In this document: positions 1 to 64,000 of the stretch, one piece after another
How positions within the stretch are numbered: the first letter of the stretch is position 1
Layout: each line of letters opens with the position of its first letter
NCBI GenBank assembly: GCA_024642245.1
Contig: JAHEBM010000015.1
Coordinates: forward strand, 1 to 64,000
DNA length: 64,000 nucleotides
Source of the DNA: Haliea sp.
Lineage (GTDB): Bacteria; Pseudomonadota; Gammaproteobacteria; Pseudomonadales; Halieaceae
Reading direction: 5' to 3'
The notes under the pieces: model-generated
Databases searched by the model: none
What the model was told of the DNA's origin: nothing
What the model saw: the letters and a program-made list of their open reading frames with translations, nothing else
Program-made: the position numbers and the translations under genes

Positions 1-2
1 TG

Positions 3-488
3 TTGCTGGACTGCGCCAGGCTGCAGCACTGGCGTTTTGAAGAAGACTTTGCCGCCATGTTCAAGCCCGCCAAGCGCGACTACATGGACTGGGTGTCTCT
101 GAAGCTCGAAAACCAGGCAACCATCGGCTTGCTGGAAAATGAGTGGAATGACTTCGACCACCTCACCGAGCAGACCAAGCTGTTGCACAACACAAAGCGC
201 AAGACACAGCCGTGGAAAACCGGTCTCAAGGTAGACTATCGCCCAGCCGACACGTTCCAGCTATTTCCGCCGCGCCACTGGCTGCGGCGCGCCCGCCGCG
301 CACTGTTTGGTGAATACAAGTTCGCCGGCACCTACGACGCTCACCCGGACCCCAGGCAGGAGCAGTTCTTCTTTAGCCTGGTGAAGGGCTGCCTGGAGGA
401 AGGCACCATCAGCGAGGCCCAGCTGCACGACGAGATCGAGCAGGGCCATTTACGCGCGGATGCACTGGAGCTGGTGCGGGCGGCCTGA
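3..488 (+). CDS. 3' part of a hypothetical, possibly glycosyltransferase-like protein (5' end outside window)
   Basis: Open from window edge to stop at 488; no motif securely recognised. Confidence 0.4.
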   Translation: MLDCARLQHWRFEEDFAAMFKPAKRDYMDWVSLKLENQATIGLLENEWNDFDHLTEQTKLLHNTKRKTQPWKTGLKVDYRPADTFQLFPPRHWLRRARRALFGEYKFAGTYDAHPDPRQEQFFFSLVKGCLEEGTISEAQLHDEIEQGHLRADALELVRAA

Positions 489-570
489 GAGCCTGGTGGA
501 CCGAATTTTTTGGGTCCAGTAAAAAAGGTAGGGTGCCGTTCCATTCGCGGTGAAGAGCGGGGGTCGCCTC

Positions 571-894
571 GCTCCATGGCTACGGCCCTCCGGGCTACCC
601 TCAGTCGGTCGCAAGCCTTACAGCGCTGCGCTGTCTTGCTCCACTCCTTCGGCGTGCGCCTTTGACATTCCGCGACGCAACCCCCGCCCTTCGCCGCTGC
701 AAGTTCCAGCCACAAAGAGTGACTACGATGCGCCCCAGGCCGGTGTTTACTTTGCATGCTCGATGTAAGGCAGGGGTCCGGGTGTGTTCTGGCGGAACAT
801 AAAAGGCCAGCGCCGACGGAGTGGCGGGAGACAGCGCAGCGCTGTAAGGCTCCCAACCGACCGAGGGCACCCCGCAGGGGCGCGGCCGTGGAGC
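571..894. repeat. Imperfect long inverted repeat, arms ~571-675 and ~792-894
   Basis: GCTCCATGGC..AGCCTTACAGCGCTGCGCTGTC..GACATTCCGC matches the reverse complement of GCGGAACATAAAAGGCC..GACAGCGCAGCGCTGTAAGGCT..GTGGAGC. Confidence 0.8.
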
Positions 895-988
895 CAGGAC
901 ATACCCGGACCCATGACGACAATGGAACAAGAGGAAAACTGCAGATTGACGTTCTCTGTCCGGGAAATCCAGAATCCCGCAATTCGGC

Positions 989-1927
989 TCAAACGTACTG
1001 AAACAAGGGATCCAGCTCCGCCTTCAGCCTGGCGTCGATAGCAAGCACTTCCTCGTCACTGAAATAATCACGGTAGCCACCCACCTTCGCGCGGCGCACC
1101 TTGAAGCTGTCCGGGTTGTCCTTGTCGCGCGGCATCATGCGGCCGCCGGCGAAGCGGAACTGCTCCTTGCTCTCCATCTTCTTCATGTTTTCGTAGGAGG
1201 AGTACTCGACTGCCGCCTCGACGTCGGCGTCGCTGGCATCCACCTGCATGAAATCCAGCAGGCGACGCAGTTCTTCGCGGGTATTGCTGCGCAGATCCTC
1301 GTAACGCAGCAGGTGAAACGCCTCGACCTCACCTGACTCCTTCGCCCACAGGTTCAGGTAATCGGTCACCGCCCGCATACCACCGCCATTGTCTCCCATC
1401 ACGAAGTCGAACAGGCTGATATCACTGCCCTGGGGCGGGTAGTTGTTGATGGCGATCTTGGAGGGCTTGATGCGGAATTTCCACTGGAAAAACTGTGACA
1501 CCGCAACGTCTCTGGGGTCCCGCGCCAGCAGTACGACGCGTTTGCCGTAGAAAGGCTTCTTGCTGTCTATATCGCCGGTAAAATCCTTGATGTAGTTGTC
1601 GTGGGTAAAGAATATTTTCGGCACCGCGCGGTTGAGATTGTGAAAGTTATCAAAACCCAGGATGGCGTTCTCAGGAAGCTTGTACATGACCCGGAACAGA
1701 TGGGACATCATGACCCTGAGCCAGGTGCGTCCGCTCTTGCCGAAAGACACCACGACAATGTCGGCGCGCTGCAGCTTGTCGAACTGTTCCACGCCGCGAA
1801 GTTTGCGCTCGGCACCAAGTATCTGCGCCTCGGGCTGGCCACGCATGCGCCAGTGCAGCCACTTGCGCGACAGTTTCTTGCGGGCAGTTTGCAGACCCTG
1901 GCGCACATTCTGGAAAGCGAGGTTCAT
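989..1927 (-). CDS. Sulfotransferase domain protein
   Basis: 5'-PSB-like VVSFGKSGRTWLRVMMSHL, 3'-PB-like LLARDPRDVAVSQFFQW, KVGGYRDYF near C-terminus. Confidence 0.85.
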   Translation of the reverse strand: MNLAFQNVRQGLQTARKKLSRKWLHWRMRGQPEAQILGAERKLRGVEQFDKLQRADIVVVSFGKSGRTWLRVMMSHLFRVMYKLPENAILGFDNFHNLNRAVPKIFFTHDNYIKDFTGDIDSKKPFYGKRVVLLARDPRDVAVSQFFQWKFRIKPSKIAINNYPPQGSDISLFDFVMGDNGGGMRAVTDYLNLWAKESGEVEAFHLLRYEDLRSNTREELRRLLDFMQVDASDADVEAAVEYSSYENMKKMESKEQFRFAGGRMMPRDKDNPDSFKVRRAKVGGYRDYFSDEEVLAIDARLKAELDPLFQYV

Positions 1928-2835
1928 AGCGGTTCACCCCCGTAGCCGAACACCGGATCCAGCCCTGCCACCATCGCATCGAGCTGGGCACATTGCTCAT
2001 CGGTGAAATAATCGCGATAGCCGCCCACCTTGGCCTTGCGTACCTTGAAGGACTGCGGGTTATCCTTGTCGCCGGGCTTCACCCTCGCCCCGCTTCCCTT
2101 GAAGAATTTTTCCTGTTCCATTTTCTTCATATTGTCATAGGCGGCGAAGTCTACCGCTTCCTGGACCTGCTGTGGCGTCACCGCCGTCCCGGTAAAGTCG
2201 AGAATGCCGGCCAGTACCGCCGCGGGGTCTGTACGCATATCCTCGTACCGCACAATCAGCACGTCTTTCAGCTCGGGAATGGCCCGGGCCCAGCCGTTGA
2301 AATAATCGATGATACGGGGCATGCCGGCATCCTTGTCCAGGACGAACTCCCAGACACCTATGTCGGCACCGTGCGGCGGGTAGTCGTTGATAAACTTCTT
2401 GTTGGGGCGCATGCGGAACTGCCACTGGAAGAACTGCGATACCGCGACGTCGCGCGGATCCCTCACCAGCAACACAATGCGTTTGCCCTGGAAGTGAGCC
2501 TTTGACTCCTGGTTGCCGGTATAGTCCCGCAGGTAATTATTGTGGGTGAAGAATACCGCGGGCAACTGCGGGTCCAGTTTTTTCAGGTTATCGAAGTCGA
2601 GAAGCTCATTGGCATCGAGGCCACCCTTGAGCTGGTAGGCGCGAGACAACATGACACGCAGCCAGGTGCGACCGGATTTGCCCCAGCTCATCAGTACCCA
2701 GTCACTGTTCTCGAGCTTCTTGAATTCTTCCCGGCCGCGCAGCCAGCGTTCTATCTTCTTGCGCCGCGATGACGGCAGCCAGAAGCACAAAAGCATGATG
2801 ATGTGGCGAACTACAGCCCTTGCGGTGTCGGCCAT
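1924..2835 (-). CDS. Sulfotransferase domain protein (tandem paralogue)
   Basis: WGKSGRTWLRVMLSRAY, LLVRDPRDVAVSQFFQW, KVGGYRDYFTDEQ; overlaps the next gene by 4 nt. Confidence 0.85.
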   Translation of the reverse strand: MADTARAVVRHIIMLLCFWLPSSRRKKIERWLRGREEFKKLENSDWVLMSWGKSGRTWLRVMLSRAYQLKGGLDANELLDFDNLKKLDPQLPAVFFTHNNYLRDYTGNQESKAHFQGKRIVLLVRDPRDVAVSQFFQWQFRMRPNKKFINDYPPHGADIGVWEFVLDKDAGMPRIIDYFNGWARAIPELKDVLIVRYEDMRTDPAAVLAGILDFTGTAVTPQQVQEAVDFAAYDNMKKMEQEKFFKGSGARVKPGDKDNPQSFKVRKAKVGGYRDYFTDEQCAQLDAMVAGLDPVFGYGGEPL

Positions 2836-3024
2836 TTGCGGGAAATCCTCGCTGGCATGATGTGCCGCGCCAAGGCGCGGTTTACAAAGTGCAAAGGCGG
2901 CGAATGTTACAGCAAAACGCCTGCTATCGCATCAACAGCACAACAGCAGATTTACCGCACTATTAACATCATTGCACCGCCGGTTGCCTTGCCCGTTCTG
3001 CGAGGGCCATACTAGAATGCGCCG

Positions 3025-3651
3025 ATGTCACTGATCAACCTCAATGCGGTCCGCAAGGCCGAACTACACACCGACCCGTTCGATTACATGGTAGTGCCGG
3101 GCTTCCTGAGCCCCGAGGTGCTGGCCAGGGTCAATGCCGACTACCCGGCCATCGAAACCGCCGCCAACCATGCTTTGGAAAGCCTGCAATACGGATCCCA
3201 ATTCGAGGCCCTGATGGAAGAGCTCCGCTCTCCCGCCTTCGCCTCCGCGCTGGGCGAGCGCTTCAGCATGGACCTGGCGTCTCTTCCGACCACGGTCACG
3301 GTACGTAAATTCTGCGAGCGGACCGACGGTAATATTCACACCGACCACAAGAGCAAGGTGATTACCGTACTGGTGTATTTCAACGAACGCTGGGACAGCG
3401 AGGACGGCCAGCTGCGGATGCTGCGCTCCAAGGGCGATATCGAAGACTACGTCGCCCAGGTGCCACCGCTGGGCGGGACCCTGCTGGCATTTCGCCGCAC
3501 CGACCATTCCTGGCACGGCCACACCCGTTTCGTCGGGGAGCGCCGCATGGTACAGCTCAACTACCTGGACGAAAGCCCGCTGGCAGTAGCCGCCCAGCGC
3601 ATCAGCCGCTTCGGCACTCACTTCATGAAGAACGTGCTGAGAATCCGCTGA
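3025..3651 (+). CDS. 2OG-Fe(II) oxygenase family protein
   Basis: HTDHKSKVITVLVYFNE ... GTLLAFRRTDHSWHGHTRF double-stranded beta-helix signature. Confidence 0.75.
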   Translation: MSLINLNAVRKAELHTDPFDYMVVPGFLSPEVLARVNADYPAIETAANHALESLQYGSQFEALMEELRSPAFASALGERFSMDLASLPTTVTVRKFCERTDGNIHTDHKSKVITVLVYFNERWDSEDGQLRMLRSKGDIEDYVAQVPPLGGTLLAFRRTDHSWHGHTRFVGERRMVQLNYLDESPLAVAAQRISRFGTHFMKNVLRIR

Positions 3652-3654
3652 CCC

Positions 3655-4755
3655 TCAGGCTGAAAACAAGGCCTCGATACGTTTTATCACGACACCCACA
3701 TCATCAGGCATGCGGGTCTCACCACGGTTAAAGGGCTGTCCGGACCAGACCGCAAGGCCCTGCCTGACCAGCATCCGGTGAAAGGCGCGAAAGTCCCTCG
3801 TTGCGCACAGGATCTTGAACACATCGATGTAGTACACACCGCGCGCCAGGCGGTGACGCAGGCGATCACCAAACGACTGTAGCCGCGGGTTGAACAGCCA
3901 ATGCGCCAGTGAGCGACGCAGCTGGTCGATACCACCCAGCCAGCCTACCGGCAGGGGAAAGATCGCCAGCGGCTTATGCAGGTAGATCACCTCGACCATC
4001 ATCGACACACTGTCGCCAGTCACGATAAAGCCATCGGCGCTACCCAGCAGCGCGCGGTAGGGATTGTCAGGCGAACCGGCCTGCCACTGGAAAAATACCG
4101 CCTGGGGCGGGAGCCCCTGGCGCAGCACGTCGACAACCTCGGCTGTTGTACGGCGACTGGTGGTCACATAGGGCGTCCCCCCCAGCTCATCGACAACCCA
4201 GTGGGCGGTCGCCACCAGGTCCTGCGCCACCTTGCGATTCATGATGAAAGGATTGGTCTCGCCGCCGATCAATATCGCAATCAGCGGTTTGTCGTACCTG
4301 GCAAAACGCTCCCGCCAGGCCTCGGCCTCGGCCGCCACATCTGCCTCCCCGATACGCATCAGCGGCAGGGTGGTGGGCAGGAAATTGTCCATGGGGGGCA
4401 TCTGGTTCTCGGCACTGGCAATGACCAGGGAGAAATCGAGCATATGGCCAGAGGGCTTGCCCACCAGCACGATCTTCGTCCTGTTTCCCGACTGCTGGCG
4501 AATCCACAGGGCCACCATCGAGGGGCGCCGGCCCACTGTCAGGATCAGGTCAGGCCAGGGTCCCTCAATAGGGTCCGATTGCTCCGGGTCGATGTGGTCC
4601 AGGGAGGGGCGATAGCGCGGCTTGCCCAGCACCCACTGCGGAAGCATATGCACGTACTTGTGCTCGACAGGCCAGGGCAGCGCGTCGACGATGGTTTCTA
4701 CCTGCCCATTATCGCCCTGCTTGTCGCTGAGAATGACCCAGGTCCTGGGGTGCAC
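3655..4755 (-). CDS. ELM1/DUF1022 family protein, putative glycosyltransferase-like
   Basis: VILSDKQGDNGQ, WPDLILTVGRRPSMVALWIRQ, GGETNPF, VTGDSVSMMVE. Confidence 0.75.
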   Translation of the reverse strand: MHPRTWVILSDKQGDNGQVETIVDALPWPVEHKYVHMLPQWVLGKPRYRPSLDHIDPEQSDPIEGPWPDLILTVGRRPSMVALWIRQQSGNRTKIVLVGKPSGHMLDFSLVIASAENQMPPMDNFLPTTLPLMRIGEADVAAEAEAWRERFARYDKPLIAILIGGETNPFIMNRKVAQDLVATAHWVVDELGGTPYVTTSRRTTAEVVDVLRQGLPPQAVFFQWQAGSPDNPYRALLGSADGFIVTGDSVSMMVEVIYLHKPLAIFPLPVGWLGGIDQLRRSLAHWLFNPRLQSFGDRLRHRLARGVYYIDVFKILCATRDFRAFHRMLVRQGLAVWSGQPFNRGETRMPDDVGVVIKRIEALFSA

Positions 4756-5696
4756 TAGGATTCCGCGCTGTCCTGGCAGTAGCCCAGCTCTGGCAGGATA
4801 TTATCGCGCACCAGGGCTTCCAGCTCGGCCACCTGGTCCGGCGGAAAATCCTCGCGATAACCACCGACCTTGCCGCGCCGCACCTTGAATGTGCTGGGGT
4901 CGTTGGCGTCCACCAGTTTCATGCCCCCCTGGCTGAAGGTACCACTGGTTTCCAGTTTTTGCAGGTTATCGAAAGAACCCCATTCCACCGCGGCCCGCAC
5001 CTCTTCCTCGCTGAAACTCTCGCCCATCAGGGCGAGGATTTTCTGCAGGGTGGGTACCGGCTCGGCACGCAGCTCCTCGTACTTCACCAGCAGGCCCTTC
5101 TCGAGCGACTGCACATTGCGTGCCCAGGTATTCTGGTACTCAATGAGGAATGGCAGGCCTATGTCGGAATGACGCACAAAATCCCACATCTGGACATTGC
5201 GACGGTCGATGGGGTGCTCGATGGAGTGGTTGATCAATTCCTGCTTGGCCCGGGACTGGCGCTTGGTGAACTGGTGGTACCAGGACACCGCTATATCGAT
5301 CGGGTTGCGCGCCAGGAATAGCACGGGTTTGTGCCGCAGCGGATTATCGGGAGCCCCGACTGCCAGCAACTTGCCTACCTCGCCCTCGTAACTGTAACAG
5401 CCGTTGGTGGCGGCAAGCCGCGGAATTTCGGGGATCTTGCGGGCGAACTCATCGGTGTTGATGAGCTTGGACTCGGGCAGGTCGTAGCGCAGCTGGTAAA
5501 GCCGCGAGATCATCACCTTGAGCCAGGTATTGCCGCTCTTGGGATGACCGATAATCAGGAAATTGGCCGCGTGAGCCTTGGCCAGCTCCAGCTCGGCAAG
5601 GTATTTACGACGCAGGGCCACCCGGGTCCCGGCAGGCAGGGGCTGAGTTGGAATGAGAATTAACGCCTTCTTGACGCCATCACTCAGGTTGAACAT
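4755..5696 (-). CDS. Sulfotransferase domain protein
   Basis: IIGHPKSGNTWLKVMISRLYQL, LFLARNPIDIAVSWYHQF, KVRRGKVGGYREDFPP; start placed at MFNLSDG. Confidence 0.85.
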   Translation of the reverse strand: MFNLSDGVKKALILIPTQPLPAGTRVALRRKYLAELELAKAHAANFLIIGHPKSGNTWLKVMISRLYQLRYDLPESKLINTDEFARKIPEIPRLAATNGCYSYEGEVGKLLAVGAPDNPLRHKPVLFLARNPIDIAVSWYHQFTKRQSRAKQELINHSIEHPIDRRNVQMWDFVRHSDIGLPFLIEYQNTWARNVQSLEKGLLVKYEELRAEPVPTLQKILALMGESFSEEEVRAAVEWGSFDNLQKLETSGTFSQGGMKLVDANDPSTFKVRRGKVGGYREDFPPDQVAELEALVRDNILPELGYCQDSAES

Positions 5697-5826
5697 GTGG
5701 TGGTTCTCGCGAGCAGGGTGAGGTGGCTTGCACAAAGCGTGCAATTATGGGGCAAGCCAGCCAAAATGACCAGACGGCCACCGCTTGGGGTACAATGGCC
5801 GCCACCCAATACAGGATCACACAGCG

Positions 5827-6894
5827 TTGATCATCGATCGCCACATCAGCCTGGAAATCATGCGCCCTTTCACGATGGGACTCGGCCTGCTGGTTCTGGT
5901 TTTCATCGGATTTTCCGCGGCGCGGCAACTGTCCGCGGCCGCAGCCGGCCAGCTGGAAATGCTGACCGCTTTCAAACTGATAGGGCTCAATACGCTGGTG
6001 ACGCTGGAAATCCTCATGCCCTCGGCTTTCTTCTTTTCCGTGCTTGCGGCCATAGGGCGCCTGTACCGGGATTCGGAAATGAGTGCCTTGTATGCCGCCG
6101 GCGTAAGCCGCGGAAGAATCCTGGAATCCGTGCTCAAGCTGGCCCTGGTGGTCGCCATGGTCACCGGGGTCATCTCTGTCCTGGGTCGCCCCTGGGCATT
6201 TCGCACCAGCTATGAGCTGGAGTCCAAGGCAGCGGCAAAGTTCGACCTGAAAAAAATGGCCACCGGCGAGTTCGTGAACATGAGCGGCAGCGATTATATT
6301 TTCATCGCCGATGATCTCGACCTGGAACGCGGCCGGCACAAGGGCGTGTTCCTGCAAAAGACCTACGAGGACGCGGATCGCGCCGAGATCATAGTCGCCA
6401 GGGCCGCCGAGCTGCCAGTGCTCAACCCCGGGCACGCCATGCAGGCCGAGTTCTTCAACGGCTACAACTACCTGCTGGACCTGAAGAACGAGCAGGACGT
6501 CACCGTGAGGTTCAAACACCTCATCGTCAGGCTGGACAACCAGGAGGCCCAGGAGCAGTACCGGCGCAAGGCCGAGACCACGCTCAACCTGGCCCAGTCG
6601 GACCAACCCCGGGATATTGCCGAATTCCAGTGGCGCGTCACCACGCCGGTGGCAACCGTGCTACTGGCATTGATGGCCGTGCCGCTGGCCCGCTCCAGGC
6701 CCAGGGTGTCGCGCATGCGCAACGTATTGATAGCGGTGGGAATCTACATCGGGCTTTTCAGCATGACCAGCGTGGTGCGCACCGGTATCGAACAGGGCAG
6801 GCTCGGGGAATTCCCCGGGCTCTGGGGCGCCTATGTCCTGGAAATTATCCTGCTGCTGGTGCTGGTCACCCAACCCTGGATGAAGCGGCGATGA
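5827..6894 (+). CDS. lptF: LptF-like LPS export permease (YjgP/YjgQ family)
   Basis: Six-TM YjgP/YjgQ architecture, EMSALYAAGVSRGRIL; TTG start inferred. Confidence 0.8.
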   Translation: MIIDRHISLEIMRPFTMGLGLLVLVFIGFSAARQLSAAAAGQLEMLTAFKLIGLNTLVTLEILMPSAFFFSVLAAIGRLYRDSEMSALYAAGVSRGRILESVLKLALVVAMVTGVISVLGRPWAFRTSYELESKAAAKFDLKKMATGEFVNMSGSDYIFIADDLDLERGRHKGVFLQKTYEDADRAEIIVARAAELPVLNPGHAMQAEFFNGYNYLLDLKNEQDVTVRFKHLIVRLDNQEAQEQYRRKAETTLNLAQSDQPRDIAEFQWRVTTPVATVLLALMAVPLARSRPRVSRMRNVLIAVGIYIGLFSMTSVVRTGIEQGRLGEFPGLWGAYVLEIILLLVLVTQPWMKRR

Positions 6895-7961
6895 TCCTCG
6901 AGCGTTATATCGCCTCCAACCTGGTCAAGGGGTGGCTGCTGGTGCTGCTGGTACTGGGGGCGGTATTCGGCTTGATCGGTTTTATCCAGGAACTGGACCA
7001 CACGCGGTTCGGCTACGGCACCATGGCGGTCGCTCGCTACACCCTGTTCATCCTGCCCCAGCAACTGGTCAGCCTGGCACCGGTGGTCGCCCTGCTGGGC
7101 AGCATCGTGGCGCTGGCCGGCCTGGATCGCTTCAACGAGCTCACCATTATCAGCTGCTCCGGCTTCTCCCGGGCCAGGCTGCTGGGGGCCGTCGCCCTGC
7201 CCACCGTGCTGTTTATGACGACGCTGTGGCTCTGCATGGAATACGTGACACCGCCATTGCAGCAATCGGCAGAGGCCCAGCGCCACGCCCTGCGCTATCG
7301 CAACCAGGTCCGGATCCCCGACGGCGGCGTCTGGTCAAAAAACGGTAATCGCTATATTCACCTGGACAAAATGTACGATGGTGGCGTGCCGGGTGACATC
7401 GACCTGTTTGAATTCGACGACTCCGGGCAGCTCACCCGGACCCTGCACGCCGACACGGCCCTGGTCAGCAAAGACCGGACATGGTTGTTCCAGGGCGTCA
7501 GGGAAAAATCGCTGGTAAAGAAAAAGCTGGTGACGCGGCGCTATGACGAGCTGGAAATTGGCAACCTGTGGTCGCCCGCCGAGCTGCCAACCCTGACGCT
7601 GGAGAGCGAAAGTATGCGGTTGTCAGTGCTGCGCAACTACAGCCAGTACCGGGCAGAAAGCGGCCAGCCGAATAAAAAATACCTGAGCACCTTCTGGCAG
7701 AAATTGCTGATGCCGCTGACGGTCGGCGCGATGGTGTTGCTGGCTACACCGATCAGCGCCAACCTCGGGGCGCGAAGGGATCGCAGCTTTGGCCTGGACG
7801 TCGCACTGGGCGCACTGGTGGGGATACTCTTTTACCTGGGCTCCCAGATTATTTTCGCCCTGGGCCAGCTACTCGACCTGAATATACCGCTGGTGGCGCT
7901 GACGCCCACGCTGCTGATCGCCGCCTGCGCGATACTGATGCTGCGCAGGATGCACTGGTAA
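6891..7961 (+). CDS. lptG: LptG-like LPS export permease (YjgP/YjgQ family)
   Basis: MILERYIASNLVKGWLLVLL, LDRFNELTIISCSGFSRARLL; ATGA overlap with lptF-like gene. Confidence 0.85.
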   Translation: MILERYIASNLVKGWLLVLLVLGAVFGLIGFIQELDHTRFGYGTMAVARYTLFILPQQLVSLAPVVALLGSIVALAGLDRFNELTIISCSGFSRARLLGAVALPTVLFMTTLWLCMEYVTPPLQQSAEAQRHALRYRNQVRIPDGGVWSKNGNRYIHLDKMYDGGVPGDIDLFEFDDSGQLTRTLHADTALVSKDRTWLFQGVREKSLVKKKLVTRRYDELEIGNLWSPAELPTLTLESESMRLSVLRNYSQYRAESGQPNKKYLSTFWQKLLMPLTVGAMVLLATPISANLGARRDRSFGLDVALGALVGILFYLGSQIIFALGQLLDLNIPLVALTPTLLIAACAILMLRRMHW

Positions 7962-8021
7962 CCGACCGGTGAACAAGTTGCCCTCCATGCCTTCACCCCA
8001 CGCTGCCGGAGCAGAACCACC

Positions 8022-9767
8022 ATGGGCCTGATGCTGAACTTTTTCCGTGCTTACCCATCGCAGACAGTGCTGATGCTGCTGGCACTGCTGCTGTCGGGTC
8101 TCGCGGAGGGTGTCGGTTTATCCGCGCTGTTGCCGATGGTCAACATCGCCCTGGGCTCGGAAGCCACCGCGATGCTGGCCGGCGTCGCACCCCAGAGTGA
8201 CAACGGCTTCGAACAAGCCGTACTGGACGCACTCGCGTTCGTCGGCATCGCCCCCACCCTGGGCAACATGCTTGGCATCATGGTTTGGGGCGTCGCACTG
8301 AAGACCCTGTTCCTGCTACTCGCCCAGCGCCAGGTCGGTTACACAGCCGCCCAGGTGGGTACGGACCTGCGCCTGCAGATGCTGCGCGCCGTGCTGCGCA
8401 GCAAGTGGGAGTATTTCCTGCACCAACCGGTGGGCAAGCTGACCAACGCACTGGCCACCGAGGCCCAGCGCGCCTCCACCGCTTTCGTCAACGGCGCCAC
8501 CGCCATCACCTTCCTGATCCAGGCGCTGGTCTATGGCACCGTCGCATTCGCTATTTCCTGGCGGGCCTCACTGGCTGCCATCGGTGCCGGTGTCGTGGTG
8601 ATCGGGCTGTCCCATTTCCTGGTACGGCTCACCCGCCGGGCCGGCAAGCGCCAGACCTCCGTCATGGCTTCACTGATGGCCAACCTCACGGATACCCTGC
8701 AGTCAGTAAAACCCTTGAAGGCCATGTCCCGGGAACACCTGGCTGACAAGGTGCTGGCCCACGACACTAACCAGCTCAACAGGGCATTGCGCCGCCAGGT
8801 GCTCTACGGCGCAGTGCTGGATTCCGCGCAGGAAATGATGTTTACCGCCTTTATCTGCCTGGGCATCTGGGTTGCGATAGAAAAGTTTGCGATCGACCTG
8901 GCCATGGTCATGGTGTTGGTCGTGGCGCTGGGCCGGGCCTTCTCCTTCTTTGGCAAGGTGCAAAAGCAGCACCAGAAACTGGCACAGGGTGAAAGCGCCT
9001 ACTGGGCACTGATGGAATCCATCCAGGGGGCCGAGCAGGCCGAGGAAAAACTCGATGGCGGCGCCACGCCCCACTTTGAACAGGGCCTGGAATTCCGCGA
9101 CGTGGTGTTCTCCTACGACCAGCAGCACCCCGTATTCGACGGCCTGTGCCTGGATATCAAGGCCGGCGCGCTGACCACGCTGGTGGGCCCGTCGGGTTCG
9201 GGAAAAACGACAATCATCGACCTGTCCATCGCGCTGTTGCAACCACAGCAGGGCGCTGTACTGCTGGACGGCGTACCCCTGCCCCAGGTCGACATCAAGC
9301 AATGGCGCAGCCTGATCGGCTACGTCCCGCAGGACACCCTGCTGCTGCACGACAGCGTCCTTCACAACGTCACCCTCGGTGATCCCGAGCTGTCTGTCGC
9401 AGACGCGGAGGGTGCGCTGCGCGCAGCCGGCGCCTGGGACTTCGTCTGCGCCCTGCCCCAGGGCCTGGAGACCATCGTCGGCGAGCGCGGTGGAAAGCTT
9501 TCCGGCGGACAGCGCCAGCGAATCGTCATCGCCCGGGCGCTGATCAACAAACCCAGGTTGTTGATCCTGGACGAGGCGACCAGCGCCCTTGATCCTGAGA
9601 GCGAGGAAGTGGTGCGGCAAACCATGGAAGCACTGAAGGGCCGGCTGACTATCCTGGCCATCTCCCACAACCGGGCCCTGGTGCAGGCGGCAGATTACGT
9701 CTACCAGATGAACGCCGGTAATGCCCGCCTGCTCGACGCTGCCAGCCAGTCAGTCCTGGCTAAATAG
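8022..9767 (+). CDS. ABC transporter, fused permease/ATPase (MsbA-like)
   Basis: Walker A GPSGSGKTTI, signature LSGGQRQRIVIARAL, Walker B LLILDEATSALD. Confidence 0.9.
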   Translation: MGLMLNFFRAYPSQTVLMLLALLLSGLAEGVGLSALLPMVNIALGSEATAMLAGVAPQSDNGFEQAVLDALAFVGIAPTLGNMLGIMVWGVALKTLFLLLAQRQVGYTAAQVGTDLRLQMLRAVLRSKWEYFLHQPVGKLTNALATEAQRASTAFVNGATAITFLIQALVYGTVAFAISWRASLAAIGAGVVVIGLSHFLVRLTRRAGKRQTSVMASLMANLTDTLQSVKPLKAMSREHLADKVLAHDTNQLNRALRRQVLYGAVLDSAQEMMFTAFICLGIWVAIEKFAIDLAMVMVLVVALGRAFSFFGKVQKQHQKLAQGESAYWALMESIQGAEQAEEKLDGGATPHFEQGLEFRDVVFSYDQQHPVFDGLCLDIKAGALTTLVGPSGSGKTTIIDLSIALLQPQQGAVLLDGVPLPQVDIKQWRSLIGYVPQDTLLLHDSVLHNVTLGDPELSVADAEGALRAAGAWDFVCALPQGLETIVGERGGKLSGGQRQRIVIARALINKPRLLILDEATSALDPESEEVVRQTMEALKGRLTILAISHNRALVQAADYVYQMNAGNARLLDAASQSVLAK

Positions 9768-10799
9768 GTTCTGCACTGCGGCGACGGCGCGCTGCATATC
9801 CGACTCTCCCGGCACCACCGATGCGCCGGACTCCTCCTCCAGCCACGTTGCGCGACTGCTTGCCCGCAACTGCTGGTGCACGAGCGTGATATCCCGGCTC
9901 AGGGGCTGCCAGAACCAGCGCATCAGGGCGCCGTACAAGCTGGCCTGCAAGCGGGAGTCCACGGGGACATCGCTGGGACCGCGCATCCCACCGAGGTCGA
10001 ATATCTGGACCGGGCGCCCGGTGGCACAGGCTTCCGACAACATCGCGATGCTGTCGCCCGTAACCACCAGCCTGTCGGCCACTGCAAGCATACCGAAGTA
10101 GGGATTGGCCTGGTCGTTGGGCTGCCAGCGATAGAAAAAATTGGGTACGTCGATACCGGCCTGCAATGCATCCACGGCATCGGCGCTGGTACGCGAGCTG
10201 GTGGACACCAGCAGCGATCCACCGTTCTGGCGCGCCAGGGTTGAGGCCTGGCGGGCGAGCCGGGAGGCCGCCAGGGGCCCCAGGGTGAAGGGTCCGCTGT
10301 CGCCCCCGGCAATCACCGCGATGTGCGGTCGCGGGAGGTGGGCAAAGGCCCCCTGCCACTGTTCCCTCGCGGAGGCCAGGCGCTCAGGCGTCACACTGTG
10401 CAGGGTGAGCATGTTGTTCAGGACGTTGGCCCGGCGAGGCACCCGGTACTGTGGCGTGGTAATCACGAGGTCGAAGGAATCCAGCGTTCCCCAGGGACGG
10501 CCCACATGAACGTAGCGGGTATGCCCACCGGAGTGCGCGCGAATCCAGCGACACACCGGTTCGTTGCGCACACCGCTGGAAATCACCAGGTCGGGCCAGG
10601 GGGCCTCCAGCATCGCGGCCGACTCGACCGTTATGCCACGCAGGCTGCTCTGGCCCAGCACGTGCGGCAACACAACGTGCTTGCGGTAGTGCAGGCGCTT
10701 GATTTCACAGGGCCAGCCGAGGGCATCTACCAACGCGCGAACCTGGCTTTGCTCTCCCGCGCGGTAGGCGTCGATCAACCAAATCACTGGCATTACCAT
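9750..10799 (-). CDS. ELM1/DUF1022 family protein (second copy)
   Basis: WPDLVISSGVRNEPVCRWIRAHSGG, AGGDSGPF, VTGDSIAMLSEA; start at MVMPVIWL. Confidence 0.7.
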   Translation of the reverse strand: MVMPVIWLIDAYRAGEQSQVRALVDALGWPCEIKRLHYRKHVVLPHVLGQSSLRGITVESAAMLEAPWPDLVISSGVRNEPVCRWIRAHSGGHTRYVHVGRPWGTLDSFDLVITTPQYRVPRRANVLNNMLTLHSVTPERLASAREQWQGAFAHLPRPHIAVIAGGDSGPFTLGPLAASRLARQASTLARQNGGSLLVSTSSRTSADAVDALQAGIDVPNFFYRWQPNDQANPYFGMLAVADRLVVTGDSIAMLSEACATGRPVQIFDLGGMRGPSDVPVDSRLQASLYGALMRWFWQPLSRDITLVHQQLRASSRATWLEEESGASVVPGESDMQRAVAAVQNLFSQD

Positions 10800-10870
10800 T
10801 CTTCCATGGGTATAGTTCGAGCCTTCGAAATCTAGCGACTTACCTTGGGTGGCGCAAGGGTAGAAACGAA

Positions 10871-11113
10871 ATGACCGATTACGAAGAATACCTGGGTTTC
10901 CTTTACAGCACGCTCGCATCCCACAATAAAAAGAACCTGGTCCTGGCGGAATCGACCCACCTCGTAGCCGATATCGGCCTGAGCTCCCTGGAGGTTATGG
11001 AGTTTATCGAGAAAATAGAAGACCACTTCGATATCTCGATCCCCCTCAACATCCTGCCCGACGTGAACACCATTGGTGAGCTGGCGAAAAAGGTCCAGGA
11101 ACTCAACCCCTGA
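10871..11113 (+). CDS. Acyl carrier protein, specialised
   Basis: 81-aa size and ADIGLSSLEVMEFIEKIEDHF phosphopantetheine region. Confidence 0.85.
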   Translation: MTDYEEYLGFLYSTLASHNKKNLVLAESTHLVADIGLSSLEVMEFIEKIEDHFDISIPLNILPDVNTIGELAKKVQELNP

Positions 11114-11225
11114 GACCCGGTCGTAGTACGCACTAAAAGCACTACACTGTCAGGGCATCGAGGCACTACCCTTGTAGAGCCTGTGCGCACTGCGCTTCAA
11201 TTCACCAGGACAACGGGACTGCCCC

Positions 11226-13684
<2,459 letters not shown>

Positions 13685-13687
13685 GCT

Positions 13688-14611
13688 GTGCAGCACTTCG
13701 CACAGATATCCGACCCCCACCTGAGCTCCCTCGAAGGCGTGCACGCCCGTGACCTGCTCAACAAGCGGGTACTGGGTTACCTGTCCTGGAGCCGCCGGAG
13801 GCGTTTCGAGCACCGCCCCGAGGTGCTCGCTGCATTACAGCGCGACCTGCGGCAGTTCGAGCTTGACCAGGTCCTGGTTACCGGCGATCTCACCCACGTC
13901 GGCCTGCCGCAGGAATTCCGCCAGGCCCTCGCCTGGCTGCGGGGTCTTGGACACCCCCGCGATGTTGCACTGATTCCAGGCAATCACGACGCCTCGGTGG
14001 CCGCTCCCTGGGCCGACACCTTCGCCCTGTGGCGCGATTACATGGCATCAGATACCCAGGGGCGCGGGCCCGACAGCCTGGCGACCCTGTATCCCAGCCT
14101 GCGGGTGAGACAGGACATCGCCTTCATCGGCCTGACGACAGCCAATCCCAAACCGCCCTTTATGGCCACGGGTACCGCGGGCGCCGAACAACTGGGGCGA
14201 TTGCCTGCCCTGCTGGATGCGGCCCGGGCCAGGGGCCAGTTCAGGGTGATCTACCTGCACCATTCGCCAATGCCGGGCAAAGACAAATGGCGCAAGCGCC
14301 TGACGGATGCAACGCAGGTGCAAGCGGTGATAGCCAACCACGGTGCCGAGCTGGTACTGAACGGGCACGGCCACCGCTCACACTACGACGAAATTGACAC
14401 CGTCCATGGCAAGGTACCGCTCATCGCGATTCCCTCAGCCTCGGCACTGGGACGCCACGGGAACAACGTGGCGAGCTACAACTGCTACGGCGTCGCGCGA
14501 CGCGAGACCGGCTGGCAGCTGGAGGTGAAATCACGCGTCTTCCAGCGCCAGAGTGGGGAGTTTGCTGCGGGGGAATCGATATCCGTGGCGCTGGCGCGGG
14601 AGTTGCTGTAG
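13688..14611 (+). CDS. Metallophosphoesterase (calcineurin-like)
   Basis: ISDPHLSS, VTGDLTHVG, PGNHDA, HHSPMPG, NGHGHR. Confidence 0.85.
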   Translation: MQHFAQISDPHLSSLEGVHARDLLNKRVLGYLSWSRRRRFEHRPEVLAALQRDLRQFELDQVLVTGDLTHVGLPQEFRQALAWLRGLGHPRDVALIPGNHDASVAAPWADTFALWRDYMASDTQGRGPDSLATLYPSLRVRQDIAFIGLTTANPKPPFMATGTAGAEQLGRLPALLDAARARGQFRVIYLHHSPMPGKDKWRKRLTDATQVQAVIANHGAELVLNGHGHRSHYDEIDTVHGKVPLIAIPSASALGRHGNNVASYNCYGVARRETGWQLEVKSRVFQRQSGEFAAGESISVALARELL

Positions 14612-14620
14612 GGCGGGCCA

Positions 14621-14640
14621 GGCCGCCACCCACGGCGGCC
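14621..14640. terminator. Possible bidirectional hairpin between convergent genes
   Basis: GGCCGCC-ACCCAC-GGCGGCC stem-loop between stops at 14611(+) and 14665(-). Confidence 0.4.
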
Positions 14641-14664
14641 GGGGTAATCTACTTTCCGGTGGTA

Positions 14665-15483
14665 TCAGGCGTTTTCGGCTGCGGCCTTGGCCAACGAACC
14701 CTTCACCAGCACCAGGTCGGCAACCGAATCCACATCGATAGCAGCGTTGGCGTAGGGCAGGATCACCGCCCGTATGCGCAGGCCCAGGCGCTTGCTCAGC
14801 TTGGCCAGGGCCTCTTCCAGCGACAGCAAGCCCAGGCGGTAGCGGATGACCGCCCACCAGCCCAGCAGGCCGATAACGACCAGTGGTTTTTTCCTCTCCT
14901 GCTCGATGCGGCGCCAGAACCTGGCCGCCCGACGACCCTCGGGCGTAATAAACGCAAACAGGTTACAGCCGCAGAAATCGCCATCGCTGAAATGCAGGAC
15001 GGTCTTCTTGATTCCCGGGTAGGCTTCCAGTACCAGCGCATGAGGTGCCAGGCCGACGGCGACATCAATATCGTCGGCCAGGCTCTGGCGCCCGAAGGCG
15101 TCGACAATCTCCGCCGTTAACAGCGGGTGATCAGCGGTGGTCAGCAGCACCGACTCCTCAGGGCCCAGCGCCTGCATAGCCTGGTAGGCACTGGTGCTGG
15201 GGCTGATACCAGGCTCCGTCCAGATCACTTCACCGGCCTCCACCCACTGTGCCAACTGGTCGTCCTTGGCGACCTCGCTGGCTTCCGGGCCCGACATGGC
15301 AATCTTGTTGACAACCCGCGACATGCGCAGGGCATTCAGTACCCGGCGTACCATGGGCAGGCCATCGAGATCGATCATGGCCTTGCTGCCTACCTTGGAG
15401 TGGCTGATAAGGGAATCGGCCTTGGTGCGGTCACCGGCCAGGACGATGGCCGTCATCTGGTGCTGTTCAGGATTGAGTTGCAT
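14665..15483 (-). CDS. MobA-like nucleotidyltransferase family protein
   Basis: AIVLAGDRTKADSLISHSKVGSKAMIDLDGLPMVRRVL, LLTTADHPLLT. Confidence 0.75.
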   Translation of the reverse strand: MQLNPEQHQMTAIVLAGDRTKADSLISHSKVGSKAMIDLDGLPMVRRVLNALRMSRVVNKIAMSGPEASEVAKDDQLAQWVEAGEVIWTEPGISPSTSAYQAMQALGPEESVLLTTADHPLLTAEIVDAFGRQSLADDIDVAVGLAPHALVLEAYPGIKKTVLHFSDGDFCGCNLFAFITPEGRRAARFWRRIEQERKKPLVVIGLLGWWAVIRYRLGLLSLEEALAKLSKRLGLRIRAVILPYANAAIDVDSVADLVLVKGSLAKAAAENA

Positions 15484-15501
15484 AAATCTCGCTATCGTTC
15501 G

Positions 15502-16644
15502 TTAAAGTTCTTTTTCGTAGACGCGGTAGCGCTTATACGCCTTGCCACCGATGGTTTCAATGATGTTGCGCATGCCGTCGTTGTCTTCGAGTATCCAACC
15601 CATCTCCACATTCTCAACACCACGGGCATGCAGCGCCTTGCGCACCGCGTCGATCACCATGAACGCAAGGGTCGGGCCCAGCCGCGAGTGCTGGAAACTC
15701 TGGCGCACACCCATCAGGGGTATGCGGGCCGTCTTTGGGTGGCGCACCTTGAGGCGCCACAAAAGCCTGGCCCAGCCAAAGGGCAGTAATTTACCCTTCA
15801 GGTCCCGGGCGGCCTCATTGAGGTTGGGCAGGGCCACGATAAAGGCCACCGGCTCGCCGTCGTATTCAGCGATCTGGATATAATCATCGGGCATCAACAT
15901 CGCGAGGGTCTTGACGGTCTCTTCCCACTCGGCCGGCGCCAGCGGCACAAAACCCCAGTTGTGCTGCCAGGCGTCATTGAAAATATCCAGCATGATAGCC
16001 GCGTCCTCGGCCAACTGCTTGCGACGCACGCAGCGCACTTTCACCCGGTCCGACACCCGTTCGGCAAGCTTGTTCATCACCCGGGGCGCCTCAAAATCAG
16101 GCCGGATGGTATAGGCCAGCAGGTCTTTCACCGGATGACAGCCCTGCGCCTCTATGCGGGTACCATAGTAGGGACGGGCATGGCCCATGAGCACGAAGGG
16201 CGGGGTGGAAAAGCCCTCGACCAGCAGGCCCACTTCCTCGTTGATATGCAGGTTGAACGGGCCGCGCATCCGCTGCATGCCCTCGCTGCGCAACCAGCCG
16301 GCGGCGGCATCGAGCAGCGCGGCAAATACCGCGGCGTCATCCTCCGCTTCCAGCATGCCGAAATAACCGGCACCGTCCGCGTGCTGCTGCAGGTGCAATT
16401 CATCGATCTGGGCGGTAATGCACCCCACCGGCACACCATTACGCAAGGCAAGCCAGGCACGCCAGCGCGCGTGTTCGAAAAAGTGGTTCTTGGCGGACAG
16501 GCGCTCGCGCTGCTGGAAATTGAGGGGGGCGACCCAGGCCGGATCATTCGCATAGAGGCGGTGGGGCAGGGCCAGGAACTGGCGCCACTGGGCGGGCTCG
16601 GTAACCACTTCCAGCGTGAGGGCTGGGTCCCCGGAAACGGCCAT
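15502..16644 (-). CDS. GNAT-fold N-acyltransferase-like protein, candidate bacterial ceramide synthase (bCerS-like)
   Basis: PHRLYANDPAWVAPL, GPFNLHINEEVGLLVEGF, MGWILEDNDGMRNIIETIGGKAYKRYRVYEK; start moved to MAVSGDP. Confidence 0.6.
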   Translation of the reverse strand: MAVSGDPALTLEVVTEPAQWRQFLALPHRLYANDPAWVAPLNFQQRERLSAKNHFFEHARWRAWLALRNGVPVGCITAQIDELHLQQHADGAGYFGMLEAEDDAAVFAALLDAAAGWLRSEGMQRMRGPFNLHINEEVGLLVEGFSTPPFVLMGHARPYYGTRIEAQGCHPVKDLLAYTIRPDFEAPRVMNKLAERVSDRVKVRCVRRKQLAEDAAIMLDIFNDAWQHNWGFVPLAPAEWEETVKTLAMLMPDDYIQIAEYDGEPVAFIVALPNLNEAARDLKGKLLPFGWARLLWRLKVRHPKTARIPLMGVRQSFQHSRLGPTLAFMVIDAVRKALHARGVENVEMGWILEDNDGMRNIIETIGGKAYKRYRVYEKEL

Positions 16645-17009
16645 AATGCCCCCTGTCTGGCGCCCTGCGCAGGCAAAGACCGGAGTATACAGGCGAAACC
16701 CGCATTTGAAAAAGGCAATGGGGAAATTTCTTTGAATAACATAGACTTGCAGGCCAGCCAGGAACGACGCCAAAGAGGGACGAGGGCGCCGCCCATGCAC
16801 TATTGCGCAAGGTCCATTGGTATTATTACCTATGAGACGAAAGCGCGAAAATGCTAAAGTTGCGCCGTGTCTGGTAACCAGTCCAGGTTGCCGGAAAGTA
16901 AGGGCGCGAGGTGATACATGATACGCAACGCCAGCCCGCACTACCCAGAGACTTACTGGATTTGAGCTGCGCTCCTCGGCCATTCGGAGGATGAGCTCAT
17001 TGAACTATT

Positions 17010-18836
17010 TTGGACAAGCAGCGTCGGACAGGCTGCCTAATTGAGGAAATTCCATTGTCATCTCCTGAACTCAACTCCACGCCGACGAAACACCCGCTGC
17101 CCTTCCGTGCCGCCGATTTTGCCACACTGACTGAAGCCCTGGACTACGCCGCAAAAGGCGAAACCGGAGCCAATTTCTACACCGGTCGCGGCGCCATTTA
17201 CAGCGCATTGCCCTACAGCGAATTGCGCGCGCAGGCCATCGAGCTGGCACACAAGCTGCTGGGGCTGGGTGTTGAGCCGGGCAGCCGTGTGGCACTGGTT
17301 GCCGAGACCGACCCGGAGTTCCTCAAATTCTTCTACGCCTGCCAGTACGCCGGCCTGATTCCCGTCGCGCTGCCGGCCTCTATCAAGGTGGGTGCGCACC
17401 TGGCCTATGTGGCCCAGCTGCAACGCCTGCTCGAGGCCAGTGATGCCGCGATCGCCGTGGCTTCAGAGGGCTACCTGTCGTTCCTGCAGGAAGCCAGCGA
17501 AGGCCTGGCCATGCGCATGGTGGACATGCCTGCGTCATTCCATGCACTGCCCCGCGGCGAGCAGGCGCTCCCCCGGATCATGCCCGGCGATATCTCCTAC
17601 ATCCAGTACACGTCCGGCAGCACACGTTTCCCGCGCGGCGTGGTCATCAAGCACCAGACCGCACTGGCGAACCTGCAGGGTATCATCGGCCACGGCCTGA
17701 TGATGAACGGTGACGATCGCATGATGTCCTGGCTGCCCTTCTACCACGACATGGGCCTGGTGGGCTTTATGCTGGTGCCGATGGCGGCGCAGGTTTCCAT
17801 CGACTACCTGGATACTCGCGAATTCGCCATGCGCCCGCGCCAGTGGCTGGACCTCATGACCAAGTCGCGCGCCAGCATTTCTTTTGCGCCGTCTTTCGGT
17901 TACGACCTCTGCGCCCGTCGGGTACGCCCGGCCGACCTCGAAAACTACGACCTGAGCAACTGGCGCGTGGCGGGTATCGGCGCGGAGATGATTCGCCCCG
18001 AAACCCTGGACTACTTTGCCGACCTGCTTGAGCCCTGCGGCTTCGACCGCCGCGCGTTCCTGGCCTGCTACGGCATGGCCGAATGCACCCTGGGCATCAG
18101 CTTCTCTCCCCTGTGGACCGGTTTTACAACCCACCACATCGACAGTGACCACCTGTCCGACCATCATCGGGCCGTCCCGCTGGATGACGGTGACAAGCGG
18201 GGCCGCGGCCGCCACTTCGTCAACTGCGGCATCCCGCTGCCGGGCTTCGAAGTGCAGATTCGCGACGGCGAGGAGACGGTACTGGACGACTGGCACAGCG
18301 GCGTAATCTACCTGCGCGGACCCAGCGTTATGTCGGGCTATTTCAACCTGCCGGAAGAATCCAGTCACGCGCTGGACGCCGACGGCTGGCTGAACACCGG
18401 TGACATCGGTTACCAGGTCGATGGTGTGCTCACGATTACCGGTCGCAAGAAAGACCTGATCATCATTCACGGCCGCAACATCTGGCCGCAGGACCTGGAG
18501 CACATTGCCGAGGCCGAACCCGAAGTGCGCTCCGGTGATGCGGTGGCCTTCTCGGTACCGGACCACGAGGGCGAGGAGATGTGCGTACTGCTCGTTCAGT
18601 GCCGCGAGACAGACAGCAAGAAGCGCAACAACCTGGTGCGCCGCCTGAGCGCCCTGATGCGCCTGGAAATGAGCCTGGACTGCTATGTCGAGCTTGTTCC
18701 TCCGCGCTCGCTGCCCAAGACCTCCTCGGGCAAGCTGTCCCGCGCCAAGGCGCGCCTGGACTTCATCGCCTCCCACGAGGCCGACAACCTGAACGCGGTG
18801 ACCGAAGAGTTCCGCCTCAGAATCGCATCCGCCTGA
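17010..18836 (+). CDS. Fatty acyl-AMP ligase / acyl-ACP synthetase
   Basis: AMP-binding YIQYTSGSTRFPRGVVI, GWLNTGDIGYQVDG, ITGRKKDLIIIHGRNIWPQDLE. Confidence 0.88.
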   Translation: MDKQRRTGCLIEEIPLSSPELNSTPTKHPLPFRAADFATLTEALDYAAKGETGANFYTGRGAIYSALPYSELRAQAIELAHKLLGLGVEPGSRVALVAETDPEFLKFFYACQYAGLIPVALPASIKVGAHLAYVAQLQRLLEASDAAIAVASEGYLSFLQEASEGLAMRMVDMPASFHALPRGEQALPRIMPGDISYIQYTSGSTRFPRGVVIKHQTALANLQGIIGHGLMMNGDDRMMSWLPFYHDMGLVGFMLVPMAAQVSIDYLDTREFAMRPRQWLDLMTKSRASISFAPSFGYDLCARRVRPADLENYDLSNWRVAGIGAEMIRPETLDYFADLLEPCGFDRRAFLACYGMAECTLGISFSPLWTGFTTHHIDSDHLSDHHRAVPLDDGDKRGRGRHFVNCGIPLPGFEVQIRDGEETVLDDWHSGVIYLRGPSVMSGYFNLPEESSHALDADGWLNTGDIGYQVDGVLTITGRKKDLIIIHGRNIWPQDLEHIAEAEPEVRSGDAVAFSVPDHEGEEMCVLLVQCRETDSKKRNNLVRRLSALMRLEMSLDCYVELVPPRSLPKTSSGKLSRAKARLDFIASHEADNLNAVTEEFRLRIASA

Positions 18837-19771
18837 TTCCCAGCGGCAGCCTGATCGCCGTTACCGGCGCCACAGGATTTATCGGCACGGCCCTGTGCCG
18901 TGCGCTGCTGCAAGGGGGTTTTCGCGTACGGGCCCTGGTCCGAAACCCGGATAAAGCACGACACCTTTCCAGCCAGGGGGTCACCCTGGTCACAGGTGAT
19001 CTCGAGGACGCCGCGGCGCTGCAGGAGCTGGTGGACGGCAGCGATGCTGTCATCCACGCCGCCGGCGCCGTCAGGGGCAGCTCCCGGGAGAGCTTCGATC
19101 GCATCAATGTGGCCGGGACCGCGCATGTAGTGTCCGCCCTTCAATCCCGGCACCCACCTCCCCGCCTGCTGCTGCTGTCATCCCTGGCCGCCCGGGAACC
19201 GGGCTTGTCCTGGTATGCCGCCAGCAAGCGCGCCGCGGAGGCCCTGCTGGAGGCGCAACCCGCGCTGGACTGGCTGATCCTGCGCCCTCCCGCCGTCTAC
19301 GGCCCCGGCGACAGGGAGATGCTGCCGCTGTTCCAGGCGATGTCCCGCGGTATCGCCACGGTACCTGGCGATGCCAGTGCCCGAACCTCCCTGGTGCATA
19401 TCGACGACCTGGTAGAGGCGATAATCGCCTGCCTGCAAAGCGAGGGCACCCGCCACCAGACCCTGACCCTCTGCGATGGCAAGGGCGGCGGTTACGACTG
19501 GCGCGAAATGGCCGACCTGGCGGGGGAAGTCTGGGGGCGCAGGGTTCGCCTTTGGCAGGTACCGAGGTGGCTACTGGACTGCGCGGCCTGGGTCAATGTT
19601 CGCAGTGCCCGACTGACCGGCAGGGCCCCGATGCTGACGCCCCCCAAGCTCAGGGAGCTGCGCCATACCGACTGGGTGGTGGACAACCGCATGATCACCC
19701 AGCTCACCGGCTGGAACCCTGGAATCGGTTTGCGACAGGGCCTGCAGGCGCTGCGCAAAGCGGAACTATGA
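18833..19771 (+). CDS. NAD-dependent epimerase/dehydratase (CerR-like candidate)
   Basis: VTGATGFIGTALCRALL Rossmann motif, YAASK catalytic motif; start codon uncertain (CTG/ATT). Confidence 0.75.
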   Translation: MIPSGSLIAVTGATGFIGTALCRALLQGGFRVRALVRNPDKARHLSSQGVTLVTGDLEDAAALQELVDGSDAVIHAAGAVRGSSRESFDRINVAGTAHVVSALQSRHPPPRLLLLSSLAAREPGLSWYAASKRAAEALLEAQPALDWLILRPPAVYGPGDREMLPLFQAMSRGIATVPGDASARTSLVHIDDLVEAIIACLQSEGTRHQTLTLCDGKGGGYDWREMADLAGEVWGRRVRLWQVPRWLLDCAAWVNVRSARLTGRAPMLTPPKLRELRHTDWVVDNRMITQLTGWNPGIGLRQGLQALRKAEL

Positions 19772-19858
19772 CAGCAAATTCCGGTCCGATCAGAACAGCT
19801 GCCTGCGGTATAATCATCGGCTAAACCACGCACAAATCCCACAGGGTAGACTGGTTCC

Positions 19859-20848
19859 TTGGCTGAGTTCATTGTTGGCAATTCGCTGCGCAAGTTGGCG
19901 CGGGAACACCGGTTCCTGCAGAGCCTGCTGTGGCGGCTGGACTATGCCTTCGTCTGGCTGCTGGTGTGGCTGGCACGCCGCCTCCCCGTCGATGCCGCTT
20001 CACGCTATGGCGACAGGCTCGGCACCTGGATAGGCCCGAAACTGAAACGCAAGACGGCCATTTACCGCGCCAATCTCGCCGTGGCCTTCCCCGAGCTGGA
20101 TGACAAGGCCCTGGATGAACTGGTGAAAAAGTCCTGGGGCCAGGCCGGCCGCGTGTTGGCGGAGTATCCTCACCTGGATACCATCCTGACCGAAGAAGGG
20201 CGCATTGTAATCGAGATTCGCGAACCCATTACCACCTTCGACAACCCTGGCCAGCCCTGCGTAATCGTCAGCGCGCACCAGAGTAACTGGGAGGTCGCCT
20301 GCTCGGCCATGGCCAAGATGGGCATACCCAACGCCAGCCTGTACTCGCCCCCAACCAACCCGCTGCTCGATCGCCTCCTGCTGGAGTCCCGCCAGGCCCT
20401 GAACTGCCAGTTGCTGCCCAGGGACAACAGTGCCCGGCTGCTGATGCGGGCCCTGAAAGAGGGTCGCACCGCGGCAATGGTCATGGACCGTCGGGTTGAT
20501 GAGGGCAAACCGATCCGCTTTTTTGGCCACGACAAGTCCTCCACCATCCTGCCGGCCAAACTCGCCCTTAAAAACGACTGCGAACTCGTGCCCGTCCAGG
20601 TGGAACGCCTGCAGGATGCGCGTTACCGCGTTATTTTCCACCCGCCGGTGCGCCCCACAAACCCGGCAGCGGACGAGACAGCCCAGGCAATTGACATGAT
20701 CCAGCAGATTCACACCCAATTCGAGTCCTGGATCCGCGAACGCCCGGCCGACTGGTTCTGCTCCAAGCGCCTGTGGCCCAAAAATACCGTACCGACGAAA
20801 CCAGAGGTAAGCGGCCCTGACGCCGACATCGATTCCTATGCAGCCTGA
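19859..20848 (+). CDS. LpxL/HtrB-like lysophospholipid acyltransferase
   Basis: H-X4-E motif SAHQSNWE, ANLAVAFPEL, AMVMDRRVDEG. Confidence 0.82.
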   Translation: MAEFIVGNSLRKLAREHRFLQSLLWRLDYAFVWLLVWLARRLPVDAASRYGDRLGTWIGPKLKRKTAIYRANLAVAFPELDDKALDELVKKSWGQAGRVLAEYPHLDTILTEEGRIVIEIREPITTFDNPGQPCVIVSAHQSNWEVACSAMAKMGIPNASLYSPPTNPLLDRLLLESRQALNCQLLPRDNSARLLMRALKEGRTAAMVMDRRVDEGKPIRFFGHDKSSTILPAKLALKNDCELVPVQVERLQDARYRVIFHPPVRPTNPAADETAQAIDMIQQIHTQFESWIRERPADWFCSKRLWPKNTVPTKPEVSGPDADIDSYAA

Positions 20849-21449
20849 AAAACAACATGAATCCATCCGCCTGTTCGAGAACGACCTGCTCGAGCGCCTT
20901 TCCCATGTGCACCCCATCACGCCACTGCTGATGTGGGGCCCCATAGCGGGCTGGTTGATCTGGCGCAGCCTCGGCCATTATCAACTGCCGCTGTTGCCCG
21001 TGCTGGCCATCGGGGTAGCGGGGATAGCCACCTGGTCCCTGACCGAGTACTGCCTGCACCGCTTCCTGTTTCACTTCCCGGCGAAGAGCAAGCTGGGCAA
21101 GTGGCTGGTGTTCCTGTTTCACGGCAACCACCACGAAGACCCCAAGGACAAGACCCGGCTGGTCATGCCCCCCGCGGGCGCGATTCCCATCATGCTGGTG
21201 CTGTACCTGTTGTTCGGCCTGTTTATCCCGCAGCCCTGGATACAGCCGTTCTGCGCCTTTTTTATTATCGGCTACCTGATCTACGACTATATCCATTACT
21301 CGACGCACCACTTTCCCATGCGCAACCCGGTGGCCAAGTACCTCAAGCACTACCACCTGAAGCACCACTACTCCGGTGAGGGTGGTCGCTACGGCGTCAG
21401 CTCACCCTTCTGGGACATGGTATTCGGCACACAACCCAAGCAGGGCTGA
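20838..21449 (+). CDS. Fatty acid hydroxylase / sterol desaturase superfamily (FA2H-like)
   Basis: Histidine clusters EYCLHRFLFH, HGNHHED, HYSTHHF, HYHLKHHY. Confidence 0.85.
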   Translation: MQPEKQHESIRLFENDLLERLSHVHPITPLLMWGPIAGWLIWRSLGHYQLPLLPVLAIGVAGIATWSLTEYCLHRFLFHFPAKSKLGKWLVFLFHGNHHEDPKDKTRLVMPPAGAIPIMLVLYLLFGLFIPQPWIQPFCAFFIIGYLIYDYIHYSTHHFPMRNPVAKYLKHYHLKHHYSGEGGRYGVSSPFWDMVFGTQPKQG

Positions 21450-21457
21450 GCCAGCCG

Positions 21458-22390
21458 ATGCCACAGTTTTACCTGATTCCCAAGAAGCTGGCGCGCAAAG
21501 CGCCGGCCCTGGCGGCCGTCGCGCAATGGCTGGAAGCAAAGGCTTTCGCCTGTATCTTCTGGTTCATGCGCTGGCTGTCACTGGAGCAGGCCAGTCGCCT
21601 GTCGGCCTTTGCATTCGGCCTCGTTGGGCCCTATGGCGACAAGGCGAGTAAGGCCAGGGCCAATCTCGCCATCGCCTTTCCCGACTCCACTGAAGAGTGG
21701 CGGGACCGCACCACCCGGCAGATTTTCCGTTACCTGGGCATCTCCGCTGTCGAACTGATAAAGCTGGAGGACATCTGGAACCAGCGCCATCAACGCCTGG
21801 AGTGGGACATTTCACCGGGGGCCGCCGAGGTGATCGAGCGCAAGGGCGCGGCGGTATTCGTGTGCGCCCATGTAGGCGCCTGGCAGCTGACCAACCTGGT
21901 CGCCCTGGAATACGGCCTTACCATCAGTACCATCTACGCACCTGAATCAAACGACACGCTGCGGGATATGATGCTGCAACTGCGTGAATCCTTCGGCGTG
22001 AAGTTGATCTCCAAGGACGCCGGCGTGCGCCCACTGATGAAGGAACTCGCTGCGGGGCACAGTATCGGCATGGCCATGGATACGCGCCTGGATTCCGGAA
22101 AGCTGCTGCCCTATTTTGGCCGCGATGCGCTGACCAACACGACAGCCGCGCGGCTGGCGCTGCGCTCAAAGGCCGCGCTATTGCCAATACGGGCTGAGCG
22201 CCTGCCCGGGATGCGCTTTCGCGTCAGTGTCTACGACCCCATCACCAGCGAGCAGCCCGAGGCTTCGATTGACGACCAGGCTGCCGCCCTGACAGTGCAG
22301 ATAAACCGGTATTTCGAGGACTGGATCAGGGAATACCCCGAGCAGTGGATCTGCCTGAAACGGCGCTGGCCAAAGGCCCACAAACTCTAG
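21458..22390 (+). CDS. LpxL/HtrB-like acyltransferase with atypical H-X4-Q motif
   Basis: CAHVGAWQLTNL at catalytic position; ANLAIAFPDS; GMAMDTRLDSG. Confidence 0.75.
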   Translation: MPQFYLIPKKLARKAPALAAVAQWLEAKAFACIFWFMRWLSLEQASRLSAFAFGLVGPYGDKASKARANLAIAFPDSTEEWRDRTTRQIFRYLGISAVELIKLEDIWNQRHQRLEWDISPGAAEVIERKGAAVFVCAHVGAWQLTNLVALEYGLTISTIYAPESNDTLRDMMLQLRESFGVKLISKDAGVRPLMKELAAGHSIGMAMDTRLDSGKLLPYFGRDALTNTTAARLALRSKAALLPIRAERLPGMRFRVSVYDPITSEQPEASIDDQAAALTVQINRYFEDWIREYPEQWICLKRRWPKAHKL

Positions 22391-22404
22391 ACCCGCGAGC
22401 CTCC

Positions 22405-23343
22405 CTAAGAGGCGGACTCCCTCGAGGCGCCACTATCGGCACTGGCCTGACCCTGCCAGAACAAATCCGGCAGGCAATTGGCTTCCAGGTAAGCCATTGT
22501 CTCCGCCGGCAGGCTATCGCGGTAGCGGGTGAGCACCCCCGGGTCTATCCCCGTGGCGGAGGCAAAGGAGGAATTGCTACGGCTGGCTTCCCCGCCCTGG
22601 GTGTACTCAAGTACCGCGGACGAAAAATCGATACCGGAAAACTCGCACACGCTGCGCATACTGGCTTCGGTATTGGTGACCAATTCCTCGAAGCGCAGGC
22701 GCAGTGCCGGCCCGCAGCTGGCGGCAAACAGGTCGATCTCCTCCCAGTAGCGGTTCTGCCGCTGGCAGAAACGGCCGAGATTCAGGGTCGGGTTACGCAC
22801 CAGCTTGGAACTGAGATGAGCCCGCGGATCCCGCACCAGGAATATTCCGCGCACGTCATAGTTGCGCGACAGCAGGCGGCCGACCCGGCTGAGGTCCCTG
22901 TTATTGGGCTGCAGGGCGCAAAAGATCACTCGCAGGCGCCCATCCCCCTCACGGTGACCCAGGGCCACCGCCAGGGCCTCCACGTGGTTGCGCACCAGGG
23001 CGTCAACACTGCCGCGTTCGTGATGCTCACTGATGTAGTGATAATAGGCATCCAGGTCCAGGGAATCCTCGGTACCAAATACCTCGGTGCCATGACCTGC
23101 ATTGATGCGCTCCAGATGCCCGTCTTTCTGCAGCTCGCGGAAAAACCCCGGCGCGCGGGCACGCGAGCTGATCATGCCGCGCAAACGCAGCAGTGGGTGG
23201 CGGGAAAGATGGCGGACGAAATAATCCTCATCCGGTGGCAACAGCAGTTGGGGATGGTGATCCAGCAAGCCTCGCAGGAGGTGGTTGCCGCCACGGGGAG
23301 GCGCCCCGAGGATCAACAGCGGTGGCTTACTGGATAAGGGCAT
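22405..23343 (-). CDS. Sulfotransferase family protein
   Basis: LILGAPPRGGNHLLRGLLDHHP, FLVRDPRAHLSSKLV. Confidence 0.7.
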   Translation of the reverse strand: MPLSSKPPLLILGAPPRGGNHLLRGLLDHHPQLLLPPDEDYFVRHLSRHPLLRLRGMISSRARAPGFFRELQKDGHLERINAGHGTEVFGTEDSLDLDAYYHYISEHHERGSVDALVRNHVEALAVALGHREGDGRLRVIFCALQPNNRDLSRVGRLLSRNYDVRGIFLVRDPRAHLSSKLVRNPTLNLGRFCQRQNRYWEEIDLFAASCGPALRLRFEELVTNTEASMRSVCEFSGIDFSSAVLEYTQGGEASRSNSSFASATGIDPGVLTRYRDSLPAETMAYLEANCLPDLFWQGQASADSGASRESAS

Positions 23344-24104
23344 CAGTACATCAGGCGCTCTTTTTCCGTCACCAGTTCGGCGCCCGTCAGCAGGCGCCGG
23401 AACTTTTTCGCCGCCATGCGCACTGGCCGGTACTCCTCGAACACCACGATGAACACCTTGCGAAAATAGTTTTCCGGGCAGTGGATACGCCGCACACCAT
23501 GCCAGGAGTTGCCGCGTCGACCGAACAGGATGCTGCGGTTATCCCGCGTTTCGGCAGGGTATTCAGCGACAAAATCGTCGAAGCCCGGCGCATTGTCGGG
23601 ACCTATAAGTCCGCCGTCATCAAGAATGACTGTCTCGCCACCCCAGTCCCACTGCCAATCCTGGGAGGTGTTGAGATAGAAAATCTGGGAACCGATCTTG
23701 CCCTTGGAGTCGCAGTGCGGGGAAACTTCACCCCCGTCAGGGGTGAAGTGCCAGTGGAAGCGGAAACGTACATGGCTGACATCCAGCATGCGGCAGATAA
23801 ACTTCCGGTAGACGTTGCTGCGCAACTCGTTAATGAACTGCTCCCAGGGAGCCGGCAGGGCCATGCCGTCCTCGTAGTCGAGGACATAGCGGTCGTGACT
23901 GGCCTGGCCGTGCTTGCGCTGCTTGCCAAAAAACGCGCGAAACTCGGATATATCGGGGATTGTCGCCAGTAATTCGGGATAGCGCTCGTCCCTGATAAAA
24001 TATTGCGGGTTGATCCAGGGAAACGGCTTTTGCGCGCGAAACGCCGCCGGATCAATCGCGTCCAGCACCGCCGGGTTCAAATACTGCGGACTAACAGGGG
24101 CCAT
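23343..24104 (-). CDS. 2OG-Fe(II) oxygenase family protein
   Basis: PHCDSKGKIGSQIFYLN ... GRRGNSWHGVRRI. Confidence 0.75.
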   Translation of the reverse strand: MAPVSPQYLNPAVLDAIDPAAFRAQKPFPWINPQYFIRDERYPELLATIPDISEFRAFFGKQRKHGQASHDRYVLDYEDGMALPAPWEQFINELRSNVYRKFICRMLDVSHVRFRFHWHFTPDGGEVSPHCDSKGKIGSQIFYLNTSQDWQWDWGGETVILDDGGLIGPDNAPGFDDFVAEYPAETRDNRSILFGRRGNSWHGVRRIHCPENYFRKVFIVVFEEYRPVRMAAKKFRRLLTGAELVTEKERLMY

Positions 24105-24286
24105 GTCGCACCAAGTAAGACTAAAACAAAATTATACGACTGCTGCCCCGCCGTGGACAGTGGCATTTTGCGCGGCGCCCCTGCCGCGGGCTCGCACCCG
24201 CCGGGGCGCTTCGCCACTACTGCACAATGCGTTTACGCCCGGCCTGGGGTAAAATCCGCCCTCACACACCCTGGGAAGCAAGCCCC

Positions 24287-25540
24287 GTGAAGCTCTCCAA
24301 CTTCGGTAAAAAATTCACCGGCGACTCCGGCATTGTCGAGCTGATGGACGACCTCAGCAGTGCCCTCAGCGAGAACCCGGACATGATTTTCATGGGCGGT
24401 GGCAACCCGGGTCGACTGCCGGCGGTAGAAGCGGTTTTCCAACAGCGGCTGGAGGCCATCCTGGCTGATCCCGCCCGGCGGCACAGCCTGTTCGGCGTCT
24501 ACCAATCGCCCCAGGGAGACAGGGACTTCCGACGGCAGATTGCCGACTTCCTCAACCGCGAATTCGGCTGGGGTCTCAGCGCACAGAACATTGCCGTCAG
24601 CAACGGCAGCCAGTCGGCTTTTTTCATCCTGTACAACATGTTCGCCGGGGTCATGCCGGACGGCACAAGGCGCTCTATCCACCTGCCTCTCGCGCCGGAA
24701 TACATCGGTTACGGGGATATCGGGCTGTCCGATAATTTCTTCACCGCCACCCGCCCGAGTATCGAGCTGCTGGGCGATCACCTGTTCAAATACCACGTGG
24801 ACTTTTCCCACCTGGCTTCGGCAGAGGATATCGGGGCGCTGTGCGTCTCCCGGCCAACCAATCCCACCGGTAACGTTCTCACGGACGAGGAGATGGCCCA
24901 CCTGGACGCCATCGCCAGGAGCCGGGACATCCCGCTGATCATCGACGGCGCCTACGGCCTGCCCTTCCCGGGCATCCTGTTCACGCAGGCCAGGCCCCAG
25001 TGGAACGACAATACGATTCTCACTCTCAGCCTGTCCAAACTGGGACTACCCGGGGTACGTACCGGTATCGTTATAGCGCGGCAGGACATTATTCGCGCCT
25101 TCACCAACGCCAACACCGTCGTCAGCCTGGCTTGCGGCAACCTGGGCCCCGCCCTGGCCACGGCCCTGTTCGACAGTGGCGAGATTCTCACCCTGAGCCG
25201 CGACCACATCGCTCCCTACTACCGGGAACGCTCACAACATGCAGTACAGTGCTTCCGCGACCAGCTGGGCGACCTGCCCTACCACATCCACAAGCCCGAG
25301 GGGGCCATTTTCCTTTGGCTGTGGTTCGAGGGCCTGCCGATCACCAGCCAGGCGCTCTACCAGCGACTGAAGCGACGCGGTGTGCTGGTCGTACCCGGAC
25401 AGAATTTTTTCGTGGGCATAGACGGGGACTGGCCGCACCGGCACGAGTGCCTGCGGGTCTCCTATGCCCAGGACCCCGATACCATACGGCGCGGGGTCAC
25501 GATCATCGCCGAGGAAGTCCGCGCGGCCTATTCGGGCTGA
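24287..25540 (+). CDS. avtA: Valine-pyruvate aminotransferase-like class I/II aminotransferase
   Basis: FMGGGNPGRLPAVE, SRPTNPTGNVLTDEE, LSLSKLGLPGVRTGI; GTG start. Confidence 0.8.
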   Translation: MKLSNFGKKFTGDSGIVELMDDLSSALSENPDMIFMGGGNPGRLPAVEAVFQQRLEAILADPARRHSLFGVYQSPQGDRDFRRQIADFLNREFGWGLSAQNIAVSNGSQSAFFILYNMFAGVMPDGTRRSIHLPLAPEYIGYGDIGLSDNFFTATRPSIELLGDHLFKYHVDFSHLASAEDIGALCVSRPTNPTGNVLTDEEMAHLDAIARSRDIPLIIDGAYGLPFPGILFTQARPQWNDNTILTLSLSKLGLPGVRTGIVIARQDIIRAFTNANTVVSLACGNLGPALATALFDSGEILTLSRDHIAPYYRERSQHAVQCFRDQLGDLPYHIHKPEGAIFLWLWFEGLPITSQALYQRLKRRGVLVVPGQNFFVGIDGDWPHRHECLRVSYAQDPDTIRRGVTIIAEEVRAAYSG

Positions 25541-25560
25541 CGGACCCGCCTCGCCCCGCG

Positions 25561-26253
25561 TCAGTAGGCGCCCCGCGCCAGCAGTACCGCGGGCACCGTG
25601 CGCAGCAGCAGGCTGATATCCAGCCACAGGGAGCGATTTTCGATGTATTCGATATCAAGGCGCACCTGCTCCGGAAAGGGGATATCGCTGCGCCCTGATA
25701 CCTGCCAGGTGCAGGTGATACCCGGCTTCGCTGACAGGCGCCGTTTTTCGTAAGCCGAATATTGCGCCACTTCCTGGGGCACCGGCGGGCGCGGGCCAAC
25801 CAGCGACATATCGCCTGCCAGCACGTTCCACAGCTGCGGCAATTCATCAATCGATGCCTTGCGAATGAAGCGACCCACCCGGGTAATGCGCGGGTCGTGC
25901 TTCATCTTGAAAGTGGTACCCCCGGCCATTTCATTTTGTGACAGCAACTCCTGCTTGCGCTGCTCGGCATCGACGAACATGGAACGGAATTTCCAGCAGC
26001 GAAAAGCAACACCGCCCTCACCGATACGGGTCTGGGTGAACAGCACCGGACCGGGTGACTCCAGCTTGATCAGTACCGCCAGCAGGGCGAAAAACGGGCT
26101 TAATAGCAGCAGGCCCACTGCGGCTCCAACACAGTCCATACCGCGTTTACACCACTCGTACAATTTTGCCGCCGGTACTGCCGGCACCATAGACGGGGAC
26201 TCAGCCAGTGATGCCCCCTCGTAACTTGCTTCTTGCCAAAGTAGATCAGACAT
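25561..26253 (-). CDS. Undecaprenyl-phosphate sugar transferase (initiating PHPT)
   Basis: KRGMDCVGAAVGLLLLSP, KFRSMFVDAE, KASIDELPQLWNVLAGDMSLVGPRPP. Confidence 0.92.
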   Translation of the reverse strand: MSDLLWQEASYEGASLAESPSMVPAVPAAKLYEWCKRGMDCVGAAVGLLLLSPFFALLAVLIKLESPGPVLFTQTRIGEGGVAFRCWKFRSMFVDAEQRKQELLSQNEMAGGTTFKMKHDPRITRVGRFIRKASIDELPQLWNVLAGDMSLVGPRPPVPQEVAQYSAYEKRRLSAKPGITCTWQVSGRSDIPFPEQVRLDIEYIENRSLWLDISLLLRTVPAVLLARGAY

Positions 26254-26296
26254 AGCGCTCTCCTCGTTGAATTGCCTGTCGGTTCAAACGGGATAT

Positions 26297-26312
26297 CGCA
26301 ACTGTTGTGCCA
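26297..26312 (-). promoter_or_regulatory. Predicted sigma-54 promoter (minus strand, for 25561-26253)
   Basis: Minus strand reads TGGCAC-AACAG-TTGCG. Confidence 0.7.
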
Positions 26313-26388
26313 AAAAATTATCTATCTGATATGTAAGGCTTTTCCTGACTCGGGAGCGCCGCCACCCGTGACGGTGTCGCGGATCGGA

Positions 26389-26401
26389 TTGCAAATTGCG
26401 A
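26389..26401. promoter_or_regulatory. LuxO-like dyad box 1
   Basis: TTGCA-AAT-TGCGA, one mismatch to TTGCA-N3-TGCAA, between divergent sigma-54 promoters. Confidence 0.6.
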
Positions 26402-26532
26402 CTCAATTCAAGAGACCACCCCCAGCGACCCGGTCGGTTGGCCGGTAACGGTGCGGCCGCCCGGTCCGGCAATAATTTATTCTCTTTACATATCATCGAG
26501 TTACCTGATTTTTTCACGAGCCCACAACAAAC

Positions 26533-26548
26533 TGGCACGCTCGCTGCA
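26533..26548 (+). promoter_or_regulatory. Predicted sigma-54 promoter for 26603-31028 operon
   Basis: TGGCAC-GCTCG-CTGCA, one mismatch to TGGCAC-N5-TTGCA. Confidence 0.65.
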
Positions 26549-26602
26549 CCTGAACATGGCAAAGGCAACTATTCAGCCGCGCAGCTGAGGCGCACAGGAC
26601 TT

Positions 26603-27487
26603 ATGAACTCGGAAAAACTGGCCATCATTACTTGCTCCTACGGGCCCGACGCCAGTCGTTGCCGGCGGCTTTGCCGATCGGTTGACCGCTTTGTACCGGC
26701 GCATATCGAGCACTGCCTGATAGTGCCCCGGCGCGATTTCCCGCTGTTTGCCGACCTCAATAGCGGACGCCGGCGCGTACTCGTCACCGAGGAGGTCGTA
26801 CCCGGAGGCTTCACCCGGCTCCCGCTCACACCCAAATGGTGGGTGGGGCGCGACGGCTGGCCGGTACGCGGCTGGATCATGCAACAGATCACCAAGCTCA
26901 GTGCCAACCATGCCGTGGACGCGGAGCTACTGCTGTTCGCCGATTCGGACCTGGAGTTCATCCGTGAATTTGACCAGCGCCTGATCCACACCGGCACGCA
27001 GCTTCGCCTGCACCGTATTCCCGGCGCCATGTCCCAGGGCCCACACCTGGACTGGCACCATCGCGCCGCCAAACTTCTCGGGCTGCAACCGGCGTATTTC
27101 GGCAGCGACTACGTGGGACAACTGATCACCTGGCGACGCAGTAACCTGACGGCACTGCAGCGCCATCTCGAGGCCACTCACGCGGTGCCATGGTACAAGC
27201 CCATCAGCCACAGCCTGCGTTTCTCCGAGTACATCCTGTACGGCGCGTACGTCGAGCATGTGCTGGGCGAATCGCATAACGGCCACTTCTACTGCCCGGA
27301 CGACATCTGTCATTGCTGCTGGATGCCTGCGGATGCAGAACGCTTGCGCAACGGCACGGCCCATATCAGCAGCCGCGCCCAGGCCATCCTGCTGCAATCC
27401 AATCTGGGCCTGCGCCCGGAGCAGGAGCTCGCACTGATCTCTGCCGCGCAGCGCCACATCAACCCGACCGCCCAACACGGAAGCTGA
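26603..27487 (+). CDS. DUF6492-like hypothetical protein in polysaccharide operon
   Basis: LAIITCSYGPDASRCRRLC, LLFADSDLEFI; start at MNSEKL. Confidence 0.6.
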   Translation: MNSEKLAIITCSYGPDASRCRRLCRSVDRFVPAHIEHCLIVPRRDFPLFADLNSGRRRVLVTEEVVPGGFTRLPLTPKWWVGRDGWPVRGWIMQQITKLSANHAVDAELLLFADSDLEFIREFDQRLIHTGTQLRLHRIPGAMSQGPHLDWHHRAAKLLGLQPAYFGSDYVGQLITWRRSNLTALQRHLEATHAVPWYKPISHSLRFSEYILYGAYVEHVLGESHNGHFYCPDDICHCCWMPADAERLRNGTAHISSRAQAILLQSNLGLRPEQELALISAAQRHINPTAQHGS

Positions 27488-27491
27488 CCCC

Positions 27492-28739
27492 ATGAAACGA
27501 CTGCTGTTCATAACCCCGGAACTCCCCTACCCAGCCCAGAGCGGCGGCAAGGTCAAGAGCATAAAGCTGCTGCTGGCCCTGGCCGAGCGCTACCAGGTGA
27601 CCCTCGCCTGTCCGCTGAAAATGGACGATACACAGCACCTGCAGGAATTCCACGCCATATCGCCGTGCCACAAACACCTGCATGCTGAAGTCAAGGTGCC
27701 GCGCACCCCGGGCAACCTCGCAATCAGCTACCTGCGCGGCGTTCCCCTCAACGTGCACCGCACGGCCAGCGACAGCCTGCGCCGATCGATTGCCGCAATA
27801 GCCGACCAGTACGACGTGGTGTTCCTGGATCACTATGAGGTCTTTCCCTACCTGCCCAGGGAATACGCGGGACTGACGGTTTATCACGCACACAACGCCT
27901 ATTTCAAAATATGGGAGCGCTACGCACAGCTGCCGGGAAACCCGGGGATGCGGCTTGCGGCGTTTTTCGAGGCAAAGCGTGTGCGCGCCTGTGAAGCGAG
28001 CGTCGCCAACTCGAGCGATATGGTTTTTGCGGCACCCAATGACGCGCTGGAACTGGTATCGGCAGGCGTGCCGGCTGCAAAAATTCACAACACTTTCCAC
28101 CTCGGCGACGATGAACAGCTCGAACTGCCTGAACTGCAATACGACCAGACCTGCAAAAAACTGATGTACGTCGGCTTCCTGGGCTGGGAAGCCAACGTGC
28201 AGGGTTTGCTGTGGTTTATTGAGGAGGTGTGGCCCCTGCTGTTGTCACGCCACCCGGATTTACGTTTCGATATTGTCGGCAAAAATCCTGACAGCCGTTT
28301 ACAGGAAGCGGCCGCGGCCTACAGCGGTATTACGCTCAAGGGATTCGTCCCCGATCTGCAGGAAGTCTATCGGGACAGCCGGGTGTCAGTGGCGCCCTTA
28401 CTGTTCGGCAGCGGTATGAAAGTCAAGGTGCTGGATGCCCTGGCCCGGGGCATGCCCACGGTAACCACGAGCGTCGGCGCTGAGGGCATCGACCTGGAGC
28501 CCGGCAAACACCTGCTGGTGGCCGATGCCCCCGCCGATATGGCCGATCAGATCGACACGCTGCTGACCGACCCGGTGCTCTGGCAACGCCTGCAACAACA
28601 TTCGCGGGAACTCATCCGCGAGCGCTATACCTGGAGCCAGCTGTTCCGGCAGATGCACCACGCGATCGATGAAACAATGCGCCTGCGCCAGTATCGCGCG
28701 GCCGGCTCCGGCAACCGGCGCCTGCAACATGCAGGCTGA
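27492..28739 (+). CDS. Glycosyltransferase, GT4-like
   Basis: LLFITPELPYPAQSGGKVKSI, YVGFLGWEANVQGLLWFI, PLLFGSGMKVKVLDALARGMPTVTT. Confidence 0.88.
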   Translation: MKRLLFITPELPYPAQSGGKVKSIKLLLALAERYQVTLACPLKMDDTQHLQEFHAISPCHKHLHAEVKVPRTPGNLAISYLRGVPLNVHRTASDSLRRSIAAIADQYDVVFLDHYEVFPYLPREYAGLTVYHAHNAYFKIWERYAQLPGNPGMRLAAFFEAKRVRACEASVANSSDMVFAAPNDALELVSAGVPAAKIHNTFHLGDDEQLELPELQYDQTCKKLMYVGFLGWEANVQGLLWFIEEVWPLLLSRHPDLRFDIVGKNPDSRLQEAAAAYSGITLKGFVPDLQEVYRDSRVSVAPLLFGSGMKVKVLDALARGMPTVTTSVGAEGIDLEPGKHLLVADAPADMADQIDTLLTDPVLWQRLQQHSRELIRERYTWSQLFRQMHHAIDETMRLRQYRAAGSGNRRLQHAG

Positions 28740-30099
28740 ATTGATCACCGCGCGGCCCGTCCACGGCCCCCGCAGCCACCCCGGCTCACGACTGGCCGGT
28801 CCGTTGCGCCGGGCACTGCCCCTGTGCACCCTGGCTGCCAGCCGCGGCGGCGCCATCCTGGCGCAGTTTGCGGCGCAGCTGGCGGTCGGCGCAATGGCCG
28901 GGGCCGGTGGACTGGGCATCCTGCAGCTGTTCACCTCCTGGACCTGCATAGCGGGTGAAGCGCTGGGGCAGGGTCTGCCCACCAGGACCCTGCGCCAGGT
29001 CGCCGTAGACTATGCCGACCAACGGCCGGACCTGATCGAACAGACCCTGGCCGAGGCCCGCCAGCGAATCCTGGGGGTGTGGTTGCGTGTGGTAATGATT
29101 GCCGCCATACCACTGGCCCTGCTTGCCAGGCAGGAGTTCGCTACAGCCGGGTTTGCTTTTGGCTATAGCTGGCTGTGTTTTGCCGTTCTGCTGAGTGCTC
29201 CGCTGTTCGCCCTGCTGCGCCTGCACGCCGAGTCTGTCAAAGCCGCCGGCGGCGCACTCCCGGCGGTGACCCTGGAAAACCTGGTGTCACCCCTGGCACT
29301 CCTTGCCGTCTGCTCGGCTTGCTTCCTGCTGGGACAGGAAGTGGCGGCGATGACCCTGCTGGCCACCTTTGGCGCGAGTGTCGCCATCACCTCCCTGGTC
29401 TTGCGTCGCCTCGTGCAACAGAAGCTCGCCCTGTTGCAGCCCGGCGATCCTGCTCTCGCCCTGAGCAGGCCTGCAACGGCGCCCGCGGGAGACCTGCTCT
29501 ACCTGTGGGGTACCGGCATGCTGAGTATTGGCTTCCTCCACCTCCCATTCCTGGTAATGCCGTTTTACGTCAGCACGGCCGAGATCGGCGTCTACGCCAT
29601 CGCGCACAAGTTGATCAACGTGATCACCACCGTCCTGTTACTGCTGGCAGCCGTCTATGGCCCCGCGTTCGCTCGCGGCGCGGCGCAAGGTGACATTGCC
29701 GGCCTGCGGGGCTCGCTGCGCCGTACCCAGCTCATTTCTATCGCCGTATTCCTGCCCACATCACTGGCCCTGGTTGCACTGGCACAACCGCTGGCCACAC
29801 TGTTCGGGGAGGACTTCGGTGACCTGCAGCTCTTCCTGGCCATCCTCGCCGCCGGCCACCTTGCCAACGCCTGTACCGGCCTGTCGGGGGTATTGCTCAC
29901 TATGGCGGGAGCAGCCCACAGGGAGCTGGCAACCCTGTTACTGGCCCTGGCCATCGCGCTGGCGGGCAGCCTTTGGGCCGGGCCGCGCTATGGGGCGGTC
30001 GGGCTGGCCCTGGTATTCAGCGGCAGCATTGCCCTGAAAAACCTCGCCTCTTACGCAATGGCCAGGCACCTTTTGAACACGCATTTGGACAAATCATGA
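28729..30099 (+). CDS. Polysaccharide flippase-like membrane protein (Wzx/MATE-like)
   Basis: Multi-TM protein in glycan operon; IGVYAIAHKLINVITTVLLLLAAVYGPAFARG. Confidence 0.75.
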   Translation: MQAELITARPVHGPRSHPGSRLAGPLRRALPLCTLAASRGGAILAQFAAQLAVGAMAGAGGLGILQLFTSWTCIAGEALGQGLPTRTLRQVAVDYADQRPDLIEQTLAEARQRILGVWLRVVMIAAIPLALLARQEFATAGFAFGYSWLCFAVLLSAPLFALLRLHAESVKAAGGALPAVTLENLVSPLALLAVCSACFLLGQEVAAMTLLATFGASVAITSLVLRRLVQQKLALLQPGDPALALSRPATAPAGDLLYLWGTGMLSIGFLHLPFLVMPFYVSTAEIGVYAIAHKLINVITTVLLLLAAVYGPAFARGAAQGDIAGLRGSLRRTQLISIAVFLPTSLALVALAQPLATLFGEDFGDLQLFLAILAAGHLANACTGLSGVLLTMAGAAHRELATLLLALAIALAGSLWAGPRYGAVGLALVFSGSIALKNLASYAMARHLLNTHLDKS

Positions 30100-31028
30100 A
30101 ACCACTGGATTTCCTTATCATCGGTGCGCAGAAATGCGCCACCACTGCCCTTTTCGAGCATCTGCGAGGGCACCCGCAAATTGCCATGCCACTGCAAAAG
30201 GAGGTGCCGTTTTTCACCCGGGAGACGTGTTCGAAAGAAGACTGGCACACTTTCTCCGGCGAGCATTTCGGCAAAGATCAGGAGCACAAGCTCTGGGGCA
30301 AGGCCAGCCCCCAGTACATGTGCGATCCGCGGGTGCCGGAGCGCATCCGCTTGCTCATGCCACACACGAAACTGGTGGCGATCCTGCGCGACCCCATGGA
30401 ACGCAGCTGGTCACACTTCCAGATGGGTCAGCGCAGGGACACCGAACAGGGCGACTTTGCCTGCGCGGTGGAGTCACTGCTGGAAAATGAAAAGCTGGCA
30501 GCCGCTCGCCTGCTTCCCGTGCCGGAACATGCCGAAGGGTACCAGTCGGAGGCGGATTTTTACGTGGCGTGGAGCGAGTATGGCCGCGCCCTGACCCATT
30601 TCGCCGCCAGCTTCGACCCCGGGCAGTTACTGGTCCTCTATACCGAGGATCTCGAGAGCCAGCCCGAGGCAACGCTTGACCGGCTGCTGGCGTTTATCGG
30701 TCTCGAGCCCGGTTATCGCCCGCCCACCCTGGGCGAGGTAATCCACCGGGGCGGCGGTGGCAAGCGTATACCGCACGCCATCAGGGTCCGATTGCGCGAA
30801 CAGAAGCTGTTGTACTGGTTGTGGCAGCAGCTGCCCGCCGCGCGGCGCGGACGCCTGCGCTTCCAGTACGAACAGTGGAACATCACCAGGGGGAACAAGG
30901 ACGGCCTGTCCCTGCCCGCGCCCCTGCAGTGCGCGTTGCGGGACCACTACTCAGCGGACCTGCGCACACTCCTGACCCTACCGGTAGCACCTCCGCCGTG
31001 GATCGACCGCTACCTGGACGTGGCCTAG
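30096..31028 (+). CDS. Sulfotransferase domain protein
   Basis: DFLIIGAQKCATTALFEHLRGHPQI, VAILRDPMERSWSHFQM; start at MKPLDF. Confidence 0.88.
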   Translation: MKPLDFLIIGAQKCATTALFEHLRGHPQIAMPLQKEVPFFTRETCSKEDWHTFSGEHFGKDQEHKLWGKASPQYMCDPRVPERIRLLMPHTKLVAILRDPMERSWSHFQMGQRRDTEQGDFACAVESLLENEKLAAARLLPVPEHAEGYQSEADFYVAWSEYGRALTHFAASFDPGQLLVLYTEDLESQPEATLDRLLAFIGLEPGYRPPTLGEVIHRGGGGKRIPHAIRVRLREQKLLYWLWQQLPAARRGRLRFQYEQWNITRGNKDGLSLPAPLQCALRDHYSADLRTLLTLPVAPPPWIDRYLDVA

Positions 31029-31094
31029 TGTCTTTGCAGAGTGCGAATCGAGCCCGATTGATTCGCAAAACGCGAAGAAAAAAGCTGGTAAGGC

Positions 31095-31107
31095 TCGCAT
31101 TTTGCAA
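31095..31107. promoter_or_regulatory. LuxO-like dyad box 2
   Basis: TCGCA-TTT-TGCAA, one mismatch to TTGCA-N3-TGCAA. Confidence 0.6.
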
Positions 31108-31205
31108 TTCACTTTGCATTGGTAACCGGAACCGGGTCATCGATAACTTCTCATAATTCTTTCCATCCCATTGATATTTATAGGTATTTTAATTTTACCG
31201 GCAGT

Positions 31206-31221
31206 TGGCACTGCAATTGCT
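31206..31221 (+). promoter_or_regulatory. Predicted sigma-54 promoter for polysaccharide export operon
   Basis: TGGCAC-TGCAA-TTGCT, full consensus match. Confidence 0.85.
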
Positions 31222-31261
31222 CCATTACTGGCGAAGACACCACAGCAACAGAGTCTACCCA

Positions 31262-34216
31262 ATGAAGCAATTACGACAGTTGATACGTTCAGCATCACCG
31301 GCCCGGGCCGCGGCCCCGCGCCTGATCACCTGCTTGCTGGCAACAGCCCTACTGGGCGCGATGCTACCAGCCCAGTTGGTGTCGGCCAGCGACAGCTACA
31401 AGCCATTCGTCGAATCCCTGCAGGCGACCCAGAGCCGCGCTTACATGCAGGCGGCCTCCAGCGGCCAGGATGAGCCGCTGCCTGAACCCGAGCTACCGCT
31501 GGAAGTACCCACTGCCCTGGAAGTCCCGCAAGAGACATCCCGGCTGGAACAATTGGCGGAAGAGAAGACCCGGGCACTCAGTCTTGATGAGAAGCAACAG
31601 GACCAGGTCCTGCACGAGGACCTGCAACAGTTCGGCTACGATATCTTCAACCGTGTACCGACCACCTTCGCCCCCGTCGCCGGTATTCCGGTTCCCGCGA
31701 ACTACCAGATCGGGCCGGGCGACAACATCATTGTGCAGCTGTTCGGCAAGCGCAACGTCGAATACAAACTGGTCGTCACCCGCGACGGCAATATCCTGGT
31801 GCCCGAATACGGCCCGGTCAAAGTATCCGGCCTGACTTTCGACGAAGCCGAACGCCTGATTACCGAGGGGTTTGAGCGCCGCGTGATCGGTGCCAAGGCG
31901 GTCGTCACCATGGGCCAGCTGCGCACAATCCAGATCCGCCTGGCTGGCGATGCCGTGCAGCCGGGCGTTTACACCGTCGGCGGCCTGTCCACCGTGATTG
32001 ACGCCATGCTCGCCTCGGGCGGCGTCAAGCACAGCGGATCCCTGCGCAGGATAGAGCTGATCCGGGACGGCCAGGTGATTGAAAAACTGGATCTCTACGA
32101 CCTGCTACTGCGTGGCCGCAGCGACCACGATGTTTACCTCGCCCACAACGACACGATCTTCGTACCGCCCATTGGGCCGATTGTCTACGTGGGTGGTGAA
32201 GTCCAGCGCCCGGCCATCTATGAACTGCTTGACGAAAAAACCGTCGGGGAGGCCATTGCCATGGCCGGCGGCTTACTGCCGACCGCGTCGCTTGAGCACT
32301 CTCACATCGAACGAATCCAGGCTGCGGGGACCCGCACGTTGATAGATTTCTCCAGGAGCGGCAACAACGACGCCATGCTCGGTGCAGCCCTGCGAACCGG
32401 TGACCTGCTGCGCATCCTCCCGCTGGAGGACGAGCTGAATGACGTCATACTGCTGTCGGGTCACGTCAAGCGTCCCGGTGGCTATCAGTACCGCGAGGGC
32501 ATGCGGGTCAGCGCAACCATCCGCTCGGTAGAGGACCTGCTGCCCGGCGCGGATGTGGATTTCATGCTGATCAAGCGCGAAAGCAGCAGGACCCTGCGCA
32601 CCGAAATTATCTACGTAAACCTTATGGAGGCACTCAACAATCCCGGGGCAGAACAGGATATCCGGCTGAAGTCCCGCGACCAGCTGGTGGTGTTCAACCT
32701 CGCCGCCAGCCGCGAGCAGGCCGTGGCGGGTATCGTGCAGGAACTCGAGGTGCAGGGCACCGACTATCGCCCGGCGCGCATCGTGGAAACACGCGGTGCC
32801 GTGCGCTACACCGGGCGGCTGCCACTGCAGGAGAACGGACGCCTGCTGGACGTTCTTACCCTCAGTGGCGGGCTGCGACCCGGCGGTGAGCTTTACTACG
32901 GCATCATCGCCCGCACACTCCATCCCAGCAGGGATATCAAGACCATCATCTTCAGTGTGGCCGCGGCTACCGCCGACCCCGCCTCTGTGGCCAACCCGGT
33001 GATCGAACCGGGCGACCGGCTGTATTTTTTCGATGACAAGGGCAACCGGTCTGAACTGCTGGCGGACGAGCTGGATCGACTGCGCCAGCAGGCCACCTAC
33101 GGTGCCGACGAGCAGCTGGTTTCCATCATGGGCGAAGTGCTGCACCCGGGCACCTACCCATTGATCCCCGGCATGCGCGCCAGCGACCTGCTTTGCGCGG
33201 CGCGGGGCCTTACCCGCAAAGCCTACGGGCTGGGCGCTCAGCTCTCACGCATCCAGCGCAACCCCAATGCCGACAACAGCATGCAACATATCGACCTGGA
33301 GAGTGAGAGCCTGCTGCAGTTGTGTGACCAGTCACGCCAGCTCCTCGGGCACAGCGCCCATATCGACGCGGACAGCGAACAGCAAAGCCGCTATTACGAC
33401 ACGCAGACAAACCCGGTCCTGGAGCCCATGGACCAGGTGGTATTCACCGAAAAATCGGGTTGGGTGGAGCGCGCCACGGTGACGATATCCGGTGAGGTAA
33501 AGCACCCGGGCGTGTACGCCATCGATCGCGGCGAAACCCTGTGCAAGGTGATGGAACGCGCCGGCGGAATGACCGATGACGCCTACAGCTTCGGTACAGA
33601 ATTCAGCCGCAGGTCCGTGCGCCAGATGCAACAGAAAACACTGGACGAATTACACGACCAGCTCGACGACCTGATGGTCGACCTGTCGCTCTCCCACGGT
33701 TTCAACAAGGGGGAAAAAGCACCCGCAGAGTGGTCCGCCGGCAAGCAGGATTACATGAAGACCATTCGCCAACTGGAACGCGCACAGGCGACGGGCCGCA
33801 TGGTAATAGACATGGAAAAGATCATGAAGTGTCGTAGCAAGAATGACCTGGCACTGGAGGATGGCGACAGCCTGAATGTGCCGCGCACCCCGGACTTCGT
33901 GCAGGTGGCAGGCCAGGTCTATGTACCCACCTCTCATCTTTACGACGAGGACCGCAAGATATCTGACTACATCGAGCTTAGCGGCGGCAATACCGTTCTG
34001 GGCCGCATCGACGACGCCTATGTCATCCAGGCCAATGGCGAAGTGCTCAACGCCAGGGGCAGTCGTCGCTCTTCGCGGATCGCGCAGGAGAGTGTCATGC
34101 CCGGGGCCAGGATCTACGTACCCCTGGACGTCGACAGGATGAACGACACCGAGAAAGCACAGACCTGGGTAGACACACTGGTCCGCTCCGCCATCCTCGC
34201 CGGTATCGTCATCTGA
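31262..34216 (+). CDS. Large Wza/SLBB-type polysaccharide export protein
   Basis: NYQIGPGDNIIVQLFGKRNVEYKLVVTRDGNILVPEYGPVKVSGLTFDEAE plus repeated GEVxHPGxY segments; start at MKQLRQ. Confidence 0.88.
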   Translation: MKQLRQLIRSASPARAAAPRLITCLLATALLGAMLPAQLVSASDSYKPFVESLQATQSRAYMQAASSGQDEPLPEPELPLEVPTALEVPQETSRLEQLAEEKTRALSLDEKQQDQVLHEDLQQFGYDIFNRVPTTFAPVAGIPVPANYQIGPGDNIIVQLFGKRNVEYKLVVTRDGNILVPEYGPVKVSGLTFDEAERLITEGFERRVIGAKAVVTMGQLRTIQIRLAGDAVQPGVYTVGGLSTVIDAMLASGGVKHSGSLRRIELIRDGQVIEKLDLYDLLLRGRSDHDVYLAHNDTIFVPPIGPIVYVGGEVQRPAIYELLDEKTVGEAIAMAGGLLPTASLEHSHIERIQAAGTRTLIDFSRSGNNDAMLGAALRTGDLLRILPLEDELNDVILLSGHVKRPGGYQYREGMRVSATIRSVEDLLPGADVDFMLIKRESSRTLRTEIIYVNLMEALNNPGAEQDIRLKSRDQLVVFNLAASREQAVAGIVQELEVQGTDYRPARIVETRGAVRYTGRLPLQENGRLLDVLTLSGGLRPGGELYYGIIARTLHPSRDIKTIIFSVAAATADPASVANPVIEPGDRLYFFDDKGNRSELLADELDRLRQQATYGADEQLVSIMGEVLHPGTYPLIPGMRASDLLCAARGLTRKAYGLGAQLSRIQRNPNADNSMQHIDLESESLLQLCDQSRQLLGHSAHIDADSEQQSRYYDTQTNPVLEPMDQVVFTEKSGWVERATVTISGEVKHPGVYAIDRGETLCKVMERAGGMTDDAYSFGTEFSRRSVRQMQQKTLDELHDQLDDLMVDLSLSHGFNKGEKAPAEWSAGKQDYMKTIRQLERAQATGRMVIDMEKIMKCRSKNDLALEDGDSLNVPRTPDFVQVAGQVYVPTSHLYDEDRKISDYIELSGGNTVLGRIDDAYVIQANGEVLNARGSRRSSRIAQESVMPGARIYVPLDVDRMNDTEKAQTWVDTLVRSAILAGIVI

Positions 34217-34219
34217 ACC

Positions 34220-35203
34220 ATGGAAACTCAAATGCAACAAGTAGCCGTTAACAGCACACCCGAAGCCGCCGCGGCGTCGATAGACCTGATGCCGTACATC
34301 AACGCGCTTATCGACTACCGCTGGTGGTTGCTGGCCGCTGCACTGGCCAGCGCGATCCTGACGGCGGTAGTGGTTTACTCCAAACCCTACATGTACCAGT
34401 CAGGGGTCAAGGTCAGCATTGTCGACATCGAGGACCCGGGCGGAGTGTCTCCCGACGATCGCCGTGCTTCGGAGGTTCTCACACTGGTGGAGCACGGGTT
34501 CGTAATGGGCACCACCCATGACAACTACAACGCCGTCATGGAAGCCCGCCTGATCTCCCGCGCCTTCACCACCTATTTCCTGGAGGAATTCAATATATAC
34601 CGGCACCTTTACCCCGAGCAGTGGGACGCAAAAAAACAGCGCTGGATAGACGGCTTCACACCCGACCTGGGCGAAAGCTTCACCCGCTTCCGCGATGAGG
34701 TGCGCGTGGTGGAACACGATGAGGAGACCGACATCATAACCGTATCCATGCGCTGGCAGGATCCTGTCGTTGCACGGGACATGGCCAATCAGTATGTGAC
34801 AGCGTTCAACGAGTACATACGCCAGCGGACCCAGGCCGAAGTCGTTCGCAAACAAGCGTTCCTGCACGAGGAGTTACGCCGCTCTGACATCCTGGAGATC
34901 CAGCAGTCCCTGTATCGCCTGATCGAGGCACAAACGGCAATAGCCATGCTGGCCAGTGCGCGCGAGGAGTACGCACTGGAGATCGTCGATCCCGCAGCGA
35001 CCCCTTACAAGAGTTTCAATATGTCGCGCAAACGCCTGGTCATACTGGGCACACTCGCCGGCACCTTTATCTCGATATTCCTGGTACTTGGACTGGTACT
35101 CGTACGCGACATGCTGCGGACATTGCGCCAGTTCCGGGAAATAGAGATGAACGGCAACAACCAGGCCGATCCCGCAATTGATTTCGCTAACGGAGAAAAA
35201 TGA
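34220..35203 (+). CDS. Wzz/chain-length determinant family protein
   Basis: Two terminal TM segments flanking a coiled region; VDPAATPYKSFNMSRKRLVILGTLAG. Confidence 0.8.
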   Translation: METQMQQVAVNSTPEAAAASIDLMPYINALIDYRWWLLAAALASAILTAVVVYSKPYMYQSGVKVSIVDIEDPGGVSPDDRRASEVLTLVEHGFVMGTTHDNYNAVMEARLISRAFTTYFLEEFNIYRHLYPEQWDAKKQRWIDGFTPDLGESFTRFRDEVRVVEHDEETDIITVSMRWQDPVVARDMANQYVTAFNEYIRQRTQAEVVRKQAFLHEELRRSDILEIQQSLYRLIEAQTAIAMLASAREEYALEIVDPAATPYKSFNMSRKRLVILGTLAGTFISIFLVLGLVLVRDMLRTLRQFREIEMNGNNQADPAIDFANGEK

Positions 35204-35204
35204 G

Positions 35205-36791
35205 ATGAACACAATGGCTTACCCGCAACAACGGGACTGTGTTAACTCCCTGGGTATTCCGGTCGACAACCTGTCACTGCAGCAGGCGGTTGACCGGATC
35301 ATCGACATGGCAAAAAGCCGGGACGGCAACACCCGCCTTGTATCGACCCTGAACGTGGATTTCCTGGTAAATTCGCTGGGCTGGGCATTCAGTCGACCGC
35401 GCCACCCGGAACTACTTAACGTACTGCGCAATTCCGACCTGGTAACCGCTGACGGATTTCCGATTGTCTGGCTCAGCAAGATCGCAGGCACGCCACTGCG
35501 CCAGCGGGTTACTGGTTCGGATATGACACCTGCGCTTGCCGCCAGGGCCGCCCGCGAAGGGCTGTCACTGTTCCTGCTCGGTGGCGGCGAGGGGGTCGCG
35601 GCCGCCGCGGCAGAAACCCTCCAGGCGAGCCACCGGGGCCTCAGGATCGCCGGCACGTCAGCCCCCTTTATCCACACCCAGGGGCCCGCCCTGGCGGATT
35701 TTGCCGCTGACGACAGGGTAGTCCTGGACAATATCAACAATTCCGGTGCAGACATATTGCTGGTGGGATTGGGCAATCCCAAGCAGGAATTATGGTTCAA
35801 TCGCAACAGGCATAAGTTGCAGGTGCCGGTGGCCATCGGCGTTGGTGGCACGTTCGAATTCATTACCGGGAAAACCAGGCGCGCACCGCAGTGGATGCAG
35901 CGACTGAACCTGGAATGGGTCTACCGCATCTCCCAGGATCCCGTGCGACTCTGGCGCCGGTATGCCAAGGGGCTGTTCAAGCTAGGTGCGCTGGCCAGCC
36001 CGCTTATTTATTACAGGATCAAGGAAGACCTGCTTTATAGCGGTATGCGACGCGAGAAAAGCGCGGCACCAGAGTGGCGCTCGATCTGGTCCTCGCGCGA
36101 CCAGTCCCTGGCTGTGCTACGCCTGCCAAGCCTTTTGACCCGGCAGTACCTGGAACAACTCGTGCGATCACTGCAGGCGGGCCGCCTGGAAACCGCGACG
36201 CGACTGCTCGACTTCAGCCAGGTAAAACACGTCGAAATCAGTGGCCACCAGGAGTTTTTCACCCTGGCTGATATGTTGCGCGACCCACAAAACGATATTT
36301 CCCTGCTGGGCATGACCGCCGCGGTAAAACGCCAGCTTGCCGCCTGCCGCCTCATGGACGTACTGGGTGAAAACCAGGAGGGGAACACCCTGAATGCCCT
36401 GAACAGCAAGGCTGGCAAACGCGCCAAACAGGGCCTTTGCTGCAAGAGTTACATGATGGGCAATACCGGGCTGATCTTTCTCGCCGGGCGCATCGACGGT
36501 GACAGCCTGGCCCGCATCGGATTTGTTGAGAGCCTGCGCGACAGCTCCAGGGATCGCACCTGCATTCTCGACTTCCGCGATGTGGCGCTGCTCGAAAGCT
36601 CGGCAATCGCCGAGCTGTACCCACTCATCAAGTCACTACAGGAAAGCGAAAAAGGCGAAATCCTGGTAAGCGGAGCCGGTCCCAACATCCGCCAGATGTT
36701 CCGCATGGCGGCGCTGGAAAAACCCGTGCGCTTTATCGACGACACCGCATTACTGGCCATGCTGGCTACAGGGGAGAACACCCATGACTGA
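35205..36791 (+). CDS. WecG/TagA/CpsF (GT26) glycosyltransferase fused to two C-terminal STAS-like modules
   Basis: GT26 motifs VTADGFPIVWLSK, GLGNPKQELWFNRNR, GVGGTFEFITGKTRRAPQWMQRLNLEW; then DFSQVKHVEISG and DFRDVALLESSAIAEL. Confidence 0.85.
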   Translation: MNTMAYPQQRDCVNSLGIPVDNLSLQQAVDRIIDMAKSRDGNTRLVSTLNVDFLVNSLGWAFSRPRHPELLNVLRNSDLVTADGFPIVWLSKIAGTPLRQRVTGSDMTPALAARAAREGLSLFLLGGGEGVAAAAAETLQASHRGLRIAGTSAPFIHTQGPALADFAADDRVVLDNINNSGADILLVGLGNPKQELWFNRNRHKLQVPVAIGVGGTFEFITGKTRRAPQWMQRLNLEWVYRISQDPVRLWRRYAKGLFKLGALASPLIYYRIKEDLLYSGMRREKSAAPEWRSIWSSRDQSLAVLRLPSLLTRQYLEQLVRSLQAGRLETATRLLDFSQVKHVEISGHQEFFTLADMLRDPQNDISLLGMTAAVKRQLAACRLMDVLGENQEGNTLNALNSKAGKRAKQGLCCKSYMMGNTGLIFLAGRIDGDSLARIGFVESLRDSSRDRTCILDFRDVALLESSAIAELYPLIKSLQESEKGEILVSGAGPNIRQMFRMAALEKPVRFIDDTALLAMLATGENTHD

Positions 36792-37818
36792 TTCGACAAT
36801 ATACGTGGTCCTGCTCAACTGGAACGGCTGGCGGGATACGGTGGCCTGCCTGGAATCCCTGTTTGCTTCCACCGGGGTCTCCCTGCGCGCCATCGTATGC
36901 GACAACGCCTCCAGTGATGGCAGCCTGGAGCGGATAGCGATGTGGGCGGATGGGGAGCTGGCGGTCGAGCCACCTGGCCACCCGCGCTTGTCGCGCCTGC
37001 TGCTCAAAGCGCCGCTGCCACTGCCCTATGCGACGATCGATCGCGCCACCGCGGAGCAGGGAAACTGCGATCCCGCTGCCTCCCTGGTACTTATCGACAA
37101 TGGCGGCAACCTGGGTTTTGCCGCCGGCAACAACGTGGGACTGCGCTTCGCCCTTAAGCAACCGGATATGGACTATGTGTGGCTTCTCAACAATGACACG
37201 CTGGTCGAGCCCGCTTGCCTGGCCAATATGGTGAAATGCCTGCAGGGTACACCGGCCCCGGCGGTATGCGGCTCCATGATCCACTTTTTCGATCGGCCCG
37301 AGATTATCCAGGCTATCGGCGGCAACCGCTTCAACCGGATGACCGGCCAGGCGGCCTGCTCGGAGGGTCGCTTCGCCCACGAACGCGCCGCACAGGATAT
37401 CGACTCTATCGAGCAGGAGCTGTCCTATCTCAGTGGTTGCTCCGTACTGCTGCCGAGGGACTTCCTGGAAACGGTCGGGCTGATGGGCGAGGACTATTTC
37501 CTCTACTACGAGGAGATTGACTGGTTTACCCGGGCCGGGGGCCGCTATCGCCTGAGGATCGCGCCGGATGCCCGCCTGTATCACCGGGAGGGTCGCTCGA
37601 TCGGTTCCAGGAGTTACAGCCGCGCCGCCTCGACGCTGTCAGATTTCCACATGTTCCGCAGCAGGCTGATCTACATGCGCAAGCACCAGTTGCGCTTCCT
37701 GGCCATGTGCTATGTGGACAGCTGGCTGGCGGTAGCAAAACGCCTGCTGCGCGGGCAGTTTCGCAATGCCTGGACAGTCGGCTCAGTTCTGCTGGGCAGG
37801 CAGGCGTTTGGCGGCTGA
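36784..37818 (+). CDS. Family 2 glycosyltransferase
   Basis: VVLLNWNGWRDTVACLESL, CDNASSDGS, NGGNLGFAAGNNVGLR, WLLNNDT. Confidence 0.92.
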   Translation: MTDSTIYVVLLNWNGWRDTVACLESLFASTGVSLRAIVCDNASSDGSLERIAMWADGELAVEPPGHPRLSRLLLKAPLPLPYATIDRATAEQGNCDPAASLVLIDNGGNLGFAAGNNVGLRFALKQPDMDYVWLLNNDTLVEPACLANMVKCLQGTPAPAVCGSMIHFFDRPEIIQAIGGNRFNRMTGQAACSEGRFAHERAAQDIDSIEQELSYLSGCSVLLPRDFLETVGLMGEDYFLYYEEIDWFTRAGGRYRLRIAPDARLYHREGRSIGSRSYSRAASTLSDFHMFRSRLIYMRKHQLRFLAMCYVDSWLAVAKRLLRGQFRNAWTVGSVLLGRQAFGG

Positions 37819-37821
37819 GAC

Positions 37822-39102
37822 GTGAGCGCGGCAACCATCAACATGAAGGCGCCTCCCTACCGGCGACCCCTGCTGGCACTCAAGCTCCACCCGATCATCA
37901 TGGGGCTGGTTTTCATCGCCGTTTTTGCCGGCTGCCAGGGCGGTCGTTATTACTTCGCGAACCGGCTCCAGGAGCTGGGCATCGCCAGCGCTCTCACACT
38001 GTTTGCCATGGGCATCTGGCAGGGACTGTTTCGCCTGTCGCGGGAGGAATGGCTGGTTTGGGTGCGCCGCCCGATGCTGCTCATTTTCGGCATCATGCTG
38101 ATCAGCTCGGTGGTCTTCAGCCTCAATTTTACCGGCAATGTGCTGTACAGCTTTTTCTCCGCCCGGGAATTCATGCTCGCTTTTGCGGGTCCCGGCATCT
38201 ACCTGCTGTGCCGTTGCGGCCTGCCGCTGGCCTCGGTCGAGCGGGCTATATGGGCCGCCCTGGTTGCACTGATGCTGAACTACCTGTATTTCTACAGCAC
38301 AATGGACCTGCGGGAAGCGTTCTTCTCACCCGACCACACGATAAGCAACCTGGTCACCTACGACGAGTGGCGCGGTTTCCGGCTCAAACCACCGCTGTTC
38401 GCCATCATGGTAGGCCTGCTCGGTGCCCTGATGCTGCTGGTGCAATCGCGACGACCGGGCACTATTCTCGGCGCGGCGCTGGTGGTCGGTCTGGCCGCCT
38501 ACATCTGGAGCATCGTCATGTTCCGCTCAACCCTCGCCACCATGCTGCTGTCCATGCTGCTCTATCCGATTTTCCTCAACCACCGCAACCGCCTGCACCT
38601 GATAGTGGTGCTCGCGCCCCTGGTACTGGTGCTCCTGCCCGTGGTGGCGCAGGTGGCCCTGTCAGAATTCATGACCGCCGACGGCGGCAATATCCGCGCC
38701 AAGGCTTTCATGTTGGCGTTCGAACATATCCCGCACCATTTTTTCCTGGGGGCGGGAGAAGACAGCTCCTACGGGGATACCGAGCAGGATATCGTGGCGC
38801 CCTATTTTTTCTCCTCCGACCTCGGCCTGGTCGGTACTTTCTATAAATACGGGCTGGTCGGCACCTGCCTCTACCTTTTCATGCACGGCAAGATATGGCG
38901 CGCGCTGTGGCGGTCCAACATGGCCGCCCGAAAACACACCGGCCGTCACAACGCCCTGCTCTGGGCCCTGCTGATATTCTTCACGGCACAGACGTTCAAC
39001 CTGGCGCTCAATCCGGGCCTCGCCTATGCCCAGGGCATTACCCTGGGCGCCATCGCCCTGGCCCTCGCTCACTTACACCTTGTGTCCGCCGCGCGAAATT
39101 GA
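37822..39102 (+). CDS. O-antigen ligase/polymerase-like membrane protein (Wzy/WaaL)
   Basis: Polytopic membrane protein in glycan operon, FRSTLATMLLSMLLYP; GTG start. Confidence 0.78.
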   Translation: MSAATINMKAPPYRRPLLALKLHPIIMGLVFIAVFAGCQGGRYYFANRLQELGIASALTLFAMGIWQGLFRLSREEWLVWVRRPMLLIFGIMLISSVVFSLNFTGNVLYSFFSAREFMLAFAGPGIYLLCRCGLPLASVERAIWAALVALMLNYLYFYSTMDLREAFFSPDHTISNLVTYDEWRGFRLKPPLFAIMVGLLGALMLLVQSRRPGTILGAALVVGLAAYIWSIVMFRSTLATMLLSMLLYPIFLNHRNRLHLIVVLAPLVLVLLPVVAQVALSEFMTADGGNIRAKAFMLAFEHIPHHFFLGAGEDSSYGDTEQDIVAPYFFSSDLGLVGTFYKYGLVGTCLYLFMHGKIWRALWRSNMAARKHTGRHNALLWALLIFFTAQTFNLALNPGLAYAQGITLGAIALALAHLHLVSAARN

Positions 39103-39135
39103 ATGTACTGGTAGTATCCCTTTTTGCAATTTGAA

Positions 39136-39148
39136 TTGCATTTTGCAA
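39136..39148. promoter_or_regulatory. LuxO-like dyad box 3 (perfect), with an extra TTGCA half-site at 39124
   Basis: TTGCA-TTT-TGCAA. Confidence 0.75.
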
Positions 39149-39283
39149 CGCATGCTGCATCATAAGCTCTATCGAATCGGCCGTTGTGGGCGCGCCTGGC
39201 CTTGAATATTTCATAAACAATATTTTTTCTATTAAATTCAATGGGTTAAAATTTTTTCAATTCGCCTCCCATTTTCGGAAAGC

Positions 39284-39299
39284 TGGCATAGACCTTGAT
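39284..39299 (+). promoter_or_regulatory. Predicted sigma-54 promoter for the response regulator operon
   Basis: TGGCAT-AGACC-TTGAT, -12 element deviates by one base. Confidence 0.6.
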
Positions 39300-39357
39300 T
39301 GTATCTACCCATAAATCGCAATCGGGGAATCAGCCCCACCAACAGGGTGAGAACAGC

Positions 39358-40788
39358 ATGAATACCAGGCCAAAAGTACTGATGATCGAGGACAGCATAT
39401 CGCTGTCCGCAATCTACAAAGCCTACCTGGATGACACGGACTACCAGCTTGTGACGGTGGAGCGACTGGGCTCCGCCCACGCGGTGCTGGGCGCTTTCCA
39501 GCCGGATATCGTGCTGTTGGATATCGAGCTGCCCGACGGCAATGGCCTGGATTTCCTCGACGATGCCACTACCCTGCCCAACCCGCCGAAAATCATAGTG
39601 ATGACCGCGCACGGCACCTCCGACATGGCGGTAAAGGCCATCCAGCGGGGGGCGTTCGATTTCCTGACCAAACCATTCGATGCGGCTCGCCTGAAGGTCA
39701 CGCTGGCCAATGCCGCCGCCCAGCTGCAACTCGGCAAACGGGTCAACGAGCTGGCCAGCCTCGAGCGCGATCACTACTGCAATTTCATCGGCCAATCGCT
39801 GGCCATGCAGTCCGTGTACAAAACCATCGACTCGCTCGCGGCGAGCGACGCTACCGGATTTATCGTCGGCGAGAGCGGCACCGGCAAGGAACTCGCGGCA
39901 GAGGCGATTCACCAGCAGAGCCCGCGCCGCAACGCCGCCTTCATCGCCATAAACTGCGGGGCCATTCCCGGCGAGCTGATGGAAAGCGAACTGTTCGGCC
40001 ACGTTAAGGGCGCCTTCACCGGCGCCAGCAATAACCGGGAGGGAGCCGCCCGGGTCGCAGATGGTGGTACCCTGTTCCTGGACGAGATTTGTGAAATGAG
40101 CCTGGAACTGCAGAAAAAGCTGCTGCGCTTCATCCAGACCGGCACCTTCCGCAAGGTCGGCAGCAACACCCTGGAAAAGGTGGATGTACGCTTCCTCTGC
40201 GCCACCAACCGCGACCCCCTGGTCGAGGTCAGGGAGGGGCGTTTCCGCGAGGACCTGTTTTACCGCCTCCACGTTGTTCCTGTGCGCATGCCACCCCTGC
40301 GCGAACGCGATGTCGATGTCATGATGATCGCCAACCACTTCCTGCGGCAGTTCAGCGAGCAGGAAGGCAAGGCATTTACCGGGTTTTCTCCCGAGGCAAC
40401 CCAGGCAATCCGGCGTTACGCCTGGCCAGGCAACGTGCGCCAGTTACAGAATGCGATGCAACAGGTGGTCGTTCTCAACACCGGGCAAACAGTGGAATAC
40501 AACATGCTGCCGGACCCGGTCACCAGCGGCGCACTGCAGACAGAACCCGCACCCGCGAGGTCCCGGGCGCCCGCTGCCGCACCTGCACAGTATCCCCCGG
40601 AACAGTCGCACCTGGTAAGGCGCCAGCAAATCGAGCCATTGTGGCTGACTGAGAAAAATGCCATCCAGGCAGCACTCGATGCCTGCGATGGCAACATCAA
40701 CCGCGCCGCGGGCCTGCTGGAGGTCGCGCCTTCCACACTGTATCGCAAGCTGCAGACATGGAAGGACGTTTCGGCATTAAACCAATAA
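39358..40788 (+). CDS. LuxO-like sigma-54-dependent response regulator (REC-AAA+-Fis HTH)
   Basis: IEDSISLSAIYKAYL receiver, GESGTGKELAAEAIH, ESELFGHVKGAFTGA, C-terminal DGNINRAAGLLEVAPSTLYRKLQTW. Confidence 0.93.
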   Translation: MNTRPKVLMIEDSISLSAIYKAYLDDTDYQLVTVERLGSAHAVLGAFQPDIVLLDIELPDGNGLDFLDDATTLPNPPKIIVMTAHGTSDMAVKAIQRGAFDFLTKPFDAARLKVTLANAAAQLQLGKRVNELASLERDHYCNFIGQSLAMQSVYKTIDSLAASDATGFIVGESGTGKELAAEAIHQQSPRRNAAFIAINCGAIPGELMESELFGHVKGAFTGASNNREGAARVADGGTLFLDEICEMSLELQKKLLRFIQTGTFRKVGSNTLEKVDVRFLCATNRDPLVEVREGRFREDLFYRLHVVPVRMPPLRERDVDVMMIANHFLRQFSEQEGKAFTGFSPEATQAIRRYAWPGNVRQLQNAMQQVVVLNTGQTVEYNMLPDPVTSGALQTEPAPARSRAPAAAPAQYPPEQSHLVRRQQIEPLWLTEKNAIQAALDACDGNINRAAGLLEVAPSTLYRKLQTWKDVSALNQ

Positions 40789-40804
40789 AGCTGGAGGAAA
40801 TCCC

Positions 40805-41356
40805 ATGTACGGCCTTATAAACAACTCATTGAAAGATATGATTCTCCAGCAATTCGGCGAGGAGAAGTGGCGGCAGGTGCTTGCCGTTTCCGGCGTCCCC
40901 GAGGACTCGTTCCTCTCGATGCGCCGCTACGATGACAGCATTACCTATGACCTTGCCGGGGCGGCCTCGGAGGTGCTGGGCGCCCCTGTAGCGGCCTGTC
41001 TTGAAATGTTCGGCGAGCACTGGGTGCTTGAGACCGCTAACAAATCCTACGGCATGCTGCTGGACTCCGCCGGCCAGGACATGCTCGGCTTCCTGCAAAA
41101 CCTGAATGCCCTGCACGATCGCATCACCAGCACCTTCCTGGACTATGTGCCGCCGGAGTTCCAGGTCGAACAGAAGGGCGAGCACCACCTGGTTCACTAC
41201 CGCAGCAAGCGCCAGGGGCTTACACCCTTCGTGGTCGGCCTGCTGAAGGGCCTCGCCGTCCGCTTCAACAGCAGGATGACAATCCTCAGCCAGACCGAAG
41301 TGGAGGTGGAGCAGGGAGCGCATACTATTTTTGAAGTGGAGATATCGCCCGCGTGA
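40805..41356 (+). CDS. H-NOX heme nitric oxide-binding sensor
   Basis: MYGLINNSLKDMI N-terminus, proximal-His region LNALHDRI, YxSxR as HYRSKRQGL. Confidence 0.92.
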   Translation: MYGLINNSLKDMILQQFGEEKWRQVLAVSGVPEDSFLSMRRYDDSITYDLAGAASEVLGAPVAACLEMFGEHWVLETANKSYGMLLDSAGQDMLGFLQNLNALHDRITSTFLDYVPPEFQVEQKGEHHLVHYRSKRQGLTPFVVGLLKGLAVRFNSRMTILSQTEVEVEQGAHTIFEVEISPA

Positions 41357-43380
41357 ACGACAAGGATGGTATTTCATGGGAGGAGCTGAACCGGCTGTTC
41401 TCCGTCGTGCTGTGCCTGGACGAATCCATGGCGATCATCCACGCCAGCGAGACGCCGCTGAAATACATGCCGGATTTGCAGGCGCGCCCGGCCCTTGCCG
41501 ACGCGTTCGATGTGAGGCGGCCCAATGCCCTGTCTTCCTATGCCGACGCTATTGCCGGCCTGCAGTCACTGTGCCTGCTGACCGCAAAAAACCGCCGCTT
41601 CGCGGTCCGCGGGCAACTGGTGCGAGCCCGTTATAACGACCAACCGGTAATTTGCTTCTGCGGTTCACCCTGGCTGTTCTGGATCAATACCCATTGCCCG
41701 GACATCAGGCTCGGCCTGACGGATTACTCGATGCAGGACGTGCAACTCGACCAGCTCTTTTTCATGAACACGGAAAAGCAGATGGTGCAGGACCTCGAGA
41801 AGCTCAACGATGAGCTGCAGGCTGCCAAGGTCGCCGTCGAAAAAGCCCAGGAATCCCAGCGGCGCTTTTTCGCCCAGATGAGCCATGAAATGCGTACGCC
41901 GCTGAACGGCATCGTAAGCGCCCTCAGCCTGCTGGACGGCGAGCCTGCGGAGGCCCTCAGGTTGAAGCTACTTCCGCTGGCAAAAAGCTCTTCCGAAAAC
42001 CTCATGGAGGTCATCAATTACGTGCTCGACGTCTCCAAGCTGGAATTTACCGGGATAGACGAAGGGGCGAAGGTCTTCAACCTCTCGTCACTGCTGCATA
42101 AGGTCGAAAATGTGGTGCACGCCAGGGCCGTGGAAAAATCACTGGAAATGCGCCTCAATCTGGAGATCCATCCGGCCTGGAACTTCTCCGGCCAACCACA
42201 GCTGCTGCAGCAGGCCCTGCTCAATCTATTGATCAACGCCATCAAGTTCACTGATAGCGGCTCGATCACGCTGAACTGCCGACCGGTTGCAATCAAGGAT
42301 GGACGGCACACCCTGCGGTTTGAAGTGGTGGACACCGGTAGCGGGATCGCTGCAGATGACCGGGAGCGCATATTTGAACCTTTCTGGAGCGGCCACGCGG
42401 ATACGGATAAGGGCATTGAAAAAGGCACGGGATTGGGTCTGGATATCGTGCGACGCAATATCGAGCACATGGGCGGTAAAGTAGGGCTTGAATCCACTGT
42501 GGGCTCTGGCTCCACTTTCTGGTTTCAGCTGTGCCTGCCACTGGTAAGGACAGAAGACATACCAGATTCCACGATCGACAATATAGAGCCGGACGCGACA
42601 ACAATCGGGGGTCGGGTCCTGCTCGTGGATGACAACGATACCAACCTGCTGCTTGGCTCCATGATCCTGGAGTCGCTTGGCGTTGAAGTGGTAACGGCGA
42701 GCGGTGGAGCCGAAGCCATAGCGGTGGCCAGAGTTGGCGGCTTAGACATGGTATTGATGGATCTCACAATGCCCGAGGTAGACGGGCTTGAGGCTACACG
42801 GAAAATACGTGAATTTGCGGATGACACCGTTTTGCCGATCGTAGCGCTCACGGCCCACGCCGATACCCTGGAAAAGCAAGCCTGCCTGGCGGCCGGCATG
42901 AATGCTTACCTTACCAAACCCATCGTCAGGGAGGCGTTGGCCAACGCCCTGCGTCGCTGGATTCCCGAAACCGCCACGGCAACACCGCCGCCCAGCGACC
43001 CTGCCACGGCACACACTGTTAACGCGGCCGAGCCGCACGCCAGGCTGTTGCATCTGTCGGTGCTGGAGGAACTCGAACAACAGATTGGCCGGGGCAACCT
43101 GGCAACGGTTGTCGACAAGGTCCTCACGGAAGCGGACCAGCGCTGGGATGAGCTGGTCGCGGCTGAAAGCGCCGGCGACCGGGCCACGGTGCAACGCCAC
43201 GTGCACAGCCTTGCCAGCATCTTCCGCAGTGTCGGCCTGCTCGAGGCCGGGGACGCCCTGGCCGCGATCGAGATCAGCTTGCGGGCGGGAGAGGAACTTG
43301 CCGGCGACTGGCTGGCGACTCAGGAACGTCTCAAATCCACCAGCCTGCGGGCGCTGGGTGAAGCGCTCCAGGCCAGGTAA
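41353..43380 (+). CDS. H-NOX-associated hybrid histidine kinase (HNOBA-like sensor, HisKA, HATPase, REC, Hpt)
   Basis: HNOBA-like DVQLDQLFFMNTEKQMVQDLEKLNDEL; FFAQMSHEMRTPLNGI; GTGLGLDIVRRN; LLVDDNDTNLLL..VLMDLTMPEVDG; Hpt QRHVHSLASIFRSVGL. Confidence 0.92.
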   Translation: MNDKDGISWEELNRLFSVVLCLDESMAIIHASETPLKYMPDLQARPALADAFDVRRPNALSSYADAIAGLQSLCLLTAKNRRFAVRGQLVRARYNDQPVICFCGSPWLFWINTHCPDIRLGLTDYSMQDVQLDQLFFMNTEKQMVQDLEKLNDELQAAKVAVEKAQESQRRFFAQMSHEMRTPLNGIVSALSLLDGEPAEALRLKLLPLAKSSSENLMEVINYVLDVSKLEFTGIDEGAKVFNLSSLLHKVENVVHARAVEKSLEMRLNLEIHPAWNFSGQPQLLQQALLNLLINAIKFTDSGSITLNCRPVAIKDGRHTLRFEVVDTGSGIAADDRERIFEPFWSGHADTDKGIEKGTGLGLDIVRRNIEHMGGKVGLESTVGSGSTFWFQLCLPLVRTEDIPDSTIDNIEPDATTIGGRVLLVDDNDTNLLLGSMILESLGVEVVTASGGAEAIAVARVGGLDMVLMDLTMPEVDGLEATRKIREFADDTVLPIVALTAHADTLEKQACLAAGMNAYLTKPIVREALANALRRWIPETATATPPPSDPATAHTVNAAEPHARLLHLSVLEELEQQIGRGNLATVVDKVLTEADQRWDELVAAESAGDRATVQRHVHSLASIFRSVGLLEAGDALAAIEISLRAGEELAGDWLATQERLKSTSLRALGEALQAR

Positions 43381-43446
43381 AGCCCAGTTCCCCTGCCGTA
43401 CGCCACTTCGCTGGCCCGGCCCGACACCCCCTTTTCCTGAAACACC

Positions 43447-43459
43447 TTGCGTTTTGCAA
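43447..43459. promoter_or_regulatory. LuxO-like dyad box 4
   Basis: TTGCG-TTT-TGCAA, one mismatch to TTGCA-N3-TGCAA. Confidence 0.6.
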
Positions 43460-43513
43460 CGCGTTCACTCGCCGTCACAAGCCCAATGCCGCTAGTTCAG
43501 CGGGTTTAGTACT

Positions 43514-43529
43514 TGGCATGCAAGTTGCT
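43514..43529 (+). promoter_or_regulatory. Predicted sigma-54 promoter for small gene 43623-43871
   Basis: TGGCAT-GCAAG-TTGCT, consensus TGGCAY-N5-TTGCW. Confidence 0.85.
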
Positions 43530-43622
43530 CTATCACCTGCGGGATTTAATGTTCGATATACCGGATGAAGGGCAACGGGCCTGGCAATCCACCAAAGTAA
43601 ATAACCGCAAATGGAGAGATCT

Positions 43623-43871
43623 ATGCAAAGCAACAACACCCCAACCGCATTCCACGCCGGCACGACCACGTTGCAGAACACCGGCGGTTCGCACGCGGCC
43701 AAACCAGCACACGAAATCAGCCTGTTCAAACTCGCGCAGCTTGACCTGGGCCTGTTCGTGGCTCTGTGCAAGCTCGGCACTTCGGCGGAGCGGATCCGCA
43801 CTGTGCTCAGGCTGAGCCGGTCGGATTTCGATTACCTCAGCGGGCTGGCAGGTATCCAGGGTCAGGCCTGA
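43623..43871 (+). CDS. Small orphan protein (82 aa) behind predicted sigma-54 promoter
   Basis: MQSNNTPTAF..HEISLFKLAQLDLGLFVALCKLGTSAERIRTVLRLSRSDFDYLSGL; GGAGAG upstream of ATG. Confidence 0.7.
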   Translation: MQSNNTPTAFHAGTTTLQNTGGSHAAKPAHEISLFKLAQLDLGLFVALCKLGTSAERIRTVLRLSRSDFDYLSGLAGIQGQA

Positions 43872-44071
43872 GCATACTGACAAAAACGCCCGAGGTGAGG
43901 AGCCGGCACAAAAGCTGCGGCCAGTGGTGGCAATCATTTTCTGTCACAGGCGATAGATACTGAGCAACTGGTTGCAAGCTTACTGACTTGATGGAATCCT
44001 GCCGGCGGCGGCCTTGACGATGCCGGTGCTGATTAAGCAAGCTGTGCACTCTCTGCAAAGGCGGCCATCTT

Positions 44072-45913
44072 ATGACGCGTACCAAAGCCCTCCTCATTGT
44101 TGCGCCGCTGGCACTCAGCCTGCTGGTGCTGTTATTGCTTCCCCTGCTGATCGATAAAGAGAAGATCCTCGACCTGGCCAGCGCGACGATCAAGGAGCAA
44201 ACCGGCGCCACCCTGGTGGTGGGGGGGGATATCGGCCTGCAACTGTTTCCCCGGATCGGCGTTACCCTGGCTGACGTCAGCCTGACCATGCCCGAAGAAA
44301 GGCAGGCTGGCCTGCAGATCAAGTCGCTTGAGCTCGGGCTGCAACTGCTTCCCCTGTTCTCCGGCAGGATCGAGATCGCATCCCTCAAGCTCGACGGGCT
44401 CACCAGCAGGATTCCCGCGCAGGAAAAACAGGACAAGGTCGACACCGGCAAAATGAGCGACCAGGAACTCGACGCGTTCTATGCGCAGCGTCGAAAGATA
44501 CAGGCCGAGGCGGGGAGCGCTGCCGGCTCCCAGGCGGCCCTGGCGCTACCACTGGCCCTCAATGTGAAGACCCTGAAGCTGACGAATTCGACAGTGGAAC
44601 TGTTGAATACAGGCGGCGCCGCGCCCACCGTTATCGAACTGCGGGATGTCGAGGCCAACGACCTCAACCTTGATGCGCGCCCCATCGGGCTGCAGGCACG
44701 GGTCAGGCTGCCCGGAGAGCCGCCCATCGAGCTGACCCTGCGGGGTACTGTGCGGGTCGACCAACAGCGGCAGGTCGTGGTGCTGGATACCGTCGAGCTG
44801 GAAATAGCCGGTGCTACCGCCCAACCGATCACCTTGCAAGCCCAGGGCGAAGCGGACCTCAACCGCCAGCTCGCCGACCTGCAAGTGGTGCTGCAAATTG
44901 CGCAGGCCCGTGGTGAAGGGAAGCTGCGCTACGCCGGGTTTGAAAGCCCACTCATCGATGCCGACCTGCATTTCAACCTGCTCGACCCGGCACTGCTGGC
45001 GCTGGCGGGCCCGGAAGCGGCGGCCGATGCCGGCAACGCCCCCGTAGGCGGCGAGGATCCCCTGCCCCTGGCGGGCCTGCGCAATATTGATACCCGCGCA
45101 GACCTGACGATAGACAAGGCACTGCTCGGCGGTCACGCCATCGACAAGCTGGAACTCACAGTGCGCGCCGTCGACGGGGTCATCCACATCAGCTCCCTCA
45201 CCGGGGTGGTACACGGCGGCCAGCTGGCAATGGAGGGCACGTTCAACGCCAGGCACAACACCGCCACGCTGGCGACCACCGGCACGCTCGCGGGGCTGGA
45301 CATCGCCGATACCCTGGCCGCGACGGCGGTAGCACCAGTGGCAACGGGCAAGGCCAGCCTGGACTGGCACCTGGCGAGCTCGGGGCGCACGCAAAACGAG
45401 CTGCTCGCCGCGCTGAATGGGCCGATCAGGCTGGAAACCGCCGAGGTGACCCTGCAGGATATCGGCATCGAGGGCATGTTATGCCAGGCTGTGGCGCTCA
45501 CCAACCAGGAAGCCCTCACCGCCACCTTCCCCACCAGCACACGCTTCCAGGCCCTGGCTGCGGATATCCAGCTGGCACAGGGCAAGGCCCTGCTCAATCC
45601 GCTGAGGGCGGAGCTGGCGCAGCTCAGCCTGCGGGGAGCAGGCGCCTATGAGCTGATCAGCCGCGACTTCAGGGCCACCTTCAAGGCTCGCTTGTCACCG
45701 GAACTGGAAACCCTGGACCACGCCTGCCGGGTGAGCAAGCGCCTGACCGCCATCGACTGGCCGGTGGACTGCGCGGGCAACGCCAATGGCGAGCCGGGCA
45801 AGTGGTGCAAGGTCGATACCGAGGAAATTATCAAGGACCTTGGCAAGCACGAGGTCCAGCGCAAGATCGAGAAAAAAGCGGGCAAGCTGCTGGACAAGCT
45901 GTTCGGGAACTAG
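44072..45913 (+). CDS. AsmA family protein
   Basis: N-terminal TM, GATLVVGGDIGLQLFPRIGVTLADVSL, C-terminal AsmA-like repeat. Confidence 0.85.
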   Translation: MTRTKALLIVAPLALSLLVLLLLPLLIDKEKILDLASATIKEQTGATLVVGGDIGLQLFPRIGVTLADVSLTMPEERQAGLQIKSLELGLQLLPLFSGRIEIASLKLDGLTSRIPAQEKQDKVDTGKMSDQELDAFYAQRRKIQAEAGSAAGSQAALALPLALNVKTLKLTNSTVELLNTGGAAPTVIELRDVEANDLNLDARPIGLQARVRLPGEPPIELTLRGTVRVDQQRQVVVLDTVELEIAGATAQPITLQAQGEADLNRQLADLQVVLQIAQARGEGKLRYAGFESPLIDADLHFNLLDPALLALAGPEAAADAGNAPVGGEDPLPLAGLRNIDTRADLTIDKALLGGHAIDKLELTVRAVDGVIHISSLTGVVHGGQLAMEGTFNARHNTATLATTGTLAGLDIADTLAATAVAPVATGKASLDWHLASSGRTQNELLAALNGPIRLETAEVTLQDIGIEGMLCQAVALTNQEALTATFPTSTRFQALAADIQLAQGKALLNPLRAELAQLSLRGAGAYELISRDFRATFKARLSPELETLDHACRVSKRLTAIDWPVDCAGNANGEPGKWCKVDTEEIIKDLGKHEVQRKIEKKAGKLLDKLFGN

Positions 45914-46064
45914 GCCTGCAAAGCGGCGATCAGCCGGCTAACCGGACCGCTCCTGGCGACACTCGCTGCTATCAATACCGGGGGCATGAGAAATCTTTGG
46001 CCATACTCCGGATAGCGTCCTAGAATGCCTGTTGCGATACACAACTAAAACGGAGAACTCAATC

Positions 46065-46667
46065 ATGAAATTTAACAAACTCATTCCCGCGCTGGCCATT
46101 ATGTCCACCGTACTGCTGGGCGCAGCCCCCGCCGTCACACTGGCAGAGGTCGAAATGGGAGCCTCAGGCGATGGCGAGCGTACGGTCGCCCGGCAGATAT
46201 CCGCCGTGATTACCGCGATCGATTACAAGACCCGCGATATCACCCTGGAAGGGCCGTTGGGCGAAGCGATTACCCTGAATGTCGGTGATGGCGTCAAGCG
46301 CTTTGACGAATTCGTAAAAGGCGACCTGGTTATGGCTACCTATGTCGAGTCGATCAGCGGCGAACTGCGCACTCCGACAGCGGACGAAATCAAGAACCCC
46401 TGGGTTGAACTCGATGCCGCCGGCATTGCGGAGGCAGGTATGCCCCCGGGTGCAGCAGTCGGTCGCGCTATCCAGGCCGTGTGTACCATCGAAGGCATGA
46501 ATCGCGCCACGGGTACGGTGACAGTGAAAGACCCCAAGGGTAATTTTCATGTCATAGCCGATGTGAATCCGGAGAAAATGGAAGGCGTAACGCTCGGCCA
46601 GACAGTCATCATCACCTACACCAGGGCGATGGCACTGACCCTGGAAAAGGCAGTTGTGGCCGAATAA
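46065..46667 (+). CDS. Exported hypothetical protein
   Basis: Signal peptide MKFNKLIPALAIMSTVLLGAAPAVTLAE. Confidence 0.6.
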   Translation: MKFNKLIPALAIMSTVLLGAAPAVTLAEVEMGASGDGERTVARQISAVITAIDYKTRDITLEGPLGEAITLNVGDGVKRFDEFVKGDLVMATYVESISGELRTPTADEIKNPWVELDAAGIAEAGMPPGAAVGRAIQAVCTIEGMNRATGTVTVKDPKGNFHVIADVNPEKMEGVTLGQTVIITYTRAMALTLEKAVVAE

Positions 46668-46685
46668 ATCCTGCCTGCGCAGGTC

Positions 46686-46737
46686 GGCGCCCGTAGGCGG
46701 GCGCCGGGCAATTTTCCGGGCGGGCTAAGGCCCGCCC
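46686..46737. terminator. Two tandem perfect hairpins between convergent genes
   Basis: GGCGCCCG-TAGG-CGGGCGCC (46686-46705) and GGGCGGGC-TAAG-GCCCGCCC (46718-46737). Confidence 0.6.
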
Positions 46738-46739
46738 TG

Positions 46740-47090
46740 TCAATTGAGTACCTTGTAGCCCCGACCCCGGAGGCAGCGCTTGGTTACCTGGACCTTGTCC
46801 TCGGCCCCCTCGCTTGCACCCTTGGCGCCGCCAGTGACAGCGCCCACGCCGGCTGCCTTGCCCGCATCACCGGTTATGGCACCGATCAATCCCCCCACCA
46901 CCGCGCCCGAAGCAGCCCCGGTAGCGACCTTCTTGCCCGCCTGGACTTCGGCGGCATAACTCCTGCATTCCGCAAGATCCTGCTCGTAGCGGGACATGTC
47001 CACGCCCTGCCTGTCGATAATGATTTCATCGGTGGTGGTGCAGGCAACCAGCAGGGCCAGGGCCGCTGCAGTTAGCGCATAATATTTCAT
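46740..47090 (-). CDS. Glycine-zipper lipoprotein
   Basis: Lipobox LLVACTTT; GAASGAVVGGLIGAITGDAGKAAGVGAVTGGAKGA. Confidence 0.8.
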   Translation of the reverse strand: MKYYALTAAALALLVACTTTDEIIIDRQGVDMSRYEQDLAECRSYAAEVQAGKKVATGAASGAVVGGLIGAITGDAGKAAGVGAVTGGAKGASEGAEDKVQVTKRCLRGRGYKVLN

Positions 47091-47207
47091 GATAATCCCA
47101 GGGCCGCACAAGGCGGCGTTGCCGATTTCAGCAAAGGCTACCATGCCCGCCGGGGAAATTCCCCTTCGCACCACGACCACGCGGCGTAAACGGGGATTTA
47201 TTCAGGC

Positions 47208-48005
47208 ATGTCAATATTCCGTACGCAACAGCTGGTATGCTGGCCGCTGCCCTCGATAGAGATTGATGTGACCAGTACACTGCGAAAACTCCTGAAAGCG
47301 ATGCTCGGCAGCCTGCGGGACTTGTTGCCGATTTTCCTGGTGATCGTCTTTTTCCAGTTCGGCGTACTGCAGCAACCGCTGCCGAACGTGGGCCAGCTAT
47401 TACTCGGGGTGCTGTTCGTGGTGCTGGGCCTGACCTTTTTCATTCACGGCCTCGAACAAGGACTGTTCCCCATTGGAGAATCGATGGCCACAGCCTTTGC
47501 CCGCAAGGGTAGCCTGTTCTGGCTGGTGACATTCGCCTTTTGCCTGGGATTCGGCACCACGGTGGCCGAACCAGCCCTGATTGCAGTGGCAGCGGAAGCC
47601 GCCGACGTGGCCGCAGCGGGAGCCATGATCGAGGCCTCCGACACGGCCCGGGAGGAATATGCCACCGGCCTGCGTTACACAGTCGCCTTCTCCGTGGGCC
47701 TGGCCATCGTTATCGGGGTAGTACGCATCCTCAAGGGCTGGCCGCTGCAGTGGCTGATCATTGCCGGCTATGTACTGGTAGTGATCATGACGACCTTCGC
47801 TCCCGAGGAGATTATCGGTATCGCCTATGATTCCGGGGGTGTCACCACCTCGACAATCACGGTGCCCCTGGTCACCGCCCTGGGGGTAGGTCTGGCCTCA
47901 TCTATCCGTGGCCGCAATCCCATGATCGACGGCTTCGGGCTCATTGCGCTGGCTTCCCTCACACCGATGATCTTCGTCATGGGCTATGGAATGCTGATCC
48001 AATGA
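47208..48005 (+). CDS. DUF1538 membrane protein (UmpA/B-like), first subunit
   Basis: [43 protein letters not shown]; start may lie downstream. Confidence 0.85.
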
Positions 48006-48802
48006 GTATTGTCAGCGCCGTGGTGGAAGTGACGCTCAGTACCGTGCACGACGTACTGCCCATCGCTGCCATAATATTCGGCTTCCAGTTCCTGGTACTG
48101 CGACGTAAACCAGCCAATCTCGGCGCCATTCTGTGGGGATTCGGCTGGGTGCTGGTGGGCCTGTCCTTGTTCCTGCTGGGACTGGAATGGTGCCTGTTCC
48201 CACTTGGACGAATGATGGCGGAGCAACTGACCGACCCCGCTTTCATCCAGGCCAGCCACGGGCTCAAGGAAGGGAGTGGCGAAATCAACTGGAAAGATTA
48301 CTACTGGGTGTACATATTCGCCTTTACCATCGGTTTCAGCACAACCATAGCCGAACCCTCACTGATAGCCGTGGCCATCAAGGCCAACGAGGTTTCCGGG
48401 GGCGCGATCAGCATCTCCGGGCTACGGATCTCCGTTGCCCTGGGGGTAGCGGTGGGTATTTCCCTGGGCTGTTACCGCATCGTCGTGGGCGACCCCATCC
48501 ACTGGTACATTATTGGCGGTTACGTGCTGGTCGTTCTGCAGACAACCGTGGCACCCAGGCTGATTATTCCCCTGGCCTATGATTCCGGCGGCGTCACCAC
48601 CTCCACCGTGACCGTACCACTGGTGGCGGCACTCGGCCTTGGCCTGTCCGAAACAGTACCCGGGAGGAATCCGCTTTTCGACGGCTTCGGCCTGATCGCA
48701 TTTGCCAGCCTGTTCCCGATCCTGTCGGTGATGGCCTATGCCCAGCTCGCCGAATTTCGCGCCAGGATTACTCGCAGAAAAAGCAAAGACAACATAAATT
48801 GA
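48002..48802 (+). CDS. DUF1538 membrane protein (UmpA/B-like), second subunit
   Basis: [33 protein letters not shown], paralogous to the preceding gene. Confidence 0.87.
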
Positions 48803-48824
48803 ACTGTAGAACGAGGATATCACC

Positions 48825-49175
48825 ATGCACTTCAAGATGATCATCGTATTCGTTGAAGACCGCAAAACCGATGCGGTACTCACCGCGGCCCGTGAAAAAG
48901 GCGCAACGGGCGCCACCATTATCCACAACGCCCGCGGCGAGGGTCTGAAGGTCAGTAAAACCTTCTTCGGCCTGTCGCTGGAAACACAGCGGGATGTCGT
49001 GTTGCTGCTGGTGGAGGAACACCTTAGCAGGGTCATACTCGAGGAGATCAGTATCGCCGGCCATTTCGACAACGAGCCAGGCACCGGCATCGCTTTCCAG
49101 CTCGACGTGGAGGATGCGGTTGGCGTCATTGCCCAGGCCCAGAAAATCACTCACGAAGTAGAGGAGTTGCTGTAA
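48825..49175 (+). CDS. PII-like regulatory protein
   Basis: Ferredoxin-like PII fold pattern FKMIIVFVEDRKTDAVLTAAREKGATGATIIHNARGEG. Confidence 0.75.
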   Translation: MHFKMIIVFVEDRKTDAVLTAAREKGATGATIIHNARGEGLKVSKTFFGLSLETQRDVVLLLVEEHLSRVILEEISIAGHFDNEPGTGIAFQLDVEDAVGVIAQAQKITHEVEELL

Positions 49176-49582
49176 TGCAGATGAAGAAGATCATCAAAGC
49201 GCGCGACGTCATGCACACGGACCACCTGGAACTCGACGGCTTGGCGACGGTGGCGGAAGCCCTGGAAGCCATGAAAGCCGCGGACGCCAGCGTGGTAATT
49301 GTCAGGAAGCGACACCAGCACGACGCCTACGGCATACTGCTGTTGTCCGATATCGCCAAGAAAGTGCTGGCGAAAGACCGGCCCTCCAAACGGGTCAACG
49401 TCTACGAAATCATGTCCAAGCCGGTGATCTCACTGGACCCTGATATGGACGTGCGACACTGTGCCCGCATGTTCGATCGTTTCGGCCTGTCCAGCGTGCC
49501 GGTGATAGAGAACGGCAAGGTAATGGGCATCGTCACCTACAACGAACTGGTGTTCAAAGGCCTGTGCGAGCTGATTGACTAG
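49175..49582 (+). CDS. CBS domain pair protein
   Basis: KARDVMHTDHLELDGLATVAEALEAM and EIMSKPVISLDPDMDVRHCARMF..VPVIENGKVMGIVTYNEL. Confidence 0.9.
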   Translation: MQMKKIIKARDVMHTDHLELDGLATVAEALEAMKAADASVVIVRKRHQHDAYGILLLSDIAKKVLAKDRPSKRVNVYEIMSKPVISLDPDMDVRHCARMFDRFGLSSVPVIENGKVMGIVTYNELVFKGLCELID

Positions 49583-49703
49583 TCGCCACTGAAAGCTTTC
49601 GCCAATGCCCAGATTGGCGCGCAATCCAAACTGGGTTGCACCGCCCTCGTCTATACTTCCTGCTGCTGGCAGATTTAAAGGCGCAAAAAAGAGGGATGAC
49701 TTC

Positions 49704-51539
49704 ATGAACAAAAACAAGCGGCCATGCCGTTTTTCAACGCGCGTTCGCGCGCTTGCAGCCCTGCTGGTGGCCGCCAGCGCGAACGGCGCCGCGGCCGCCA
49801 CCAGCGTCGAGGAAAACCCACAGAAAAACCTCTATTTCGGCGAAACCCACGTGCACACGGCCTACTCCCTGGATGCGTTCCTGGGGGGCACACGGCAGAC
49901 TCCGGGAGATGCCTACCGCTTTGCCAGGGGTGAAACCGTGGTGGTCAACGGCCAGCCCCACAAGATGCGCCGGCCACTGGATTTTGCCGCGGTCACCGAC
50001 CACGCGGAATACCTGGGCGAGATGTACGCCGCCCTGAACCCCGGGGCCCCGGGCCACGACATCCCACAAATACAGCAGCTTATCGGGCTGACTGACTTCG
50101 CGGAACGACGCAACTGGTTTATCGAGTACGTGGTGAAGAACAACCGGGGGGCCAAGCCCCGACACACCAGTTTTTACCCGGGGCCCGAAGCGGTCGCCAG
50201 CGGCTGGAAGGTGGTCACCGCTGCCGCCGAAGCGCACAACGAGCCCGGGGTATTCACCACCTTTAACGCCTTCGAGTGGAGCAGTGCCCCCGGCGGGGGC
50301 AACCTGCACCGCAATGTCATCTTCCGCGGCACCGCGGTGCCGGAGGTACCGATGGGCGCCTCCGACATCATGTACGAGGAGGGCCTGTGGAACTGGCTTA
50401 AAGCCCAGGAGGAAAAGGGCGCCCGCTCCATCGCCCTGCCCCACAACTCCAATGCCAGCAAGGGCAGCATGTTTCCCGGCAAGGATCATGACGGCAAGGC
50501 ACTGGACAGGAACTACGCCGAGCTTCGCGGTCATTTTGAGCGCGCCATCGAGATGATGCAGGTCAAGGGTAACTCGGAAGTGACCGCGCAGTTCTGGGCG
50601 GCGGACGAATTCTCCGACTTCGAAAACGCCAACTCTATCGCCCAATTCAGTGGTCGCGTGCCACTGAAAGAAAACTACGTGCGCTACGGCGTGGTGCAGG
50701 GCATGGCGGTGGAACAGGCCCTGGGAACAAACCCCTTCAAGCTCGGCTTTGTAGGCGGTACCGACAGCCATAACGGCCTGACGGCGGACGTGGATGAAGA
50801 CAATTTTGTCGGCGGCCACGGGGCCGAGGATGCCACCCCCGAGCGCCGCCAGACCGCCGAGGTTGGGGGCTGGATCGCAGCCCGGGAGCAGACACCCGGT
50901 TCGATCACCGCAGTGTGGGCAACAAGCAACACCCGTGAAGCGATCTGGGACGCGATCCACGAGCGCGAGGTATACGCCACCAGCGGGCCCCGTATGGCGG
51001 TACGATTCTTCGGTGGATGGGATTACAAGCCCGTCATGCTGGAGCGGGCCGATGTCATCGAACGGGCGTACAAGGGTGGCGTACCCATGGGCGGCGAACT
51101 CGTTAACCCCGGCAAGAAGGTACCGAAGTTCCTGGTACTGGCCAACAAGGATGCACTGGGTGCCAACCTCGATCGAATACAGATCATAAAAGGCTGGGTG
51201 GAAGCCGATGGCAGCACCCACGACAAAGTGTTCGACATCGCCTGGTCAGGCGAACGCCAGCAGGGAACGGACGGCAAGTTGCCCCCGGTGGGAAATACCG
51301 TGGACCTGGCCACAGCCACCTATCGCAATACCATCGGCAGCGACGAACTGGCAGCGGTATGGGAGGACCCGGAATTTGACCCGAGCCAGCGCGCACTCTA
51401 CTACGCCCGGGTGCTGGAAATTCCCACCCCGCGCTGGACCACTTTTGACTCGGTGCGGGCGGGTCTGCCCCTGCTGGAGAATGTACCGGCGACCCTTCAG
51501 GAACGCGCCTGGTCCTCGCCTATCTGGTACCAGCCCTGA
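49704..51539 (+). CDS. DUF3604 family exported protein
   Basis: Signal peptide, NLYFGETHVHTAYSLDAF, TDHAEYLGEM, GGTDSHNG. Confidence 0.88.
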   Translation: MNKNKRPCRFSTRVRALAALLVAASANGAAAATSVEENPQKNLYFGETHVHTAYSLDAFLGGTRQTPGDAYRFARGETVVVNGQPHKMRRPLDFAAVTDHAEYLGEMYAALNPGAPGHDIPQIQQLIGLTDFAERRNWFIEYVVKNNRGAKPRHTSFYPGPEAVASGWKVVTAAAEAHNEPGVFTTFNAFEWSSAPGGGNLHRNVIFRGTAVPEVPMGASDIMYEEGLWNWLKAQEEKGARSIALPHNSNASKGSMFPGKDHDGKALDRNYAELRGHFERAIEMMQVKGNSEVTAQFWAADEFSDFENANSIAQFSGRVPLKENYVRYGVVQGMAVEQALGTNPFKLGFVGGTDSHNGLTADVDEDNFVGGHGAEDATPERRQTAEVGGWIAAREQTPGSITAVWATSNTREAIWDAIHEREVYATSGPRMAVRFFGGWDYKPVMLERADVIERAYKGGVPMGGELVNPGKKVPKFLVLANKDALGANLDRIQIIKGWVEADGSTHDKVFDIAWSGERQQGTDGKLPPVGNTVDLATATYRNTIGSDELAAVWEDPEFDPSQRALYYARVLEIPTPRWTTFDSVRAGLPLLENVPATLQERAWSSPIWYQP

Positions 51540-51554
51540 GAAGGGCTGGCCGCT

Positions 51555-52100
51555 TCAGCCCCAGGGCAGCATCCGCTTCAGGGTGTTGTCCTTCTGGTAA
51601 TAGTGGTGAAAAAGCGCCGCCAGGGTGTGCACCGCAATAAGATAATAACCGATCTCCCCCACCGTCTTGTGGATGTCCTCGACGTTTTCGGCCAGATCCT
51701 TGTTTTTCGCGATGAGGGCGGGCAGGTCGATGCCATAAAAGGGTATCGGCTTGGCTTCCCCACTGAGCACCAGCCAGCCCCCTATCGGCATTCCGATCAT
51801 GAAGACGTACAAGGCAATATGTACCAGCTTCGCCGCAATGTCCTGCCATTTGGCGGGCCGGGGCTGGATCGCGGGGGTCACCTGGAACAGGCGCAGGGCA
51901 AGCCGCAACCAGACCAGGAAGAACACGGTTAGGCCAAGGGTAAAGTGCCAGTTCTTGAGCCCAACGCGCATGGCGCTACCCTTGGGAAACGACTCGTGCA
52001 GTTCCATACAGGCATAAACCGCTACCAGGAGGAAAAACATCAGCCAGTGCATCGCAATGGACAGTGAGCCGTAGCGCACAGGCGTGTTGACCAAACTCAT
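51555..52100 (-). CDS. Cytochrome b561 family protein
   Basis: YGSLSIAMHWLMFFLLVAVY, NWHFTLGLTVF, AAKLVHIALYVFMIGMPIGGWLVLS. Confidence 0.88.
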   Translation of the reverse strand: MSLVNTPVRYGSLSIAMHWLMFFLLVAVYACMELHESFPKGSAMRVGLKNWHFTLGLTVFFLVWLRLALRLFQVTPAIQPRPAKWQDIAAKLVHIALYVFMIGMPIGGWLVLSGEAKPIPFYGIDLPALIAKNKDLAENVEDIHKTVGEIGYYLIAVHTLAALFHHYYQKDNTLKRMLPWG

Positions 52101-52466
52101 ACATCTCTCCCGACCTTATAAACGAATGAGGACAATGATCGCCCTTCCACGCCTCGGTGTCGATATATCCTGAAGCGATTCAGCATGTCGCTTGATCCAG
52201 CGCAATCAGCCGGAAAAAACCACTGCCTTCGAACTTGCCGCCCTGGCTTGACACGCGCCACGCCAATAGCCGTCGCGCTGCCCCGCGGACTGTCGCGGAC
52301 AGGCAGGGAGGGTATCTCGCCGCTCCCACTCGGCATTCCCTGGCGAGATACCACTGAATTTTCGCCCCGGACTGTCACCTGCGCGACAAGTACAGGCCGA
52401 TGTTTCGTTGTAATTTGTGTGTCCCGGAATATTCCACAGATAGCGTCACACTAACGAGGCCTGTCC

Positions 52467-54836
52467 ATGACACACACACCGCACGCTCCACTGAACCTGC
52501 TCTTTGCTGCCACAACCGCGGCTGTGCTCAGCTTACCGGCGCTGGCCCAACCGGCAGGCATGCTCGAGGAAGTCATCGTCACCGCGCAGAAGCGGGCCGA
52601 GGACCTGCAGGATACGGCCATTGCAATCTCCTCCATCAGCAGCGCCGCGATGGATGACCTGAACATCAACAACAGCGAGGACTACGAGGCGATCGTGCCC
52701 TCCCTGTCGGTGCGCACCTCGCCCAACCGCCTGTTCCTGCGCGGCATTGGCCGGGTCACCAACAGCCTGGGTACCGAGCCGGGTGTCGCCGTCTACCTGG
52801 ACCAGATCTACACCTCGGAGATCGGCGTCCTGGGCCGCGCGAGCTCGCTTACCACGCAGCAGGTCGATGTTTTACGCGGACCCCAGGGCACCCTGTTTGG
52901 CCGCAATGCCACCGGCGGGGCCGTCAGTGTTACCTCGAAACGGCCCACAGAGGAGTTCGAACACGAACTGCGGGCGACCGGCGGCAATTACGGTACGTTC
53001 AACTGGGGCGGCGCCTCCTCCGGCCCGATTACCGACGGCCTCGGCTATCGCGTTTACGCCTACGGCGACAGCCACGACGGCTACGTCAAGAACCAGGGCG
53101 GCAAGGATATCTTCGACGAGGACCACACCGGATTCGGCGCCCAGCTCAGCTGGGATGCCACCGACAAGCTGAACATCTGGCTCAGCTGGGCTTCGGACCG
53201 CACCGATGATATCCGCAGCGGAGTCAACTTTGGCGGCTACCTGATTACGCCCTACCAGCCTGCCCTGAAAACCCAGGATGGGTTCCTCTATAGCGAACAG
53301 TACCAGTGGGATCGGGTAAACCCGGCGGTGAAGGACCGCTATAAGGTCGACCAGAACGACGAGCTCAGGACCAAGGACTTCAATAACAACAAGTACATCA
53401 CCCATATCACCTGGGACCTGGACGATGTCACGGCAAAGTATATCGGGGGTTATTTCGATGGCGACTACACCGCCAAAAACGGCGACCTGGGAAATACCTC
53501 AAACCCGGATGTGCGTGTTGTCGAGGGTGCAGAGCAAAACTCCAGGAGCTACAGCCATGAGCTGCAGTTGATTTCCGCCGACGATGGCCCGCTGCAATGG
53601 GTGACCGGCCTGTACTACTACCATCAGGAAGTCGAACAGCCCTACACCATTGCCAGCCTGCAAGCCGACTACCTGGCAAATACTGTACCGGCTGATGATT
53701 ACTACAACAAGGCTGCGGTCCAGCCCAATCTCAACCCGCGGGACCACTGGCAGTACTGGCAGAACGGTGACCTTGAGGTAGATTCCTACGCGGCCTATGC
53801 GGACGCCAATTATACCTTTAACGAGAGCTGGAAACTGACGGCCGGTATTCGCTACTCCTATGATGAAAAGGAAGGCACCGAGGCAAACTATATCGTCGCC
53901 GATCCCAACGCGGTCCCCGGCGCCTCTGCCCTGTTCCCGGTCTGGGCGGCCCTGGGCTTCCCTGCCGATTGTTGCGGTTTCCTCAGTGCGGATCCGGCAC
54001 TGAACACGCGCAAGATCGACGACGACTGGAGCAATGTCTCGGGTCGCGCCGTGATCGACTACATGTATAGCGACGACCAGATGCTGTACGCCAGCGTATC
54101 CACCGGCTACAAGGCGGGCGGTTTCCGGCTCGGCTCCCTGCAGGAAAATCCCAGCTTTGATCCGGAAGAGGTGACCTCTTACGAGATCGGCTACAAGGGT
54201 ACCTATGCCGATGTGCTGCGGGTCAACGCGGCCGCTTATTTTTATGACTACAGCGATATGCAGGTACTGGTGCCTTACCTGAATGACGTGAACCTGCCGG
54301 TGAGCGAGATCGTCAACGCCGACAAGGCTGAAATAAAGGGCTTTGAAGTGGAGGCCACCTGGCTGGCCACCGAAAACCTCACCCTGATGGCCAATTACAG
54401 CTACATCGACGGCGAATACACCGAGTTTTGCTGCGCCCTGGATACCATTGCCGATCCGGACTCGACCCAGGAAATAGACCTGTCGGGCAATCCCCTCACC
54501 CAGTCGCCCGAGAACAAGATTTTCACCAATGCAAGCTACTCCTGGCGCACGGACACCATGGGCGAGTTCGTATTGTCCGGCAGCTATTCCTGGGTCGATG
54601 AGCGCCAATACGATGTTTTCAACACAAACGACACCCTGGCGGATTCCTACTACCGGGTAGATGCCAGCCTGACCTGGTTCAGTACCGCCGAAGAGTTCCG
54701 GGTGATCCTCAGCGGCAAGAACCTGACCGGGGAGGAAACCTGGGTCAGCCTGAACCGGCTCAATGAATTCGGCGCCATCAGCGGCTATGCCAACGAGCCG
54801 CTCACCTACAGCCTTGAAGTCCAGTACTTCTTCTAG
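52467..54836 (+). CDS. TonB-dependent receptor
   Basis: LEEVIVTAQKRAEDLQDTAIAI, VDVLRGPQGTLFGRNATGGAVSV, C-terminal LEVQYFF. Confidence 0.95.
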   Translation: MTHTPHAPLNLLFAATTAAVLSLPALAQPAGMLEEVIVTAQKRAEDLQDTAIAISSISSAAMDDLNINNSEDYEAIVPSLSVRTSPNRLFLRGIGRVTNSLGTEPGVAVYLDQIYTSEIGVLGRASSLTTQQVDVLRGPQGTLFGRNATGGAVSVTSKRPTEEFEHELRATGGNYGTFNWGGASSGPITDGLGYRVYAYGDSHDGYVKNQGGKDIFDEDHTGFGAQLSWDATDKLNIWLSWASDRTDDIRSGVNFGGYLITPYQPALKTQDGFLYSEQYQWDRVNPAVKDRYKVDQNDELRTKDFNNNKYITHITWDLDDVTAKYIGGYFDGDYTAKNGDLGNTSNPDVRVVEGAEQNSRSYSHELQLISADDGPLQWVTGLYYYHQEVEQPYTIASLQADYLANTVPADDYYNKAAVQPNLNPRDHWQYWQNGDLEVDSYAAYADANYTFNESWKLTAGIRYSYDEKEGTEANYIVADPNAVPGASALFPVWAALGFPADCCGFLSADPALNTRKIDDDWSNVSGRAVIDYMYSDDQMLYASVSTGYKAGGFRLGSLQENPSFDPEEVTSYEIGYKGTYADVLRVNAAAYFYDYSDMQVLVPYLNDVNLPVSEIVNADKAEIKGFEVEATWLATENLTLMANYSYIDGEYTEFCCALDTIADPDSTQEIDLSGNPLTQSPENKIFTNASYSWRTDTMGEFVLSGSYSWVDERQYDVFNTNDTLADSYYRVDASLTWFSTAEEFRVILSGKNLTGEETWVSLNRLNEFGAISGYANEPLTYSLEVQYFF

Positions 54837-54859
54837 ACCCGTGGCCCGGAGACAACGAG

Positions 54860-56356
54860 ATGAAACAGTTAACGGGTCTCGACGCCTCCTTTCTCTACCT
54901 CGAAACCGCCAACGCCCCGATGCACATATCGGGGCTTGGGATCTACGACCCGTCCACCGCCCCCGGCGGCAAAGTACGGTTCAAGGACATCATCGAGAAC
55001 AGCTATAACCGCGCCCTGGCAGTGCCCATCATGACCCAGACCCTGATGACGGTGCCCCTGGGGCTGGATCATCCCTACTGGGTAACGGAAGGCGCCTTCG
55101 ACCCGGAATTCCACATCCGCCACATCGCCCTGCCCAAGCCGGGTGACTGGCGCCAGCTGTGTATACAGGTAGCCCGCCTGCACGCCCGGCCCCTCGACCG
55201 GAAACGACCCCTGTGGGAGGTATACGTTATCGAGGGCCTGGACAACGTGGAGGGCATCCCCAGGGGCAGTTTCGCGATGCTTTCCAAGACCCACCACGCG
55301 GCTATCGATGGCACCTCCGGGATGGAGATGACGGCGGCAATGCACGACCTGTCACCGGACTACCACAAAGCCCGCCAGCCCGCCGTCATCAAGGTAGACC
55401 AGCACCCCTCCTCCCTGGAACTGGTGCTGAGGTCCCAGTTCAACAACCTGAGCAAACCGTTTCACTTTGTCAGCGTGGCCAGGAATTCCGTGCCCGGCAT
55501 GGCCAAGGCGGTGGCGGGTCTCTCCCGCGGCAAGCTAAGCAGGGTGAAAAAAATTCCACGTACCCGATTCAACGGCCAGGTGTCGCCCCACCGGGTGTTC
55601 GACGCCATCAACGTGCCACTGGAGGACATCAAGAAGATCAAGAACTCGGTACGCGGTGCGACGGTGAACGATACCGCCATCACTATCGTCGGGGGTGCGC
55701 TGCGCAAGTACCTGGTGGCCCACGGCGAGTTGCCGGAGGAGTCCCTGGCGGCGATGGCACCCATCAATATCCGCTCCGACAAGGACGTGGCAGGCGGCAA
55801 TCTCGTAGCAGCGATGACCGTTGCCGTTCGCAGCGATATTGAAAACCCGCTGGCGCGCTTGGAATCCGTGCATGAAGGGAGCCAGAATGCCAAGGAACTC
55901 ACCAATGCCATAGGGGCCGAGGCGATGACTGACTACAGTCAGTTTATCCCGTCCATGCTGACGGCCCAGGCGGCCCGCCTGGCCAGCCGCTGGGGCCTGA
56001 GCAACAGGGTCAGCCCTGCCTTCAACTGCGTTATCACCAACGTGCCCGGACCGCCCACCCCACTGTACAGTACCGGTGCAAAAATGGTCGCCAACTACGG
56101 TACAGGCCCAATACAGGACGGCCTGGGCCTGTTCCACACCATCGGCAGCTATTGCGGGCAATTCGTGATCAGTAGCACCAGTTGCCGCAAGATGATGCCG
56201 GACCCGGCTTTTTACCGGCAGTGCCTGCAGGCGAGCTTCGACGAGTTGCTGGCAGCGGCGGACAAGGCACAAGGCCAGGTCAGTGCGAAGCGCAAAGCCG
56301 GGCCAAAGGCCAAACGAACCCCGAAGCAGGAGCCTGGCCCAGGGGTCAGCACTTGA
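54860..56356 (+). CDS. Wax ester synthase/diacylglycerol acyltransferase (WS/DGAT)
   Basis: LTGLDASFLYLE, HHxxxDG as HHAAIDGTSG, NVPGPPTPLY. Confidence 0.92.
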   Translation: MKQLTGLDASFLYLETANAPMHISGLGIYDPSTAPGGKVRFKDIIENSYNRALAVPIMTQTLMTVPLGLDHPYWVTEGAFDPEFHIRHIALPKPGDWRQLCIQVARLHARPLDRKRPLWEVYVIEGLDNVEGIPRGSFAMLSKTHHAAIDGTSGMEMTAAMHDLSPDYHKARQPAVIKVDQHPSSLELVLRSQFNNLSKPFHFVSVARNSVPGMAKAVAGLSRGKLSRVKKIPRTRFNGQVSPHRVFDAINVPLEDIKKIKNSVRGATVNDTAITIVGGALRKYLVAHGELPEESLAAMAPINIRSDKDVAGGNLVAAMTVAVRSDIENPLARLESVHEGSQNAKELTNAIGAEAMTDYSQFIPSMLTAQAARLASRWGLSNRVSPAFNCVITNVPGPPTPLYSTGAKMVANYGTGPIQDGLGLFHTIGSYCGQFVISSTSCRKMMPDPAFYRQCLQASFDELLAAADKAQGQVSAKRKAGPKAKRTPKQEPGPGVST

Positions 56357-57048
56357 GCCTGAAGCCGCCCAATGCGCTGCTCGCCCTGAGCGATGGCCCC
56401 CGAGCGCTGGCGGACATGGCCTGCCTGGGCCTGGCAACACCTCTGCTGCGCCGGATGCCCAGAGCACGCAGCCGGCACAGTGTGATGGTGATTCCCGGTT
56501 TCCTGGGTGATGACCGTGGCAATGCGCCCCTTGTTCGCTACCTGCGTGGCCTGGGCTATATCACCGCGGGGTGGCAGCAGGGCCGCAACCTGGGTCCCGG
56601 CAGTTTTTCCGAAGAGTCGCTGCGAGTGGTGATGGCAGAATTGCTGGCAAAGGGCGGTGGTAAGATATCCCTTGTCGGGCATTCCCTGGGCGGCATCTAC
56701 GCCCGGGAAATAGCAAGGACGGAGCCGGACAACGTCCACCAGGTCATTACCCTGGGCAGCCCATTCGGCAAGGGCCACGCAAATGCCTCTCACGCGAGCG
56801 GCCTGTATCGCCGGCTTAACCCGCAATCCAATACCCGGGATGTGGAGGCGCTATTGTCCGTGCCACCGCCGGTACCCACCACCGCCATCTATACCCGGGC
56901 CGACGGGGTGGTCAACTGGCGCACCTCGAGGCAGGAGGGCGACTACCCCCACGTACACAACATCGAGGTCCTGGGCAGCCATATTGGCCTCAATCTCAAC
57001 TCGGCGGTGTGGTACTGGGTAGTAAAAAAGCTCGCGCAAATTCAATAA
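56353..57048 (+). CDS. Alpha/beta hydrolase, lipase-like
   Basis: GxSxG as LVGHSLGGIYARE; TTG start overlapping preceding stop. Confidence 0.75.
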   Translation: MSLKPPNALLALSDGPRALADMACLGLATPLLRRMPRARSRHSVMVIPGFLGDDRGNAPLVRYLRGLGYITAGWQQGRNLGPGSFSEESLRVVMAELLAKGGGKISLVGHSLGGIYAREIARTEPDNVHQVITLGSPFGKGHANASHASGLYRRLNPQSNTRDVEALLSVPPPVPTTAIYTRADGVVNWRTSRQEGDYPHVHNIEVLGSHIGLNLNSAVWYWVVKKLAQIQ

Positions 57049-57132
57049 CCGCCTCGAAACCGCTATAGTGTCCGGCCCTGCTGGGCCAATCCCTGCACCG
57101 ACCAACCAATCGCAACCAGACTGGAGCCCGCT

Positions 57133-58020
57133 ATGAGCTATAACACCCTGCGCTACGAAGTGGCCGACAACATCCTGACCATCACCCTCAATCGTCCCGA
57201 CCACCTCAACGCCTTTACGGTGGAGATGGCCAACGAGCTGATCACCGCCTTCAATCGCGCCAGCGACGACGACGGGGTGCGGGCGATCGTGGTTACCGGC
57301 GAAGGCAGGGCGTTTTGCGCCGGCATGGACCTCGCCGCGGCCGGCAACGTGTTTGGCCTCAATGAAAAGCTGAAGCCAACCATGGACGATATGCACAAGC
57401 GCCTCGACGACCCGCAGATGATCAGCGATGTGCGGGATACCGGCGGCAGATTGACCCTGGCGATCTACGACTGCAAGAAGCCGGTCATTGCCGCTATCAA
57501 TGGCGCCGCGGTGGGTATTGGCGCCACCATGACCTGCGCCATGGATATCCGGCTGGCCTCCGAGCACGCCCGCATCGGCTTTGTGTTCAACAAGATCGGC
57601 ATTACCCCGGAGGCCTGCTCCACCTGGTTCCTGCCGCGTATCGTGGGCATGTCGCAGGCGCTGGAGTGGTGCTACACCGGGGATATCCTGAAAGCGGACG
57701 AAGCGCTTGCAGGTGGCTTCGTGAAAGCGGTTCTGCCCGCCGACAAGTTGCTCGAAGAGGCCTACCGCATCGCCGGCAAGATCGCCCGGCACAGCCCGGT
57801 GGCCATCGCCCTGACCCGCCAGATGATGTACCGCAATGCCGCCCAGCCCCACCCCATCGAGGCCCACCGGGTGGACTCACTGGCGATTTTTTACGCCAGC
57901 CAGAAAAGCGGCAAGGAGGGTGTGGCCTCCTTCCTGGAAAAGCGTCCCCCGGTGTTTACCGACACGGTCTCCGCGGACATGCCTCCTTTCTACCCCTGGT
58001 GGGAGCACGGGGGAACCTAG
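57133..58020 (+). CDS. Enoyl-CoA hydratase/isomerase family protein
   Basis: ITLNRPDHLNAFTVEM, GRAFCAGMDLAA, AAINGAAVGIGATMTCAMDIRLAS. Confidence 0.93.
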   Translation: MSYNTLRYEVADNILTITLNRPDHLNAFTVEMANELITAFNRASDDDGVRAIVVTGEGRAFCAGMDLAAAGNVFGLNEKLKPTMDDMHKRLDDPQMISDVRDTGGRLTLAIYDCKKPVIAAINGAAVGIGATMTCAMDIRLASEHARIGFVFNKIGITPEACSTWFLPRIVGMSQALEWCYTGDILKADEALAGGFVKAVLPADKLLEEAYRIAGKIARHSPVAIALTRQMMYRNAAQPHPIEAHRVDSLAIFYASQKSGKEGVASFLEKRPPVFTDTVSADMPPFYPWWEHGGT

Positions 58021-58080
58021 TCAGCGAATAATGCTCCAGCAGTGCTTCGGGCATCATTCGACCAGCAGGGTTAAACGCAT

Positions 58081-59181
58081 ATGATCATCAAACGAACCCG
58101 GGCATACCGATTGCTACTCGCGGCCACACTGTGCGCCTCACTCCCTGTCGCAGGCAATGCGCAGGAAACCAGGGCCAGTCCGGTGACCGTGACAACGGTG
58201 CGCGAACAGGATATCTACCGGGCATTACACCTCACGGGTACCGTGACGGCCGCCCGGACAGCGCGCTTGTCCGCGGCTACCAGCGGCCTGGTATCCATTA
58301 TAAACGTGGACGCCGGCAGCCAGGTCGAGGCGGGGCAATTGTTACTGGAGCTGGACCCGGAGCTGGCACAATTGCAGCTGGACAGCGCCAACGCCCAGGT
58401 CGAGCAGGCAAGCACCGCCCTGGCAGACGCCAGGCGCAGGCTTGAAGAGGCCCGCCGCCTGGCACCGCAGCGCAGTATCGCCGAAAGCGTGGTGCGGGAT
58501 ATTGAAGCGGAAGTTGCCGGTGACGAGGCGGCGTTGCACCAGGCCCAGGCGGACGCCGGCTATCGCCAGGGGATTCTCTCCAGGCATCAACTGCGCGCAC
58601 CTTTCGCCGGCGTGGTGAGCACCAAACTTACCGAGTCTGGAGAATGGGTAAACCCGGGGCAACCGGTACTTGAGCTTGTCGCCCTCGAGGAGGTTCGCCT
58701 GGATTTTTCGGTTTCCGAGGATTACCTGGCGGATATCCATCCGGGTGCGCCAGTTCAGTTCAGCCTGGATTCGGATCCCGGACGGGTCTATCGCGGCCGC
58801 GTTGCGACAGTCGTACCTGTCACCGATCCCAACGCCCGCACATTCCTGCTCAGGGTGGTAGCCAAGGACCCCGGCAAGAATATGTTGCCCGGTATGTCCG
58901 TGCGAGCCAATCTGGAGCTGGCTACGGGCCGGCGCGGACTGGCGGTCCCCCGGGATGCCATCCTGCGCTTCCCTGATGGACGCGTGGTCGTATGGACCGT
59001 CGAGACGAGCGCTGAGGGCTCGGTGGCACGCGAGCGCCCGGTCACTATCGGGCTGAGCTTCGATGCCATGGTTGAAATCCGCGAGGGACTGCAGGACGGA
59101 GCCGCCATTGTAGTCGAAGGTAACGAGACCCTACAGGACGGCCAGCGCGTACTCACCTCGGATGCACATAAAGGCGGGTAA
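58081..59181 (+). CDS. RND efflux periplasmic adaptor subunit
   Basis: Signal peptide, coiled-coil, LRAPFAGVVSTKLTESGEWVNPGQPVLELV. Confidence 0.9.
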   Translation: MIIKRTRAYRLLLAATLCASLPVAGNAQETRASPVTVTTVREQDIYRALHLTGTVTAARTARLSAATSGLVSIINVDAGSQVEAGQLLLELDPELAQLQLDSANAQVEQASTALADARRRLEEARRLAPQRSIAESVVRDIEAEVAGDEAALHQAQADAGYRQGILSRHQLRAPFAGVVSTKLTESGEWVNPGQPVLELVALEEVRLDFSVSEDYLADIHPGAPVQFSLDSDPGRVYRGRVATVVPVTDPNARTFLLRVVAKDPGKNMLPGMSVRANLELATGRRGLAVPRDAILRFPDGRVVVWTVETSAEGSVARERPVTIGLSFDAMVEIREGLQDGAAIVVEGNETLQDGQRVLTSDAHKGG

Positions 59182-62100
59182 ATCAGTGTTCGAGAAAATT
59201 ATCAGGAACGGCACTCCGCTGGCAGTCATCGTGCTGATCATTTGCGTACTGGGGATAGTGGCCGCTCAACACATTCCCGTACAGATGATCCCCGACCTCG
59301 ATGTGCGTACTATCGGGATACGCACCAACTGGCCGGGAGCCACTCCCCAGGACGTTGAGAAAGAGATACTCATCGAGCAGGAAGATTACCTGCGCAACCT
59401 GCCTAACCTGTCGCGCATCACCGCTACCGCCAGTAGCGGCTCCGCCCAGATTGAACTGGAGTTCCCCTTCGGCACCGATGTCACTCAGATGATGATCAGG
59501 GTGAACAACGCCCTCAGCCAGGTGCCCTCCTACCCGGAAAACGTCGACGAACCCAGAATCTACGCCAACTCCTTCTCCAGCAATTACTTCATGTTTTTCA
59601 GTGTGACGGCTATGCCGGGCAATCCCCGGCAGCTGGACATGGATATGACCCTGGATTTTATCGAGGACAATATCAAGCCACGCCTGGGCGCCGTACCCGG
59701 TGTGTCCGAGGTGACCGTTTACGGCGGCACAGAACGCCAGGTCCAGGTGCTGGTGGATCCGGCAAGGCTGGCCCAGCGCGGCTTGTCACTGGAGGACCTG
59801 CGCAGCGCCATCCGCGGTCGCAACCGGGACCGCTCCGGCGGCATCATCGAATCCGGCAAACGCCAGTACCTGCTGCGGACTATCGGTCGCTTCAACACTA
59901 TCGAAGAGGTTGAACAGCTGATAGTGGCGCGCCGTGGCGATACTGTGATCCGCCTGTCCGAGGTGGCCACGGTGCGCCTGAACCACTTTGAAAAACGGAC
60001 GGTTTCCCTCTTCAATGGCTCGCCCAACATCATGGTTATGCTGCGGCGCGAACCGGGATCGAATGTCATCGACATCAAGCGGCGGATGAGCACGGAAATC
60101 GCCGCCGTCAATCGCGAGATCATGCAGCCGGCGGGCATGGCCATCGAGAAATATGCAGATGACGTCGCCTACGTCGAGCAATCCGTGCGCAACGTCTGGC
60201 AGAACCTGGTGCTGGGCGCCCTGCTGGCGACTGCTGTCATGTACCTGTTCCTGCGCTCCTTCAACGCGACAGTCATCGGCGTGATCGGTATTCCGATCTG
60301 CATCATCGTGGCGTTTTTGGGCCTGCTGCTTGCTGGCCGAACCATCAATGTAATTTCCCTGGCCGGTATTGCATTCGCAATCGGCATGACCCTGGATAAC
60401 AGCATCGTGGTGCTGGAGAGCATCGAGCTGGAGCGGCGCCGTGGGGCGGACCGCTTCAGCGCGGCGCTCAATGGCGTCAAACAGGTGTGGCCAGCAGTAT
60501 TTGCCTCCACAATGACAACCATCCTTGTGTTTATCCCGGTGGTCTTCGTCGCCGAGGAAGCAGGCCAGCTTTACTCTGATGTAGCCGTGGCGATTGCGGC
60601 CGCCATTTTCGCGTCGATGCTGGTCGCGGTAACCGTACTACCGGCCGCCGCCGCGAGGCTGGATATCGCGGATCCGGATAATGACGCCAGCGCCGCCCCG
60701 GGGGCAAAACCCCACTTACACCGCACCCGGGATACCACGCTGGCGCTGGTCCGTCGCGTCATTGCAACACCTGCCCGGCGTTACGGCTGTATCGCCATTA
60801 CAACCACGCTCAGCGCGCTGGTCATCTGGCTGCTGACCCCGGCGGCGGAGTATCTGCCAGAAGGCGAGGAGCCGAAGGTATTCGCCGTGATGAACGCACC
60901 ACCGGGCTACAATCTTGCGGCCATGGAAAAGCTGGGCGTCGAAATAAACGACTGGTTCCTGCCCCATGTCAACGCCGATACGGCACCTTACGACCGCGGC
61001 GAAACCGATGTGCCGCCGATGCGTTACCTGAGTCTGTACTTCGACCCCGGCCAGCTTCGCATTATCTCCGAGCCGGTGAGATCCGGGGATATCGATGCCT
61101 TGATGGAATCGATCATGCGCAAGTACCGTGAGTACCCCGGCATGCGCGCTTTCGCGGCGCGCGGATCCATCATCAGCAGCAACAACGGTGGTACCCGCAG
61201 TATCAACCTGGATATCGCCGGACCCAACCTGGCCACCCTGTACGATGTGGCACAAGCGGCCTACCACAGGGCTGGCGAGGTGTTTGACAACCCGCGCATC
61301 CAGAGCCAACCGTCCTCCCTCAGCCTGGCCCAGCCGATGGTCGAGATCAGGCCGCGATGGGAGCGGGCGGCAGAGCTGGGTATGACAGCCGAATCACTGG
61401 GTTTTACGGTAGCGGCATTGACCGACGGCAGTTATGTAGACGAGTTCTTTCTGGCGGACGACAAGATCGATATCTACCTGTACAGCGATGTCGGGCACCA
61501 TGCCACGCTAGACACCCTGGAGCAGATACCCCTCTACACGGCAGCCGATGCAGTGCTGCCGCTGGGCGCAATCGCCGACATCAAAGAGACGGTCAGCAGC
61601 AATGTGGTGCGCCGGGTAAATGGCCGGCGCACGGTGACCCTCAATATCATCCCCCCGCGCAGTATTCCCCTGGAGACCGGTGTGGCACAGGTTCGCTCTG
61701 ACGTGGTGGCCTACCTGCGCGACCGCGGCGAAATACCCGCCGATGTGACTGTCGCCATCTCCGGCGCGGCAGACCAGCTCGATGCCACCCGTGAGTCACT
61801 GCTGGGCAATTACCTGGTGGCACTGTTTATCATTTACCTGCTGATGGTCGCCATCTTCAATCACTGGGGCTACCCGCTGCTTATTATGACATCCATCCCC
61901 CTGGGCATTGCCGGCGGCATTATCGGACTGTGGCTATTGAACGGTATCGGCGGCCTGCTGCCACTGGTGGGTCTCAGCGCGATCGTGCAGCCATTCGACA
62001 TGATCTCCATGCTGGGCTTCCTGATCCTCATGGGAACGGTAGTTAACAACCCGATCCTGATTGTTCACCGCGCCGTGCAGAACGCCAACGACCAGGGGAT

Positions 62101-62356
62101 GGCGCCCCTGGCCGCGGTCAACGAGGCAGTGGAGGCCAGGCTGCGGCCGATCGCAATGTCCACCATCACCACCCTGTGCGGCCTGGCACCACTGGTACTG
62201 ATACCTGGCGCCGGCACCGAGCTGTATCGCGGCGTGGGCGCTATCGTGATGTTTGGGATTGTCGGCGCAGCGCTGGTCACATTGACGATGCTGCCGGCCC
62301 TGACCGTAATGGTGCTGGGCTGGCGGCAGCAAATCGCCAGGGACAGCCCCCGCTAG
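59162..62356 (+). CDS. RND efflux permease subunit
   Basis: 1064 aa, FPFGTDVTQMMIRVNNALSQ, GMTLDNSIVVLESIELERRRG, GTVVNNPILIVHRAVQ; GTG at 59186 is an alternative start. Confidence 0.92.
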   Translation: MHIKAGKSVFEKIIRNGTPLAVIVLIICVLGIVAAQHIPVQMIPDLDVRTIGIRTNWPGATPQDVEKEILIEQEDYLRNLPNLSRITATASSGSAQIELEFPFGTDVTQMMIRVNNALSQVPSYPENVDEPRIYANSFSSNYFMFFSVTAMPGNPRQLDMDMTLDFIEDNIKPRLGAVPGVSEVTVYGGTERQVQVLVDPARLAQRGLSLEDLRSAIRGRNRDRSGGIIESGKRQYLLRTIGRFNTIEEVEQLIVARRGDTVIRLSEVATVRLNHFEKRTVSLFNGSPNIMVMLRREPGSNVIDIKRRMSTEIAAVNREIMQPAGMAIEKYADDVAYVEQSVRNVWQNLVLGALLATAVMYLFLRSFNATVIGVIGIPICIIVAFLGLLLAGRTINVISLAGIAFAIGMTLDNSIVVLESIELERRRGADRFSAALNGVKQVWPAVFASTMTTILVFIPVVFVAEEAGQLYSDVAVAIAAAIFASMLVAVTVLPAAAARLDIADPDNDASAAPGAKPHLHRTRDTTLALVRRVIATPARRYGCIAITTTLSALVIWLLTPAAEYLPEGEEPKVFAVMNAPPGYNLAAMEKLGVEINDWFLPHVNADTAPYDRGETDVPPMRYLSLYFDPGQLRIISEPVRSGDIDALMESIMRKYREYPGMRAFAARGSIISSNNGGTRSINLDIAGPNLATLYDVAQAAYHRAGEVFDNPRIQSQPSSLSLAQPMVEIRPRWERAAELGMTAESLGFTVAALTDGSYVDEFFLADDKIDIYLYSDVGHHATLDTLEQIPLYTAADAVLPLGAIADIKETVSSNVVRRVNGRRTVTLNIIPPRSIPLETGVAQVRSDVVAYLRDRGEIPADVTVAISGAADQLDATRESLLGNYLVALFIIYLLMVAIFNHWGYPLLIMTSIPLGIAGGIIGLWLLNGIGGLLPLVGLSAIVQPFDMISMLGFLILMGTVVNNPILIVHRAVQNANDQGMAPLAAVNEAVEARLRPIAMSTITTLCGLAPLVLIPGAGTELYRGVGAIVMFGIVGAALVTLTMLPALTVMVLGWRQQIARDSPR

Positions 62357-62389
62357 AGGAGCCTGTCAATCACACCAATTACTGCTGAC

Positions 62390-62589
62390 TCACTGATTCA
62401 GGTCGAGCCAGGGCGCGTGGCGCCTGCCCAGTAGGCCCTTTTCCAGCCGCAGGATTTTTTCATAACTGGCGGGAAACAGGCGCGTTAACAGACTTATGAC
62501 CCTGGCATCGGTACCCACCAGGATGCGACGCTTGTTTTTCAGTACGCCGCGGATACCGAACGCGCTGGAAACACTGACGATACGGCCTC
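62390..62589 (-). pseudogene. Short-chain dehydrogenase remnant with internal deletion
   Basis: Minus strand reads stop-GRIVSVSSAFGIRGVLKNKRRILVGTDARVISLLTRLFPASYEKIL..DLNQ-stop: SDR catalytic-Ser segment joined to SDR C-terminal segment. Confidence 0.75.
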
Positions 62590-62852
62590 ATTGATCCAAG
62601 TGCGTTCTGCTTTACCAAATACCTGATGTAAGCCGATCCCGCCCGTGCGGGAATGACGAATCCTGATTAATCGAAATTTCCGAGTCATATATTCCTGAAT
62701 TTGTAAACATTTTATTTACTCAATAGTCATAATTTATATGTGGATTATGGATAATCCCACAATTAGGATGCGGTTATTTGGTGGAAAAAACACACGACTT
62801 CAGGGCGCGCTCGCCAACTGATAGTACAACCAGGGCAACATAGGGGAAAAAA

Positions 62853-63656
62853 ATGAACGTGCTACGCAAATTCAGAATGGATACAAAACTACCGGGACAG
62901 TTGATTTTCATTCTTTTTACGCTTATGGGCCTCGCTCAACCCGCCGCGGCGGCGCTGTATACCAATACATATGGCGACGTAATGACAAATTCGAGCAACT
63001 GTGATGACTGTTACGACGGTCCAATCAGCTTCGGCGGCGGACAGACCATAAATTTTTTCGGCACTGCCTACGGCGAATTATATGTCGGCTCAAACGGGTA
63101 CGTCACTTTTGGGGGTGGCAGTACCGGGTTCGTGCCATCCCCGCTGGATGTGCAAACGTTGAACCCCATGATCGCCGGGTTGTTCACCGATCTTGATTCC
63201 AGGAGCGATGCAGCCTCCGTGGTTTATGCCAATACGACCACACCCGGTCAAATTATCATCACCTACGTCATGCTGGGACACTACGCAGTGAACTACACCG
63301 TTCGCGCCACTTTCCAACTCGTCGTTCGCTCAGATTCTTTTGCAATACCTCCGGGCGAATCACAAATCGGTTTTTTCTATGACACGATAACCGATGGAAG
63401 TATTGCAAGTGGCGGATTCGGGGATGGTCTAGTTGAAAGCAACCCGGGCGAAGTTGCACTTTTTTCCCAGGTTGCAGGAACAACACAAAGCAACGCGGCG
63501 GCGCGGTGGTTTAGCATTTCCGGTGGCATACCCCAGGGTCCCGGCGGCCCTGTGACGCCCGTACCTACACTGCCAGATTATATATTGGCATTATTGGCGG
63601 GCGTGATTTTAGTGACCGGGCTTTTCGCCGCAAGGCGTCAAAAACTCATGGCGTGA
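62853..63656 (+). CDS. Exported NIDO-like surface protein with IPTL/PEP-CTERM-like sorting tail
   Basis: Signal peptide; GELYVGSNGYVTFGGG, NPMIAGLFTDLDSR; C-terminal VPTLPDYILALLAGVILVTGLFAARRQ. Confidence 0.75.
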   Translation: MNVLRKFRMDTKLPGQLIFILFTLMGLAQPAAAALYTNTYGDVMTNSSNCDDCYDGPISFGGGQTINFFGTAYGELYVGSNGYVTFGGGSTGFVPSPLDVQTLNPMIAGLFTDLDSRSDAASVVYANTTTPGQIIITYVMLGHYAVNYTVRATFQLVVRSDSFAIPPGESQIGFFYDTITDGSIASGGFGDGLVESNPGEVALFSQVAGTTQSNAAARWFSISGGIPQGPGGPVTPVPTLPDYILALLAGVILVTGLFAARRQKLMA

Positions 63657-63697
63657 TTCACTGCCATAGCCTGAACCACTCTCAAAGGCTGCTCATC

Positions 63698-63734
63698 GGG
63701 GGCGTTGTACTACCGAATGGTAGGACGCTCCCCT
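63698..63734. terminator. Possible stem-loop downstream of 62853-63656
   Basis: GGGGGCGT..CTACC-GAAT-GGTAG..ACGCTCCCC. Confidence 0.4.
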
Positions 63735-63856
63735 CCCCAGTCTGAGTACAGACGTGAAAACAACGCTGCAGGTGCGAGCAGTCCTCCTCGTCGATACGGT
63801 ACAACTGCGGATAACGGCCTGACGCCACTGGGCTCGTCACAGCAAGCCTCTCCTGA

Positions 63857-64000
63857 CTAGGCGCGCCTGGCGCGTATAGCTTTCTCGAATCTGAATATGT
63901 TTTCATAGCTGCCCGGAAACAATCGCGTCACAAGGCTTATGACCCTGGCGTCGGTACCCACCAGGATGCGACGCCTGTTTTTCTGTACGCCGCGGACAAT
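63857..64000 (-). CDS. 3' end of short-chain dehydrogenase (runs off window)
   Basis: Minus strand reads IVRGVQKNRRRILVGTDARVISLVTRLFPGSYENIFRFEKAIRARRA-stop, paralogous to the 62390 remnant. Confidence 0.75.
   Translation of the reverse strand: MVRGVQKNRRRILVGTDARVISLVTRLFPGSYENIFRFEKAIRARRA

Follow-up and report, generated by a model that had tools for sequence, protein, structure and literature searches.

The window, by which we mean the whole 64,000-nucleotide stretch of Haliea sp. DNA that was analysed, appears to hold a Wzx/Wzy-type exopolysaccharide (EPS) locus. An initiating polyprenyl glycosylphosphotransferase, or EPS sugar transferase, is encoded on the minus strand (25561..26253; TIGR03025 over its cut-off). 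The following genes are on the plus strand: a probable Wzx-type flippase (28798..30099; NF041503 WZX_like, E 2e-5, below the cut-off of that model), an outer-membrane polysaccharide export protein (OPX) with Poly_export and SLBB domains by Pfam (31265..34216), and a 327-aa Wzz-like chain-length/co-polymerase protein (34220..35203) recognized by profile matches, in which profile searches found no kinase domain. The gene studied here (35205..36791) belongs to the same operon as the export gene; its ATG lies one base past the stop of the Wzz-like gene, behind a purine-rich, ribosome-binding-like stretch, and its 3' end overlaps the start of a GT2 glycosyltransferase gene (36784..37818; Pfam). Downstream lie a probable Wzy-type polymerase (37822..39102), assigned from position and conservation with no library match, and three regulatory genes encoding a LuxO-like sigma-54 response regulator (39358..40788; profiles), an H-NOX (HNOB) haem NO sensor (40805..41356; PF07700, 9e-45) and a hybrid histidine kinase with receiver and Hpt domains (41353..43380; Pfam). 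The export protein is unusually long (about 983 aa), with several SLBB domains, and adjoins the short Wzz-like protein.

On profile and model evidence, the single open reading frame at 35205..36791 (528 aa plus stop) encodes one intact protein in which a complete GT26 (WecG/TagA/CpsF) enzyme precedes two STAS domains. The GT26 catalytic core and its C-terminal appendage occupy aa 1-253 (35205..35963; alignment to 7mpk), with Pfam Glyco_tran_WecG at aa 77-253 (E 4e-62) and scores far over the curated cut-offs (PF03808, 209 bits against 27.4; TIGR00696, 155 bits against 69). In the predicted secondary structure a long helix (aa 246-277; 35940..36035) extends the appendage into the STAS region. 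STAS-2 (aa 408-528; 36426..36788) matches Pfam STAS (PF01740) above cut-off at aa 442-510 (E 1.2e-8), as do 25 of 26 relatives. STAS-1 (aa 289-390; 36069..36374) is more degenerate: STAS_2 is found at aa 305-382 of the full protein with E 5e-4, and the isolated unit reaches E 1.7e-4 and 22.2 bits, under the Pfam cut-off of 29.2, while the same model matches STAS-1 of 23/26 relatives. Family profiles of both units retrieve SpoIIAA-type structures from the PDB (best E 4.5e-11 for STAS-1, with SpoIIAA itself at 2e-10; best 2.8e-16 for STAS-2), and the two profiles match each other (E 2e-16).

A full-length AlphaFold2 model built from an alignment of 26 natural relatives (mean pLDDT 82.8, pTM 0.81) places two STAS-like alpha/beta units after the long helix, with a STAS-like order of strands and helices in STAS-1. 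Foldseek matched this model to solved TagA structures first (TMt 0.93), then to the SpoIIAA–SpoIIAB and RsbV–RsbW complexes. Modelled alone, the C-terminal part gave the same STAS matches (SpoIIAA, TMt about 0.8), with an uncertain mutual placement of the domains (pTM 0.53). Because family profile and structure agree, chance resemblance can be rejected for STAS-1, even though the window copy scores below the Pfam cut-off. The complete GT26 domain and two STAS-like units that a first-pass annotation had read from the letters thus hold up, and the absence of a STAS fold, which it had named as grounds for abandoning the idea, was not borne out by structure prediction.

That annotation knew of no GT26 with a double STAS, and the search for such architectures that it proposed recovered a family of at least 37 distinct full-length proteins from marine Halieaceae, other gammaproteobacteria, deltaproteobacterial lineages and Lentisphaerota (31 loci in one collection scan). 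The full architecture was present in 14/140 sampled genomes of the window's family (two split over contigs), 2/369 across its class, 5/24 in the order of L023, 5/141 in the order of L013 (one a fragment) and 9/395 in the phylum to which L022's genome belongs (one of them an incomplete match); in the window's class, GT26 matches otherwise mostly stop near aa 265. In a maximum-likelihood tree of the GT26 cores all 37 fusions fall on one side of a branch with modest support (86/57), which rises to 99/98 when one STAS-less Parachlamydiales GT26 is added to that side. The window's clade is well resolved (100/99), and its sister (87/81) is a gammaproteobacterial group with L015, L016, L019, L023, L026 and L027. 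At the level of sequence, this tree is compatible with a single ancient fusion. One member (L016:9962-12052, plus strand) is a 697-aa protein with an extra C-terminal NUDIX domain, and a separate NUDIX gene lies close to the fusion gene in L027.

The glycosyltransferase itself is expected to be active. Thr48 and Asp83 align in 7mpk with the catalytic Thr37 and Asp65 of TagA, and Arg241 and Arg248 with its active-site Arg214 and Arg221 (roles of these residues: PMC6493773); all four are identical in 37/37 relatives, and activity is predicted on that ground. A proposal for how TagA becomes active (PMC6493773) has the C-terminal appendage fold at the membrane, which completes the active site, as the dimer gives way to monomers. 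The window protein shares this core, the four residue equivalents and the C-terminal helical appendage with TagA/TarA and WecG; TagA, however, ends after the appendage, whereas the window protein continues with about 250 aa of tandem STAS.

Is either STAS unit equipped for phosphorylation? In SpoIIAA the acceptor is the first serine of F-M-D-S-S-G, Ser58, the known phosphorylation site. A gapless alignment to F-M-D-S58-S59-G sets V-E-I-S-G of STAS-1 and L-E-S-S-A of STAS-2 against it, and the Ser58 column therefore places the acceptor position at Ile345 in STAS-1 (codon 36237..36239, plus strand) and at Ser465 in STAS-2 (36597..36599, plus strand). The pattern D-F-x-x-V-x-x-(V/L)-E-x-S, said earlier to contain the phosphorylated serine, does occur literally in both units, but its final S corresponds to S59 of SpoIIAA and the acceptor is the 'x' before it. 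The claim that both units keep the phosphorylated serine thus fails, since the acceptor signature is intact in STAS-2 only, and phosphorylation of both domains is rejected for the window protein because of Ile345. The STAS-2 position is Ser in 35/37 relatives, with Thr in L008 and Gly in L025, and within the Halieaceae clade it is Ser in every row but one, which has Thr. At the STAS-1 position 19/37 relatives have Ser and 18/37 do not; in the Halieaceae clade Ser or Thr remains in L001 alone, and 12 of the 13 rows lack Ser. The Asp of the STAS G-x-L-D loop has been said to help kinase binding (PMC10120452); in STAS-2 it is lost in most Halieaceae and kept in the window protein as Asp431.

The neighbours of relatives speak to the partners of such a serine. 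In L015, L019, L023 and L027 the fusion gene is directly followed by a response regulator (RR) with a SpoIIE-type PP2C, and then by an RsbW-type (HATPase_c_2) kinase of 136-148 aa; in L026 the same RR begins downstream and the contig ends inside it. A response regulator lies directly downstream in all five carriers from the order of L023. In the gammaproteobacterial L016 a Cache-HAMP-PP2C gene lies 1.2 kb upstream, and the deltaproteobacterial L098 and L099 have a 560-aa RR-PP2C-HATPase_c_2 fusion and a STAS gene just upstream. Counting L026 on its incomplete RR, a PP2C lies within 5 kb in 8/26 non-Halieaceae loci from three lineages, two of which also have RsbW-type kinases beside or near the gene; at one count per lineage (3/26) this gives p = 0.002 under an assumed chance rate of 1%. 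Adjacent PP2C or kinase genes are absent from most Geobacteraceae and Desulfobacterota loci. In L022 a PAS-PP2C protein (16955-20038, plus strand) and a STAS-like gene lie about 5.4 kb downstream of the fusion gene.

The closest STAS-less GT26 to the fusion proteins, from Parachlamydiales (L030), stands beside other polysaccharide genes and a 695-aa protein combining RR, PP2C, serine kinase and STAS (7208-9292, minus strand). STAS thus occurs in trans next to this GT26 and in cis in the fusion proteins, which is Rosetta-stone evidence that the two go together. Another fusion of a related kind is seen near the GT26-STAS-STAS gene of L027, where a STAS is joined N-terminally to a bacterial sugar transferase, the initiating enzyme (10343-11338, minus strand).

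No serine kinase or PP2C was found among the genes of the window locus scanned with Pfam, nor in the retrieved flanks of any Halieaceae-clade locus. A search for such genes elsewhere in the genome, also suggested by the first-pass annotation, found two RsbW-type kinases and three PP2Cs encoded away from the EPS locus. C57 encodes a Cache-HAMP-PP2C-HATPase protein together with a STAS; in C108 a GAF-PP2C is accompanied by a separate 164-aa kinase and a STAS; C72 has an RR-PP2C and a STAS, with no adjacent kinase found. These are candidate partners of the fusion protein; being clustered as modules that hold STAS partners of their own, they could serve it only if cross-talk is assumed. A HATPase_c_2 match and a PP2C were present in all 18 carrier genome entries tested (15 distinct genomes), although the kinase matches in L003's genome are weak (38 bits at best), and the phospho-switch hypothesis therefore survived that test. 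An RsbW-like match above 60 bits occurs in 14/15 fusion-carrying genomes as against 2/14 without the fusion (Fisher p 2e-5), an association on which we do not lean because the 14 are a non-random sample, mostly of other genera, and ancestry may explain it, both kinase-bearing ones belonging to fusion-carrying genera.

We propose, with a probability of roughly 0.55, that the GT26 of this EPS locus carries its own phospho-switch and that the window's protein is under phospho-control. As read from the sequence, the enzyme is likely to be controlled by phosphorylation of Ser465. Its reaction would attach one of the early sugars of the undecaprenyl-PP-linked repeat unit. Ser465 would be phosphorylated by a kinase of the RsbW/SpoIIAB type and dephosphorylated by a PP2C under the control of a response regulator or a Cache sensor; in the window's genome both would act in trans from other loci. 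STAS-1 of the window's clade would no longer be phosphorylated and might serve as a spacer or docking surface. As the STAS pair comes straight after the helices with which the GT26 active site is completed at the membrane, phosphorylation of Ser465 or kinase binding would gate sugar transfer, shifting membrane association, oligomeric state or access, and polymer synthesis would thereby be turned up or down post-translationally. If SypA of Vibrio fischeri is a guide, the unphosphorylated form is more probably the active one, the direction being a guess. The regulation by partner switching suggested in the first reading fares differently at two levels: for the family, the PP2C genes in three lineages, the RsbW-type kinases in two and the conserved STAS-2 serine provide strong, if circumstantial, support, but for the window's clade, with no kinase or PP2C in the locus and the STAS-1 serine lost, we can only infer it.

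Those two losses fit another reading as well, namely that the STAS pair is a non-phosphorylated docking or oligomerization scaffold, comparable to MlaB in MlaFE or the STAS domains of SLC26/SulP, which would hold the GT26 to the initiating transferase, the flippase or the co-polymerase, the partner-switch ancestry having decayed in Halieaceae. Conservation of the operon with Wzx, OPX, co-polymerase and Wzy is in keeping with this, and MlaB is found among the profile matches of both STAS units; the likeness of MlaB, which is STAS_2-like, to the window's STAS-1 falls below cut-off in the NCBIfam MlaB model (E 0.0024), and within its ABC transporter MlaB forms a subunit of its own, not a fused domain. 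We consider a pure scaffold less likely than the phospho-switch, though worth bearing in mind, given that the STAS-2 acceptor is retained across the Halieaceae clade, with a single change to Thr, and that kinase and phosphatase adjoin the gene in the sister order. Still less probable, to the point of being a marginal option, is that regulation runs in reverse, the STAS pair titrating an RsbW-type kinase so that news of the enzyme's state or substrate supply is passed on to a circuit with a sigma factor or a diguanylate cyclase, much as SpoIIAA/RsbV work upstream of kinases. Canonical STAS partners do act upstream of the kinase (PMC10120452), and each STAS fold has SpoIIAA of the SpoIIAB complex among its matches; yet a membrane biosynthetic enzyme is an improbable titrating partner, an RR-PP2C already comes with L015-type modules, and no sigma factor is seen between such a module and the enzyme in the partial annotation there. 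That a gene fusion, frameshift or assembly artefact joined GT26 to STAS genes can be dismissed, as full-length orthologues of the same architecture recur across many assemblies, single-contig genomes among them, and amount to 37 distinct proteins.

The proposed phospho-switch on the glycosyltransferase has its closest functional parallel in the SypA–SypE system of V. fischeri, in which a STAS protein and an RR-linked kinase/phosphatase control the symbiosis polysaccharide; control by SypA acts below transcription, unphosphorylated SypA is active, and its target has not been identified (PMC4517449, PMC10120452). The likeness extends to the acceptor serine of the STAS domain and to the RR-PP2C-kinase protein beside the gene in L098 and L099. 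SypA is free-standing, however, whereas the window STAS domains are covalently part of a glycosyltransferase, and a Pfam scan of the window locus found no SypE-like protein. With SpoIIAA/RsbV, SpoIIAB/RsbW and PP2C the family shares the fold, the STAS-2 acceptor serine and the kinase and PP2C families of its relatives' neighbours, although SpoIIAA and RsbV are free STAS proteins controlling sigma factors. A fusion of STAS to an enzyme is not new in kind, since all4160 of Anabaena is cited (PMC8256260) as a glycosyltransferase with a STAS domain, there N-terminal; the STAS-sugar transferase of L027 may be of this kind. Our literature search, which most subscription journals lay beyond, turned up no description of a GT26/WecG protein with STAS domains, nor of the tandem-STAS form beside a partner-switch module.

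Sigma factors are the main targets for which partner switching is known. A family with STAS inside a glycosyltransferase, and with kinase and phosphatase adjoining in relatives, names a target class and one residue. At a little under even odds, we would extend the proposal to the glycosyltransferase as a direct effector of a partner-switching phospho-relay, with EPS synthesis gated by serine phosphorylation of the fused STAS; by the Rosetta-stone argument, from domains fused here and separate at L030, SypA and other free-standing STAS regulators encoded in polysaccharide loci may bind glycosyltransferases or sugar transferases directly. If true, this would mean that polysaccharide assembly is switched on and off directly at the post-translational level, by a route separate from c-di-GMP and from Wzc-type tyrosine kinases.

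The surroundings of the gene are themselves conserved. Most Halieaceae loci share GT4, Wzx, sulfotransferase, OPX, Wzz-like, GT26-STAS-STAS, GT2, Wzy-like, LuxO-like, H-NOX and hybrid kinase genes, with local rearrangements in L001, L003 and L004; L103 and L104 are without the adjacent regulator set (39358-43380 in the window). In Vibrio harveyi a single pathway includes H-NOX, a hybrid kinase and LuxO, and NO affects biofilm (PMC3759921). The window locus therefore has an NO sensor and a transcription regulator alongside, and the conservation of these neighbours suggests nitric-oxide control of the polymer. Three sulfotransferases are encoded around the EPS locus (989-1927, 1924-2835 and 30093-31028), and the exopolysaccharide may be sulfated.
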